From the NCBI GenBank assembly GCA_905250025.1, contig CAJNOJ010000089.1, forward strand, positions 305,924 through 369,923: a stretch of 64,000 nucleotides of DNA, written 5' to 3'. The translations under genes and the position numbers were made by a program. This DNA comes from Adineta ricciae (taxonomy: Eukaryota > Rotifera > Eurotatoria > Adinetida > Adinetidae). The notes beneath the pieces were generated by a model. That model had not been told where the DNA came from and searched no databases. It was given only the letters and a program-made list of their open reading frames with translations. Position 1 is the first letter of the stretch. Each line of letters begins with the position of its first letter. Positions 1-64,000 of this stretch are shown here, one piece after another.

Positions 1-302
1 TAAGCCAAAATAGTTGATAAATAATAAGTGCGGAGAAAAAAGTAAGTACTGGCATAATTTTCATTCAAAGTTCAAGCTTATTGTCGTCTTTAATCTTCGG
101 CAGAAAAAGTTCTAATCAACTGAGTGCTTTCAGCATACAAGTATCGTATATTCTTTTCTGAGCTTTGTTCTATATTAAGACCAAGGAGACTTCTTAGAAA
201 GAGATAGATTACCTCTAATTCTGCTTGTCGACTTCAATCTTTTAAAAGAAATAGGTTTTATTGAAGTACGCATTTCTTCGTCATTCTTGTACATCTTCAG
301 CC

Positions 303-538
303 ATGAATAATGCAACTGAAATCTCGGGCGTGGATAGTACACAACGTAGCATAACGATTCCAGTCTTAGTTATATTCGCATTTCCAGCATTCGTTTGTTT
401 CTTATTTATTCTTTATCATACAATCAAATCACCTAGACGATTGGTATTTGACACAATTAATAACCATATTATTTTTCTTATATTAATCTTCGATTTTTTA
501 TCACTATCAACTGAAATGCCAATCACATTATATTATCT
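303..538 (+). pseudogene. 5' fragment of rhodopsin-type 7TM receptor (copy 1)
   Basis: Encodes the first ~79 residues of a seven-transmembrane receptor: a short extracellular tail beginning MNNATEISG, TM1 (about residues 16-38) and most of TM2 (about 52-74). It is almost identical to the N-terminus of the receptor at 3702, and the 5' flank (1-302) is also shared with 3400-3701. The reading is cut off at the N at 539, and what follows does not encode a receptor. The ATG at 303 is chosen because the equivalent ATG heads the longer copy; the more upstream frame has no ATG. The truncation may be an assembly break, since the N falls at the same receptor position as the N at 3938. No complete gene is present here. 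Confidence 0.7.
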
Positions 539-539
539 N
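539..539. other. Assembly gap (single N), receptor to unrelated DNA
   Basis: The left side ends at the same point of the receptor as the contig break at 3938. The right side has no receptor similarity. Treat adjacency across it as unproven. Confidence 0.8.
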
Positions 540-1665
540 GAAGTGAAAGTTTGTCTTTCGAACTTCGCGATTCACCAGCAGCTACTTCGAATTTGGAGCC
601 AACTGCTCGACTTGATCGCACTCTTGTTGAATGACGTGCCAATGGGTAGAATCCATCATCGATATAAAAACTCATTGTAGAAGTCGAAGTAGTTGTTGAA
701 TAGAGAGAAGTAGTTGAAAACTATGGTGAAACAGTCAACATTTTCGACTGTTTATATATTCTCTCAATAACTCAATTTAAAATTTCAACAAATAAAAACA
801 AACAATTACTTTTTCAACTATGACATTAAATGTTACGAGAAGAAATGCATTCTACTATTGCCGCATGAAATTAAATCAATTCAAAGTAAACATACAGACC
901 GTGCAGTGGTTTGCTCTCTGACTGTTTAACAATGGAGTAACCGTATCGAAAAATAACGTTTTACAATGTTAGAAAAATATAATTGAAGGGCAAATGTCTT
1001 CCTATACCGCATTGACGTCAGAGTCAACGCAATTACCTCATAACTGACTCTTTCTTGGTGAAAACAAGACAAATGTCTCTGTTCTATGTATGTATGTGCT
1101 CTATTTATTAATTATGCGACCAATTTTTGAAAGCACCGACTGGAAACGAGCGTGAACTCTTGGAAAATATTACAACAGAAAACATCAAATTCCTACTAAA
1201 TGGTTCGAGTATCGGTGAGAACAGATCCAATTCTCCATCTGGTGTATTCAATTTCATTCGTGATTTCCTAATATCTTCATTTATATTTTCCGATATCAAC
1301 GTCATGGAAAACGAACAACATTTAGTAATTCATCATTCAAATGTTGATACACGATATTCTTTGATTTATGATCAATCCATATAAAATTCAATATTATAAA
1401 GACATGAAATCAGACTGATCCTGTAGTACCCAAAATGATGATTGTTGATCTTTCACCGACGAAAGTGTTCCAGTCTAGTGTGTTTTTATCAAAGTCATGG
1501 AAAAACACTTAACCATAATGAGTATAACTAAAGTCAGTATAACAAGGTAATAAATCATCTATAGCTTATATATTCTGACAGAAGAAAACCAAATAGAGAA
1601 GCGAATGTTAAGCTAAAAGAAAGTGATAGAACCCCGCGTTTGCTTTATGTCGTAAGGCAATACTT
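540..1665. other. No confident gene
   Basis: AT-rich DNA. An open stretch at about 1127-1384 (+) could be a terminal exon of something lost: it follows an AG and ends in a stop, and its product is hydrophilic and then hydrophobic. The opposite strand is open as well, and I recognise no family. Nothing else is evident. Confidence 0.4.
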
Positions 1666-2922
1666 CTAATACATTTGGCGATGAATGTCGTTGTTATTTT
1701 CAGACCGAGTTCCATTAGGTAAGACGGATCCGGTGAAGTCAACAATCTGTTGTAATTGTTCTAAAGAAATATTTGAATCGCGAAAATTTGAATGTCGAAA
1801 CGTGGAATTGTTCCAAATGCAGCTTTTAAAAGTAGCGCCTTGAAAATCACACCAGTGACACACAATAGAACTGAAATTCACTTGATAAAATTCAGCGTCA
1901 CGGAAAGTAACATTCCGCAATGTACTCAAACTCAAATCAATGTGAGACAGTTTGGCTTCGACGAATGACGCATATTTAAAATTTGCATTACTAAAAGAGC
2001 AGTCGTTGAGTTCCACTGAATTCAACGAACATTCGTCCAACGTTATTTCTTGTGCACTTACATTCAACCATTTCGATTCCTGAAAATTTGCTGTTTGAAA
2101 ATAAGTTCCATGAACTACTGTGTCTCTGAATTCCGTATATGTGAAATCGTCTCCTGACTTATGAGAATAAAAGTCCCTGAAAGAAGCGAAACTCATTTCC
2201 ATTCTATCGAACACTGCAGAGTTAAATGAACAATCGATACATTCGAGATGAGATAGATTGGCCAAGGTTAGATTAACCGAATGAAAATGTCCTCCACAGA
2301 AGCCGGTATGATTCAAATTCGCATTGACCAATGAACTTCCGCTGAAGTCTATCGAACACATTCTATCAATACTAAAACATGGGAATAAGCTGTTGAAACT
2401 AAAACTGAAGTCAATAGAATCCATGCGAGCGTTCTTAAAATTAGCGCAATCTAAGCGAACATGACGAAATGACGCATTGATCAGAGTAACACCAGCTAGA
2501 TTCACATCCATCCAGGAAATATAATTTTCTCTTGAAAAATCATCTTTGCGAGAATCTCGTGTTGTACCAAGTATGACATCGGTAAGATCGGCACGTTCAA
2601 GAAGCAAAACACTTTGATCGGTCGGTTTATTTTGGCTTTCCACAGTAATTAACTTGCTTTCATAAAGAGATCGAAGCAGGAAACTTTTTCTTTTCGGATC
2701 TAACTGAGTTAATGTTGTGAGTGTCATAAATCTTCCAACGACCTTCGCTGATGGAACCTTATTTAGAAGTAACCCATTTTCCAGGAGTAATAGAGCATTA
2801 TGAACATTACTTTGTAGTGTCACTGTTTGTTCTCTTCTCTTTCTGTGTTGTATTAGACACAGTTGGAGTCTGAAACATACGATGTAGTGCACATCTTCTA
2901 CATTGAAGAATAGCGATAACAC
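1666..2922 (-). CDS. Pentapeptide-repeat protein, bdelloid type (main exon)
   Basis: Up to 418 codons. Residues ~25-100 contain the segment that precedes pentapeptide repeats in many bdelloid proteins (TLTQLDPKRKSFLLRSLYE, then ADLTDV). Residues ~110-405 form a run of degenerate pentapeptide repeats (A/N-[L/F]-x-x-x units such as ANFKNARMDS, SNANFKYASF, FQGATFKS), predicted to fold as a right-handed quadrilateral beta-helix. Function in bdelloids is unknown; the fold is used for protein interaction. The first ~18 residues are probably intronic because a good acceptor (TTTCAG) lies at about 2861. An upstream exon may lie at 3276-3098, ending in a GAG/gtaatt donor, but the phases do not match simply, so the 5' end is unresolved. 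Bdelloid members often have an N-terminal membrane segment, which I do not see here. Confidence 0.75.
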   Translation of the reverse strand: MLSLFFNVEDVHYIVCFRLQLCLIQHRKRREQTVTLQSNVHNALLLLENGLLLNKVPSAKVVGRFMTLTTLTQLDPKRKSFLLRSLYESKLITVESQNKPTDQSVLLLERADLTDVILGTTRDSRKDDFSRENYISWMDVNLAGVTLINASFRHVRLDCANFKNARMDSIDFSFSFNSLFPCFSIDRMCSIDFSGSSLVNANLNHTGFCGGHFHSVNLTLANLSHLECIDCSFNSAVFDRMEMSFASFRDFYSHKSGDDFTYTEFRDTVVHGTYFQTANFQESKWLNVSAQEITLDECSLNSVELNDCSFSNANFKYASFVEAKLSHIDLSLSTLRNVTFRDAEFYQVNFSSIVCHWCDFQGATFKSCIWNNSTFRHSNFRDSNISLEQLQQIVDFTGSVLPNGTRSENNNDIHRQMY

Positions 2923-3098
2923 TACTCCTCCAATCTGTCTTTGTGATCACAATTCACAACTAATAAAAAAAGAAATGAAATGCTGTAGCAGACACAAAAA
3001 TATTATTCCATCGTATCATCTTTTCCGTTACAGAAACAAACATAAGAAACTTCTTCACGTCACAACATTACAAAAAATTACAACAATGTGTTGAATTA

Positions 3099-3276
3099 CC
3101 TCGATGACATCGAAATCATCTTCATTATCAATCACAACAGCAGAGAAAAATTTCGTTTTCCTATTTGTTGTTGTCGTGCATTTTTCTTTACTCCTTGTAA
3201 ACTCCTTTTTCAAAATGTAAAACATTTCCTTAAAACAAGGGAGTACGTCAGGGCGACATGATGTCGCCCTGCACAC
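3099..3276 (-). CDS. Possible 5' exon of the pentapeptide-repeat gene
   Basis: A short open stretch beginning with ATG at 3276 and rich in K/E then D/E, ending at a plausible donor (GAG/gtaatt). It lies just upstream of the pentapeptide exon on the same strand. A simple join to the acceptor near 2861 shifts the frame, so assignment is tentative. No family is recognised. Confidence 0.25.
3249..3271. repeat. Perfect 11-bp inverted repeat around one base
   Basis: CAGGGCGACAT and its reverse complement are separated by a single G, making a strong potential hairpin. It is GC-rich in an AT-rich setting, at the 5' end of the pentapeptide locus. It might be a protein-binding site or hairpin; function unknown. 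Confidence 0.6.
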
Positions 3277-3701
3277 TCATCGCCATTAGTCTTTCTGTCG
3301 AACGCTAGAAGTATTTATCTATAGCTTCTAACTAGGTTTTTCCAGGATTTGTTATAGTGAATTTTCCTACTCCTGCGGATGATACTTTAGCCATCATGTA
3401 AGCCAAAATAGTTCATAAATAATAAATGCGGAGAAAAAAGTAAGTACTTGCATAATTTTCATTCAAAGTTCAAGCTTATTGTCGCCTTCAGTCTTCGCAG
3501 AAAAAATTCTATTCAGCTGAGTGCACTCGCAGCGGACAAGCGTCGTATATTCTTTTGTGAGTTTTGCTCTATATTAAGACCAATGGGGCTTCTTGGAAAG
3601 AGATAGATTACCTCTAATTCTGCTTGTAGACTTCAGTCTTTTAAAAGAAATAGCTTTTATTGAGATACGCATTTCTTCGTTGTTCTTGTGCGTCTTCAAC
3701 C

Positions 3702-4856
3702 ATGGATAATGCAACTGAAATCTCGGGTGTGGATAGTACACAACGTAGCATAACGATCCCAGTCTTAGTTATATTCGCATTTCCAGCATTCGTTTGTTTC
3801 TTATTTATTCTTTATCATACAATCAAATCACCTAGACGATTGGTATTTGACACAATTAATAACCATATTATTTTTCTTATATTAATCTTCGATTTTTTAT
3901 CACTATCAACTGAAATGCCAATCACATTATATTATCTNGAAATCTCGGGTGTGGATAGTACACAACGTAGCATAACGATCCCAGTCTTAGTTATATTCGC
4001 ATTTCCAGCATTCGTTTGTTTCTTATTTATTCTTTATCATACAATCAAATCACCTAGACGATTGGTATTTGACACAATTAATAACCATATTATTTTTCTT
4101 ATATTAATCTTCGATTTTTTATCACTATCAACTGAAATGCCAATCACATTATATTATCTCGCACATGGAAATGTACATACAGTGAAAATCTGTCTTTTCT
4201 GGAATTTTTGGAATTATACTCTTCATGTGGTATCTTTAATTCTAACGGAGTATGCTTCAATTGAGCGTTACTTTTTAGTATTTCATCGACATGCAGTTCT
4301 AAAACATAAAGTTCTTTTTCATTACATTCCAATGTTATGTTTGACAATCTATATTTCACTATGGTATTTTTATTTAGTTTTCTTTTTACCATGTCCAAAA
4401 AACAGATTACTCGATATCACTGTATTTACATGTGGTATGCCATGTTTTTTTGGTTATGCATCGATAACTGCTTATGATGCAATTGCTAATTTGATGTTGC
4501 CCTCTTTGGTTATACTCATATTTAATGCATTAATGGTTGTACGTGTGATTACAAGCAGAACCGTAGCATTAGGACCTATTCCAGTACGAGAAACATTAAA
4601 AAAGAATCGTCGAATGATTTTACAATTGCTCGGCATCAGTTTGTTGAGTTTAATAATGTGGTTACCTTGGATAGTGATTCTAATTGGAAAAGATTTTTTT
4701 GATCCATCATTCGGTAATTGATTCATAACATATATTCTTTATTATGTACCATATATCACAGCATCTCTATCGCCATTTTTTGGATTGATTGGTTTACCAG
4801 AAATCAGGAAAAAATTCAAAATCACAGCGTTACAAACAGCAATTATACCAACCTGA
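3702..4856 (+). pseudogene. Rhodopsin-type 7TM receptor with in-frame TGA (copy 2)
   Basis: Starts MDNATEISG at 3702. The coding sequence is interrupted at N 3938 by a 221-bp exact repeat of codons for TM1-TM2; removing one copy gives one continuous frame. TM3 ends in ASIERYFLVFHRH, matching the E/DRY region of class A receptors. TM4, TM5 (LPSLVILIFNALMVVRVI) and TM6 (LLGISLLSLIMWLPWIVILI) follow. A TGA at 4719-4721 falls between TM6 and TM7. The same frame then continues for 44 codons with a clear TM7 (YILYYVPYITASLSPFFGLIGLPE) and a tail to the TGA at 4854-4856. The break is a single codon with no frameshift, so it is recent, allelic, a sequence error or a readthrough site. Ligand unknown; this receptor type is heavily expanded in bdelloids. 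Expected at the plasma membrane. Confidence 0.75.
3717..4159. repeat. 221-bp direct repeat separated by one N (assembly overlap)
   Basis: 3717-3937 and 3939-4159 appear identical with only the N between them. The same exact length occurs at three other Ns, so this is best read as an unmerged contig overlap rather than biology. Confidence 0.85.
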
Positions 4857-6498
4857 TTTTCCGGTAAATACTTAGCCGATATTTCAATACATGTAAAGGG
4901 ACCATCTTTGAATGTTGTCGAATATCTGCTTTTATCGTTTAAACGAAATTTGTGCGTAAAAAATCAAATAATAAATTAAATCATTCACGTCTCAACAATG
5001 ACTACTTAATCGTAGAAATTACGATCTCTCGACCAAAGTAGACAGTTGTAGGAAAATCACTGAATTTGAATGACAAATGATATTGTCCCCCTGGCCTAAA
5101 ATAATATCATACTGTATTTGCAATATATCATCGCTGTAAACTAACATTTTAATAAAGGTAATTATATATTCTGATAGCCCATGAAGTTCTCTACAACTTC
5201 AAATATTTACATTTTGAATTGCACTTTTTCTTTAAAAAGAATTTAGAGTACATTGAAGACAAGACACCCTCATCCAAATTCTTCTATTCCTATTGTCGTT
5301 CGATTCTTCAACNTGGCCTAAAATAATATCATACTGTATTTGCAATATATCATCGCTGTAAACTAACATTTTAATAAAGGTAATTATATATTCTGATAGC
5401 CCATGAAGTTCTCTACAACTTCAAATATTTACATTTTGAATTGCACTTTTTCTTTAAAAAGAATTTAGAGTACATTGAAGACAAGACACCCTCATCCAAA
5501 TTCTTCTATTCCTATTGTCGTTCGATTCTTCAACCGACTTTTGTATTTTTGCACTCAAGCTGCATATGAAATATCCATCCGAGCGATCCGGTTCTCTTGC
5601 ATCGGCTTTTGAGATGAAGAGTATACTATATAAACTGTTGATTTCTGTTAAAGGTCAGATTTTTCTGAAACTCAAAAACATGGCATGAGTCAACATTGGC
5701 ACTTACACACAACAATGGTTCATCGTTTGTTGTAAATTTCTAATTCGAGCTATTTGAACAGTGCATAAAGTCGCACCTTTCCTTATCTGTTGTATGGATT
5801 TGTTTTTCAATGGAAGCTAATGCATTGGTATCCAATACTGCGTATATATCCGCAACGGACGAGTTAATTCCTATGGATGAATTGTTTATCAATAACTTCT
5901 ACTCTACTTCCACGACGACTACCATTTGGACTTCTACCGTAGACACGAATGCCACAAACACCTCAGTGACAATCAGTATATTTCCGTGACTGAATTTAGG
6001 TCCTCGGGTTTGAAATTCTCAAAGTAGCTGCACAATTAGTTCAATCTCATCCGATAAAATCGATTTTCGTTTCTAACGCGTACATTCGACCGACAATACT
6101 TGTGATTTCGAAAAACAGCAGATGGTATCTGTTTGTATTGGTGTAAAATACTCGACTAAAGCTTATTAAGCCGAAAAAAATGATAATTCTTCATTAAATA
6201 ATGTTATTACCAATGTTATCCATCAGTCTTAAGAATGAGAGCGCCCTGTCGGACCGTTTACTCTGAATTTTCATCTGAACAAACCCCATCGGGACTCTAT
6301 CCTCAAAATTTCCAACTAAATCTAATTATCACTGAGTAATTTTTCGTGGATATCTAATGACGACTATAACTTCGTTGATTGGTAATCATACGCAGAAAGA
6401 CAACTATCCATGATGAATCATCTAGATGAGTAATAAAACGTGCGTATAAAAAGAGTGTACAGTTAAAAACATCTGTAAAGGAAAAAACCAATCACATA
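4857..6498. other. Non-coding, contains duplicated segment
   Basis: No gene supported. From about 5014 the sequence is a near copy of 7828 onward, and both copies lead into an ADP-ribosyltransferase relic. A conserved open stretch (about 5537-5760, matching 8107-8349) is interrupted by a stop in this copy and matches no family I know. Confidence 0.5.
5092..5534. repeat. 221-bp direct repeat separated by one N (assembly overlap)
   Basis: 5092-5312 and 5314-5534 are the same 221 bp on either side of the N at 5313, same pattern as at 3938. Confidence 0.85.
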
Positions 6499-7009
6499 TA
6501 CGTGTAAACTTGTTCTACTCTCGTGTTCAGATCGGTTAATTATGTTGACTAGCGAACCGACACATCATCGGATCATTTACGATCGCATACGATTGAAAAC
6601 TGTATGGTATATGGTTAAATTCAAATAAGAATCATTCAGAAGCTATTCTTACTGAACTTCAACGTGTTACAACTGCGTCCGACATTTTACGGATATAGAT
6701 GCTTGTATCGATTATCTTACAGCTTTCGAAGATGAAAAAAATATTTTTAATTATCTCCGATGATTTCGTTCAACAAACTGTCATGTCTGTTAGTGAAGCA
6801 TCACAAATCAATTCAGTATACATTATTAGTAACGATACAACACAAGACCTGAACTGGAAAGAACAATGTGGAAAAATCAAAGGAACTTCCGATACAGTTG
6901 AAAATATAGTTCATATACTTAAACATGATATTTATTTAGCAGAAGGAGATTTATCACCATTGACAACGATTTCTTCCACATCAATAACCGATCTGAATGA
7001 ATTAGACTA
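6499..7009 (+). pseudogene. N-terminal relic of ADP-ribosyltransferase/TPR gene (copy 1)
   Basis: Matches the first ~510 bp of the fuller copy at 9074: a segment like 'ENC.V.WLNSN..HSEDI', then 'DDFVQQ..MSVSEASQINSVYIISND', the region that precedes the catalytic domain in bdelloid ADP-ribosyltransferase/TPR proteins. It is frameshifted near 6610 (two bases fewer than the 9 kb copy) and again at the poly-A tract near 6735, with a stop after the codons for LNELD (7007-7009). Unrelated repeat DNA follows directly, so the catalytic and TPR parts are absent. Confidence 0.7.
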
Positions 7010-7082
7010 ATCGTTTATTCCCTCGACTGAAAGGAGGGTCATACGAAAAAAAAATAGTTTGTATGTTTGTCTGTTTGTGTCA

Positions 7083-7300
7083 GGGTCAGAGGTCAAAGGC
7101 CAAGAAAACATTTTCTTGAAAAAGGCTCAAAACTTCATAAAACATGGTTTTGGAAGGGTGTTGAGGTTAGATCTTGGTCGAGGGGAGGTGAGGGTCGGGG
7201 TCGAAGGTCAAAAAAACATTTTTTTCGAAAATGCTCACAACTTCATGAAACACCGTTTGGGAGGAATCCTGAGGCTTGAGGTTGGCTGGATGACGGGTGA
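7083..7300. repeat. Two diverged tandem copies of a ~109-bp GGTCA-rich unit
   Basis: 7083-7191 and 7192-7300 align in order: GGGTC..GAGGTCAAAGG, then AAAACATTTT, then CTCA.AACTTCAT.AAAC, then a G-rich tail. Open frames here are by-products of the repeat. It directly follows the truncated ADP-ribosyltransferase relic and may mark the breakpoint. Confidence 0.65.
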
Positions 7301-7826
7301 AGGGGCAGGGATGTGACAGAAATGAAGAAAACATTTCAACCGCGCCTGAGAGAAGGGCTACATAGAAGAGTTGATTACAAAAAAGTAAAAACCAGAGACC
7401 GACAGTATGCGGTATTAGATGGCTATACCGCACTCCCGTGCCATAGTCAGAAGAAGCCTTCTAACAATGATTTTCGAGGATATGTATCATAGTTTTTTCA
7501 TTCGCGTTTCAATCTTGACAGGAAGTCAATAAAACTAAACATTTCTCCCTCTTTTATTCTCATATTTTATATTTCTTGTTCTGTTATCAAAAACGAACGA
7601 AAATTAATTCGATCCTAATACATCAGATTACGATGTCAGTGAACTATCATCATTGTCGTATATTTACAACCAATTGATACCAGTAAATGCTGTAAGAGAA
7701 AGTTTATCATCACCAACCTTTTGCTTTTTCTCGTTAATGATATTGTTTAATGAAAAGCACAGATAAGTAACTCATCGACTCTTTTACTGAAACCAAGCTA
7801 AGGTACGTCTTGACTGTCGTCAAATC
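7301..7826. other. No gene seen
   Basis: AT-rich filler between the tandem unit and the N at 7827. No coding stretch, RNA or repeat that I can support. Confidence 0.5.
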
Positions 7827-7827
7827 N
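7827..7827. other. Assembly gap (single N)
   Basis: Joins unrelated sequence to the start of the second copy of the segment that begins at about 5014. Confidence 0.8.
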
Positions 7828-9572
7828 GAAATTACGATCTCTCGACCAAAGCAGACAGTTGTAGGAAAATCACTGAATTTGAATGACAAATGATTATTGT
7901 CCCCCTGGCCTAAAATAATATCATACTGTATTTGCAATATATCATCGCTGTAAACTAACATTTTAATAAAGGTAATTATATATTCTGATAGCCCATGAAG
8001 TTCTCTACAACTTCAAATATTTACATCTTGAACTGCACTTTTTGTTTAAAAAGAATTTAGAGTACATTGAAGACAAGACACTCTCACCCACATTCTTCTA
8101 TTCCTATTGTCCTTCGATTCTTCAATCGACTTTTGTATTTTTGCACTCAAGCTGCATATGAAATATCCATCCGAGCGATCCAGTTCTCTTGCATCGCCTT
8201 TTGAGATGAAGAGTATACTATATAAAGTGTTGATTTTTGTTAAAGGTCAGATTTTTCCGAAATTCAAAAACATGGCAGGAGTCAACATTGGCACTTACAC
8301 ACAACAATGGTTCATCGTTTGTTGTAAATTTCTAATTCGAGCTATTTGAACAGTGCATTAAGTCGCACCTTTCCTTATCTGTTGTGTAGATTTGTTTTTC
8401 AATGGAAGTTAATGCATTGGTATCCATGAATACTGCGTATATATCCGCAACGGACGAGTTAATTCCTATGGATGAATTGTTTATTAATAACTTCTAGTCT
8501 ACTTCCACAACGACTACGATTTGGACTTCTACCGTAGACACGAATGCCACAAACACCTCAGTGACAATCAGTATATTTCCGTGACTGAATTTAGGTCCTC
8601 GGGTTTGAAATTCTCAAAGTAGCTCCACAATTAGTTCAATCTCATCCGATACAATTGATTTTCGTTTCTAACGCGTACGTTCGGCCGACAATACTTGTGA
8701 TTTCGAAAACAGCAGATGGTATCTCTTGTATTGATGTAAAATAGTCGACTAAAGCTTATTCAGCCGAAAAAAATGCTAATTCTTCATTAAATAATGTTAT
8801 TACCAATGTTATCCATCAGTCTTAAGAATGAGAGCGCCCTGTCGGATCGTTTACTCCTAATTTTCATCTGAACAAACCCCATCAGGACTCCTATCCTCAA
8901 AATTTCCAACTAAATCTAATTATCACTGAGTAATTTTTCGTGGATATCTAATGACGACTATAACTTCGTTGATTGGTAATCATACACAGAAAGACAACTA
9001 TCCACGATGAATCATCTAGATGAGTAATAAAACGTGCGTATAAAAAGAGTGTACAGTTAACGTGTAAACTTGTTCTAGTCTCATGTTCAGATCGGTTAAT
9101 GATGTTGGCAAGCGAACCGACACATCATCGGATCATTTACGATCGCATACGATTGAAAACTGTATGGTAATATGGTTAAATTCAAATAAGAATCATTCAG
9201 AAGATATTCTTACTGAACTTCGGCGTGCTAACAACTGCGTCCGACATTTTACGGATATAGATGCTCGTATCGATTATCTTACAGCTTTCGAAGATGAAAA
9301 AAATATTTTTAATTATCTCTGATGATTTTGTTCAACAAATTGTCATGTCTGTTAGTGAAGCATCACAAATCAATTCAGTATATATTATTAGTAACGATAT
9401 AACACAAGAGCTGAACTGGAAAGAACAATGTGGAAAAATCAAAGGAACTTCCGATACTGTTGAGAATATATTTCATATACTTAAACATGATATTTATTTA
9501 GCAGAAAGAGATTTATCACCATTGACTACGATTTCTTCCACATCAATAACCGATCTGAATGAATTAGACTAA
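7828..9572. repeat. Second copy of the 5014-7009 segment
   Basis: After allowing for the 222-bp assembly duplication in the first copy, the two segments align throughout with a few percent substitutions and small indels. They are recent paralogues or haplotype copies. Confidence 0.8.
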
Positions 9573-10856
9573 TCATTTATGTATTCACAATATAAAATAT
9601 GATGAAGAATCGAGAAAAGATTTTATTCAGCTAAGTCGTATTCAAAATAACACAAATAAAGCGACAATGAAAACAATTGATAGAAATATAAAATTGATTC
9701 AGTTATTACATGGTATACGAAAGAACCATTTGTATATTTGGTACTTAACAAAGCTTTAAGAACACAAGATTTACATACACAAATTGAAAAGATGCATTCA
9801 CAAAATGCTCCGAGACAACCATTTACTGTGTATCGAGGACAGGGATTATTCAATAAGGTTTTTGAGTGGCTAATGCAACGAAAACATGGTCTTTTATCTG
9901 CTAATCATTTTTTATCTACAAATTTTGATAAAGATTTATCTCGAGCTTTTGCTCAAAGTTCCGCAGATGATCCAAATAAAACACGTGTATTCTTTCAAAT
10001 CAGAATTCGTCCGTCAATCTTTTCAATACCATTTACTTCCGTAGCCGAGATTGGTCATTTTGGTGATATCGAACAAGAAATTCTCTTTTCAATGCACACT
10101 GTTTTTCGAATCACGAAAATGACACAAATGTCACACCGAGTTTGGCAAATCGACCTGAAATTAACAAATGACAATGATCCGCAACTGACTCAATTAACTA
10201 ATTACCTTCAAAATGATCTTGAAGATGGGACTGGGTGGTACCGAATGGGTTCATTGATGTACAAGATGTGTCAGTATCATCGAGCCGCAGATATTTACGA
10301 AACATTACATTGCTTCATTTGACACTGAGCATTCCGAGAAGCAACTCACATCATTATTTCTGCCATGTACTAATTTGACTATAACACATCGCTCCATGTG
10401 AAATTATCGAACTGCATTCTCTTATTATAAAGATATGCTTCAACTTAATCAAGAACTTTACCCTTCCGATCATTCTCAATGTGCAGTAACATTCAACAAT
10501 GTGGCTCTTGTACATCACGCTTTCAGACATATGTTAGTCTATCGATCTTTGCTTCAGTTGATCAGTATGCTAATAAACGATGTAAATCATCACTTTTTAC
10601 AAATTTGTTTTTCACATTAAGAATATATGTTTACNGCATTCTCTTATTATGTAGATATGCTTCAACTTAATCAAGAACTTTACCCTTCCGATCATTCTCA
10701 ATGTGCAGTAACATTCAACAATGTGGCTCTTGTACATCACGCTTTCAGACATATGTTAGTCTATCGATCTTTGCTTCAGCTGATCAGTATGCTAATAAAC
10801 GATGTAAATCATCACTTTTTACAAATTTGTTTTTCACATTAAGAATATATGTTTAC
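9074..10856 (+). pseudogene. ADP-ribosyltransferase/TPR gene, decayed (copy 2)
   Basis: Longest of three copies. In order: an N-terminal segment (9083-9300); 'SDDFVQQIVMSVSEASQINS' in another frame (9300-9569); an in-frame stop after LNELD; then a catalytic ART domain from ~9690 to 10240. The ART part shows the three signatures of the R-S-E (arginine-type) class: VYRGQ, FLSTN, and EQEILF, which supplies E-x-E. A TGWYRMGSLMYK motif leads into TPR units (AAHIY-type), which are broken by a stop near 10408. Frames change at the seven-A tract near 9297 and near 9685. Intact relatives use NAD+ to modify arginines on proteins, with TPRs as a binding platform. With several frameshifts and stops, this copy should not make a full protein, although the catalytic stretch (9738-10322) is still open. 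Confidence 0.8.
10414..10856. repeat. 221-bp direct repeat separated by one N (assembly overlap)
   Basis: 10414-10634 and 10636-10856 correspond base for base in length, with a few substitutions (for example aaag/gtag early in the unit). The N is at 10635. The mismatches suggest two haplotypes meeting in the overlap. Confidence 0.85.
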
Positions 10857-11408
10857 CTTCTTATCCTGCATTTCGTCATAATCGACAATCAATTCAAATA
10901 TCGTTTTTACTTGACTTAATATCAACTCGTGATGTCATTAGACAATCGTTGGGTCGATAATATCCTTTCGTCCATTGGCCTTCTCGGTCCGTGTCTTAGT
11001 TTTTATGTTGACGTCTGACGGAGCTGATATTTGAATTTCTTATCGCACAATTATTTATCACCCATTCTGTACATAGTGACATGAAATAATAATTAACACA
11101 ATGCAAAGATACATTTAATCATTAATTGCTGGAATGATTCATCGTTGAATCTCAACGCTCCGGGCAATTATTAGTGGCTTGGTAGTAAAATCTCTGTGCT
11201 CAGGAATACATATATTATAAAGATGTGGATTCCACTATAAGAACTTCGAAGACTTGTTTGAAAAGTGTTGCTCAACTTTTTACATTCTTAAGTTCTCGAA
11301 CAATTCGCCTATTCTTACTGACATCTATTGTTTTCTCTTTTCTTATAATATTCAATGATTCATGAAATAAAAATTTCATCGGAAGACAAATAAGTATTTT
11401 TGTTAAAC
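10857..11408. other. No gene seen
   Basis: AT-rich intergenic DNA between the ADP-ribosyltransferase relic and the F-box gene. It presumably holds the F-box promoter, but no motif stands out. Confidence 0.5.
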
Positions 11409-13491
11409 ATGACTGACAAACGTGGAACAAACTCAAATAAAACTTTCAATTCCAAAAGAAAGAAATTAGAAAGTAAATCTTCATTTAAATTGATCTCATT
11501 TATTAGCCAATATTTCAGAAACAAAGGACAAAACATCGTTTGAGAATTTGTCAAATGAAATTCTCTATGAAATTCTCGACTATATTGATGGTTATACAAT
11601 ATATAAAGCATTTTCAAATTTAAATATTCGTTTTCAAACACTGATCAATTCTCCGATACTCCGTCTCAAAATCTCATTGGATAAACTATCGCAGACGAAA
11701 TTTTATGTTTATCGAAATCAAGTTATTCTTCCTAATAAACATCGAATTATTTCACTTCATTTACAAAATTTCAACATCGTAGAAACATTTTTTCAATCTT
11801 GTTACATCGATTCCTCGTACGATCGTCTTGAATCACTTGAACTTTTTGAGATTTCATCATCAAGATGTCTTTCGATTCTTCCTATTTTACAATTATTACC
11901 TCGTCTCGCGAAATTAGCCATGGAATTTGCCGACTCGAACTATATGTATCTTGGTGATATATATTCAACTATTTTACGTTTACGGTCTTTGAAATATTTC
12001 TTTATCTCATCTGATACATATCGACTAAATACTTTGGCACCTTTTCTTAACAATGAAGCGTTTTCTAAGATTGAAACGTTAATCATAGATCATTATTGCA
12101 CCATCGATGGACTTATTTCTATTCTTCATTATACTAGACGATTAAAATGATTAACTTGTTTCCATCTGTTCGAATCAACACCGGATGAAGGCAAAAATGC
12201 AATGTCAATAGATGTACCTTACTTGATGTATGTTGATATCGCTGAATGCTGTATTAGATTCGACAGTTTAGAAATTCTTCTAAAACAAATCGGCTCTCAA
12301 TTAAAATCGTTAGACATTTGGAATTATTCGTATTTATATCATCATAATTATCCCAATCAATGGGAAAAATTAATTTCACAACATATGCCACATTTACGCA
12401 CGTGTAACGTCCATTGGCCAATGATTATCTACAGTGATCTTGNCTTGATGTATGTTGATATCGCTGAATGCTGTATTAGATTCGATAGTTTACAAATTCT
12501 TCTAAAACAAATCGGCTCTCAATTAAAATCGTTAGACATTTGGAATTATTCGTATTTATATCATCATAATTATCCCAATCAATGGGAAAAATTAATTTCA
12601 CAACATATGCCACATTTACGCACGTGTAACGTCCATTGGCCAATGATTATCTACAGTGATCTTGGCGATCTTCGTTCATGTACGTTTGTTCATCAGTTTA
12701 ATTCACCGTTTTGGCTCGAACATAACTGGAATATCGCGATTGAAATTGAATTCCAAAGAGCCTTTTATCGAATTAGTCCAAAGAAAAATTTTGACAGATT
12801 AGATAATGAAAGTTTGAATATTATTACACATCCACATGAAAACCATAATTATCATTGGATAAACTCAATGATTAGTGTCAATCACCAAACTACCAACGAT
12901 TTGTCTTCAAAAGCTTCTTCCTCTGTTAAATTATTAATAATCAATGAACAGAAACTCACATTGTCTCGATCGATAGTCAGCGATCTATTTCCTGTTTTAA
13001 ATGCGATACATATACGAAGTTTACACCTTATTTGGTCCAATTTATTGATTAGTGAGTTTGTCGAACTTCTAAATCATTTACCAAATCTGAATTCGTTGGC
13101 ATGGTTTTCCTCACTCAATGTTGTTTCGAGTTCTTTATCTACAAACGATGAGGAAAATCTTCGCTTATTTTCGATCAGTAACACTATTACACAAGTGTCA
13201 TTACAAATCAATTTTGAACAAATACAATTTCTTATTAGACTTTGTCCTCGAATGGAAAAACTTGAAGTACATGGTGTAAAAAATAACGATCTTGGAAAAT
13301 TCCTACGCTTTATTTTGATGGAAACGAGAACAAGTCTTCTTCATCTTCATTTACTGTATCTTACTATCATTGACATCAATGATGAAACAGTTCACAATCT
13401 ACAAACATTGATCTATTCGGAAGATTTACTTTCGAATTATACCATCAAATACCGAGGCAATCATGTTGCTTTGGAACGGAAAATTCAATGA
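11409..13491 (+). pseudogene. F-box/LRR-like protein with in-frame TGA
   Basis: Exon 1 is 11409-11472 (starts MTDKRGTNSNK). A 46-bp phase-1 intron (gtaaat...tttcag) joins it to exon 2 from 11519, giving TKDKTSFENLSNEILYEILDY, the F-box used in many bdelloid F-box proteins. The rest (to residue ~600) is leucine-rich and degenerate, as in FBXO/FBXL substrate receptors, which bring targets to an SCF ubiquitin ligase. Two anomalies: a TGA at 12148-12150 with the same frame continuing on both sides (RRLK, stop, LTCFHLFES), and a 221-bp assembly duplication around N 12443. The remaining frame is open to the TGA at 13489-13491. It could be a fresh nonsense allele or a sequence error, because everything else is intact. 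A second copy of the 3' half lies at 14676. Confidence 0.75.
12222..12664. repeat. 221-bp direct repeat separated by one N (assembly overlap)
   Basis: 12222-12442 and 12444-12664 differ at about two positions (gac/gat, gaa/caa). Collapsing them leaves the F-box frame continuous. Confidence 0.85.
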
Positions 13492-13980
13492 TTTTCATGT
13501 TTTGTACTGTAACTGACTTTCTCCTGTACGCAATCTTAAATGAAGCAATATATTCCAATTGTCGAAGACACGTTGAATTGTATCCAGTGAAAGCACCTAG
13601 GCCGCACAATCTATATCATCAAAGAGTGGTATTTCAAATAAGTGTCTACTTATGAGAATTCTCATAAAAGTTCTTTGATGTTTTTTCTTCAGTGAACGTA
13701 AGTACTCAATTAAGCAATGCACAGAGATGTCCGAAGATTTGCTCTTCTCAGGAACGATAAAGAAACAATGCTTTTTATGTCATACTGGTACACATAAATC
13801 CGTCAATATGCAATGGAATGAATACTTTTCAGTTCGGTTCTTAACTTTTTGCTTAGCACAAACTAATATAAAGCATGTGATGTCAATACACGAAGCAAAG
13901 CATCAAGGTGAAAACGATGTCCAAGAGGAAATATCATTTTTGAAGATATTGACGTCTCCAGAAAACGAAAGGCTCAAATA
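13492..13980. other. Intergenic, duplicated at 15624-16065
   Basis: Convergent spacer between the F-box gene and the minus-strand 7TM fragment. A small open stretch at 13727-13987 has no recognisable product, and the second copy does not preserve it. Probably 3' UTRs. Confidence 0.5.
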
Positions 13981-14674
13981 TCATTGATATGCTTGACGTC
14001 GCCATTTCTTCAAAGAAGTTTTGAAAGTTTTCATATAAAGCTCTGAAGGTGCCACAAAGATCAGAAAGACAAGAATTGATGGCATAAACGATATAAAATA
14101 AGCACTTAGATATAACCATAAGTATTCCGATGTGTTCACACAACCAGAAAGTAATGAAATCGCTAAACGTGGGATTGATAAACAAAGTAAGATAACTGGA
14201 CTGATGATCAATTGTTTATGTTCTTTGAATTGTGTACGGATATGTACTTTGACACTTTGATGGTTCTGTGCTTTGGATCGTTGTCGCGCAACTCCAAAAA
14301 TAATGAACAGAGCTGAGAAAAGATTAGCAACAAATGGACCAACAAGGTGAACAAACAGAATAGTTGTATTGTAATTTTGAATAGAACGAGAATAACTGGT
14401 GACACACCAAACATATCGTCTTGTTTTGACCACTTCTGTTTCATTTTTTGAAATCTCGTATGAGAATACATTTCGGTAGATGAATTCGTGTAGAAGAGTA
14501 AACAGAACACAAACTGGTAAAATGCAAATGATCCATCTCGCAGCAGTTCTACTCGTCTGTTTATTGAATTTAACTCCTTTGTAAACATGAAATGCTCGTT
14601 CAATAGCCACACAAGCATTCAGCCAACCATCAAAATAGAGAAGTAGCTTGAGAAAAGGCTCGATTACTTTACAG
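13981..14674 (-). pseudogene. 3' part of the NHL-linked 7TM receptor (TM3 to C-terminus)
   Basis: Encodes ~230 residues from the end of TM2/loop (CKVIEPFLKLL) through TM3 (WLNACVAIERAFHVYKG), TM4 (ARWIICILPVCVLFTLLHE), TM5, TM6 (ISPVILLCLSIPRLAISLL) and TM7 (FISFMPSILVFLIFVAPSELY), ending in KKWRRQAYQ and a stop at 13981-13983. It is nearly identical to 34599-35292. The 5' part is missing at the N at 14675, where the sequence switches to a plus-strand F-box gene, so any frame through the N is chimeric. No ectodomain is present here. Confidence 0.8.
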
Positions 14675-14675
14675 N
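14675..14675. other. Assembly gap (single N) joining 7TM and F-box copies
   Basis: Left: minus-strand 7TM. Right: the middle of an F-box gene matching 12544 onward. The join is unlikely to be natural. Confidence 0.8.
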
Positions 14676-15623
14676 AATTATTCGTATTTATATCATCATA
14701 ATTATCCCAATCAATGGGAAAAATTAATTTCACAACATATGCCACATTTACGCACGTGTAACGTCCATTGGCCAATGATTATCTACAGTGATCTTGACGA
14801 TCTTCGTTCATATACGTTTGTTCATCAATTTAATTCACCGTTTTGGCTCGAACATAACTGGAATATCGCGATTGAAATTGAATTTCAAAGAGCCTTTTAT
14901 CGAATTAGTCCAAAGAAAAACTTTCACAGATTAAATAATGAAAGTTTGAATATTATTACACATCCACATGAAAACCATAATTATCATTGGATAAACTCGA
15001 TGATTAGTGTCGATCAACAAACTACCAACGATTTGTCTTCAAAAGTTTCTTCCTCTGTTAAATTATTAATAATCAATGAACAGAAACTCACGTTGTCTCG
15101 ATCGATAGTCAGCGATCTATTTCCTGTTTTAAATGCGATACATATACGAAGTTTACACCTGATTTGGTCGAATTTATTGATTAGTGATTTTGTCGAACTT
15201 CTAAATCATTTACCAAATCTGAATTCGTTGGCATGGTTTTCTTCACTCAATGTTGTTTCGAGTTCTTTATCTACAAACGACGAGGAAAATCTTCGATTAT
15301 TTTCGATCAGTAACACTATTACACAAGTGTCGTTACAAATCAATTTTGAACAAATACAATTTCTTATTAGACTTTGCCCTCGGATGGAAAAACTTGAAGT
15401 ACATGGCGTAAAAAATGATGATCTCGGAAAACTCCTACGCTTTATTTTAATGGAAACGAGAACAAGTCTTCTTCATCTTCATTTACTGTATCTTACTATC
15501 ATTGACATCAATGATGAAATAGTTCACAATTTACAAACATTGATCGATTCCGAAGATTTACTTTCGGATTATACCATCAAATATCGAGGCAATCATGTTG
15601 CTTTGGAACGGAAAATTCAATGA
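14676..15623 (+). pseudogene. 3' half of F-box/LRR-like gene (copy 2)
   Basis: Begins at the N, in the codons for NYSYLYHHNYPNQWEK, and runs open for ~315 codons to the same stop as the first copy (15621-15623). It is about 97% like 12544-13491, with mainly silent or conservative changes (for example DLDDLRSYTF against DLGDLRSCTF). The F-box half is missing, probably because the contig starts here. Within the segment there is no stop, so the complete allele may be functional elsewhere. Confidence 0.8.
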
Positions 15624-16065
15624 TTTTCATATTTTGTACTGTAACTGACTTTCTCCTGTACGCGGTCTTAAATGAAGCAGTATATTCCAATTCTAGAATT
15701 CACGTTGAATTATATCCAGTGAAAGCGCCTAGGCCGCATAATCTATATCATCAAAGAGCGGTATTTCAAATAAGTGTCTACTGATGAGAATTTTCATAAA
15801 AGTTCTTTGATGTTTTTTCTTCAGTGAACGTAAGTACTCAATTAAGAACTGCACAGAGATATTCGAAGATTTGCTCTTCTCAGGAACGATAAAGAAACAA
15901 TGCTTTTTATGTCATACTGGTACACATAAATCGTCAATATACAATGGGATGAATACTTTTCAGTTCCGTTCTTAACTTTTTGCTTAGCACAAACTAATAT
16001 AAAGCATGTGATGTCAATACACGAAGCAAAGCATCAAGGTGAAAACGATGTCGAAGAGGAAATAT
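15624..16065. other. Intergenic, copy of 13492-13980
   Basis: Same convergent spacer as in the first block, with short deletions. No gene. Confidence 0.5.
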
Positions 16066-16218
16066 CATTGATGTGCTTGACGTCGCCATTGCTTCAAAGA
16101 AGTTTTGAAAGTTTTCATATAAAGCTCTGAAGGTGCCACAAAGATCAGAAAGATAAGAATTGATGGCATAAACGATATAAAATAAGCACTTAGATATAGC
16201 CATAAATACTCCGACGTG
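16066..16218 (-). pseudogene. C-terminal scrap of the NHL-linked 7TM receptor
   Basis: About 150 bp matching the last ~50 codons of the 7TM gene (TM7 and tail), one of three copies of this 3' end in the window. Similarity stops abruptly at about 16218, where unrelated DNA begins. Confidence 0.7.
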
Positions 16219-17266
16219 GGTAAAGGAGCAAAATCTTATGAATGGGATCGATAGAGCTTATCGTATTGTATCTGGAAGGATTGTTGAAATGGCAGTGGAA
16301 AGTGAAGAAATGAATCCGTTCGTGTTTTCCTCTAATTTTCATGTTTTTCAATATTTTTTTTTGTAATTTGTTGCATATTTTATGAACACGGAAGAATATT
16401 TCCGGACATACTTTTTTGGAATAGATGTAGATCATCAAGTTCTACTTGGAACAAATGAAAACAGAGTTGTAATGCACTCCTGTGTGAATCCGTTCAAGAA
16501 AAGGTCGAATCAGTGTCCAAGATATCCTACATACTTGTCTTTGATTAATTCATCGTTCAACAGAACCGAGAATAAATTCTTTTATGTAGATATGAAAATA
16601 TTTCACATATTACATAATCTTCATAGAGGAGAATTCTGTATGTGAATTTAAAAAAGTATTTCAGATATATTATTTGTTCCAATTCAGAAGTATTTTTCTA
16701 TATCGAAATCTTAAGTAATACTCTTCGTACCAACGAATTTCATAGATCAAAATCATTCCGACGCGCATTCTTATATTTTCCTCTAATACTTTCTGTAGTC
16801 GATCGTGATATTTTGTGATATCGACTCTGCAATTTGTTTTCTGAATAAATAGAATATGAAAATATTATTATGATCAATAACAAAATAAATCTGTTATCTC
16901 TTCACTTCTTTTTGAAAAACATCACTTTTTCTATCATAGCATAAAAATATTAAGAAAAGAAAACTAAGGAGAATCAATATTGGGATGGCGTATGAGAACA
17001 ATTCGATTAGGGCTCTTCTCACAAATAAAATTGTTTTAATAATATGTGTAATAGGTTCTTTATTTGAGAAATTCAAATTTATCATAATATACTGACCAAT
17101 GAAAAGTAATGCGCATGTAACTCTAGATTTTAATATTCTGTATATAACTCGTCAACGCCGTCTTCATTCTTCGGATACGAAAATGTTACTTAAAATTAAT
17201 TGAAGATTATGTATTTTTATCGAGAATAAAAAAAGATAGGAAATGTTACAAAGTGGAAATAGTTGT
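16219..17266. other. No confident gene
   Basis: Holds an 87-codon open stretch at 16382-16645 (+) and a 63-codon minus-strand stretch at 16894-17085 with one predicted membrane helix. Neither has a recognised family or clear splice partners. The last ~100 bp is probably 3' UTR of the RNF213-like gene. Confidence 0.4.
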
Positions 17267-20200
17267 TTATGTTATACGCTTTTTCGCTTTGCTTCCTGAT
17301 GGTTGAATAACTTTGACTTGCGTATTAACATTCTTTCCTTGGGAATTCATCCACGACGTTACTTTTGATGTCGATGACTCAGCACTTTTAAATTCTTTCT
17401 TTTGAATATCTAAAAATTGTTGATTGTCAACTTCTGGTGGATTTTGTTTTGCTTCAAGTCCTTTTAGAATAACGAAAGTATGACATAGCTGAATTGCTTC
17501 ATCTAAGTCAAATGTATTAATATCTGCATCGGTAATATGATCAGTCCATAAATCTTTTCTTTCCAGATAACATTGTAATGGTACTTCCGTATCTACATTA
17601 ACATTCGAAAGAACACGAACCATCATTCGTTTTAGTATACCAATCCAACAATCAATATTCGCGAGAGATATAGCGATATTTTTGTGACCGAAAGTTGCCG
17701 CAATAAATTTTTCAATGAGTTGTGTTCGTTCTGCAACTGAAAATGCATCTTCGCACCACGCGTGTTTAACATACTTGCGTAAAACTTGATCAAATACACA
17801 TTCTTCTAATAATTCATATAAATCAATAAGATACGTCAAACGAATAGTCGAAAACGGTCGCTTTTGACGAACATTTTCATTGAGATAACTCTGCCAACGA
17901 ATGTTTTTTTCAACGAATGTTTGAATTGTTGGTATTTCCATATCTGAATCGATACTTGTATCTCTCAAATAAGTAAAAACACAATCGAGAGAACCAAGAT
18001 AATTCACAATGTCATCATTGTCCATTCCTTTCAAAAGACCTTGAAGCTTTTTTCTTTCGTTCGATTCGATTGTTTCTTGTTTCACACGCCTTCGAACATC
18101 AGTAATCAATGACGTATTTACAGCATAAAGTTCAAATTGATAATTAAGATATTGTAATTTGTCAGTATCAATAATTGGTAGACTACTAATTTTATTTCGT
18201 AAAACTAATTCGATTTCATCATAATCATAAATTATATCTCGACTTTTTCCGTATTCATAATTAATCATCAAGCAATCAGTGACTAACTGTTGACTGATTT
18301 TTCTCGCATCAATTTCAAATAAATGCTCTGGCCGAACCGATTGAACTGCTACAACATATTCTTTCCGTCGGGTTCCTAATGGATCAGTTCCAATTGTATT
18401 ATGAAAATAATTGACAACTTCATTTTGTAATTGACCAATTGTTTTTAAACACGCTGCCAGTAGAATGCTTGTTGCATCGTTGGATTCACTTAGTAGAACA
18501 ACAGCAATCATTGTATTCTTAGCAAAATTTTCTTTCGAATGCAGATGTTTAATTTGAACTGTTTGACAATCAAGCCGAACTTCTTTTAAATTGAGTTCAT
18601 ACCAAGCGTCAAGAAATGATTCGTAAAGTTTGCGAGTTGTTTCACAATCAGGTTCATTTGTTAAATAATATTCAATTGTTGTTGTCGCTGCATCATTTCG
18701 TTTAAGGCGATGATTAAATTTATGAATCAGGAAATTCGTGAATTTGACAATAGGATACAAATGTTGAATGTTTTCATAGGTCGATAATCGTTGCATTAAG
18801 AATGTTGTTATTGGGTAAATCTTTTCACTGTTTGGTATTGATTGTAATTTAGTGAGAAATTTTTCAATCGGATCTGTCTTATAAATATTGGTTACGTTGA
18901 AAAATTTCAAAAGAGAATATTTTGTTTCGTTCTCAAAGAGTTCATCGACAAAATATTCCAACCGGAATTTGTCGTTTTGTTTTTGAACATACTCAGCGAA
19001 TGATCGTTTGTAATCATTTATTTTAGTTGGTATTGAATCAATATGAGCGAAAATGAGTCGTTCTTCAATGAATTTTTCAAATTTGATTACTTCTTGATTT
19101 TGATTAAGTACACCTTTCAAGAGAAATGTTTTGTCAACCATATGATCAATCAAACTGAACAGCCATGCATGGCAATTTTCAATACCTTCGCATTGTTCTC
19201 CAATTAGATCATAATCTTTCTCAAAGTGTTTTTGAAAATACTCCCGATTCGGCATTTTACTCGAGTTTGTTACAAATTCGACGTCATGTAGAAAAAGTAG
19301 AATGGCATGAGTGAACATGTGCAAAAATCGAAACGAGATCGAGCGATTGAGATGTTCAGGTTTTTCACCGATGCTGCTTTCCTCGACTTTCGTTATACTG
19401 TAATATCCAAACTGATTTTTTTCATTATACTTCTTCATATGATCATCGATGAACTGAAAACCAACAGCGATAGGCATTGCAATTTGTGGAGGTTCGCGAA
19501 CAATGAGTTTATTGTAGGTTGCTGCGCCAATGTCCTTTTTACATAACGGGCATTTACTTTGAGAGGCTGGACGACCGCAACCTTCGAAATAAAATGTCCA
19601 AGAACAATCTTTTGAGCATCTATAGACGAACTTAGCGTCGGCATAGATTTCACCTCTTTCTAAACGTTCTTTCACTCGTGCTTTTACATCAAGCATCTGT
19701 TTAATAGCAGGATCTGCTGGCAAAAGACCTGGTAAACATACGGAAGATTGTAAATGTTGGGAACAATCTTTAAACATTTGACAATTACTATCGAACAATA
19801 ACGACCCAATATAGGTGATGTAGTTAAGTGATTTCAATGATATCAGATAAGCAACAATATTTAAAACAACTAAACGTTGATGAACTTCGATAATCTTCAT
19901 GTTTGGCTGAAGTCGAAAATAAGAAGTTTCAGTAAAGTTTTGACATAAAGAGACGAGTAGCTTATGACCAATTCTATCAAAACTTATTTGCAATAATTGA
20001 CTAACGTCAAGTTTAAATAAGTGAATCCATTTCTCATCTGTTGGTTTAGTATGGGTTGTATAAAAACATGAATAATAATGAATAAACCAAACGAGAAAAC
20101 AGTAAGATAATGTCTGATTCGTTTTACAATCGCCAATTAATTGTCGCAAACAGTCCAGATTGGGTCTGTTTGTAAGTGTATTACTAATACGTTGAAAGTC

Positions 20201-21505
20201 ATCGTGAAACACAACAAATGGCGTTGGTAAAATGAGACTATGTCGGATGTCATTCATTTGTTGGTCGTGTGGTTTGTCAAGTATTGTTCGAATCCAAACA
20301 ACATTACGATTAGTGAATATCTCTCGTAATTGATCAAGATTAATATTTGACAGTTCACAGATTTGTTTAATCACAAATAGTTTAAGTGTTGAAGAGAAAG
20401 ACGAGTCATGTCGAATGAGAAATTCATCTATTTTATTGATGAATTGTTCATTATATTGATTGTTTAAAGCAACAGCATATAATTCTACGTAAAATTTGAT
20501 CCAGGCGATCAGACCGATTGATGTTGAAGAATGATTCGATTGTTGATGTTGAAGCAGTTGTACATTTTCTTCAAATTGTTTGTAATTGTTCGCAAGAATT
20601 TCTTCAGGTGTACCACATTTATTTGCATGAAGTATTAGTTGCATATGAATATAATTCACCAGTAATCGTTCGATTTTATATGCGTTATCACTGTTCTTGT
20701 TCAAGCATTCATCAAGTATTTTGAACTGATCGATCTCTTCAATATGTCCATTGTTCAACACAATCGTTGAAAGTAAATGCACTTCTTCTTGATCGATGAA
20801 TGACAAAATCTTGGCTGAATATTGCCACAAATCATTTTCCGGTTGACTCAGCAATGTCAGTATTTCAGGATATTGTTCGATATTCTCCGGTAGCCAATTT
20901 TTGAAAAATTCCATTTCCAGTTTAAGTAATGCACGATGGCGATAAAGGACAACATCGTCTGTAAGTGACTCGTTTTGGGGAAATATATTAATTAAGTAAT
21001 CGATAAAACCATGAATATCGTGACAACTTGTAAATGTTGCATTAAATCCACCTAGACTACATGCATTCTCAAAAACAATTTTAGCTTCTTTAATTGGAAA
21101 TAAAGCCATTATACAACGTGCTAAACTAGCAAATGAACGTAGTTTTTCGAGATTGTTTACTGAATACGAGTTGAGTGATAGAACACTTTGTATAACTCGA
21201 TTGTAACAATTAACTAACTGTTCGATATTGTCGATATGATGAATAGTTGTTGGTAAAACGAGAAGTTCAATTAAGTTCATTAAATTCGTTTCTATCCAGG
21301 GATCACCTTGACATTCAAATGGAAAATCATTTTCATTGTTCATCGTTGCATTCGGTGGTATTAAAGCAAATGAAGCTGATTGCTCAATAAATACCAAAGT
21401 GTAATATTCCTTATGACCAGTAAGAGATTCGTTCCCCACGACATAGTTTTCAATTGATTGTTTATTGAAAATATCTGTAAAGAATTGTTCTTCAACAAGT
21501 TGCAT
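17267..21505 (-). CDS. RNF213-like exon 6, second part: E3 module with RZ finger
   Basis: 1,412 codons from an ATG two codons beyond the TAA and in the same frame. About 630 residues in comes the RZ finger, with FVYRCSKDCSWTFYFEGC then GRPASQSKCPLCKKDIG. Its cysteines and the G-C-G-R-P / K-C-P-x-C-x-x-x-I-G pattern match RNF213/ZNFX1 RZ domains. In RNF213 this finger is needed for RING-independent ubiquitin transfer to LPS. The remainder is helical, ending in a basic Ser/Lys tail. If translation starts at the ATG, this would be a separate RZ protein; the continuous frame upstream makes a broken single gene more likely. Confidence 0.8.
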   Translation of the reverse strand: MQLVEEQFFTDIFNKQSIENYVVGNESLTGHKEYYTLVFIEQSASFALIPPNATMNNENDFPFECQGDPWIETNLMNLIELLVLPTTIHHIDNIEQLVNCYNRVIQSVLSLNSYSVNNLEKLRSFASLARCIMALFPIKEAKIVFENACSLGGFNATFTSCHDIHGFIDYLINIFPQNESLTDDVVLYRHRALLKLEMEFFKNWLPENIEQYPEILTLLSQPENDLWQYSAKILSFIDQEEVHLLSTIVLNNGHIEEIDQFKILDECLNKNSDNAYKIERLLVNYIHMQLILHANKCGTPEEILANNYKQFEENVQLLQHQQSNHSSTSIGLIAWIKFYVELYAVALNNQYNEQFINKIDEFLIRHDSSFSSTLKLFVIKQICELSNINLDQLREIFTNRNVVWIRTILDKPHDQQMNDIRHSLILPTPFVVFHDDFQRISNTLTNRPNLDCLRQLIGDCKTNQTLSYCFLVWFIHYYSCFYTTHTKPTDEKWIHLFKLDVSQLLQISFDRIGHKLLVSLCQNFTETSYFRLQPNMKIIEVHQRLVVLNIVAYLISLKSLNYITYIGSLLFDSNCQMFKDCSQHLQSSVCLPGLLPADPAIKQMLDVKARVKERLERGEIYADAKFVYRCSKDCSWTFYFEGCGRPASQSKCPLCKKDIGAATYNKLIVREPPQIAMPIAVGFQFIDDHMKKYNEKNQFGYYSITKVEESSIGEKPEHLNRSISFRFLHMFTHAILLFLHDVEFVTNSSKMPNREYFQKHFEKDYDLIGEQCEGIENCHAWLFSLIDHMVDKTFLLKGVLNQNQEVIKFEKFIEERLIFAHIDSIPTKINDYKRSFAEYVQKQNDKFRLEYFVDELFENETKYSLLKFFNVTNIYKTDPIEKFLTKLQSIPNSEKIYPITTFLMQRLSTYENIQHLYPIVKFTNFLIHKFNHRLKRNDAATTTIEYYLTNEPDCETTRKLYESFLDAWYELNLKEVRLDCQTVQIKHLHSKENFAKNTMIAVVLLSESNDATSILLAACLKTIGQLQNEVVNYFHNTIGTDPLGTRRKEYVVAVQSVRPEHLFEIDARKISQQLVTDCLMINYEYGKSRDIIYDYDEIELVLRNKISSLPIIDTDKLQYLNYQFELYAVNTSLITDVRRRVKQETIESNERKKLQGLLKGMDNDDIVNYLGSLDCVFTYLRDTSIDSDMEIPTIQTFVEKNIRWQSYLNENVRQKRPFSTIRLTYLIDLYELLEECVFDQVLRKYVKHAWCEDAFSVAERTQLIEKFIAATFGHKNIAISLANIDCWIGILKRMMVRVLSNVNVDTEVPLQCYLERKDLWTDHITDADINTFDLDEAIQLCHTFVILKGLEAKQNPPEVDNQQFLDIQKKEFKSAESSTSKVTSWMNSQGKNVNTQVKVIQPSGSKAKKRIT

Positions 21506-24500
21506 ACTGATTTAAAAAATTCTCAAGATTTCAAATAGATCAATATGATCAATAAGAAGATGTTTGAGTTGATCTTTTATTGATCGAGTTGGATTTAATG
21601 TGACTAAACGTTGAACGAAGGAATTCGGTAATTGATAAACTTTCGCTTCATCTTGAGCGAGTAAAAGTTGATCAAAATAATAATGAACGAATAAATGTCG
21701 ATTGCTGAGAATTGATTTTATATATTCTTTATAAACACTTTTCTCGTGCAATTGTTTCATTGCTTGATTTAGTAGTTCATCATCCGGGATTTCTTCATCA
21801 GTTTGACTACGTTTTATTGTTGCATCACGAACTTGACGAATGTTTTCATATTCTATTGTTGCACATGGTAAACGTAAATTAAACAAGAGTGAAATCTCAA
21901 TAATATCTCGATTCATTATCGTTCGATCGACTGTTTCAAGTGTCGATATCAAAGCAGCGTACCAAATCTTATACAAATCATCGTGAATGATCTTATTTGC
22001 TTCATTCGAAAGAAAATAATAAGTGTCGATAAATGAATATTGTTCGAGATGACCAAAAAGAAGAAGGAGATACTTATCGTAGAAGGACGCAACAGTCGCA
22101 TGTAAAGCATCTTCAAATGAACGACACGATCCAATGATGGTTGAAGTTGTTAATAAATAACGTCGCCAATCTTTAACAGATGAAGCACACTTATCAAATG
22201 GAATAGTTTGAATTAACTTTGAAAGTAAATCTTCGATTATTGAACGAAGTTTTCTTTCGATTTCATTTTCTGTTTTTCGTTGTGTAAAACAATCGATAAT
22301 ACGATTTCGATATTCGTTGATTTTTTGTTCATCAAGCTGATTTACAACTGTATATCGCATTTTAGTCAAACAACGTCCAATGAGATTCGTGAATGAAATA
22401 TCCGAAATCCGACATATTGGATGTGCAATCAATTGAATATATGATGAATTGAAAAGAATCTCTCGCGGAAGAAGTTGATTATCATTGAGATTGTTAATCA
22501 TTATACTTGGCCAACCATTAAATATCACATCATTATCGATTCGAGTGAGTAAATTTCGTTGAAGATGAAAGATGACCCAAACACCACAATTACTGTCACT
22601 TCGATGTTCATTGAGTAGAATATGTTTCAGTAATAGAATGTGTTCATGTTCTTCATGATAATCTACACGAATAAGGAGAAGACGAGCTTTCCTTAAACGA
22701 TAATGTACTTTGATTTTATTTGTTAATTCAAGTTCAGTTTTGAAATTGTTCAATTTGATTTCTTCAATCGAATCACCATTGTTGATATTCTCAATTGTTT
22801 GATATAATTGAGTGTAAGTGTATATTACTTGGTTATCGATTACGTTCAATCTTAATGCTTTGTCTATAAAACGTGAAAAGGAGAGATTTTCATGAAATTC
22901 ATAGTATTGATCAATCAGTGATCGACTTTCATGAGTTTCTTTTAGAGACATGATCAATGGAAAATCAAATGAACTTGTATGTATCAATCTTTTCTTACAA
23001 AATGAGATAACTGCATTTGTATCCTCTTCATTGTCTTTTGAATTATCTTCAATGGAAATTCTTAAATATGTAAAAGCATCAATGACTAAATTATAAATAA
23101 AATCATTGCTATAATCAACAAACAAATGTTGTTCAAGTGGGAATTGTTCGTTAATATCTGTTATTAAGAGTTTATTGGTCCATGAGATTAAATTCAATGC
23201 AACTGTTCGATGTCGTCGATGAACAAGACTTTCCATATTGATAACATGTTTTTCGAAACGATTGAGAAATGGTGGATCACACTTGTCAACATCTTGTTGT
23301 CGAACGAAAACAACACAATAAAAATTTTCATGAACAAGACAACGTGGATGATAAAGAGGACCTAATGGAATACGACAATATTGTTTATTCCCGGAAACAG
23401 CAAAACTTTGATTGAATAAATCGTAAAGATTATCATAGAGATGACCCATTCGACGCATTACCAATGTCACTGGAGTTTCAGCATAAAGAATAATATCCAT
23501 CAATACTCGATAATTGTATTGTTCGGTATACACACTACCTTCAACTAAATCTCCTGAAAAACTACTACCAATTAGAGTGCGAACTGGAGGTGGTTGAAAT
23601 TTATTAATGATGTATTGTTCAGCATAATCAATGACACTTTCATTTTCACCAATTAACATTAAATATCGACCAGAACGTGATGACATACATTGATTGAGAA
23701 TATCATTGAATGCCGGTGATGTTTTATATTGTTCATATAAATACATTTTATTCAGGTGCTGACAAAAATCATGCCACATGTAATGTGATCCATCGAAACT
23801 TCCATCAAAATTGACTGTTAGTTGTTGTCGAATTTGCTGATAAATATTACCATTTTCTTTCTCTAGAACTAATTCACGAATAACTCCTTTGATTAACGAA
23901 TAAAAATCTCGTAAGCCAAAATAATTATTATATTGTGGTCGTACTCGAATATATTCGTACAGACTGAAATAAGCTGCAGCCAGACTATTGATAAGTTCAT
24001 CATCAATTCGTGCGATTTGATTTTGAGTAGATATCATTGACTGTAAAATGGCTTTTGCTGTTGATTGTAAATCAGTCACGTCGGGATCCGGACAAGCGAG
24101 ATAGAGAGCACGATTCATTTTCGATGCGTCAAGACGCCAATTTGATAAACCAATAAAAGCGTGTCGACAAGCCTCAACTTCAAGTTCACTATGAAGTACT
24201 TTCAATGCATTATGTGGAGACAATTCAGCAAGACCAATTTCATCAAAAACAATCACTGGTAGAAGATCGCTTTCGCTTTTCGCTTTCCTATATTTATCAG
24301 CACGTTGAAATACTTTGATTATACTATCCGATGTGCAATTTTGTGAACCTTGGAACGAAACAGAAACTAATTCAGGTAATGTTTGAAAGTATGCATTTTT
24401 CGATTTCTTTCCTTTAAGATTACTAAGGACAATTTGAACTGATGATGTTTTACTACAACCAGGTTTGCCACATAGAATTACTGGAATTCGATTGGTGATA

Positions 24501-27500
24501 CATGCAATCAGCACAAATATGTTATCGGTTAATGTTCGATTCGTTGCGGTTCCCGACGGAAGTTCCATTAAATCAACGAGCTTCTTTTCTTCGCTTCGTA
24601 GAGTTTCGACTAATGACCGACCAGTGTAATTACCGTCAGAAGTGAGCGCTTTTTGTATTTCTTCAATGTATGTTTGACGTTCTGTAGGACCGTTCAAACG
24701 GAAGAAATAGCAGAGTGAAAGAGCAATCAAAGTAGAGCGGCTGAGTACATCGATTTTGTTTTTCAACAATTGTTCTTCACCTTCACGAATGCAGATCGAT
24801 TTTAGAAACCAGTTGTAAAGACGACAGAATCGTGCCACATCACGCAATGATACACTGCTCACATCTTCGTGATCGCGAAAGAATTGTTGTGAAACTTGGA
24901 TTAAAAGTGCCGTTTTCTCAAACCAAATCGAATCACTATGAAGTTGTTCACAAGAATTCAACATTGCTCGAACATATTTCATTTCTGTCACTGAATCAAG
25001 ATAGCCATAATCCCATACATATTCGAGCATTGTTTCTGGAATCGGTACAACTGTATAAAGTAAAGCCATACTGCCCACAATATGCGTTAACCGTTGCGTT
25101 TCATATCGATCTTTTTTAATTCCAATCTCATCATCAAATATTGCTTTCGGATTCTTTCGTCGTTGTGGATTACAAGCACCTAATATGACTAAATTCTTCG
25201 GTAATGATTCACCTAATAATGTTCGTTCACAAGTTATTTCTTTGAATAGACCAATACTTGATGTTGTGTTGAATTCATCCAAGAATACCCATAATCGTTT
25301 ATTGGAATTCTGTCGTAAAAATTCATTGGCTTTAGCAATAAAATCTTTCATTGTTTCAATAATTTTTTCGTTTGTAATACCCGCATGAATACGAAATATG
25401 GCCAATTCATCATTGAGAATCTTTTGACATAAGAATTGGATCAACGCTGTTTTCCCACATCCTACAATATGAAAGAAAGATGAAAAGTTCGAAAAGTATT
25501 ATGTTTAGAAAATTCTCACCAGTTTCACCCATTATTAACACAGGAATATGACTTTGAACACGTAAATAGATTAACAACATTTTAATATAATTGTCAGGTG
25601 TCAAAACATATTCCGATTTGATTTTGTCACCTAATCTTTCAATAATTTTGTCAACAGCTTCACTCTTGGCTTTATTTGGGTTACATAAAACATTTTTAGT
25701 TGGACAATTCGTACAATTGAGAATATTATTTTCGAATTGAGTAAAACAATTTGGACAGATCGGTTTACTGTAATATTTCTTCGACAGTGAAGCCAGTTTC
25801 ACAAAGAATTCTGCATGTTTTAACTTCGTGTAATCGGGCAAGAGATTTTGTTGTGGTAATTTGATTTGTTTCAATATTGCATTGAAAATCTCGAATTCTT
25901 TTTGAAGAGATTGTGAAACATTATCGACAGTTTTGTAAACAAATATTGGATCATGAGAATCGCTAAATACAACAGTAAATGGTTGTGATTTATCCCATCG
26001 TACAATGGCATCACTAAATGTAGGTGAATCATCATCAGTTGATCGTTGATTTTTACGAACAGATTCAACAGATAAAGATGTAAATTGATTCGATGATTGA
26101 AGAAGAGTTTGAAGTATATTAATACGTAGTTGAGTGTTGTTCACTTCTTGCATCATTTCAACAATGAAATGGCCACATCGAGAGAATCCATCGAATAAAC
26201 TTTCGTAAACAGAAATAAATATCGATAGTTGTGTCCAAGTTATGTAATCGGAATTTTTTCCTTGGAGAAAATGTTTTTGTAAGATTGTTACACATTTCTC
26301 TGGGCCCAATTGAGTTATGTTTTCTTTGGTAATATTTTGTTTGATGATTGCTCCGTTATCAATCGCCTGAAGGTAATTTACAACTAATTGAAGTGATGCC
26401 ATATTTTCTACTTTTAACTGATGGAGATCCATTGTTTCAATACGGTGACATGGTAAAAATTGAAGTATAGTAATCTTGTTATATGCAGTAAGTGAATGTG
26501 GTGATGAATCGAGTTCAATATAGATTGGAATATCAACTGGTATATAAACAGCTTCTTGACCAAAACGAAATCTACGGAAAAGTAATAGACAATACAAAAG
26601 TTCATTTAGTTGTTGAATATTATCGACAATTCCAATATCTATATGAAGAGCTATATTGATTGGGATCATTTCTTGTCCGATAAATCGTAATCGTTCAGCT
26701 AATGTATCAACATTGATATTTCCATTAATAGAGAACTTGACATAATGTTTCTGATTACGTTGAATTTCATTTCGTATGTATGTTGATTTGCCGAGACCTG
26801 CAATGCGTGATGTGATCAAAGTACAATTTCCCATCACAAGTGTTTTAATCATCTCATGTAGTGCGGCTTTAACGAGTAAGTTCTGATTCTGTATTATAGT
26901 AACAGCATCTGATGCTTTTAAAGCGTTCACCAGTTGTAAACGAACTGTCAACTCTGTTGTGACAATACCTAAATGGAAGAGTTGTTTCGGCTGTTGTTTA
27001 ATGAATTTATATAAGAATTTTGTCAATTGATCTTGAACCAATGCTGGTAAGAGTTCAGGTCGAATTAACTGGTGTAAAATTCCTTGGGAATATAAACAAC
27101 GATAGGCGAATGCGCGCATTTCAATCCAATTTGTTGTATTTGAACAATAGAATATATTATGAACCTGTGGGTGCACTTTGGTTAACTCAAATAGAGAAAG
27201 TATACCACATAAAATACCTTCATAGGATGTTTGAATGACTAAAACCTTGTTAAATGATGAATTTTCAACTTTCACGTTTGTTTTATACTTTGTCCTTTGA
27301 GCCTCGAGTATTCGAGCAATATTTTTCAAACGTTCATGTGGTTGTTCACTTCTTTCTGTCAAAAATTTTCTTTCAATTTGTTTTGGATCAATACCGATAA
27401 AATTCAATAAATGAAAACCGAGATGATCATCTGAAGCAGATTTTCGATACAAATAGTCTTCAACGGTCCAAAATTGTTGATTAACAAAATAAGTCAAATC

Positions 27501-30500
27501 GATATATTCTTTGTACATCTCACATAAATTGTTTTCCCAATCGGTAAGCAATGTTTCAAGTGATGAATTGAAATCCGATAAATTCTGATAGTTGCCAGCA
27601 ATACAAGTAAATTCACTTTTAGCAGAAAGATATTTGAGCACAAATGGATGACCGGTCATATTCAATGATGTTAAATGTGTCAAGACTGTCTCGATAACGG
27701 AAACCATATTGATAAACGATTGAAGATCACGAATTTCTTGTTCTGAATCTTTTCTTATTTTATTCGTACTATTCGTAGAATATTGAATAAGACGAGCGCG
27801 GTCGCAGAGTTCACTCAAATCGGCATAACGCATTGTTTGTTGTTTGCAGAAAACATCAAATCGATATTCAATCCGTCCATGTAGATTTACCGGTGTTTGA
27901 TCAAAATTGAACGAAGCATTTTGTACGATGTCGAATATATATCGTCGTTTTGATTGTTCCTTATTTGTTAAATCCATATGAACACGTTTTATACTGGTTA
28001 ATGACTTCGAACATGATTCGAAACATTGAATTATATTTGGACTTTTTTCATCTTTCTGTTTCTCTTCAAAACACAAGATTATTCGATGAATTTCATTTTG
28101 TAACGATTGGTTTTTGTGTCCTGATTTGATATTTGCATAGATTTGATCAAGAAAGTTCTTTATTAGTACAAGATCAAGTATGATCTTTGTACTAATCAAT
28201 GTTTCATCCCAATCATTGACTGCTTCAAGTAAATTGTCAACGTCAGTTACAGGTAATTTGTGAAGAAATGTAATTAGTTCATCTGATATTTTGTATTGAC
28301 TGATCAGATTGAGTACTTGACGTGGATATTTCCTCAAATAATTTTTAGAAAAATATTCATATACTTTGTAAATCTCATCGCCTGTTTTGTTCTCATTAAG
28401 TTGTTCAATACTGTTGAATAACAGACGTGTTTCATCATCTAGTAATACTTGAAGATATGTCAAAAGGTTAATAATACCTTGACAAATACAAATGAAATTC
28501 TCTCGATCTTTCCAAAAGCCGAGAATTTGTTTTAAAATCGGAACAACTGCGGCGTCAAGTAGTGGTTTGAGAATATCAAAATCATAATCGATATAATGTA
28601 TGTCGGGGAATGAATGAATCCAATTAGAAATAAGTAATGTTTTCCAATTGCTACAAATGTCTTTCAATCGAGTTGTGAAAAGATCAAATATTTTCTCGGC
28701 CTGTAACAACAAACCAGAGCAAGTCATAGAGTCCGATGCTTCTTGTGCATTCGTATCTTTTGTTAGTGGCACTGCTAAAACAAAGTAGACCATAATTTTT
28801 TGACGTATTTTTTCAAATCTTTTAGGTCTTTCTATGACGATCAGTAACATATCATATATTTATAAAACTCCCAATAACGAAAAAATCGAAGTCTGAGTGA
28901 TGCATTTCGTGTTGAACACAGAAAAGCTGGTCAAAGGTCCGATGAAAATATCATAGCTCAGTCTCAGAAGACCACAAACAAAAATTTTTTGAGGTTTTTA
29001 ACTACTTCAGTATACTGACATTTATGGGCAATCATTTCATTTACTTACATGTCATTGTTTCCTGACGAAATAAATGCCAGACGTTTGATTTGGAATAAGG
29101 ATCGAGGCGTTGAGCAATTGGTACAATTTTTTCCATTTCTTCTGATATTGCAATAGATCGAATAGTTTGGTTGACGAATGAATTATCGATATTTTTCAAA
29201 AGATCTTTGTAATGTTGTTTATCTGTTGCATTTGAGCAATAAATATCGATACATGATGAGATCATCTCTGTGATTTGCAGTTTTTTTTTCAGATTATCAT
29301 TTTCTTTATTGATTAATGTGTTCATCTCAAATTTTTTAGATGATACTTCACCAATATGCGCCCAAACTTCGAGAGCAACTGCACGCTGCTGCTCTGTATA
29401 ATTATTCCATGTTGAAAGGTCATTCAATTGCATTCCTTTTTCTTCCCAACTTGTGGATAGAACGAGTAATCTATCAACAATATACTGACGTATGCGAGTA
29501 GTTTTAAAAGAGGGCAGAAAAATAGCTGAGTAAGTAAATGATTGACTATCGGGTTTATAAAATACATCTTGTAGGATTTCATCATCCTCAATTTGAATAT
29601 CTTCACATGCCATTTCAATTAATTCGCGTAGAATTCCATTTTGATATTTGGTTTTGTCATCAAAGCGTTTTAATATATGTAAAGGATTTGCTGGATTTTC
29701 CAATTCTTTGAAACTGTCTTTATACGCATTTAAAACGTTTGTTTTATATTTCAATTTGAACGCATTGAGAAATTTTGGACTTTGAACCAGTAACACACTC
29801 TTTTCCATCTCTTCTATTATTAGTTCTAAACAAATAAATGGATTGACGCAAATTACATAGAGATACTAGAAGTGATTTACTTTGTTCAAAGCAGAACTCG
29901 GCCATATGCTTAATAAAGTGCTCAGCGTATGAATGTCCATCAGTGATTGAGATCAACTTATCGATTTCTTTAATAATTTCGATCATTAAATAAGATTTGT
30001 GTGTAAAACATGTGGTCCAAGCTTTGAGAAGTTCTTTGAACTCGTCAGCATTGAATATCAATTGCTTCTTGTCATTCGGTGCCATAAAAGCTGAAAACCA
30101 CCGTTTATAGAACTCAACGGAATTAGAATGATTGCCGTTTGTAAGAATTTTACACAGAAATTCTTTTCTTTTAACATGAAATAGAATATTCGATTTCTCG
30201 GACAAAATAAATATCTCACGAATCGAATCAAAATCGTCAATAGTGATTTTGAGTGTCGACATGTATTCCTTAATTTTTTCTCGTAGTGGAACACTTGCAT
30301 CGATAAATGAATGAATCATTCTGAGATCTGGATTGGTATCATCTGATGACGTGTGTCGAAGAAATTTCAAAAGATGTGTTATACTTTTGAGATCAACTAA
30401 AATATTTGAAATACAAATAACTATTTGAATTTCCTTCAACGAAGTCTACTTACTGAGAAATCGACCTTGCACAGCAGTATTATCAAAATGTGTACTAAGC

Positions 30501-31866
30501 CTGCTGATGAAATTAACGGAGTGTGATAATGCAGGAATAACTTCTTTGATATACTTCAAATATGCTTCAAACAACATTGGTTTTAAAGGAATACGATCTA
30601 TTAACGCATCACAACTGTCCAGTGCTAATAGTTGAAGCCACATTGATTCAGGCATTTGTTCCTCTAATCCGATATTTTCGAAAAAGTCGATGATCTTTTT
30701 AACAATATAAAGGCGTGCTGTCTGGATTGATGCATCCAGGAGCAACTCAAGTGGATTTTTGCTTGGTGTTTTATTTATCCTATTGAGTAATTGAATGCAT
30801 ATTAGAATACTTATACCATTATTAAATGAATTCCGTTCGTTTTCTGTCAAATAACTGATTACATCTTTAAGGGACTTTTTAAGTTCACTCATGATAAAAG
30901 TTGTGAAGCACTCTGTGGAGTGATCAAATGCCTCATAATTTTGCTTGTCAATTGGCAAAACTCCGATCATAAGAACGACTTGTTTGATTCCAATAGCTTT
31001 ATTTGTAGTGTTCTTCAAACTATATACAATATAGCTGTTACATTCACTGATGAAACCGGTGCAAAAGTCTTTATCGAAGGAACGGCCGACAATGGCCACT
31101 CTAAACTGCTCCATGAATTCATTGAATATGTCGTATGTCGACTGTTGCAGAAAGAAACATGTCAATAAGCAAAGTTGACTCCAGAAAGGTACTTCTGATC
31201 CTAAAAGTAAAACAGATGATTTTCCTCGACTATCCCCTGTTGTTTTTACTTACCTGGTAGGTGGTATGGGGTGTATCCCTTTTTAAAGTGAACATCGAAT
31301 AGAAATTCACAGGAGCAGCGACGAGGATCGCGTAAGACTCGTTTCATTTCGATATCTTCATGGCTGAAAAGCCTGAGTCGATAGTCGATTATGTGATGCA
31401 ACTTGTTTTTATATAGAACACATAATTCGCCAGCATTGTTGTATACTAAATCAAGCTCGAGATTGAAAATATGTACCTTATCATTGCCCTTTTCCTTGTT
31501 TATGGCGCGTTGTGCAAAATCAAGCTTTACATTTTCGGAGAAGTGGCCTTCAATCCGAATGTTTTCTTTCGACTTTGTATAACGTAGTAAAAACAAGCGC
31601 ATTTTGAAATTCGTCTGCATTGAACTATCTAACTGAAGATTCGCTTCATGCGGAGTGTTCGACGTGTTCATTTTGTCCTTCTGGTTTGTATCAATCACTG
31701 TTGTTGTCGATACTGCGTCACAATAAACATCATCATCGTCACCACCGCTAACAGTATGAACTGTTTGCTTGTCTTCTTCTAAAGGTTTCAATTCCTCATG
31801 TTCATCAATATGAATTATATTGACGTACTCATCGTGTACGTTTACCCTACCTGATGACGAAGTCAT
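17267..31866 (-). CDS. RNF213: RNF213-like giant AAA+ protein with RZ finger (whole gene, six exons)
   Basis: Exons: 31866-31254, 31200-30454, 30396-29881, 29825-29045, 28827-25520, 25461-17267. The introns are 53, 57, 55, ~217 and 58 bp; the fourth junction is my best guess. The join is phase-consistent and gives 4,720 codons, close to animal RNF213 (about 5,200 residues). It has dynein-like tandem AAA units: GETGCGKT (~1985) with LDEFN (~2050), and GKPGCSKTS (~2322) with VIVFDEIGLAELSP (~2394). The latter is a hallmark of RNF213. An RZ zinc finger lies at ~3933-3964. RNF213 proteins are cytosolic ubiquitin ligases acting on bacterial LPS, lipid droplets and viruses. Oddities: a TAA at codon 3305 (21512-21514), and no RING that I can find. 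Either a nonsense allele or two separately translated halves. Confidence 0.85.
21512..21514 (-). other. In-frame TAA inside the RNF213-like gene
   Basis: The only stop in ~8.2 kb of exon 6 before the true end. The frame is the same on both sides (LRIF, stop, ISMQLVEEQ). No credible intron spans it: the nearest acceptor (AAATCAG) has no good donor nearby. Confidence 0.8.
21515..25461 (-). CDS. RNF213-like exon 6, first part: catalytic AAA pair and start of E3 region
   Basis: Runs from CGKTALIQF to LFEILRIF before the TAA at 21512-21514. It contains Walker B LDEFNTT with the sensor-like GACNPQRRKNP, then GKPGCSKTSS and VIVFDEIGLAELSPHNALKVLHSELE with GLSNWRLDASKMNRA. The latter closely follows the RNF213 AAA4 pattern. 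Further units (LMLIGENESVIDYAEQY) lack a P-loop. The C-terminal ~500 residues correspond in position to the start of the E3 module but show no C3HC4 spacing. Confidence 0.85.
25520..28827 (-). CDS. RNF213-like exon 5: stalk and first AAA units
   Basis: Residues ~886-1988. The first ~650 residues are helical and poorly conserved, as expected for the arm/linker region. At ~1563 a GLGKS P-loop-like motif (CTLITSRIAGLGKSTYI) marks a degenerate AAA unit. At ~1909-1927 there is a CPNC...CTNC pair resembling a small zinc ribbon. Then TPDNYIKMLLIYLRVQ leads into IPVLIMGETG at the exon end. The Walker A is split by a 58-bp phase-1 intron (donor GTGAGA, acceptor TTGTAG) and completed as GETGCGKT by the next exon. 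Confidence 0.85.
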
Positions 31867-33069
31867 GTATGGTGATATTGTTTTTACTTAATGATTGTTT
31901 GGAAATATGATTAAATTAAACTATAATCTATAATATAAAATACTTTTGTGCTCATGTTTTTCATGCATGTAGAAGTCGAAGAGACGTTTCAAGTTTTCAA
32001 CTTGAGAGTGTGGGTGTGGGGTGAATGTGGCAAGCCTATAGTCAAATGTGGTTGATGCGGTTAGCATAACAGTGAAATCTGGATTAATGATAATCCAAGT
32101 TTGGAAGTTTAAAACTCGAATCGAATTAACGATTTTTACAATATTCTTAACATAAAAACCATAAAAAGTCCACTTCAGACCTCTACGTACAGAGAATGTG
32201 GGTATTTAGCCAAGTAGACGTGTATGTTGGATATTTCAAATGACTATGAAAAGACAAAAAAGAATGTCGTATGAAGAAAATGTTGAAAGAATCGAAAAGA
32301 TACGTGGAAAGTAGCTCGCTGTTCTCGACATTTTTCCCATTCAACATTTTTTCTTTCGATATTTTTATAACCACTCGATATTTCAAAGATAACAACTTTG
32401 TCAAAAACACCTTAGGTAAACTATGAATCACTAAAAGTAACAAAAGAATAAACGTAGATAGAGATTCATATCTTCTATTGTATATTTTGTGTACATACCG
32501 TAACGCCTATCACTAAATATGAAGTAGTATTGACAATCGAGATGAAACGGATCGATTATCTGCAATTTAGTTTACTTTGAAATTACTAGCAGATCTTTTT
32601 TAAGAATAGATAGTGTTAGTGTTTGAAACAAATGAAGTAGTTCTTAAATAACGTATTTTGCGAGTTCTTTTACGACATAGAATACCTTTGGGCAGGATTC
32701 GGCTTCTTCCTGAGCCGATTCATTTCATCGTAGGTTCCAATAGTACTAACACTGGTTCCAAGCACAACTTGATGAGTTCTATCGGCTCCAATCATAAGAT
32801 TTTCACCCACACTCACACCCTCAAGTTGTGCTTGGAACCAGTATTAGTACTGTTGGAATCTATGGTAAAACAAAATGTGCTTCTTTTCATTGTATAACAG
32901 CTTGTCTGTGTTTGTGCCATTATCAAAAGACAAATGCCTAAATGATAGAAACTGAAGATATCGCAGGGTTCTCAAATGCTATAATATATGAGGTAGATGT
33001 GAGATCTATTATGTCCAAATCCGTTAACAATAAAACTACAGAAATAGTTGATAGTGGTTACAAATAGTC
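31867..33069. other. Intergenic; likely 5' region of the RNF213-like gene
   Basis: AT-rich, no gene supported. It contains the inverted repeat at 32735-32858. An open frame at 32658-32897 is explained by that repeat. Confidence 0.5.
32735..32858. repeat. 36-bp inverted repeat with 52-bp spacer
   Basis: Arms 32735-32770 and 32823-32858 are reverse complements with two mismatches (core GGTTCCAAGCACAACTT). They could form a long hairpin or be a small fold-back element. No flanking target duplication is evident. Confidence 0.75.
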
Positions 33070-34240
33070 CGATACGTGGTGGCGTCACTTAGGATCGCAT
33101 ATGATTGAAAGCTGCATGACTACGTGGTTGAATTCAAATGAGGGTCATGCAGAAGATATTTGTATTGGACTTCAACATTTTAAGGATATAGATCCTTGTA
33201 TCAATTTGTTACTGTTGTCAAAGATGAAAAAAATTGTTAATTGTTTCCGATGCTTTTACTCAACAAATTATCATATCGTGTCCGTCGGCGAAGCGTCGCA
33301 AACAAATTCAACCTATATTATTGAGAATAGTATAACACAATACGAAGAATCGAAACGACAATGTGGAAAATATAGAAGGAATTTCTGCAAAAATATTCCA
33401 CATCCTTAAACATGATATTTATTTAGCAGGAAGACATTTATCACCTTTACAATGCCAGTTTCAAGTCAAGATTTGCCTAAAAAAATTGAAAAGATGCATC
33501 CATGAAAGCCTCCGACAATGGCATTTACTATGTGCTGAGGACATGGATTATTCAATAAGGACTTTGCATCGCTAATACAAAGAAAAAATGGTCTTTTGAG
33601 CATGTTTTCTCTACAAGTCTTGATAAAGTATCTCACGCTGTTGCTTACAGTTTCGCAGACGATCGAAGTAAATTAGATGTATACTCTTTGGAATCGGAGT
33701 TCATCCGTCAGTCTATTTAATACTATTTACTTCTGCAGCTAATGTTGGCCATTTGGTCAACACCGAAGAAGAGATTTTCTTTTTAATATATACTGTTTCT
33801 CGAGTTATGAAAATGAAGGAAATTTTGCGTCAAGTATGGCAAATCGATCTGAAATTAACAGATGATAATGATTCGCACCTGACTCAATTAACTAATTACC
33901 TCCGAAATGATCTTGAAGATGAGACTGGGTGGTATTGAAAGGGTTCATTGATGTACAAGATGTGTCAGTATCATCGAGCCGCAGATGCTTACGAGACATT
34001 TCGAGCAACGATTCACGTCATTATTTCTAGCATATACTAATTTGGCTATAACACATCGATCCATGAGAAATGATTCCGCTGCACTTTCTTATTATGAAGA
34101 TATGCTTCAACTTAAGCAAGAATTTCGCCCGTCTAATCATCCTAGCTGCACAGTAATATCCAACAATGTAAATATTGTACATCATGCATTCAGACATGTG
34201 TTGGCGTATCGATCTTACTTCACCTGATCGCATACTAGAA
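33070..34240 (+). pseudogene. ADP-ribosyltransferase/TPR gene, heavily decayed (copy 3)
   Basis: The same order of segments as the 9 kb copy, but more diverged. It runs from a 'CM..WLNSN.GHAEDI' start through 'VSVGEASQTNSTYI', remnants of the ART domain (with the R-x-x-x-Q region and S-x-S region disrupted) and 'QVWQIDLKLTDDNDSHLTQLTNYL', to TPR remnants (AALSYYEDMLQLKQEF). Frames change at least five times and large parts of the catalytic domain are missing. It is clearly older than the copies at 6.5 and 9 kb. Confidence 0.75.
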
Positions 34241-34598
34241 ATCGATATAAATCATAGTTTTTGTCACACACTTCTCGCTAGGATTCTTCTGCAGCTGCAG
34301 ATCGGCAACGCTTCGTCATTTGATAGGTTCTATAGAATCAAAAGCGTTCTCTCGATTCTCTTTAAATCTTAATATATCAAATAAAACATCAACAACAACA
34401 AAAAGTGGCTACGGCAGAAGTCAATTGTTTTTTAAATATTCTAAGAGCAACAATGTCGACATGCACAGCAACTCCAAGAAGATTAAAGCTTGAAACAAAC
34501 TTTAAGGTTATAGTGGAATTTCTTGTTCGCTCCCCATGCGAACATAATAAGTCTCATCACTCTATGTCATTATATCCCTTCAACGCAAGTTCCAAAGA
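34241..34598. other. No gene seen
   Basis: Short AT-rich spacer between the ADP-ribosyltransferase relic and the 7TM gene, which converge. Confidence 0.5.
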
Positions 34599-37033
34599 TC
34601 ATTGATGTGCTTGACGTCGCCATTTCTTCAAAGAAGTTTTGAAAGTTTTCATATAAAGCTCTGAAGGTGCCACAAAGATCACAAAGATAAGAATTGATGG
34701 CATAAACGATATAAAATAAGCACTTAGATATAGCCATAAGTATTCCGATGTGTTCACACAACCGGGAAGTAATGAAATCGCCAAACGTGGGATTGATAAA
34801 CAAAGTAAGATAACTGGACTGATGATCAATTGTTTATGTTCTTTGAATTGTATACGGATATGTACTTTGACACTTTGATTGTTCTGTGCTTTGGATCGTT
34901 GTCGAGCAACTCCAAAAATAATGAACAGAGCTGAGAAAAGATTAGCAACAAATGGACCAACAAGGTGAACAAACAGAATAGTTGTATTGTAATTTTGAAT
35001 AGGACGAGAATAACCGGTGACACACCAAACGTATCGTCTTGTTTTGACCACTTCTGTTTCATTTTTTGAAATCTCGTATGAGAATACATTTCGATAGATG
35101 AATTCGTGTAGAAGAGTAAACAGAACACAAATTGGTAAAATGCAAATGATCCATCTCGCAGCAGTTCTACTCGTCTGTTTATTGAATTTAACTCCTTTGT
35201 AAACATGAAATGCTCGTTCAATAGCCACACAAGCATTCAGCCAACCATCAAAATAGAGAAGTAGCTTGAGAAAAGGCTCGATTACTTTACAGCCAGCTCG
35301 ATGAATCGAAAGATTCGTCGTATCGTTGATCTGAGTCAGAACAACAAACCAAAACTTGATGAAAAACATATTGATGGTCAGAAAAGAAGTAATTGATGAT
35401 GCGAGAAGATAGAATCCACATCCAACCTGTTGTGCATCTTTGTTTTGATATGTAACCTATGAAAGAAAACTGTTGATCAGCCCTCCAAAAAACATAATAG
35501 TTGCCAAAGCAGCACTTAGTTTGATCGAAACGATTTGTTGACTTAGTGTTGAATTCTTCTTGAGTTCTTCATAGAGGATATCATCTAAAGTCAAACCAAT
35601 ACTTTTGTAATGAAGATTACACTGATCACCAATCACACAATATTTGTTAGTTGGATCTAAAAAGCATTTTGAGCAACTGAAGAAAGAAACTAATCAATAT
35701 ATGAATGAACATACTTGAATGTCGAACAGTCACATTGGTATGAGATAATCAAGATATGAATAGAGAAAATTGTCCAGTTGTATATGAATCAAATGTTAAC
35801 TTGTAGATTAAGAATAAATTTCGATTGTTCTTGACTACATGTGCCATCGTGTTCAAACAGTTGATTTAGTGATGGTTTCAATGGATCAAAATAATCTTGA
35901 TAGATGTAACCAAATGTATGAATTGGACTATGAACCCAAATGAGATATGTTTCGTTTGTATTGACATGAATTTCGAATGTTTCATAGTAACATTTTGGTT
36001 GTTGGCAATCCCGATAATACATTCGACTATTTTGTGATAATTCGGATGAATAATTAAACAAAATATTGAGTGGAGTAACTATTCAATGATGAAAAACAAT
36101 AGAAGAGGACCGTATTTGTAAAATGAATGTGTTTACTCACTCAAACGACTGAGAGTGACATTTTTTAAACCGAATATTTTTATTTCGATGTTGCCAGTAA
36201 TCATGGGTTGATTTGTTGTGACAACCAATATGTATTTACCGTCGTTATAAAGAGGAAGTTCAAACTTGAATTGACCATCGAATCCTCCATCGTCATCTGT
36301 GATGGGAAGATTTTCATTTGGATTCAATGGATTAAAATTGTTCTCATAAATATAACCATATGTATCAATCCCAACACTGCTTCGTACTGAATAGTAAAGA
36401 CTTTCGGGCTCTTCAATCTGAAACGCTCCGTAATAATACTTGAATTTGTAACATGCTCGACAATATGTGTGACTAGTTTTGGTTAATTCGATTGACTTTG
36501 TCCATAGATTCACTAATAGTTTATCTATTAAACACGTTTACATATAGTCAAAATATCCGCTTGTTAAACAATCTATTGAAACTTACCACAAGAGTTCTTT
36601 GAATATTCAAACTTTTCAATTCGATCGTTTCCTGAATCGACAATAAACAGATTTCCAAAACCATCGAAAGCTAAATTCGATGGAAATAATAACAGAGTAG
36701 ATTTAATACTGATTCCATCACATCCGATAACACAGCGAACATCAGTGGGTCCTGCTAGAATAATCCGATAATTATTAGAATCAACAATAAATAAGTATCG
36801 TTGAGCATCAAATGTAATTGCTGTTGGACACGAAAGTGAATACGGATGCTGCAATGATTTGCTGCCAATTTCTGTTTTTCCATCTACTTGACCTAATGAA
36901 AATCGTTGAATTCGGTCGTTGCCGCAATCTGCAACAAATGTATCGAAGTTTGTATCAACAAAAATCCCATGAGGACGATGAAGTTGATGAGATCCTGATC
37001 CTGCAGTATCCCTTCCAGCCACAGTAGTCAAGG
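34599..37033 (-). pseudogene. NHL / beta-module / 7TM receptor, copy B (5' cut at N, two lesions)
   Basis: From 5' (right) to 3': part of an NHL propeller exon (37033-36587, blades with FVADCGNDRIQRFSLG, FIVDSNNYRIIL and FIVDSGNDRIEKF), beta module 1 (~36524-36147), beta module 2 (~36077-35770), then the 7TM exon from about 35700. The juxtamembrane part has KCFLDPTNKYC.IGDQC and IGLTLDDIL; the gene ends at the stop at 34599-34601. It is almost identical to copy A. Lesions: module 2 lacks 26 bp between two 'aatg' direct repeats (near 35789), shifting the frame, and 35457-35459 is TAG where copy A has TGG (between TM1 and TM2). It cannot encode a full receptor. The start is lost at the N. Confidence 0.8.
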
Positions 37034-37034
37034 N
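37034..37034. other. Assembly gap (single N) fusing copies A and B
   Basis: Left is the NHL exon of copy B; right is the 7TM exon of copy A after TM3. A frame runs through by chance and is a chimera. Confidence 0.85.
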
Positions 37035-40000
37035 AAATGCTCGTTCAATAGCCACACAAGCAATCAGCCAACCATCAAAATAGAGAAGTAGCTTGAGAAA
37101 AGGCTCGATTACTTTACAACCAGCTCGATGAATCGAAAGATTTGTTGTATCATCGATCTGAGTCAGAACAACGAACCAAAACTTGATGAAAAACATACTG
37201 ATGGTCAGAAAAGAAGTAATTGATGATGCGAGAAGATAGAATCCACATCCAACCTGTTGTGCATCTTTGTTTTGATATGTAACCCATGAAAGAAAACTGT
37301 TGATCAGCCCTCCAAAAAACATAATAGTTGCCAAAGCAGCACTTAGTTTGATCGAAACGATTTGTTGACTTAGTGTTGAATTCTTCTTGAGTTCTTCATA
37401 GAGAATATCATCTAAAGTCAAACCAATACTTTTGTAATGAAGATTACACTGATCACCAATCACACTATATTTGTTAGTTGGATCTAAAAAGCATTTTGAG
37501 TAACTGAAGAAAGAAACTAATCAATATATGAATGAACATACTTGAATGTCGAACAGTCACATTGGTATGAGATAATCCAGATATGAACAGAGAAAATTGT
37601 CCAGTTGTATATGAATCAAATGTTGTTACAACTAAGATATATCGAATGTTAACTTGTAAATTAAGAATAAATTTCAATTGTTCTTGATTACATGTGCCAT
37701 CGTGTTCAAACAGTTGATTTAGTGATGGTTTCAATGGATCAAAATAATCTTGATAGATGTAACCAAATGTATGAATTGGACTATGAACCCAAATGAGATA
37801 TGTTCCGTTTGTATTGACATGAATTTCGAATGTTTCATAGTAACATTTTGGTTGTTGGCAATCCCGATAATACATTGGACTATTTTGTGATAATTCGGAT
37901 GAATAATTAAATAAAATATTGAGTGGAGTAACTATTCAATGATGAAAAACAAAAGAAGAGGACCGTATTTGTAAAATGAATGTGTTTACTCACTCAGACG
38001 ACTGAGAGTGACATTTTTTAAACCGAATATTTTTATTTCGATGTTGCCAGTAATCATGGGATGATTTGTTGTGATAACCAATATGTATTTATCGTCGTTA
38101 TAAAGAGGAAGTTCAAACTTGAATTGACCATCGGATCCTCCATTGTCATCTGCGATGAGAAGATTTTCATTTGGATTAAGTGGATTGAAATTGTTTTCGT
38201 AAATATAACCATATGTATCAATATCAGCACTACTCCATATTGAATAATAAAGACTTTCGTGCACTTGAATCTGAAAAGCTTCATAATAATACTTGAATTT
38301 GTAACATTCTCGACAAAAAGTGTGACTGGTTCGGGTGAATTCGATTGACTTTGTCCATAGATTTACTGATGCAACGTCTATTGGACATGTTTACATATAG
38401 TCAAAATACCCGCTTGTTAAGCAATTTATTGAAACTTACCACAAGAGTTCTTCGAATATTCAAACTTTTCAATTCGATCGTTTCCTGAATCGACAATAAA
38501 CAGATTTCCAAAACTATCAAAAGCTAAATTCGATGGAAATAATAACAGAGTAGATTTAATACTGATTCCATCACATCCGATAACACAGCGAACATCAGTG
38601 GGTCCTGCTAGAATAATCCGATGATTATTTGAATCAACAATAAATAAGTATCGTTGAGCATCAAATGTAATTGCTGTTGGGCACGAAAGTGAATACGGAT
38701 GTTGCAATGATTTGCTGCCAATTTCTGTTTTTCCATCTACTCGACCTAATGAAAATCGTTGAACACGGTCGTTGCCGCAATCTGCAACAAATGTATCGAA
38801 GTTTGTATCAACAAAAATCCCATGAGGACGATGAAGTTGATGAGATTCTGATCCTGCGGTATCCATTCCAGCCACAGTAGTCAAGGCCAGTTGTGGGTCA
38901 TGAAGATTTCCTTTAATAACTCGATGATGTGTGGACATGGAACAATACAAATGACTACCTATGTCGATAAACAAACCAACACACGAAGAAAAAACATCTA
39001 TCGCATCAACAAAGACGTTGGTCTCAAAAACCCACTGTTTCACTTGACGTTTTGATGCAGTGTCAATGAATATGTCACCGTTGGACATAACAAACAGAGA
39101 AGATGAATGAGAGAAATTAGCAGGAATTGTTATTGGTTGAATAGTGTCACTGTGATGCCAAACTAAAATTTCTTTATTTTCTCGATTAATCGAATAAATG
39201 GAATTTTTGTCATTGATAAAGATGGCCGACGGATTCGAACCAAGTCTCCGTTGATCGGCAAAAGTCGTTCCATTTCGTTTCCAAACTGATTTTGAACAAA
39301 GTCTTGGTTGATTGAATGAAAACTCTACGAGAGAAAAAATTTCATTTCTATACTTTCTTTTGATTCTTAACACCACATAAATACAAAACTCTTATGAAAC
39401 TCACTACAAGAGTTGCTTAAGTAAAATTTCTGAACTCCATTCTTCAAAAATGCACTGACAAACATGTTGCCATGTACATCGAAAGCCATAGTAGATGGTC
39501 TGCTCAATTGACCACTCTGTTCATAGCATCCAACTAAGCATCGAAAACCATGGGGTCCTTCTCCAACAATACGATCATTTCCGGAATCAATAATAAATAG
39601 ATATTTCTTGGCATCCAATAAGACTCCAGTGGGGCTCGTAAGCAAAACAGTAGGCTTGTATGATTCTTTACCGGCAACTGTAATGGCCTTGTTTTTTCCC
39701 AAAGAAAACAATTGGATTCGATCGTTGTTTGAATCTGCCACGAACAAATCGAAGTTAACATCAACAAAAATTCCATAGGGATTATTAAGTTCATCAGCGC
39801 CAGATCCTTTAGTACCATTTCCCGCAACAAGTATCGGTTTCATCGAAGAATTGTTCAAGTTTCTTTTCATCACTTGATGATTCGCGCTCATCGAGCAATA
39901 CAAACTGTCATTCGTATGCACAAACAGACCAGTACATGACGACTGTACATCCATGACGACAACAAAATCTCCTGTCTTTGATATCCATCTCTTTACTGCT

Positions 40001-41271
40001 TTATTCTGATCACCATCATCAACAAAAATATCACCATCCAATGTTACGAATAGAGACATTGACATTGAAAAGCTACCTGAAATGTTGTAGGCGGATGTGA
40101 GACTATTTTCGTCAGTCCACACTAAAATCTGATTGCCCTTTTGATTAATAAGATAGATAGTGTTGTTTGTATCGATAAAAATAGGTGTAGGAAATATGCT
40201 GGGGGTGAATTGATCAGTAAGAGTGGTTTTCTTCTGACTCCAAGTTGCCTTTGGACACAATTGTGGTTGATTAAATGGAACAGCTACGAATATAAGAAAT
40301 AAAATCAAGAAAAACATTCGTTAACAAATCCTTTCAGCACCGATTTATTTGACTTTTTATTTACTCACCAGACGTGTTGATCAGCTCGAATTTCTGGATA
40401 CGGTGGTTCTGCTGATCAACAATAAACATATTGCCATATACATCGAAATTCATAGCAACCGGCACAGTCAACTGATTCGGTTGATCACCTTGCTCATAGC
40501 ATCCAGCCAAACATCGAAAGCCATAGGATCCTTCTCCAACGATACGATTATTTCCAGCCTGCACCAGCAAGTGTGATGGCATTTTTTTCTCCGAATACAA
40601 ATGACTGAATTCTAGCATTATTCGAGTCTGCTACCAATAAATCCAAGTTGTTATCAACAAAAATTCCATAGGGATAGCTGAGTTCACTAGCATGAGATCC
40701 TTCAACGCCGTTTCCAGCAACGAGGGTCGGTTTCATCGAAGGACTCTTCAAGTTTGTTTTCACCACTCGATGATTAGTGAATATGGAACAATACAAGTTG
40801 TCATTAATATCAACAAAGAGACCAAAACATTGCGACTCAACATTCATAACAATCTCAAAATCTTCTGTTTGTGGTCTCCACTTCTTTACTACACCATGCC
40901 TAACGTCATCATCAATATAAACATCACCATTCGATGTTACAAATATGGAATAAGCATCCGAAAAGTTGCCTGAAATGTTGTATGTTGGTGTGAGACTATT
41001 CTCGTCATTCCAAATCAAAACCTTCTTTTTCTCTTGATTAAAAACATAGATCGTATTGTTTGTGGTTATAAAAATAGATGTGGGATTTTGACCAACGATA
41101 GATCGATTAGCAAAAGTGTTTCCACTCCGATTCCAAGTTGCTGTTGAAGACAAGTTCGGTTGATTCAACGAAAGAGCTAAAATTTCTTCTTAAAAAACGA
41201 ATAACGAGTATTTAAATTCACTTACCCAACGATTTCTCATTGTAAATAAGAAGGAAAAGGATTAGAATAGA
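37035..41271 (-). CDS. NHL / beta-module / 7TM receptor, copy A (3' cut at N)
   Basis: Exons read from the splice signals: a hydrophobic segment ending 41226 (WNFSILILFLLIYNEKSL); NHL exons 41176-40369, 40283-39405 and 39324-38440; beta modules 38377-37994 and 37931-37542; and a 7TM exon from ~37517 with KCFLDPTNKYS.IGDQC, IGLTLDDIL and TM1-TM3, cut at the N. All joins up to module 2 are phase 1, so every exon is symmetric. The NHL exons each hold ~6 blades with F(V/I)AD/DS.N.RIQ motifs and should form a six-bladed propeller. The modules share YYYE/YYET, IYE/YQ..FDPLNP and YILVVTT. Predicted to be a cell-surface receptor. The first NHL exon has lost ~26 residues with a frameshift near 40556. 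No ATG precedes the hydrophobic segment in frame; an ACG sits where a start could be. Confidence 0.75.
39405..40283 (-). CDS. NHL propeller exon 2 of copy A
   Basis: Intact phase 1-1 exon. Blades include PTPIFIDTNNTIYLINQ, GLFVHTNDSLYCSMS, GIFVDVNFDLFVADSNNDRIQLF, GVLLDAKKYLFIIDSGNDRI and FDVHGNMFVSAF. The apparent leader (MFFLILFLIFVAV) just upstream is encoded by the intron's pyrimidine tract and is not a signal peptide. NHL propellers bind proteins or RNA; here an extracellular ligand is likely. Confidence 0.75.
40369..41176 (-). pseudogene. NHL propeller exon 1 of copy A, internally deleted
   Basis: Opens as ALSLNQPNLSSTATWN and carries four good blades (YVFNQEKKKVLIW, GLFVDINDNLYCS, GIFVDNNLDLLVADSNNARI). 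After AITLAG about 80 bp of the next blade is missing and the frame changes, resuming at NNRIVGEG with one more blade to a phase-1 donor at 40369. Because the exon is symmetric, skipping it would restore a continuous frame from the hydrophobic exon to NHL exon 2. Confidence 0.7.
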
Positions 41272-41568
41272 AAAATTCCACGTTCTTCTTCTTCCGTATG
41301 AGTCTGTTCCAAGTTGCGATTTGCTTTTAAACACATGACATGGCACAATCGAAGGATTAGTTTGATCACGTTCTTCGTCATTAAATTTAACTTGCAAATA
41401 TTTATTCCTGTTTTAGATGAAATTAGTTTTCATTCAACTAAAAGTCACGATCAGTTGTATAGTGTCATCGGAGATCATTAACGTCAATATGAAAGAGAAA
41501 CAAGTGATGGCGAAAGTGAAGAATACTGACATCCCTGTTTTTATTATTTAAAGGAAATCGCATAAGAA

Positions 41569-42441
41569 TTAAGACCATTTAACAATATTTTTTCCACAAA
41601 AATCTTGTACTGCATTCGAAACATACGGACCAGCACCGATTTCATAGATGCACATTACTGGACAATGGTCCGACACCGAGTATCCTCCAGTACAAAAGAT
41701 ATTTGTTAGAGAATTAGCTAAGATAGGACGTGCATATTTATTTTGCATGATCCAATCTAATGTTGTGCCAACTTGAATATCTTCTTTTGGTTCAGCTGGT
41801 CGTTGAGGATGTGTAATTGGTGTTGGTAATCGTAATTCAGCAAAACAATCGACATAACCAGCTTCACGTAGAATACGTCGTGGATGATAATTTTCATTTA
41901 AATCACCCATAAATAAAACAGCTAGATAAGGATTATTGAATCGAGTAGTTAATGCTTCTAAAGCACTAACTGTACGACGTGTTTGTTGCTTACGCAGATT
42001 AATATCTGTTTTGCGTTCTTCTTCATGTCCTTCCCAAGTATAATGGGCAGTCGAAACAAGTATTTCTTTTCTATTTTGTTGATTGGTTACATTTGATGTC
42101 GATGATTTGATGAACAATCGTGCCCAAAATAAACGTCTCAATGGTTCCATTATACCAATATCAACCATTCCGTAGTCTAACATGGTGAACATATTCGAAT
42201 TCCAATAGATATTACCTTCATTCTGCCATCCAGCAAATTCATCTTGAATGAAAGCATGTGTTGGTAAAGCTTCGACAATGGTATCGTGTAGTAATGGATG
42301 CAGTTCTTGTATGCAGAGAATATCGGGTGTGAATGCTGTGAGACATTCAATAATAGGTAAACGACGCTGTGGCCAATTGATTGGAAAACCTTCGGTTTTA
42401 CACATATTGAACGTCATTACTGATACTCGTGAAACGTCCAT
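41569..42441 (-). CDS. Endonuclease/exonuclease/phosphatase (EEP) family protein
   Basis: About 290 residues from MDVSRVSVMTFNMCK. The start is chosen at MDVSRV because conservation with the copy at 48737-49289 begins around there; the upstream frame extends ten codons. EEP signatures in order: TFNM, CIQEL (metal-binding Glu), STAHY, GDLNEN (catalytic Asp/Asn), TLDWIM and SDHCPV (catalytic His). The family cleaves phosphodiester bonds with Mg2+ and includes DNA repair nucleases, deadenylases and sphingomyelinases. No signal peptide or extra domain is seen, so it is probably intracellular. The exact substrate cannot be told. It ends at 41569 with KNIVKWS. It lies between two receptor genes on the same strand and is part of a duplicated block. 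Confidence 0.85.
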   Translation of the reverse strand: MDVSRVSVMTFNMCKTEGFPINWPQRRLPIIECLTAFTPDILCIQELHPLLHDTIVEALPTHAFIQDEFAGWQNEGNIYWNSNMFTMLDYGMVDIGIMEPLRRLFWARLFIKSSTSNVTNQQNRKEILVSTAHYTWEGHEEERKTDINLRKQQTRRTVSALEALTTRFNNPYLAVLFMGDLNENYHPRRILREAGYVDCFAELRLPTPITHPQRPAEPKEDIQVGTTLDWIMQNKYARPILANSLTNIFCTGGYSVSDHCPVMCIYEIGAGPYVSNAVQDFCGKNIVKWS

Positions 42442-43798
42442 GATCGAGCACTTATGAATGACGTTGACCAAATTTTACCTTGAGAAATCTTTTGTGAATT
42501 GAATAGTTAAATAGAACACAAACGATAAAAGGACGATAGAGATAAACGAAACATGTTGTTAGTTGATGTTAGATAACAGAAACGACTGAAATTTAGTGTA
42601 GTGATTCTTATTCCGTTATTTTATCAACTATAAATTGAAAAAATGTTTGATAAACATCGGAATGGTACGACGTGATTGATCATTTGAGAGAACTATTTAT
42701 TGGATGTTTTTATATTAGAAAAAGAACAAATATGTTGAATATTGAGTAGCGATAGAGCTTTTCACTCGTCAAGTGTTGAGTGTCATCGATACTAGCAATA
42801 GGAATTACGTAAATAATGTTAATCAAGGCTCAGCTCCATCGTAGTCGTTCATCATCCATGGAAATGTCAGCCATTCCGAATTCAGCGAAAATGGAAACAC
42901 TGCGGAATTCAACAGCTGAAGAAATATTATGTATTTGATTTATAATTACAAGACAACGGAAGATACACATTTCACAAAACACAACAAAAAATAAGAAGTC
43001 AATAAATGTAAGAAACAGTCATGGTAGATACTCAAAAAACTGTGCGAACTGAGAAGAAAGGGAAATTTTAGTTAGTTGTCCGGCCATTTTTTACGATATT
43101 TCTTCCATAAAACCGATTGTTGAGATGTTCATTTATGATAAATAACACGAATGAACCATGTCGTGTTGAGGAATACGATTAAGAACAGTAGTATAATACC
43201 ATGCAAATAAACTTCTCAGTACGCTAAAATACGACTTACATGATAACAACCATCTTCCTCGCAGACATTCAATGTATACTTCGAATTAGGTTGACATGAA
43301 TGAAAAAAAAACATCACTATGATATAGATCATATAAGCAAGAATGGAATATAAAGGTGCATAATCAATGAATTACCAAATGGAACAGAACGCAGGTGCAA
43401 TGAAAGGAGTAAGTGACCAAAAAAGGAGAGAATTGGAAGTAGCGCGTACGCTAAAGTTTTTAGCCTTTGTTTTTTCGGCACTTCTAGCGATTGATTGCAT
43501 ATCAGATGCGAAATATCCTGTTTATTTCTTGTTTTCTATCTTATCTGTGTAATTATCATTATATTTCTAAAAGGAAATGTGTTTGACCGTACTCATTAAC
43601 TCGTACTATAGTTTTGTCCTCATTAGGAAAAGTGAACACTCCGGCGTTGAAACTGATTATGAGGCGAACTTGCTCTGCGATTTCATACTTTGTAAAAGTT
43701 TGGAAAATCTGTAAAGATCTTTCCAAATAAAGTCGTTTGCAGCATGAATAGATATTTATTGTTTCATTAATGAATAAGCGAAAATAATGAAAGATAGG
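42442..43798. other. Spacer in the duplicated block, possible small gene
   Basis: Matches 49290-50481 with indels. A minus-strand stretch near 43245-43330 encodes FFFHSCQPNSKYTLNV then CEEDGCYH up to a good donor (gtaagtcg); a possible acceptor (TTCTTCAG) lies near 42924. In the second copy the same exon is preceded by an ATG and a hydrophobic run. A small secreted or membrane peptide is possible, but unproven. Confidence 0.3.
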
Positions 43799-46700
43799 TC
43801 AATAAACAAAAGATGTGTCGGTGATTTGTTTCTTGATGGCTCGTCTTCTACAAATTCGAGAAAACGATTGTTTAAAGGCTTTTCGATAGCTCTTCGACGG
43901 ACAGATAAATACCACAAAGATAAGTATTGATGGTGTAAACGAGATAAAATAACCAGTGAGATATAACCATAAACGATTAGAAATATTTGTGCATCCCGAT
44001 AACAAAGAAATGATCAGCCGTGGAATCGATAGAACAAGCAGCATTGCAGGACAGTAGAGAAGTTGTTTATTTTCTCCGAGTTGTTCTCGAAAATGTTGTC
44101 CATTTTGAGTTTCTGCCCGTCGACGAACACTTCTTATAATAATGAATAATATCGAAGAAAAAAGATTTATAATGAATGGACCAAGATGATGAATGAATTG
44201 AATAGCTGTATTGTACTTTTGAATTGGTTGTGAATAAGTAGTTATACACCAGGAATGCCTATATAGCACAATTTCTTCTATGTCTAGTATGTGTTCCTTT
44301 ATTACATAGTCTAATGTCTGACGGAGTAGTGGTTCATGAACAAGAGTGCTCATGATCACAATCGGTAAGATAAAGACGATCCATCGAGCAAAACATTTAC
44401 TTTTCTCCTTATCAAAACTCACTCCTTTATAAGCGTTCACTGCACGTTCAATTGCCGCACAAGCTTGGAACCAAACATCGCAATAGAAAAATAATTTGAG
44501 AAGAGTCTCCATCGACTTACAACCACCTTGAAGAACTGACAAACGAATGGAGATGCTCATTTGTGTAACAATAACAAACCAGAATTTAATCGTAAACATC
44601 GTAATCGTCAGAAGAGAAGCAATCGATGATACCAAAAGGTACACACCACATCCAACTTGCCGAAAACTGTCATCTCGGAAAGTTAAAATCGAACAAAAAC
44701 TGTTGATGACACCCGCGACAAACATAATCACTGTCAAAGCACCAGTGATTTCGATAACAACTGGTTGATCATAGATTGTTCTATTTTGATTCACTTCTAG
44801 TCGTAAAATATCATCGAGAGTGAAACCAATATCTTTGACTAGAACGTTACACGGACCACCAACATAACAATAAGTCGAACTGTCAACTAAACAGATTGTT
44901 GAAAGACAATCTCAATACTGATTATCTATGAGATAAAGTCAATCGACTTACCGAAGCGTTGAAGAATAACATTGGCCGGATTGCACACTTAATTGAAAAT
45001 GGCATTGTTACCAGTGGCTGCAACGTTGTCACAAGTAATATATATATTTTATCAGATCGAAGGTAGAATTGATATGTTACTTCACTGTCAAAACGATTAT
45101 TGGTTTTGAAGGAAAAAACAAAATTCTTATGGGGATTCAATGGATCGAAATGATTTTCATAGATATAGATGTCTATAGCAGTAATTCTATCAATTGAAAA
45201 TCTATAATATGTATCGGCGAGTACAGTTAATTGTATAGTTTCGTAATAATAAAAGGTATGTGTACATCCTTTACTATATGTTTGACTATCTCTCGTCAAT
45301 GCCGATGAATAGTTCGAGTAAGTAGCTAATGAAAAATCGAATGAGAAAGACTTAAATGTTTATATAGTTTATGTTTTTCTTCTACTCACATGTCAGTTCA
45401 AAATTGGTATTGTGTTTGGCAAATATTTTGCATTTGAAGCCCACTGTTGAATCTCCTACGCATGTTGTAACAACCATTATGTATCGAATGTCCTTCAGAA
45501 GTTCAACAGTTATCGGAGGCAAATCATTAATGTCACAAATACTTCTACGCATGAGTAGATTTTCAGATCGGTTGAGTACATTGAAGTCATGTTTATAGAG
45601 AGAGAACGATATACCCATGCTCATGTTTTCGACGGTAAGCCAAATAGAATAAGAATCACTTTTAATCACATTCAATTGCACTGGTTTATAATAGTAGTTC
45701 GGGTTCCTTCCACCGGAATTAGTGGAAGAATAATTTTCATCATTTTGCGCCACTACAGTCGTGTATGTTGATTCAATGCCTTGTTTGATATCTATTTAAC
45801 AGGAAAATGTCGTCTATGGTCTTCTTGAAGAATGTATATTACTTATACGTTCAAGACGAGCTGCATTTGAACCGAAGGTAGTAACTGAGAATGGCCCTGT
45901 GACATGTTGATTGTATGTCGTTACAACCAAAATGTATTTCGTATTGACAAGAAGTTCAAGTGTAAATTTGAATTGATCCTTATTGCAATATTTGCCGTAC
46001 CATGCAATCAGATTGTTCGTAGGGTTGAATGGATCAAATTGATCTTTGTATACATGACCGTAAAGGTCAATACTACTGTTGCCGGTGAGTATGTAGAAGT
46101 CATTTTTACTGACAATGACTGCAATGGCTTCGTAGTAGTAATTTGAACGATTGAATCTAACACGTGAATACATGTCATGATTTTCTGTTAGAATAGATGA
46201 ATAAGTTGATTGAGTGTCTGATGAAACATTTTCTAAATAAAAGAAAATCGAATCCTTACGAGATAATAACTATGAACAATACTCACTACAAGAATCTTTC
46301 TGTAAATGAAATTTTTGTACTCGATCACTGCCTGAATCGTAAACGAACATATTTCCATGTACATCAAAACTAAATTTGGTTGGCATATCCAACTGATGAG
46401 CTTGTTTACCATCCCTATTGCATCCGACTAGACATCGAAAACCGTTTGGTCCTGATGCAACAATACGATGATTTCCACTATCCGATATAAAAATATATTT
46501 GTCAGCGTCTAAGGCAATTGAGTGTGGACGAATTAGTTCAACCGTGATATCCATTGAACTTTGTCCTGCTACCGTTTTTCCGCTTTTTTCACCGAAAACA
46601 AAAAGTTGCACTCGATGATTTTCTGAATCTGCCACATATAAATCGAAATTTGTATCAACAAATATTCCTATAGGATAAAACAATTCATTCAGACTTGAAC

Positions 46701-47268
46701 CTTCTTTACCTGTGCTAGCTACAGGCACCATCTCCATATCATCATCTAAATATTTTCTGACAACAACATGTTCGTAAGATGATGAACAGTATAAATAATT
46801 ATTAACATCGATAAAAAGACTAAAACATCCTGTTGCAACCTTCATAAAATGAGCAGAACTATTTGTACTTGACATCCATTTCATGATTTCGCCATCAAAA
46901 AAACTGATATAAATTTCCCCAACGTTCGATACGAACATAGACGTAAGTTCGCACTCTTTCTCTTCACAAATGGTCATTGAGTAAGTCTTGTATCCGCGCC
47001 AAACAAAAATCTGAGGTACCCTATAAGCACTAATGTAAATGGATGTTTTCATTATCAATAAATATATCGACACTGTTCGTTTCAAGCACATTCGCGTTGA
47101 TAAAGGTCATTGCATCTCGATCCCATTTGTCTGTTGGACAGAAATTTGGTTGATTCAACGAAAGTCCTATACAATGAAAACTTTACATTTAGTGATCAAT
47201 ACTGTTGAATAGAATTAATTACCTAATATTCCATCGATGAGAATCAGAAAAAAAACAACAAGCGCCAT
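43799..47268 (-). CDS. NHL / three beta-modules / 7TM receptor, gene 2
   Basis: Exon 1 (47268-47223) is a signal peptide: MALVVFFLILIDGILG. The NHL exon is 47166-46287 (FFDGEIMKWM, GIFVDTNFDLYVADSENHRVQLF, FISDSGNHRI, FDVHGNMFVYDSGSDRVQKF). Three beta modules follow (about 46232-45830, 45793-45392 and 45330-44952), each with YYYE/YYKP, Y...FDPLNP or similar, and YILVVTT. The 7TM exon is ~44912-43799: juxtamembrane YCYVGGPCNV and IGFTLDDIL, TM3 WFQACAAIERAVNAYKG, TM4 ARWIVFILPIVIMSTLVHE, TM7 FISFTPSILIFVVFICPS. Introns are phase 1. One base too many near 47046 shifts the NHL frame between FIDNEN and IYISAYR, so this allele may be broken or the base an error. Otherwise complete. Confidence 0.78.
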
Positions 47269-48187
47269 ATTCAATGGAATATGTGAAGATAGAAATGGTT
47301 GTGTGTAGAATTTTATATTCTGATGTCTTTTTATGATTGATGTGATTAAATGTTCTCTTTTGTCACGGCTCACTTCAATGATATTCTTTACCTATTTTTC
47401 ATGTTCAAAACAGTCTTCTGATAAAGATTGATTGTGAACAGAATTACTCTTAATAACTAAGAAAAGTCATTGAAAATCTTTGATCGATGAAAATGAAATA
47501 TTATTTTTATTATGACGCTATGAATGTCAATGACGCAGTTACCAGTTTCTTGCCGTTGTTTGTCTCATTGAATTAAAATACGAAAATTCTACATTCTTCT
47601 TTCATCAACTCATCATTTTACGTCTCATTTCATAATGCTGTCTATTGTATAAACCAGTTTCAACTCTGGATTTGCTGTCAGATATGTAGCGTCACGCAAA
47701 TCGAGTGATTGCTTAAATAAAAATATTTTCTGTTAATCAATACTTATGATTCATTTGCAAATGTTTATTTCTATTTTCGACAAAGTTAGTTTTAATAAAT
47801 AAGTGTCTTCCGAGATGACTTTATCTGTAAGACTTTCTGTAGTTTTTCTTCTTCACAAATAATTTATCGACGAGGTCTGAATTTGCGATGAATAATTGTG
47901 ATTCACCTGAAAAAATATCATATTTACCAAAAGAAGAAATGACCGATTTGTTTTCATTCGAGTAAAAGTCACGATCAGTTATTTTATGTTGTTTGATATC
48001 ATTGATGTCAATATGAAAGAAAAATAAATGTTGCCGAGATTTTCTCCTCATGTAGATGAGAATGAGTGATGTTTGAGGAGAAAACTGTGACTTCTACTGA
48101 GAACTTTTTGTAACAAATTCTGTAGCTCTGAAATAGGTAAATGTGCAACTTTAAAGTTATTCGGATGTTTATCGAAGAATTTACCAG
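47269..48187. other. Upstream region of receptor gene 2
   Basis: No gene supported. About 47930-48050 resembles 41420-41530, which lies upstream of copy A ('AAAAGTCACGATCAGTT..T' and 'GTCAATATGAAAGA'). This suggests a shared promoter or 5' segment in the two receptor genes. Confidence 0.45.
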
Positions 48188-48427
48188 GTTATTCGTTCAT
48201 TGATTATCTCTCATTCATCTGATCGGAACAATCCGGTATTGTTTTCAACGCATGGAGGAGTTCTAAGAACGATTTTATATCATTTTGATTACCAACAAGG
48301 ATTTCGATGGAAAGTATCGAATTGTGCTTTGATTAAACTGCAAGTTTGTGTTGATGGCCAAATTTCTATTAAACAATTAGATGGAATTCAACTTATCAAA
48401 GACGAACATGTTTTATCTTCGTTTTAA
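48188..48427 (+). pseudogene. C-terminal fragment of a histidine phosphatase (phosphoglycerate-mutase-like)
   Basis: About 80 codons reading VIRSLIISHSSDRNNPVLF then STHGGVLRTILYHFD and FRWKVSNCALIKLQV to a stop at 48425-48427. The T-H-G-G-V-x-R and N-C-x-L pattern is the second catalytic His block of the histidine phosphatase superfamily. The N-terminal RHG block is absent in the window, and an AG just before 48188 may be a splice acceptor. A truncated relic or an isolated last exon. Confidence 0.65.
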
Positions 48428-48735
48428 AAGGTTTTTCTTCATTCTTTGAAATATAATATATTCGAATTACAGAAAGAGAAGAATTAATATCATCTGGTAT
48501 TTCATAGAATATCACTTCTGTTTATTAGGTATTGTGCTGACATTTGAGAATTACGATGTCACATGTATCTTTAGTAAACTTCATATAAGGTGCTCCCAAG
48601 TCAAAACATGAGCAAAATTTTTTTTTCTTTATTTTTTTACATGGATGGATAGAGCTCGTCGAGCTGATCACGAATATTACCTTTAAAATATTTTTTGGTC
48701 GCACTTTGGCTGAAAAATTTTCGAAATACAAAAAT
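48428..48735. other. No gene seen
   Basis: AT-rich DNA with a long poly-T tract (about 48620) leading to the N at 48736. Nothing recognisable. Confidence 0.5.
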
Positions 48736-48736
48736 N
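48736..48736. other. Assembly gap (single N) cutting the second EEP gene
   Basis: Right side starts within the codons for GDLNEN of the EEP gene; left side is unrelated. Confidence 0.8.
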
Positions 48737-49289
48737 AATTTTCATTTAAATCACCCATAAATAAAACAGCTAGATAAGGATTATTGAATCGAGTAATCAA
48801 TTCATCTAGAGCACTAACTGTACGACGTGTTTGTTGCTTACGCAGATTAATATCTGTTTTGCGTTCTTCTTCATGTCCTTCCCAAGTATAATGGGCAGTC
48901 GAAACAAGTATTTCCTTTCTATTTTGTTGATTGGTTTCATTTGATGTCGATGATTTGATGGATAATCGTGCCCAAAACAAGCGTCTCAATGGTTCCATTA
49001 TACCAATATCGACCATTCCGTAGTCTAACATGGTGAACATATTCGAATTCCAATAGATATTACCTTCATTCTGCCATCCAGCAAACTCATCTTGAATGAA
49101 AGCATGTGTTGGTAAAGCTTCGACAATGGTATCATGTAGTAATGGATGCAGTTCTTGTATGCAGAGAATATCGGGTGTGAATGCTGTGAGACATTCAATA
49201 ATAGGTAAACGACGCTGTGGCCAATTGATTGGAAAACCTTCAGTTTTACACATATTGAACGTCATTACTGATACTCGTGAAACGTCCAT
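48737..49289 (-). pseudogene. EEP family gene, N-terminal part (copy 2)
   Basis: About 184 codons nearly identical to the 41569-42441 gene, from MDVSRV through QEL and STAHY to GDLNEN, where the N cuts it. Differences are few (LSIKSSTSNET for LFIKSSTSNVT, DELITRF for EALTTRF). The C-terminal half with the catalytic Asp and SDH is missing, probably through the assembly break. An open frame continuing left of the N is unrelated. Confidence 0.8.
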
Positions 49290-50481
49290 GATCGAGCACT
49301 TCAAAAAACGTTGACCGAAGCTTACCTTGAGAAATATTTTGTGAATTAAAAAGTTAAATAGAACATAAATGATAAAAGGACGATAGAGATAAGCAAAGCA
49401 TGTTGTTGGTTGATATTAGATAATAGAAACGACTGAAATTTAGTGTAGTGATTCTTATTCCGTTATTTTACCAACTATAAATTGAAAAAATGTTTAATAA
49501 ACATCGGAATGATACACTGCGATTGATCATTTGCGAGAGCTATTTATTGGATGTTGTTATATTATAATAAAAAGGACAAATATTGAGTGACGATAGAGCT
49601 TTTCACTCGAAAAGTGTTGAGTACCCTCGATACTAGCAACAGGAATTACGTAGATAATGTTAATCAAGACTCAGCTTTATCGTAGTCGTTCATTATCTAT
49701 GGAAATGTCAGTCATTCTGAATTCAGTGAAGATAGAAACACTTTGGAATCCATCAGCGGCAATTCAACAGCTGAACAAATATTATGTATTTGATTTATAA
49801 TTACAAGACAATGGAAGATTAAATAAAGTTTCCAGCAAGATAAAATACGACTTACATGATAACAACCATATTCCCCGCGGACATTCAATGTATACTTCGA
49901 ATTAGGTTGACATAAATGGAAAAAAAACATCACTATTTTATAGATCATATAAGCAAGAATGGAATATAAAAGTGCATAATGAACAATGATTCTCTTCAAA
50001 TGCATAATCAATGAATAACCAAATGAAACAGAACGTAGGTGCAATGAAAGGAGTAAGTGACCAAAAAAGGAGAGAATTGGAAGTAGTGCGTGCGCTGAAG
50101 TTTTTAGGCTTTGTTTTCTTTTCATTTCTAGCTTATCTGTGTAATTACTGTTATATTTCTAAAAGGAAATGCGTTTGACCTTACTCATTAACTCGTACAA
50201 CTACATCGTCAGACGCATGTACACAGAGTGCAGATTATTGCTGAGTGTAGATGAATGTCGGTGAAGCAGAAAATATACAAAACACAATTCTATTCTTTAA
50301 ATTTGTGATTAGCTTTGTTCTCATTAGGAAAAATGAATACTCCGGCGTTGAAACTGATTAAGAGGCGAACTTGCTCTGCGATTTCATATTTTGTAGAAGA
50401 TCTTTCCAAATAAAGTCGTTTGCAGCATGAATAGATATTTACTGTTTCATTAATGAATAAACAAAAATAATGAAAGATAGG
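49290..50481. other. Spacer in the duplicated block (copy 2), possible small gene
   Basis: Matches 42442-43798. On the minus strand, 49995-49859 reads MHLKRIIVHYALLYSILAY, a hydrophobic stretch, and LCQPNSKYTLNV to a donor (gtaagtcg). A candidate next exon after TTTGTTCAG near 49770 quickly hits a stop in this copy. Coding status is uncertain. Confidence 0.3.
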
Positions 50482-52054
50482 TCAATAAGCAAAAGATGTG
50501 CAGGTGATTTGTTCCCTGGTGGCTCGCCTTCCACGAATTCGAGAAAACGATTCTTTAAAGGCTTCTCGATAGCTCTTCGACGGACAGATAAATACCACAA
50601 AGATAAGTATTGATGGTGTAAACGAGATAAAATAACCAGTGAGATATAACCATGGGCGATTGGAAATATCTGTGCATCCCGACAACAAAGAAATGATCAG
50701 GCGTGGAATCGATAGAACAAACAGCACTACAGGACTATAGAGAAGTTGTTTATTTTCTCCGAGTTGTTCTCGAAGGTGTTCTCTATTTTGAGTTTCTGCC
50801 CGTCGACGAACACTTCTTATAATAATGAATAATATCGAAGAAAAAAGATTTATAATAAATGGACCAAGATGATGAATGAATTGAATAGCTGTATTGTACT
50901 TTTGAATTGGTTGTGAATAAGTAGTTATACACCATGAATACCTATATAGCCCAATTTCTTCTATGCCTAGTGTGTGTTCGTTTATTACATATACGAATAT
51001 CTGACGGAGTAGTGGTTCATGAACAAGAGTGCTCATGATCACAATCGGTAAGATAAAGACGATCCATCGAGCAAAATATTTACTTTTCTCCTTATTAAAA
51101 CTCACTCCTTTATAAGCGCTCACTGCATGTTCAACTGCCGCACAAGCTTGAAACCAAACATCGCAATAGAAAAATAATTTGAGAAGAGTCTCCATTGACT
51201 TACAACCACTTTGAAGAACTGACAAACGAATGGAGATATTGATTTGTGTAACGATAACAAACCAGAATTTAATCGTAAACATCGTAATCGTCAGAAGAGA
51301 AGAAATCGATGATACCAAAAGGTACACACCACATCCAACTTGCCGAAAACTGTCATCTCGGAAAGTTAAAATCGAACAAAAGTTGTTGATAACACCCGCG
51401 ACAAACATAATCACTGTCAAAGCACCAGCGATTTTGATAACAACTGATTGATCATGGATTGTTCTATTTTGCTTTATTTCTGGTCGTAAAATGTCATCGA
51501 GAGTTAAACCAATATCTTTGACTAGAACGTTACACGGCCCACCAACATAACAATAAGTCGAACTGTCAACTAAACAGATCGTTGAAAGACAATCTCACTA
51601 CTGATTATCTATGAGATAAAGTCAAGCGACTTACCGAAGCGTTGAAGAATAACATTGGTCGGATTGTACACTTTAATTGAAAATGCCGTTGTTACCAGTG
51701 GCTTTGACGTTGTCACAAGTAATATATATAAAATATCAGATCGAAGGTAGAATTGATATGTTATTTTACTGTCAAAAAGATCATTGGTTTTGACGGGAAA
51801 AACAAAATTCTTATAGGGATTCAATGGATCGAAATGATTTTCATAGATATAGATGTCTATAGGAGTAATTCTTGAGGGTGAAATTTGACCATCCGACAAA
51901 CTGATTGCTCGATTGTAGAGGCCTCTTCTACTACCTTGGTCGAGAATGTCGAAGATGCGTGCAATGTCAAATTCTTGTTCCTGATTATTGTCTAACATGA
52001 ATACTTGCAAGAAATCATCCCATGCCAATTTCGGAACTGATGAAGAAATATTTG
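50482..52054 (-). CDS. 7TM receptor gene 3, ectodomain remodelled/partial
   Basis: The 7TM exon (~51597-50482) is close to that of gene 2: YCYVGGPCNV, IGLTLDDIL, TM1 from ALTVIMFVAGVI, TM3 WFQACAAVEHAVSAYKG (the R of AIER is H here), TM7 FISFTPSILIFVVFICPS; open to the stop. The exon before it (52054-51635) carries only the second half of a beta module (IDIYIYENHFDPLNPY, YILLVTT). In front of that are ~60 residues unlike any module (SSVPKLAWDDFLQVF, FDIARIFDILDQGSRR) that follow a phase-1 acceptor. No NHL exon or signal peptide is found; a hexamer array lies ~300 bp upstream. It may be a rearranged, 5'-truncated copy. Confidence 0.65.
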
Positions 52055-52076
52055 CTACAATAGAATGAATAAACAA

Positions 52077-52346
52077 AAGATTACATAAGTAATATAATTT
52101 TAAGAATAAATTGTCCTAACCTCGTTGGTACTCTTTTTGGGTTATTCTACGAGAATGAATAGTTGTGCAGGAAAGGAGAAGTTTGCTATTTATTTAATAC
52201 AATTCAACCGAGAGAATTGACATGAATGGACTTACTTGGTCTTACGAATTTCCGATAACGTTTCATACCACGAGTATCTAATATTTTTAACAAGCAAACA
52301 AGGCAACTAACTACGATATGTAATGAAAATGATATACTCATAATCA
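52077..52346. other. No gene seen
   Basis: AT-rich DNA between receptor gene 3 and the hexamer array. Probably the breakpoint zone where the ectodomain was lost. Confidence 0.45.
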
Positions 52347-52430
52347 GGGTGTGAGGGTGTGGGTGAGGGTGAGGGTGTGGGGGGTGTGGGTGTGGGGGGT
52401 GTGGGTGTGGGTGTGGGTGAGGGGTGGGTC
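52347..52430 (+). repeat. Telomere-type (TGTGGG/TGAGGG)n array, G-rich on + strand
   Basis: About 14 hexamers of TGTGGG with TGAGGG variants and some single-G slips. TGTGGG is the telomeric repeat described for bdelloids. Here it is internal, about 0.3 kb from a truncated receptor gene. The His-Pro open frame on the other strand is a by-product. Confidence 0.8.
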
Positions 52431-52771
52431 TGAGTAAGGTAGAAAGCAATAAAGACACCTCACCCATACGCCCATACCCTTTTAACAAAATTGAAAAAGA
52501 AATTATAATTTCTGTTAATTTTATCTTGATGATAAAGAAAGAGAGGAAATTGAACTAAACATACACTCATCCACAAAAACTTTTCTCATTGATTAAAAAC
52601 ATAAAATAAGTGGCATTAGCGCCTCATGTTTTTCAAAAATGAATCGGATTTCGAACCATGATTATGGTTCCAATTTCGATTAACAAAGTTGAGAAAAACT
52701 TAAATGAAGTCGTTACAATTTTATCATGTTGTCCTTAAAGAAAAAAAAAGTGTTGATTAATCAATTGAAAA
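52431..52771. other. 3' flank of the LDLa/EGF receptor
   Basis: AT-rich with short poly-A/T runs; likely 3' UTR of the minus-strand gene that ends at 52772. No gene. Confidence 0.5.
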
Positions 52772-55700
52772 TCAAAATCGAAGTCGAATGAAAAATAATT
52801 TTTTAATAAATAATATCAGAGCCGCTCGGTAAGCATCTGATGGTAAAATAAAAGCAACAAATATTGACATCGATGGAATAAATCCAATTAAATAAGTAAA
52901 TAAACTTAAATGAAGACGTTTATCAAGTTTAGTACAAATAGATTTAAATATTGATATAATTCGAGGAAGAGAAAAACATCCTAAAATGATTCCACTTAAT
53001 AATATATGTTTATGTTTCATTATTTGCTTTCTTAGTGTTTTTGAACGAAGTTTTTCTTGACTTTTTTTATCCATATCTGTTATGATTGTTGAATTTAATT
53101 GTTGTTTAAAACGAAATGTTATTATTATTATTATTATAGAACTTATTAGATTAATAACAGTAGGTAAAAGAAATAAAAGTACATTTGATATAACATAAAA
53201 CCTAAATAATATTGCTTGTTGTTCATAATTAAGAGTAAGAATACACCAAGTACGTTTATCTTCTTGATCAATTATCATTCGACGATAAATTAATTCGGGT
53301 AGACATATTAAACTAATTAAAGTAATCAGAATAAAAATGATCCATTTGGAAAGTTTTTTACTTATAACGCGAGAAAAACGTGCTTTTTTCTTGACCGCCC
53401 ATGTTCGTTCAATAGCAACACATGTATTTAACCATTCATTATTTGTTGAAGAAAACTTTAAAAAATATTCGATAAATGAACAACTAAGATTGTTTTGTCG
53501 ATGATATAATAATAAGAAAAGTTTAATCATTAGAAAAACAAATGTAAAAAGAGCAAAACATGATGAAGTTAATAAATAAAGGCCAGAACCAGTTCCTTGT
53601 GTGGTTTTATCTAGAAATGTTCCAATCGACAATAGATTCAAAATAATTCCAATCATAATCACTATAAGCATTATTATAAAGCTTATTTGAATAAGTTTTG
53701 TTTGTTGGAATAGACTTGTAATATTTGGTTGAATGTGTGAAGCAAGAATTGAATCTAATGAAATTAAATACGTATTACTAGAAAATTGACAAGAAGATCC
53801 ATAATAACATTTTCGACAAATACATATTGAACTAGTTGGACATAAATAATGATTTTCAACACAAATTCCTCTATTACTACATTTATTCCACGGACATCCA
53901 TTTTCGTTTAAATATAAATTAAAACAATTGAGATGATTTGTTTTATCACATAAACAAATCATTTGTTCATCATAAAAACATGTTAATTGATTTTGAAAAT
54001 TTTTCTTTAAACATATTGTTTGATAATTTTTTATACGACGCATATACATTTGTTTACGAATTGTTTTATTAAATAATTCATTTATTGATTGACATCGATT
54101 GGATTGATTAGCTGTACTTATAATTTCTTTTGATGTTTCATTGAGTTCTTGTTTTAAACTTAATAGATAATAATTAACATGATCAAGATCTTCGAACAGT
54201 CTAAGAAAAACAATTAATCCATGAAATTGATTTTCATCCATATCATATTCAAAATAAAATGTAGAATTAAATAAATTTTCTTCAAGTCGATTAAATGAAG
54301 TTAAATGTAGAGCGTCACGATATTTTTGAGCTATAATTAAATGAACAAATGCAATTGATGATGACAATACAATCGAATCTTTGGAAAAAAAAACATTAAT
54401 TCGAAATTTTATTCTTTCACATCGATCACCAAACCAATTTAAATCACAAATACATTGATATTTATTCGAACGTTCATCATTTTGAATACATTCTCCATGA
54501 TTATTACAACTATTTTTATCACATGGATCATATGGGATAAGACACCGAGAACCAATGTGAGTTATTGGACATACACATATATCTCGATCTAAATTTCTAT
54601 CATATCCAAGATAAACTGAATTATTTGAACATAAATTTGATTTATTCTTTGAGATTGTTAATGATACAGACTGAGATATGATATCATTAGCAGATAAAAA
54701 TAATCGTTTGACTATTTGTTGTACAGGTAAGAAATTAAATGGAACAGAATATATCCATGATGTTTTATATTCAAGTGTTAAACCTGTAAATAGATGAATT
54801 TCAATTGAATCATTCAATGATAATGATAAAGAATCTTCAACTGGATAAGCTAAATGTGTGATATATTTAGGTAAACAATATTCAAATGGAATATAAAGAA
54901 ATTCTTCATGTGATAATATAGATTTTGTTTCATTTTGACGTACTAATAAAATAACAAATTTTAATGTTGGAGATAAATGATTAAATGGACCTATTATTTG
55001 TACTTGAAATATTAATGTTAAGCGCTTTCGTTGATATTGACAACGATCTCCATAGTAATGTGTTGGACAAAGGCAAATAAATCCCGATGGACTTTCAGAA
55101 GAATAAACGTATAATCCACGATTACAATAAAAAGCTAGAAAATTATTTGATGCCGATCTCAATCGATTAGGATATTCTTCCATATTTATTAAAGAAATAC
55201 TTTCACTAAATATTTCATCAATTAATTCACAAAAAAGTTCATCTTCTCCATCAGTACAATGAAAATTCATTCCATCACATCGAGAATTAAGTAAAGGATA
55301 ATCGACAATTTTCCCGTTTCGACATCGAAGTGTAGATGAATCACACCAAGGTTCTTGTCCATTATTAAACCATATACAAGCTATTGTTTCATCATCATTC
55401 AAAGGACAATCTTGATGACAATCGCATACTTGAAATGGTGAAATACATTGATCAGAATTTTTACATCGATATCGACGAACTTTTTCATACGGATATTTTA
55501 TACGACAGAAAGATCGTTCATCAACTGAACCTACACAATTTAGAATTCCATCATTAACTTTTCGTTCAGATAAACATATTGGAAAACCAGTGTTTGCATC
55601 CAAGCAAAAATGTGTTGTTTTATTACAATGACGTGAAGCTAAATTTGGTTTCCCACATCCTAATTCATCTTCTCCATTTGGACAATTCCAAATATTATTG

Positions 55701-58700
55701 CATGTTCTAACATATGTATGACAAGGCCATTCGTCAAGATCACAATCCGACTCATCTGTATTACCGTCCAAGTCAGGTTCATGTTCAACAATACCATTAC
55801 AAATTTGTTCAAAAGGAATTTTGAATTGACGTGATTCACGTCGAAAAGAACGACAATCGTCCAAATATACGTCAAAACATAAATTTTGCATTGCTGGAGT
55901 TTCATCACTTCCATCAGCACAGTTTTTCTAATGATGAAAAATATTAGTGTCAAACTTCAATTCATCTATTCAATTGTTCCAATTTTGCGATATTAATTTT
56001 TCAAATCTTTCAACTATTTGCACTGGATCAATTAAGTTTAGTGGAACGCTTTGCTATATATACATATATAGGGTCGAACATGGATCACGCCTTGTTAGGA
56101 TTTGCATTTTCTAAATGTCATACGACATTGTTTCCTCAAGATTTTTTCATAAAGTTTTTGTTGCTTTAAAGATTCTTCAAGACTTTGTCATTGGACAGAT
56201 ACCCTTCAATCGAATTCAAACTTCAAGTTCAACATTTGTGTCATCCAGAATGGTTTTCCTCAAGTTGCTCAAGCAGTTATTCGATGAGTGCTTCGAGGTG
56301 TCGACCTGAACATAATCCAATGCATTCTTTGTCTGCGAATAGTCTCGAGAATCTGAGTTACTCAAGATCTTGAGACATTTTGAGTGCTATACAACTAAAC
56401 TCATTACGAATACTTTTTCTCAAGACTATAAAACATATTTCTGTCGCTATTCTAACTGTAAGTGGCGAATAATATTATTTGAATAATCAGACTATGTAAA
56501 AGTACGTGTAGAAAATCAAAATTCTTTAAATGCATCCCACAACAAAAAATATAAAAATCATTAAAAAAACTGAATTTCTCAAATGTTTTTAGCAATGAAA
56601 GTTAAAAACGAACAATCAAAATTATGCGTCTTGATATACCTGTTGCGCTAACATTTGATGTTGAACTCTTGCAACTGCTTATTCTAATCTTTAGATGGAC
56701 TTCAACGTACTGAAAGATGTTTGAATAGTCGAAAATAAATATATGATAAGACAATGCTTTCGAAGGGTCAACGTTCCATAACCATCATGGGCTGTGAAGG
56801 TCGAGCAGAACAAGAAAAAAAATGTATATTCAAAATCCAATCACTCGTCGGGATCGAGATCAGAAAAAAATTTACCATGATCGAAAATGGGATGTGTGAA
56901 TAGGTGGCATCCTTCATTTCATTACTTTTCAAATGTAGTTTTTCGTACTTCATCAATTAATTTCCTACTGTCAGACTGATATCTTTTAATACAAAAACAA
57001 ATCATATTATCATCATTGTAAAATATGCTAGGCTAATATTGATCTAGCCGCCAGAGTCGATATCCAAACTAATTTGTTGAGAAAACTGATATTATCGAAC
57101 TCAAGTATTCAGTAAAAAAACACGCGTGATTTTAATCAAGGCACTGTATAAATCATACTAATCACGATGAAATTGAAGAAAAACTAGAAAGTATTCATGC
57201 TTCGCCTAAATGCAAAATACGGTGCGACGAGTTTTTGGGAAGATAGGAGGAAGTGTATGCTATTGAACGTTTATTTTCCAGTTAGTGTACAAGTCGATAG
57301 TTCCTGAGATCGTTGGAAATATTTTTCGGCTAATACAGAGAGCTTTTTATAGGAGAAAATTAAATAAAAGATTCGCGTAAAACCTTGTATAATGATGTCG
57401 CTGCATTAAATCATCGTTTTATCAACTAATCATAAAATACAAACAAACTATCCTTTTGGCGCCTATACTCCGATTTTAATTATCTTAACAATGTAAAATG
57501 CATGTGCCATGATTTACCGTTAGGTCCATGTTTTATTTTGGGCAAACTAATGGTAAAAGTGGAATTCGAATTAAAAAATGAGCATCTACATAGTCATAGC
57601 TCCTTAACAGCCTTTGTTCGGAAGGCTAATGACGCTCCGTTCTCTAGATCATCGAGCCACTTAAAATGGACTTTGGACGGCTTGTCGAGAAAGAGAAAAG
57701 ATCATAATAATAAAAAGACGCGAAGAAACTCAATAATACGATGCTCCTTAAGGTCGCACCGTANCTGGACGTCGTGGAACATCTCATTCGATAGAGCATC
57801 AAAAGATCTATCGAACCATGTATGCGCCGTCGGGCGGGAGTAAGGTTTCACCGAGATAGGGTCTCCAGAAAACTTACATGGGTTTTTGAGAAAATAAAAT
57901 TTTTTTTTTGGTGAAATTGGTTAAAATATATGTGAAAAAAGAATGTTTTTTAAATGTTGACGTAATAGTACGTACGAGATTTCCTGTCTCTTGTAACAGG
58001 TTGGATTCACGGAATTCGTAATTTTCATCAATTTGATTCTCTAATGGTGATTTGTATCGATTTCCGTGCAACATCCAGTAGCTTAGACTCAAAAACATTT
58101 GCTCTTTAACTCGTTCTTCCGCATCTTTTTCTTCTTCTCATGCTTCCAAAACTAGGCTTTTCTTATTATAAAATTATTAACATTGCAGTACTGACCTATT
58201 AACACATGTATCAATGAAAAATTGCATAGATCTGAGATAGTTCTCCAGAGATCTTTATATAATCTTGATAGATACAAGGAATCTTTTACGTATTATTACG
58301 GCATCATCTATAAAACAAAGTTTTCTCACATATTTTTGGTCCAATTTCAGAAAAAAAATTTTTAATTTTTCAAAAACCCATGTAAGTTTTCTGGAGACCC
58401 TATCTCGGTGAAACCTTACTCCCGCCCGACGGCGCATACATGGTTCGATAGATCTTTTGATGCTCTATCAAATGAGATGTTCCACGACGTCCAGAGTTCT
58501 CTAGTTATGGAGATTTCGAGCCTGGAATACTAGGCGGTTGAAAAGGGTTTCCAGAGTCCCATGGTTCTGAGACAAATCCAAAAACTTATGAAAAGGAGTG
58601 ATTCTGATAGCCCTGATCATGAGGAATCCAAATATATCGTCAAAAGTTCTATAACACAAAGTGGTGCAAAACTATGCGCGTTGGAAAGAAAAAGGTACTT

Positions 58701-60439
58701 TGAAAATCCGTTCCGAAAGGTACTTAGTATTTGGGCTACAGCTCTTGAACAAAACGTGGTAGGACTTTCGTCGAAGAGCAAAAAAGTCTTAGAATTGATT
58801 GTTCTATTAGTCCTGAAAGTTTCAAGCGATTTGGTGAATGTTGTGTATATCGTGTCACAAGTCCCATGGAATCACCCTTAGCTCTCTCTCTCTCTCTCTC
58901 TCTCTTTAAGTCGATCTGAAGACTCAAACAGCTGTGAGTGCAGCAAAGGTCGAGTGAATTTGACTTTTCATTTGAATATAGATTTCAGGAATTATGCACG
59001 AATTTGGTTTGAGTTTCTCATTAAATGGCCAAATACAAAGAATTTGGTAAGATATGTTCCCATCAAAAGTGATTTATTTTAATGTGTGTACAGTGCAACT
59101 AGGAAAAATGCTGATATCTGAGCTAAACCCGAATTCAACAAGCTTGCTTATAAATCCAAAGTTCTTTTTCTGGCTGTACCGCACGCTTAATAAAGTACGT
59201 TGTTCTTGGTGCCACTGTATCTCATTAAATCCTTTCAAATTAGGATCATATGAGACTAGATTCGAACCTAACATTTCAGATTCAACTCACACCCAAATCT
59301 ATTCTCAAATTCAAAGCAAATCATAGCAAAATTCAAGATTTTGACTTGATTGCATTCATAGGATAAACTAATATAAGTGATACCGGAACTGGGACCAAAG
59401 AAAACGTGATCCCGCACATGTCTAGACGTGACATCACTGACAGGTCAGTTCTAGGAAAATCTGTCTGTCGAAATCAGGAAAATGGATAAAAATATACTTA
59501 CAATTCTGTTAGCTACCGCCCATGGATGAATGCATCGTGTTCCCGAATCACATGTGAATCGATAGGAATGATTTAGTGTACAAGTATTATTTTGACGTTC
59601 ATCTTCACCATTCGAACAATCTTCGTAACCATCTAACAGTCGATGATGTGATAAACATTTACTGCCATCAGTACACTGGAAGGACAAACATTGATCGAAC
59701 TCTTGGATATGAGGTAGCAGTGAACATGAACGCACTAGACGTTTGACATCATGAACTGGATTTGTGAATGTTTGATTATTTAACAATTGGCATGTTGAAC
59801 CATTGATTGACATGATGTTTGCAGTGAAGTAATCATTTTTGAAAAGATACGGACACAATGATTCGTTATAGCAAATCAATTCTGGCTTATTATCTTTGTA
59901 CACAAGCGTCACATGAGAAAACAAGATAAGTGTTGATGGCATCATTTGTTTCAAATAAAGGCGATCTCGTTGTGACGCACATGAGTTTTTATCATTAATA
60001 TTGGGTCCATCATAACAATGACCATCTCCACAAGAAAACCACATTGAAGGACACCATCGTTCTTCACATTGTATACCAAAGTTATGGAAACATGATCGTG
60101 CAGATGTAAACTTCTCGTCTGAATGATCCGCACAATCAGGATATTGATCACGATAGAATACTTTATCAATACATTGTCCATTGAGACAACGATATTCATT
60201 TGTTTCATCGCATTCATTCAACTCGAGTTTATTACAATTCTGTTCATCAAATCCATTCGTACAATCGATTTTGCCTAGAAGAAAACTACATCATTCTTAC
60301 GATGAAATGTGCTTAGATGTTCAGTCATTTCGATTCCATTATTTAGGATTAAAGCACAAATTAAAAATAAGAGTGAAAGAAAAACTCTTTTGTTTAAACA
60401 AGAAATTATACGAATCCTTCGAATGTCTCTTGTAGGCAT
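52772..60439 (-). CDS. LDLa/EGF-like ectodomain 7TM receptor (three exons)
   Basis: Exons 60439-60301, 60274-59502 and 55927-52772 join in phase (1, then 0) to 1,355 residues. Exon 1 has a basic start and a signal-anchor-like helix (VFLSLLFLICALIL). LDLa modules follow (CTNGFDEQNC; CLNGQC...CADHSDE; CTDGSKC...CSNGEDE; a module split by the large intron, CDSGTRCIHPW / NCADGSDE; and more to ~residue 530), then EGF-like modules (CLCPTHYYGDRC, CICDLNWFGDRC, CICRKCYYGSSC) and a 7TM. TM3 reads WLNTCVAIERTWAVKKK and TM7 FIPSMSIFVAFILPSDAYRAAL, the same type as the NHL receptors. LDLa modules bind Ca2+ and ligands; role unknown. The first LDLa lacks its N-terminal half. Intron 1 would be only 26 bp; intron 2 is 3,574 bp. 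Confidence 0.82.
57764..57764. other. Assembly gap (single N) at the edge of the fold-back element
   Basis: The N is exactly at the outer end of the left inverted arm, where an assembler would be expected to stall. Confidence 0.75.
57765..58494. mobile_element. Fold-back / TIR element, ~730 bp
   Basis: Left arm 57765-~57992 and right arm ~58264-58494 are inverted copies. The outer ~125 bp are nearly perfect (CTGGACGTCGTGGAACAT ... ATGTTCCACGACGTCCAG) and the inner ~100 bp more diverged. The ~270-bp centre is AT-rich and has no transposase. Consistent with a non-autonomous DNA transposon; superfamily not assignable because the left boundary abuts the N. Confidence 0.7.
58878..58905. repeat. 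(CT)n microsatellite
   Basis: A simple CTCTCT tract of about 26 bp inside the large intron. Confidence 0.85.
60275..60300 (-). other. Putative 26-bp intron
   Basis: GTAAGAATG...TTCTTCTAG between the signal-anchor exon and the LDLa exon; phase 1 and it keeps the frame. Half the size of its neighbours and flanked by an LDLa module missing its first half. Confidence 0.45.
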
Positions 60440-61030
60440 TAAATGTTTGCCGTGATTTGTTTTAAGTCAGAAATTTTTCTTAGTTTATATCTAGAGGTGT
60501 ACACTGATCCGTTCGTGGGATTCTATCTTGGATTTCAATTCAAAAAAATAGTTGTGATTTATTGCTGAATTTTTCTCACTCTAGATTTCGCATGAACCAT
60601 TTCATAGTTCTGAATTAGACAATAAAACTGTCATTGTTTTTCTTTACGCAGGCAAAAAATTCGAAGGCGATTCACTTTCGACAATAGTTAAAACTTAAAA
60701 TATCTCGATATTTTTGTCACTAGCTCTATTCATTGAACTCTGTGGCTTTACACAACATGATTTTCGACGAAAATTCACAGTGGAATCTAAACGAAGTGAT
60801 ACAAATCTTGCGAAGATTCTTAAAGAGCTTACTTCTTTATCCTTCGAAGATCTTTTTAACATACCTCTATCAATGCAATTTGACGAGCTGATTTCGAATA
60901 TCATATTAGTTTTGCGTCGAAATATTTACATATTTACACGACTGGCCAATTTACGACAAAAGTCTAGTCTTTTAAGGTACGTGTTACTCGACTGTTATGC
61001 ACTATTGTAAGGTGATGCTGTGATTAACAA
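60440..61030. other. Upstream of the receptor; one unassigned open stretch
   Basis: An open stretch at 60714-61010 (+) encodes a helical, charged product (LAKILKELTSLSFEDLFNI, LVLRRNIYIF) with a possible donor (AAGGTACGTG) near its end. I recognise no family, and much of the opposite strand is open too. Otherwise AT-rich. Confidence 0.35.
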
Positions 61031-61032
61031 TA

Positions 61033-61341
61033 CCCAGGTCGATCATTCCGGCGACTGGATCCGTTGGAATCTGAGTCGGTTCCGGTACAGCTTTTCTCGA
61101 TTCCGGCACAGTTTTCGCCGACTCCAGCAGGGTCCGCCAAATTCCTTGCCGCCGGATTCCGGCAGGAATTACGCGGGAAATATCCGATCAGTTTGTGATC
61201 GTTTCCGACTCGAAGTTTGCAGGAAACGGTTAGAAAACTACTGGAACCTACGTTTGAACTTCCGGCTGGAATCCGGTGGCAAGGAAATCGTCGGAAAACA
61301 AACTTAACCGGCCGGAACCGACCAAGCCATAATGGCCTGGG
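61033..61341. mobile_element. GC-rich MITE-like element with CCCAGG ends and TA flanks
   Basis: 309 bp that is far more GC-rich than its surroundings and full of TTCCGG/CCGGAA words. It begins CCCAGGTCGATCATT and ends AATGGCCTGGG, giving short inverted termini, and is flanked on both sides by TA, the usual target duplication of Tc1/mariner-like elements. Open frames inside are not convincing as genes. Confidence 0.55.
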
Positions 61342-61742
61342 TACGTCAAGCATAGACATAGGGAAATAGTGTGTGAAAGTTTTAGCTTAATTGAATTCAA
61401 ACCCTCTGTAGCGTTCACAAAAATACGACATGACATGTTTTTCGACTTACTTTTGACTCCGTCATCTGCCTTTTTCTATTCCATTTTGCATGCAAATGAG
61501 AAAAGTCTTTTTGTGTACTGAAAAATTGAGTATACTTTTGAAATCGGTCAGTGCGTCGGCCCGTTTATCCAATAACTCTCCAAAAATACATGCTATTAAG
61601 CTCAAAACCTTCGGCGTAGCATTGTCTCATCAATATCTCGGTCGAGTTCGAAGATGAGAAGATTCGGCCAAGAAATAGCTGAGTTATCCAAGAAACTCTG
61701 AAGATTCACCCGTCCACTCTTGAGACGGTATTACACATGAGA
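61342..61742. other. No gene seen
   Basis: Ordinary AT-rich sequence between the two TIR elements. Confidence 0.5.
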
Positions 61743-62367
61743 TGCCTAATTCGACTTATATTATAAGTCCACCCCCGACAGGCAAGTATCAATTCGAATA
61801 TAAATAGATATCGATATAACCCTTATAACAAGTGACTAGATAGGAATAGAAATAGAAATAGATTTAGTTTCAGTTATACATATACACACCCACACCCTCA
61901 CTTATATCTATCTCGATTGAGGGTGCCGCGGTGGGTGTGGACACGAACATATCTCGATTGAGGATGCTTCGGTGGGTGTGGGTATATATGTATAAGTAAA
62001 ACTAAATCTGTGTCTATTCCTAAAATCACAGGGGTGTGGGGGTATGTATGTATATGTAAAACTAAATCTATTTCTATTGCTAAACTCACAGGGGTGTGGG
62101 GGTATGTATGTATAAGTAAAACTAAATCTGTGTCTATTGCTAAACTCACAGGGGTGTGGGGGTATGTATGTATAAGTAAAACTAAATCTATTTCTATTCC
62201 TAAAATCACAGGGGTGTGGGGGTATGTATGTATAAGTAAAACTAAATCTGTTTCTATTGCTAAACTCACAGGGGTGTGGGGGAATGTATGCATAAGTAAA
62301 ACTAAATCTATTTCTATTCCTAAGGGTGCTAGGAATTGGTGACTTATATTATAAGTCGAATTAGGCA
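61743..62367. mobile_element. 625-bp element bounded by perfect 27-bp inverted repeats, carrying a minisatellite
   Basis: The ends 61743-61769 and 62341-62367 are exact reverse complements (start TGCCTAATTCGACTTATA), and each contains the palindrome GACTTATATTATAAGTC. The interior is mostly the 60-bp tandem array. No transposase, so if mobile it is non-autonomous. No clear target-site duplication. Confidence 0.7.
61974..62328. repeat. 60-bp minisatellite, ~6 units
   Basis: Units of exactly 60 bp (GGTGTGGGGGTATGTATGTATA, then AAACTAAATCT, then a variable CTATT segment). Two variants (CCTAAAATCAC and GCTAAACTCAC) tend to alternate, hinting at a 120-bp higher-order unit. Each unit contains a TGTGGG hexamer. 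Since 60 is divisible by three and no stop occurs, both strands show long open frames that are not genes. Confidence 0.85.
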
Positions 62368-63709
62368 GCTACTCGTATTACAGTTGTATTACAGAAAACG
62401 CTTGAGAAATAAAACCGGTAATCACGAAGTCAAATCAAAATGGTTTTGGAATTTGAAAAAGTGGAACTTAGGACCGACTAACCAGACAGAGTTTCTATAA
62501 GTCCATGCGCGGACATACTGTGGGCTGAGTCTCAAACTCTGTGGATGCACTTTTTCTGCCTAGGTTCTAGCAAAGAACCAGTACCAAATAGTTAGCAACC
62601 TGGATTAACAAAAGAAAATTTTCTGAGATTCCTGTACCCTTAATTAAATTTGTTTGAGTTGGTGAGAATATGAGTGCACTTCTAGAATTAGTTGTAGTGT
62701 ACAGCCGTCAGCGTGAACATTCATTTACTTGATAAACCGTTGAAAGAAGACTCCGATTAATACGAAGTTTTCTGTGCAATATAGGCTTATCAAAATGTTA
62801 ATCATGATCGAAGCGAAATCTAATTGGCCGAGCGTTCCGTGAATGGTTGTAAGTTGATTGACTTTTCTCAAACATTTTTGTAGCAGACAAAACTTTCGGA
62901 TAAAATTCGAAGTTTCCGTATTTATTTCGCTATACAGTCAGTGGAATAATCATTCTCTTAAGATAGGCTTCAAGTTTAAAATCCTTCAGCAAACTAGTAC
63001 AAGGAATGTTTTCCATAAAAATTACCGGTTTATCAACGGTTGTATTATTATAGACTCTAACAACATTCGAGTGGGCTTTTCGAAGTTTAGTTTTGTTGTA
63101 AGGCAGATCAACCATCAACATATTCATTTCAGTACTTAAACTTGAGACAATAGGGTTAGTGATTATGCTCGTCTAATTATCCGTTGTATAAGGGTGGTAC
63201 CTTAATTCTAATTTTTCTCATTTTAATTTATTAAAGTAAAGTACTTCAACATTATAGTTGAAGTTTAAAGTACTCTTTGGACGTCAAACTTTAATTAAAG
63301 GGTTTTTTAAACTTAATGCGTTCGACAGTTACTACAGCTCAGTGAGTAGACATGCACTAGAAGTGAACTTAAGTTTTCGTTTTGATATCAGGGAGTTTAC
63401 GTCCAGGCTCGAATATTTTGAATTTCTTTGAGCTTCCAGTTTTTGAAACGTTTGTTTTATTTTATGTAGTCTTATTATAAACATTTCCGAAACTCCTTCT
63501 TTTATTTCATTTCTACACGCTCCTATCGATTGCTCAAAAAATGACCGAACTCGAGAGTGATGTCATAATCCCGTTACACCCGGTATTCATCCAAAAACAG
63601 ACAATTCACTGCGTTACCATATGCAGCTGAGTCAGGGTATCCAACACGATACCCAAGTAGACCTGTATCCTGAAAAGCTGAGGAATATGAGTGAATTTCG
63701 CGTATCCAG
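62368..63709. other. No gene; possible tRNA-like SINE piece
   Basis: AT-rich DNA. The only structured part is the tRNA-like stretch at ~63330-63416. Open stretches at 62858-63139 (+) and 62930-63127 (-) overlap each other and lack any recognised product. Confidence 0.45.
63326..63416 (+). ncRNA. tRNA-like / SINE-like sequence, degenerate
   Basis: ACAGCTCAGTGAGTAGA resembles a pol III A box (TAGCTCAGTNGGTAGA), and CCAGGCTCGAATAT about 60 bp later resembles a B box (GGTTCGAATCC). I cannot fold a proper cloverleaf, so this is at most a tRNA pseudogene or SINE head. Confidence 0.3.
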
Positions 63710-63962
63710 CCACCACCCTCACCCTCACTTACACCTTCACCCACACCCTCACCCCACCCCACACCCTCACCCTCACCCTCACCCTCACCCACACCCTCAT
63801 CCACACCCTCATCCACACCCTCACCTACATCCTCACCCTCACCCTCACCCTCACCCACACCCTCATCCACACCGTCACCCACACCCTCATCCACACCCTC
63901 ACCTACACCCTCACCCTCACCTTCACCCTCACCCACACCCTCACCTTCACTTACACCCTAAC
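63710..63962 (-). repeat. Telomere-type hexamer array (TGAGGG/TGTGGG)n, G-rich on - strand
   Basis: About 250 bp of degenerate hexamers, mainly CCCTCA and CCCACA with CCATCA-like and CCTACA-like variants on the + strand. It is degenerate and followed by unique sequence, so it is an interstitial array, not the chromosome end. His-Pro and Gly-Glu open frames across it are artefacts of the repeat. Confidence 0.8.
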
Positions 63963-64000
63963 CTCATTTGAGTATCGGGCGGATACACCAAATCCACTCA

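Follow-up and report, generated by a model that had tools for sequence, protein, structure and literature searches.

Among class A G protein-coupled receptors (GPCRs), large ectodomains are known from the LGR receptors, the relaxin receptors and GRL101, which carry LRR and LDLa modules outside the cell. Extracellular propellers are known from other surface proteins, such as latrophilin, an adhesion GPCR whose olfactomedin propeller is accompanied by a GAIN domain, and teneurin, which has a single membrane helix.

The family that we describe here from Adineta ricciae is like the LGR, relaxin and GRL101 receptors in joining a class A-like seven-transmembrane (7TM) core to a modular extracellular part, and differs from them in its NHL propellers and calpain-III-like modules and in lacking the usual residues of TM2, TM6 and TM7. 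It is predicted to resemble teneurin in being a surface protein with an extracellular propeller, but with a 7TM core in place of the one helix, and it departs from latrophilin in having NHL propellers rather than an olfactomedin propeller and GAIN domain. GPCRs with large modular ectodomains are already known; what may be new, as read from the exons, is the combination of propellers and calpain-III-like sandwiches on a class A-like core. Our literature search found no description of NHL propellers combined with a 7TM core; much literature and the protein databases lie beyond that search, and the architecture may well have been annotated somewhere already. In Adineta vaga, 7-transmembrane receptors and NHL proteins are both among the expanded families, and the passages of that report on these families name them side by side, not as one protein (PMC3846280).

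The gene plan of copy A

The window, by which we mean the whole stretch of 64,000 nucleotides that was analysed (G000:C89:305924-369923), carries on its minus strand, at 34.6-41.3 kb, a locus that we call copy A. Read 5' to 3', it consists of a hydrophobic exon, three NHL exons, two copies of a beta-rich module ("beta module") and a 7TM exon, as follows:

41226-41283, minus strand: signal (hydrophobic) exon; ACG at 41283-41281, where the paralogue L033 has ATG (MWNFS); phase-1 donor GTAAGT
40369-41176, minus strand: NHL exon 1; out of frame after a loss of about 80 bp near 40560-40585; Pfam NHL 27.5 bits (cut-off 20)
39405-40283, minus strand: NHL exon 2; Pfam NHL 17.2 bits, below the cut-off of 20; 45% identity to NHL exon 3, E 6.9e-75
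38440-39324, minus strand: NHL exon 3; Pfam NHL 32.2 bits (cut-off 20)
37994-38377, minus strand: beta module 1, right version
37542-37931, minus strand: beta module 2, right version
37035-37483, minus strand: 7TM exon, right version; truncated by the N at 37034

When read manually, the joins between these exons can be made as GT-AG introns in phase 1, the usual phase for extracellular modules. An automatic join search recovered phase 1 at the NHL1-NHL2, NHL3-beta 1 and beta 1-beta 2 joins, returned a tie between phases 1 and 2 at the beta 2-7TM join, and missed the phase-1 join between NHL2 and NHL3, where its best result was phase 0.

Apparent overlap of contig ends, and damaged copies

Ten single Ns lie within the 64-kb window, one of them inside copy A. 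The segment 35208-37033 aligns with 37035-38886 at 94.2% identity across 1852 columns, and both ends of the match abut that N; four more Ns (3938, 5313, 10635 and 12443) are flanked by 221-bp dovetails of 98.6-100% identity. At the N at 37034, therefore, two overlapping contig ends, either allelic or paralogous, seem to have been joined without merging, and 34599-37033 reads as the 3' half of the copy A gene in another version. A true tandem of two genes at 34599-41271 was considered and rejected, because the 1852 matching columns run right up to the N from either side. Because the contig ends overlap at this N, the complete 7TM exon (34599-35656) is part of the left version and does not go with the NHL exons at 38440-41176. 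This left version comprises:

37034, no strand: single N between two overlapping contig ends, with the 1852-column match on either side
36573-37033, minus strand: end of an NHL exon; truncated by the N
36141-36524, minus strand: beta module 1
35715-36082, minus strand: beta module 2; 26-bp deletion
34599-35656, minus strand: 7TM exon; stop codon in TM1; Pfam 7tm_1 E 5.6e-6, 26.4 bits, below the cut-off of 30.5

The TM1 stop codon of the left version corresponds to a W in the right version. In NHL exon 1 the deletion leaves a match to profile positions 12-217, followed by one to positions 242-306 in a different, overlapping frame. The preliminary description had presented 34599-41271 as one gene running from the hydrophobic exon through three NHL and two beta exons to the 7TM exon: the exons are present, in the right order and with readable phase-1 joins, whereas the interval is not one continuous gene, since two contig ends meet in it.

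Further pieces of the same family lie elsewhere in the window:

47223-47268, minus strand: copy B, signal exon; begins with ATG
46287-47166, minus strand: copy B, NHL exon; frame break near 47046; Pfam NHL 50.5 bits
45843-46232, minus strand: copy B, beta module 1 (the module used for structure prediction)
45390-45791, minus strand: copy B, beta module 2
44952-45325, minus strand: copy B, beta module 3; lacks one base near its end compared with copy C (by eye)
43799-44886, minus strand: copy B, 7TM exon; open; itself without a 7tm_1 match
51635-52013, minus strand: copy C, beta module; 5' part unrecognisable
50482-51569, minus strand: copy C, 7TM exon; open
13987-14679, minus strand: further 7TM exon fragment; truncated by the N at 14675
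52799-53827, minus strand: related 7TM within the long EGF-type frame 52772-55927

Matches in the window to our local profiles hold by construction, as these profiles were built from window exons; against the Pfam NHL family itself, three NHL exons of the window score over the cut-off and one scores under it. Copy B (43.8-47.3 kb) has an ATG signal exon, yet its frame is broken in the NHL exon and in beta module 3. Copy C is missing its 5' part, and a profile search of the window found no NHL exon upstream of its 7TM exon. Judged by their reading frames, each of copies A, B and C is a damaged member of what is probably a large receptor family, and their faults may be real decay or may in part be faults of assembly.

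It could be argued that copy A is a functioning gene whose breaks are all sequencing or assembly errors, given that the N at 37034 marks imperfect assembly at this very locus and that exons of copy A, compared with those of the paralogue L035, still give Ka/Ks values of 0.11-0.50. We think this unlikely. The faults are several and independent (the ACG start, the segment missing from NHL exon 1, and the deletion and nonsense codon of the left version); copies B and C of the same cluster are damaged too; and the best relative of NHL exon 3 outside the window by E-value is 58% identical, so that among the at least 124 NHL matches scored none was a near-identical, intact copy of that exon. A functioning copy A is thus unsupported, and we read it as a broken copy that is partly an assembly join. 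The locus also carries a caution for other users of this assembly, in which single-N joins create false tandem copies.

Predicted intact paralogues across the genome

A search of the genome (130.46 Mb in 1033 contigs) with the copy B 7TM exon gave 119 matches. Strand and order were counted for 111 of them; the other 8 were second fragments of 7TM exons that the count already included. Beta matches numbered at least 150 and NHL matches scored at least 124, and counts derived from these are lower bounds.

Of the 20 best 7TM loci (L009-L028, including two from the window), 19 are preceded by one or more beta modules on their own strand, with three modules in the 1.5-kb flank at 15 loci; the count of two given for copy A in the preliminary description is nonetheless correct for that copy. 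The flank of L027 holds no beta module. Among the matches listed, at least 39 of 59 7TM matches in short frames (<600 aa) have a same-strand beta match no more than 1.5 kb to the 5' side, and none of the 59 has one within 1.5 kb downstream or in the opposite orientation; 20 of the 59 have no beta match within 1.5 kb. For one 7TM match (C380:74606) the nearest beta match listed is 1.7 kb upstream, and L033 has no beta module whatsoever. None of the 52 7TM matches in long frames has a beta match nearby, again among the matches listed. Of 150 listed beta matches, 40 stand alone; the other 110 have a neighbour no more than 1.5 kb away, and in every one of these cases the closest shares their strand. 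Because the exon pattern recurs across the genome with one-sided strand and order, it is beyond what chance would give.

Seven loci were assembled as spliced genes. L035 (contig C459) gave a 7TM exon preceded by three NHL exons and two beta modules in 1523 aa, and L029 (C382) and L032 (C638) gave one NHL exon and three beta modules in 1080 and 1089 aa, all three running from ATG to stop without a stop inside and each with a candidate signal-peptide exon. L033 was assembled as signal-NHL-NHL-7TM (972 aa). Of the remaining loci, L030 could not be chained in phase 1, the L036 gene extended beyond the locus, and L037 is doubtful: one of its joins had to be forced, the best join there being phase 0. 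The plan of copy A itself, NHL-NHL-NHL-beta-beta-7TM, is found in two tandem genes on contig C459. The Pfam NHL family (PF01436) scores over 20 bits in L029, L032, L060 and three exons of L035; the closest solved relatives of the L029 NHL domain are Thin and TRIM71, and the NHL exons of the family match teneurin NHL weakly.

Phase-1 GT[AG]AG donors were present at 19 of 21 NHL exon ends and 60 of 68 beta exon ends; in phases 0 and 2 such donors numbered 0 and 0 for the NHL exons and 2 and 3 for the beta exons (repeat loci, and exons whose match ends before the profile end, were omitted from the count). Ka/Ks in the tandem pair L035/L036 was, from NHL1 to the 7TM exon, 0.24, 0.25, 0.19, 0.45, 0.13 and 0.28 (the 7TM exon being partial), so that every exon of this pair looks to be maintained as coding sequence under purifying selection.

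Novel domain combinations, one paper warns, can be gene-prediction errors (PMC4967905). The pattern could be imagined as one of separate genes, in which secreted NHL and beta-module proteins adjoin 7TM genes and are never spliced to them. An in-frame stop just after the donor is common, occurring at +5 nt in 33 of 68 beta exons and 5 of 21 NHL exons, and arrays of beta modules without a 7TM exon of this family do exist (L072, L073). We nevertheless regard separate genes as very improbable: strand and order are one-sided, the +5 stop sits within the donor GT[AG]AGTAA itself, the phase-1 acceptor of the 7TM exon fits an upstream phase-1 donor at the loci where the beta-7TM join was sought, and a single frame passes through all joins of L029, L032 and L035. 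The proposal that the exons are spliced into a single gene, and are not small NHL genes in series, is accordingly supported for the family, by its predicted intact paralogues and one-sided arrangement, and fails for copy A itself, which is broken. A 7TM receptor with extracellular NHL propellers, as had been proposed, is likewise upheld as a prediction.

The beta module

Structure prediction of one beta module, a check proposed beforehand, was made with module 1 of copy B and gave a calpain-domain-III-like sandwich as the closest fold; we accordingly describe the module as a predicted calpain-domain-III-like beta sandwich. Domains of the PPC fold follow (Tk-SP 10.9, ColG 9.8 and a collagenase PPC domain 9.5, over 89-105 residues), with unrelated jelly rolls at 9.3-9.4 in the same list. 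No CUB domain occurs among the best 50 fold matches or in a second fold comparison, both being short lists. The suggestion in the preliminary description that the modules are CUB- or PPC-like was therefore a fair guess as to PPC, which comes next after calpain domain III and slightly above unrelated jelly rolls, while CUB is absent from the best 50 matches.

By sequence, the module has no match among PDB sequences at E up to 10, and across 49 modules no Pfam family was over its cut-off. Calpain domain III (PF01067) matched 7 of the 49 weakly, below the cut-off (best E 0.031), and the genome's 11 PF01067 matches are on contigs without any of the beta matches listed. By profile, PPC is absent from the genome, PF04151 having no match at E up to 1; nor is that family among the best 25 of 27 Pfam families for the 49 modules. 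The module thus differs from calpain domain III and from bacterial PPC domains in being repeated, in its presumed extracellular position on a receptor and in having no Pfam match over cut-off, and a predicted fold can now be given to a module outside Pfam coverage.

Arrays of six (L072) and four (L073) beta modules occur with no 7TM exon of this family adjoining. Because of these arrays, the beta module is probably a general module of this animal.

The seven-transmembrane core

At an E-value limit of 0.1, Pfam 7tm_1 (PF00001) matched 20 of the 23 7TM exons, with a best E of 3.4e-14, and the long frame 52772-55927 reached 50.5 bits, over the cut-off of 30.5. All 23 exons carry C131, where TM3 begins, and C222, in the loop that precedes TM5 (the loop being assigned by reading), as well as prolines in TM5, TM6 and TM7. 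At the end of TM3, E and R are each found in 22 of 23, the third position is not Y in the aligned rows examined, and TM4 has a W in 22 of 23.

The hallmarks of class A are an Asp in TM2, CWxP in TM6 and NPxxY in TM7. Here the W two before the TM6 proline and the N before the TM7 proline are each found in 0 of 23 exons, and the TM2 stretch has no Asp in the aligned rows examined. Because these usual residues are missing, we grade the core, by its sequence motifs, as class A-like but divergent and not an ordinary member, and for the same reason its coupling may be atypical. No GPS or GAIN domain appears among the Pfam matches of the 7TM exons, the window exons or the frame 52772-55927, which separates the family from the adhesion GPCRs; in L029 and L035 it is a beta module that directly precedes the 7TM exon. 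The predicted structure of the 7TM domain is poor (pLDDT 52.6), and fold matches of such a model can be meaningless.

Might the 7TM core be a mere anchor, holding adhesion or scavenger molecules that do not signal through G proteins? The missing TM2, TM6 and TM7 residues would be in keeping with this, and so would the rates in the pair L029/L032, in which Ka is 0.44 for the NHL exon and 0.27, 0.50 and 0.51 for beta modules 1-3, against 0.24 for the 7TM exon, so that most of the outside part, beta module 1 excepted, evolves faster than the core. The near-constant E and R of TM3 and W of TM4, together with the three invariant prolines, go beyond an anchor's needs, and the 7TM exon appears to be under purifying selection. 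We therefore hold a mere anchor to be rather doubtful and prefer a receptor that signals.

Possible origin and proposed role of the family

A second family in the genome, of long frames and EGF type, is related to the first. It is represented in the window by the frame 52772-55927 and elsewhere by L058 and L059; its 7TM domain is 33% identical to that of copy B, with which it shares two cysteines before TM1 and the TM motifs. It differs in having long single frames with EGF-like matches (which exceed the cut-off in the window gene but fall short of it in L058 and L059) and in the absence of a beta module near all 52 of its 52 long-frame 7TM matches, among those listed. LDLa repeats lie in the adjoining frame 59451-60290, which we infer to be part of the same gene.

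In the short-frame family, the short stub before the 7TM domain has two fixed cysteines and looks, from its sequence, like a remnant of an EGF domain. A midpoint-rooted tree of 7TM exons places 29 short-frame exons as one group within 14 long-frame exons with a support of 0.012, and an inner group of 24 short-frame exons with a support of 1.0. Because the support for the 29-exon group is so low, this midpoint-rooted tree does not show the direction of evolution.

Taken together, we consider it probable that the window holds decayed members of a large class A-like 7TM family whose ectodomain is put together from interchangeable phase-1 exons (for a signal peptide, up to three NHL propellers but at least one, zero or several beta modules and an EGF-like stub) placed before the 7TM exon. 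The exon order, the phase-1 joins, the stop-free members and, for one tandem pair, purifying selection come from the sequence, whereas binding, stalk and signalling are roles that we infer. The NHL propellers, up to three in a row, would bind a partner outside the cell, the beta sandwiches would form a stalk or an additional binding surface, and the 7TM core would relay the signal inward; the most likely role would be surface recognition of microbes, food or self.

A fuller history is more tentative. It is possible, though we would not lean on it, that a lineage-specific repertoire arose when an EGF-type class A-like receptor was reduced to its EGF stub and gained NHL and calpain-III-like modules by phase-1 exon shuffling, that changes in copy and module number, gene conversion and decay keep it diverse, and that it recognises microbes or self. 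The size of such a repertoire may be gauged from the 59 short-frame 7TM matches, some of which are fragments. If this history is true, the dozens of copies, with their variable number of modules, would make up an exon-shuffled receptor repertoire and a candidate recognition system.

Sequence joins and other features of the window

Self-comparison of the window revealed a 221-bp repeat on both sides of each of the single Ns at 3938, 5313, 10635 and 12443, with an identity of 98.6-100%. These Ns are contig overlaps that were left unmerged and that yield false tandem duplications; such N-joined false duplications are also contained in the open frames at 3654-4721 and 12151-13491. The frame at 9684-10322 is putatively ADP-ribosyltransferase-like, and broken stretches resembling it were seen by eye at 33.7-34.2 kb. 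A very large gene occupies 17267-31887, which we take, from a zinc-finger-like stretch, to encode a putative RNF213-like AAA+ protein. Degenerate CACCCA/CACCCT-type arrays, similar to the bdelloid telomere hexamer TGTGGG, are present at 52346-52429 and 63714-63963, one of them at the contig end.

Relatives of the receptor modules

A long EGF-type 7TM frame is present in the 52772-60290 region, with LDLa repeats in an adjoining frame, and its 7TM is related to that of the NHL-type receptors. Genome-wide there were 52 long-frame 7TM matches, three of which were examined for EGF. On another contig (G000:C141:32769-33704), a receptor-family 7TM match lies within a 3574-aa open frame. Beta-module arrays also occur at two loci elsewhere in the genome, with six in L072 (C257) and four in L073 (C345); the stretches examined there contained neither a 7TM of the NHL/beta receptor family nor a same-strand NHL match.

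Divergence and duplication of the receptor copies

Between the left and right versions of receptor copy A, beta module 1 (36136-36537 versus 37989-38390) differs at 45 of 402 bases, whereas adjoining exon stretches differ at only 8-13 per 399-459 bases. This divergent patch suggests gene conversion. Copy C (50482-52013, reverse strand) arose by duplication of a segment that brought along the 3' half of copy B (43799-47268, reverse strand). The duplicates, 41889-45188 and 48737-51872, align in three pieces (91.5%, 74.7% and 92.7%), include that half and a presumably endonuclease/phosphatase-like gene, and the second block starts exactly after the N at 48736.
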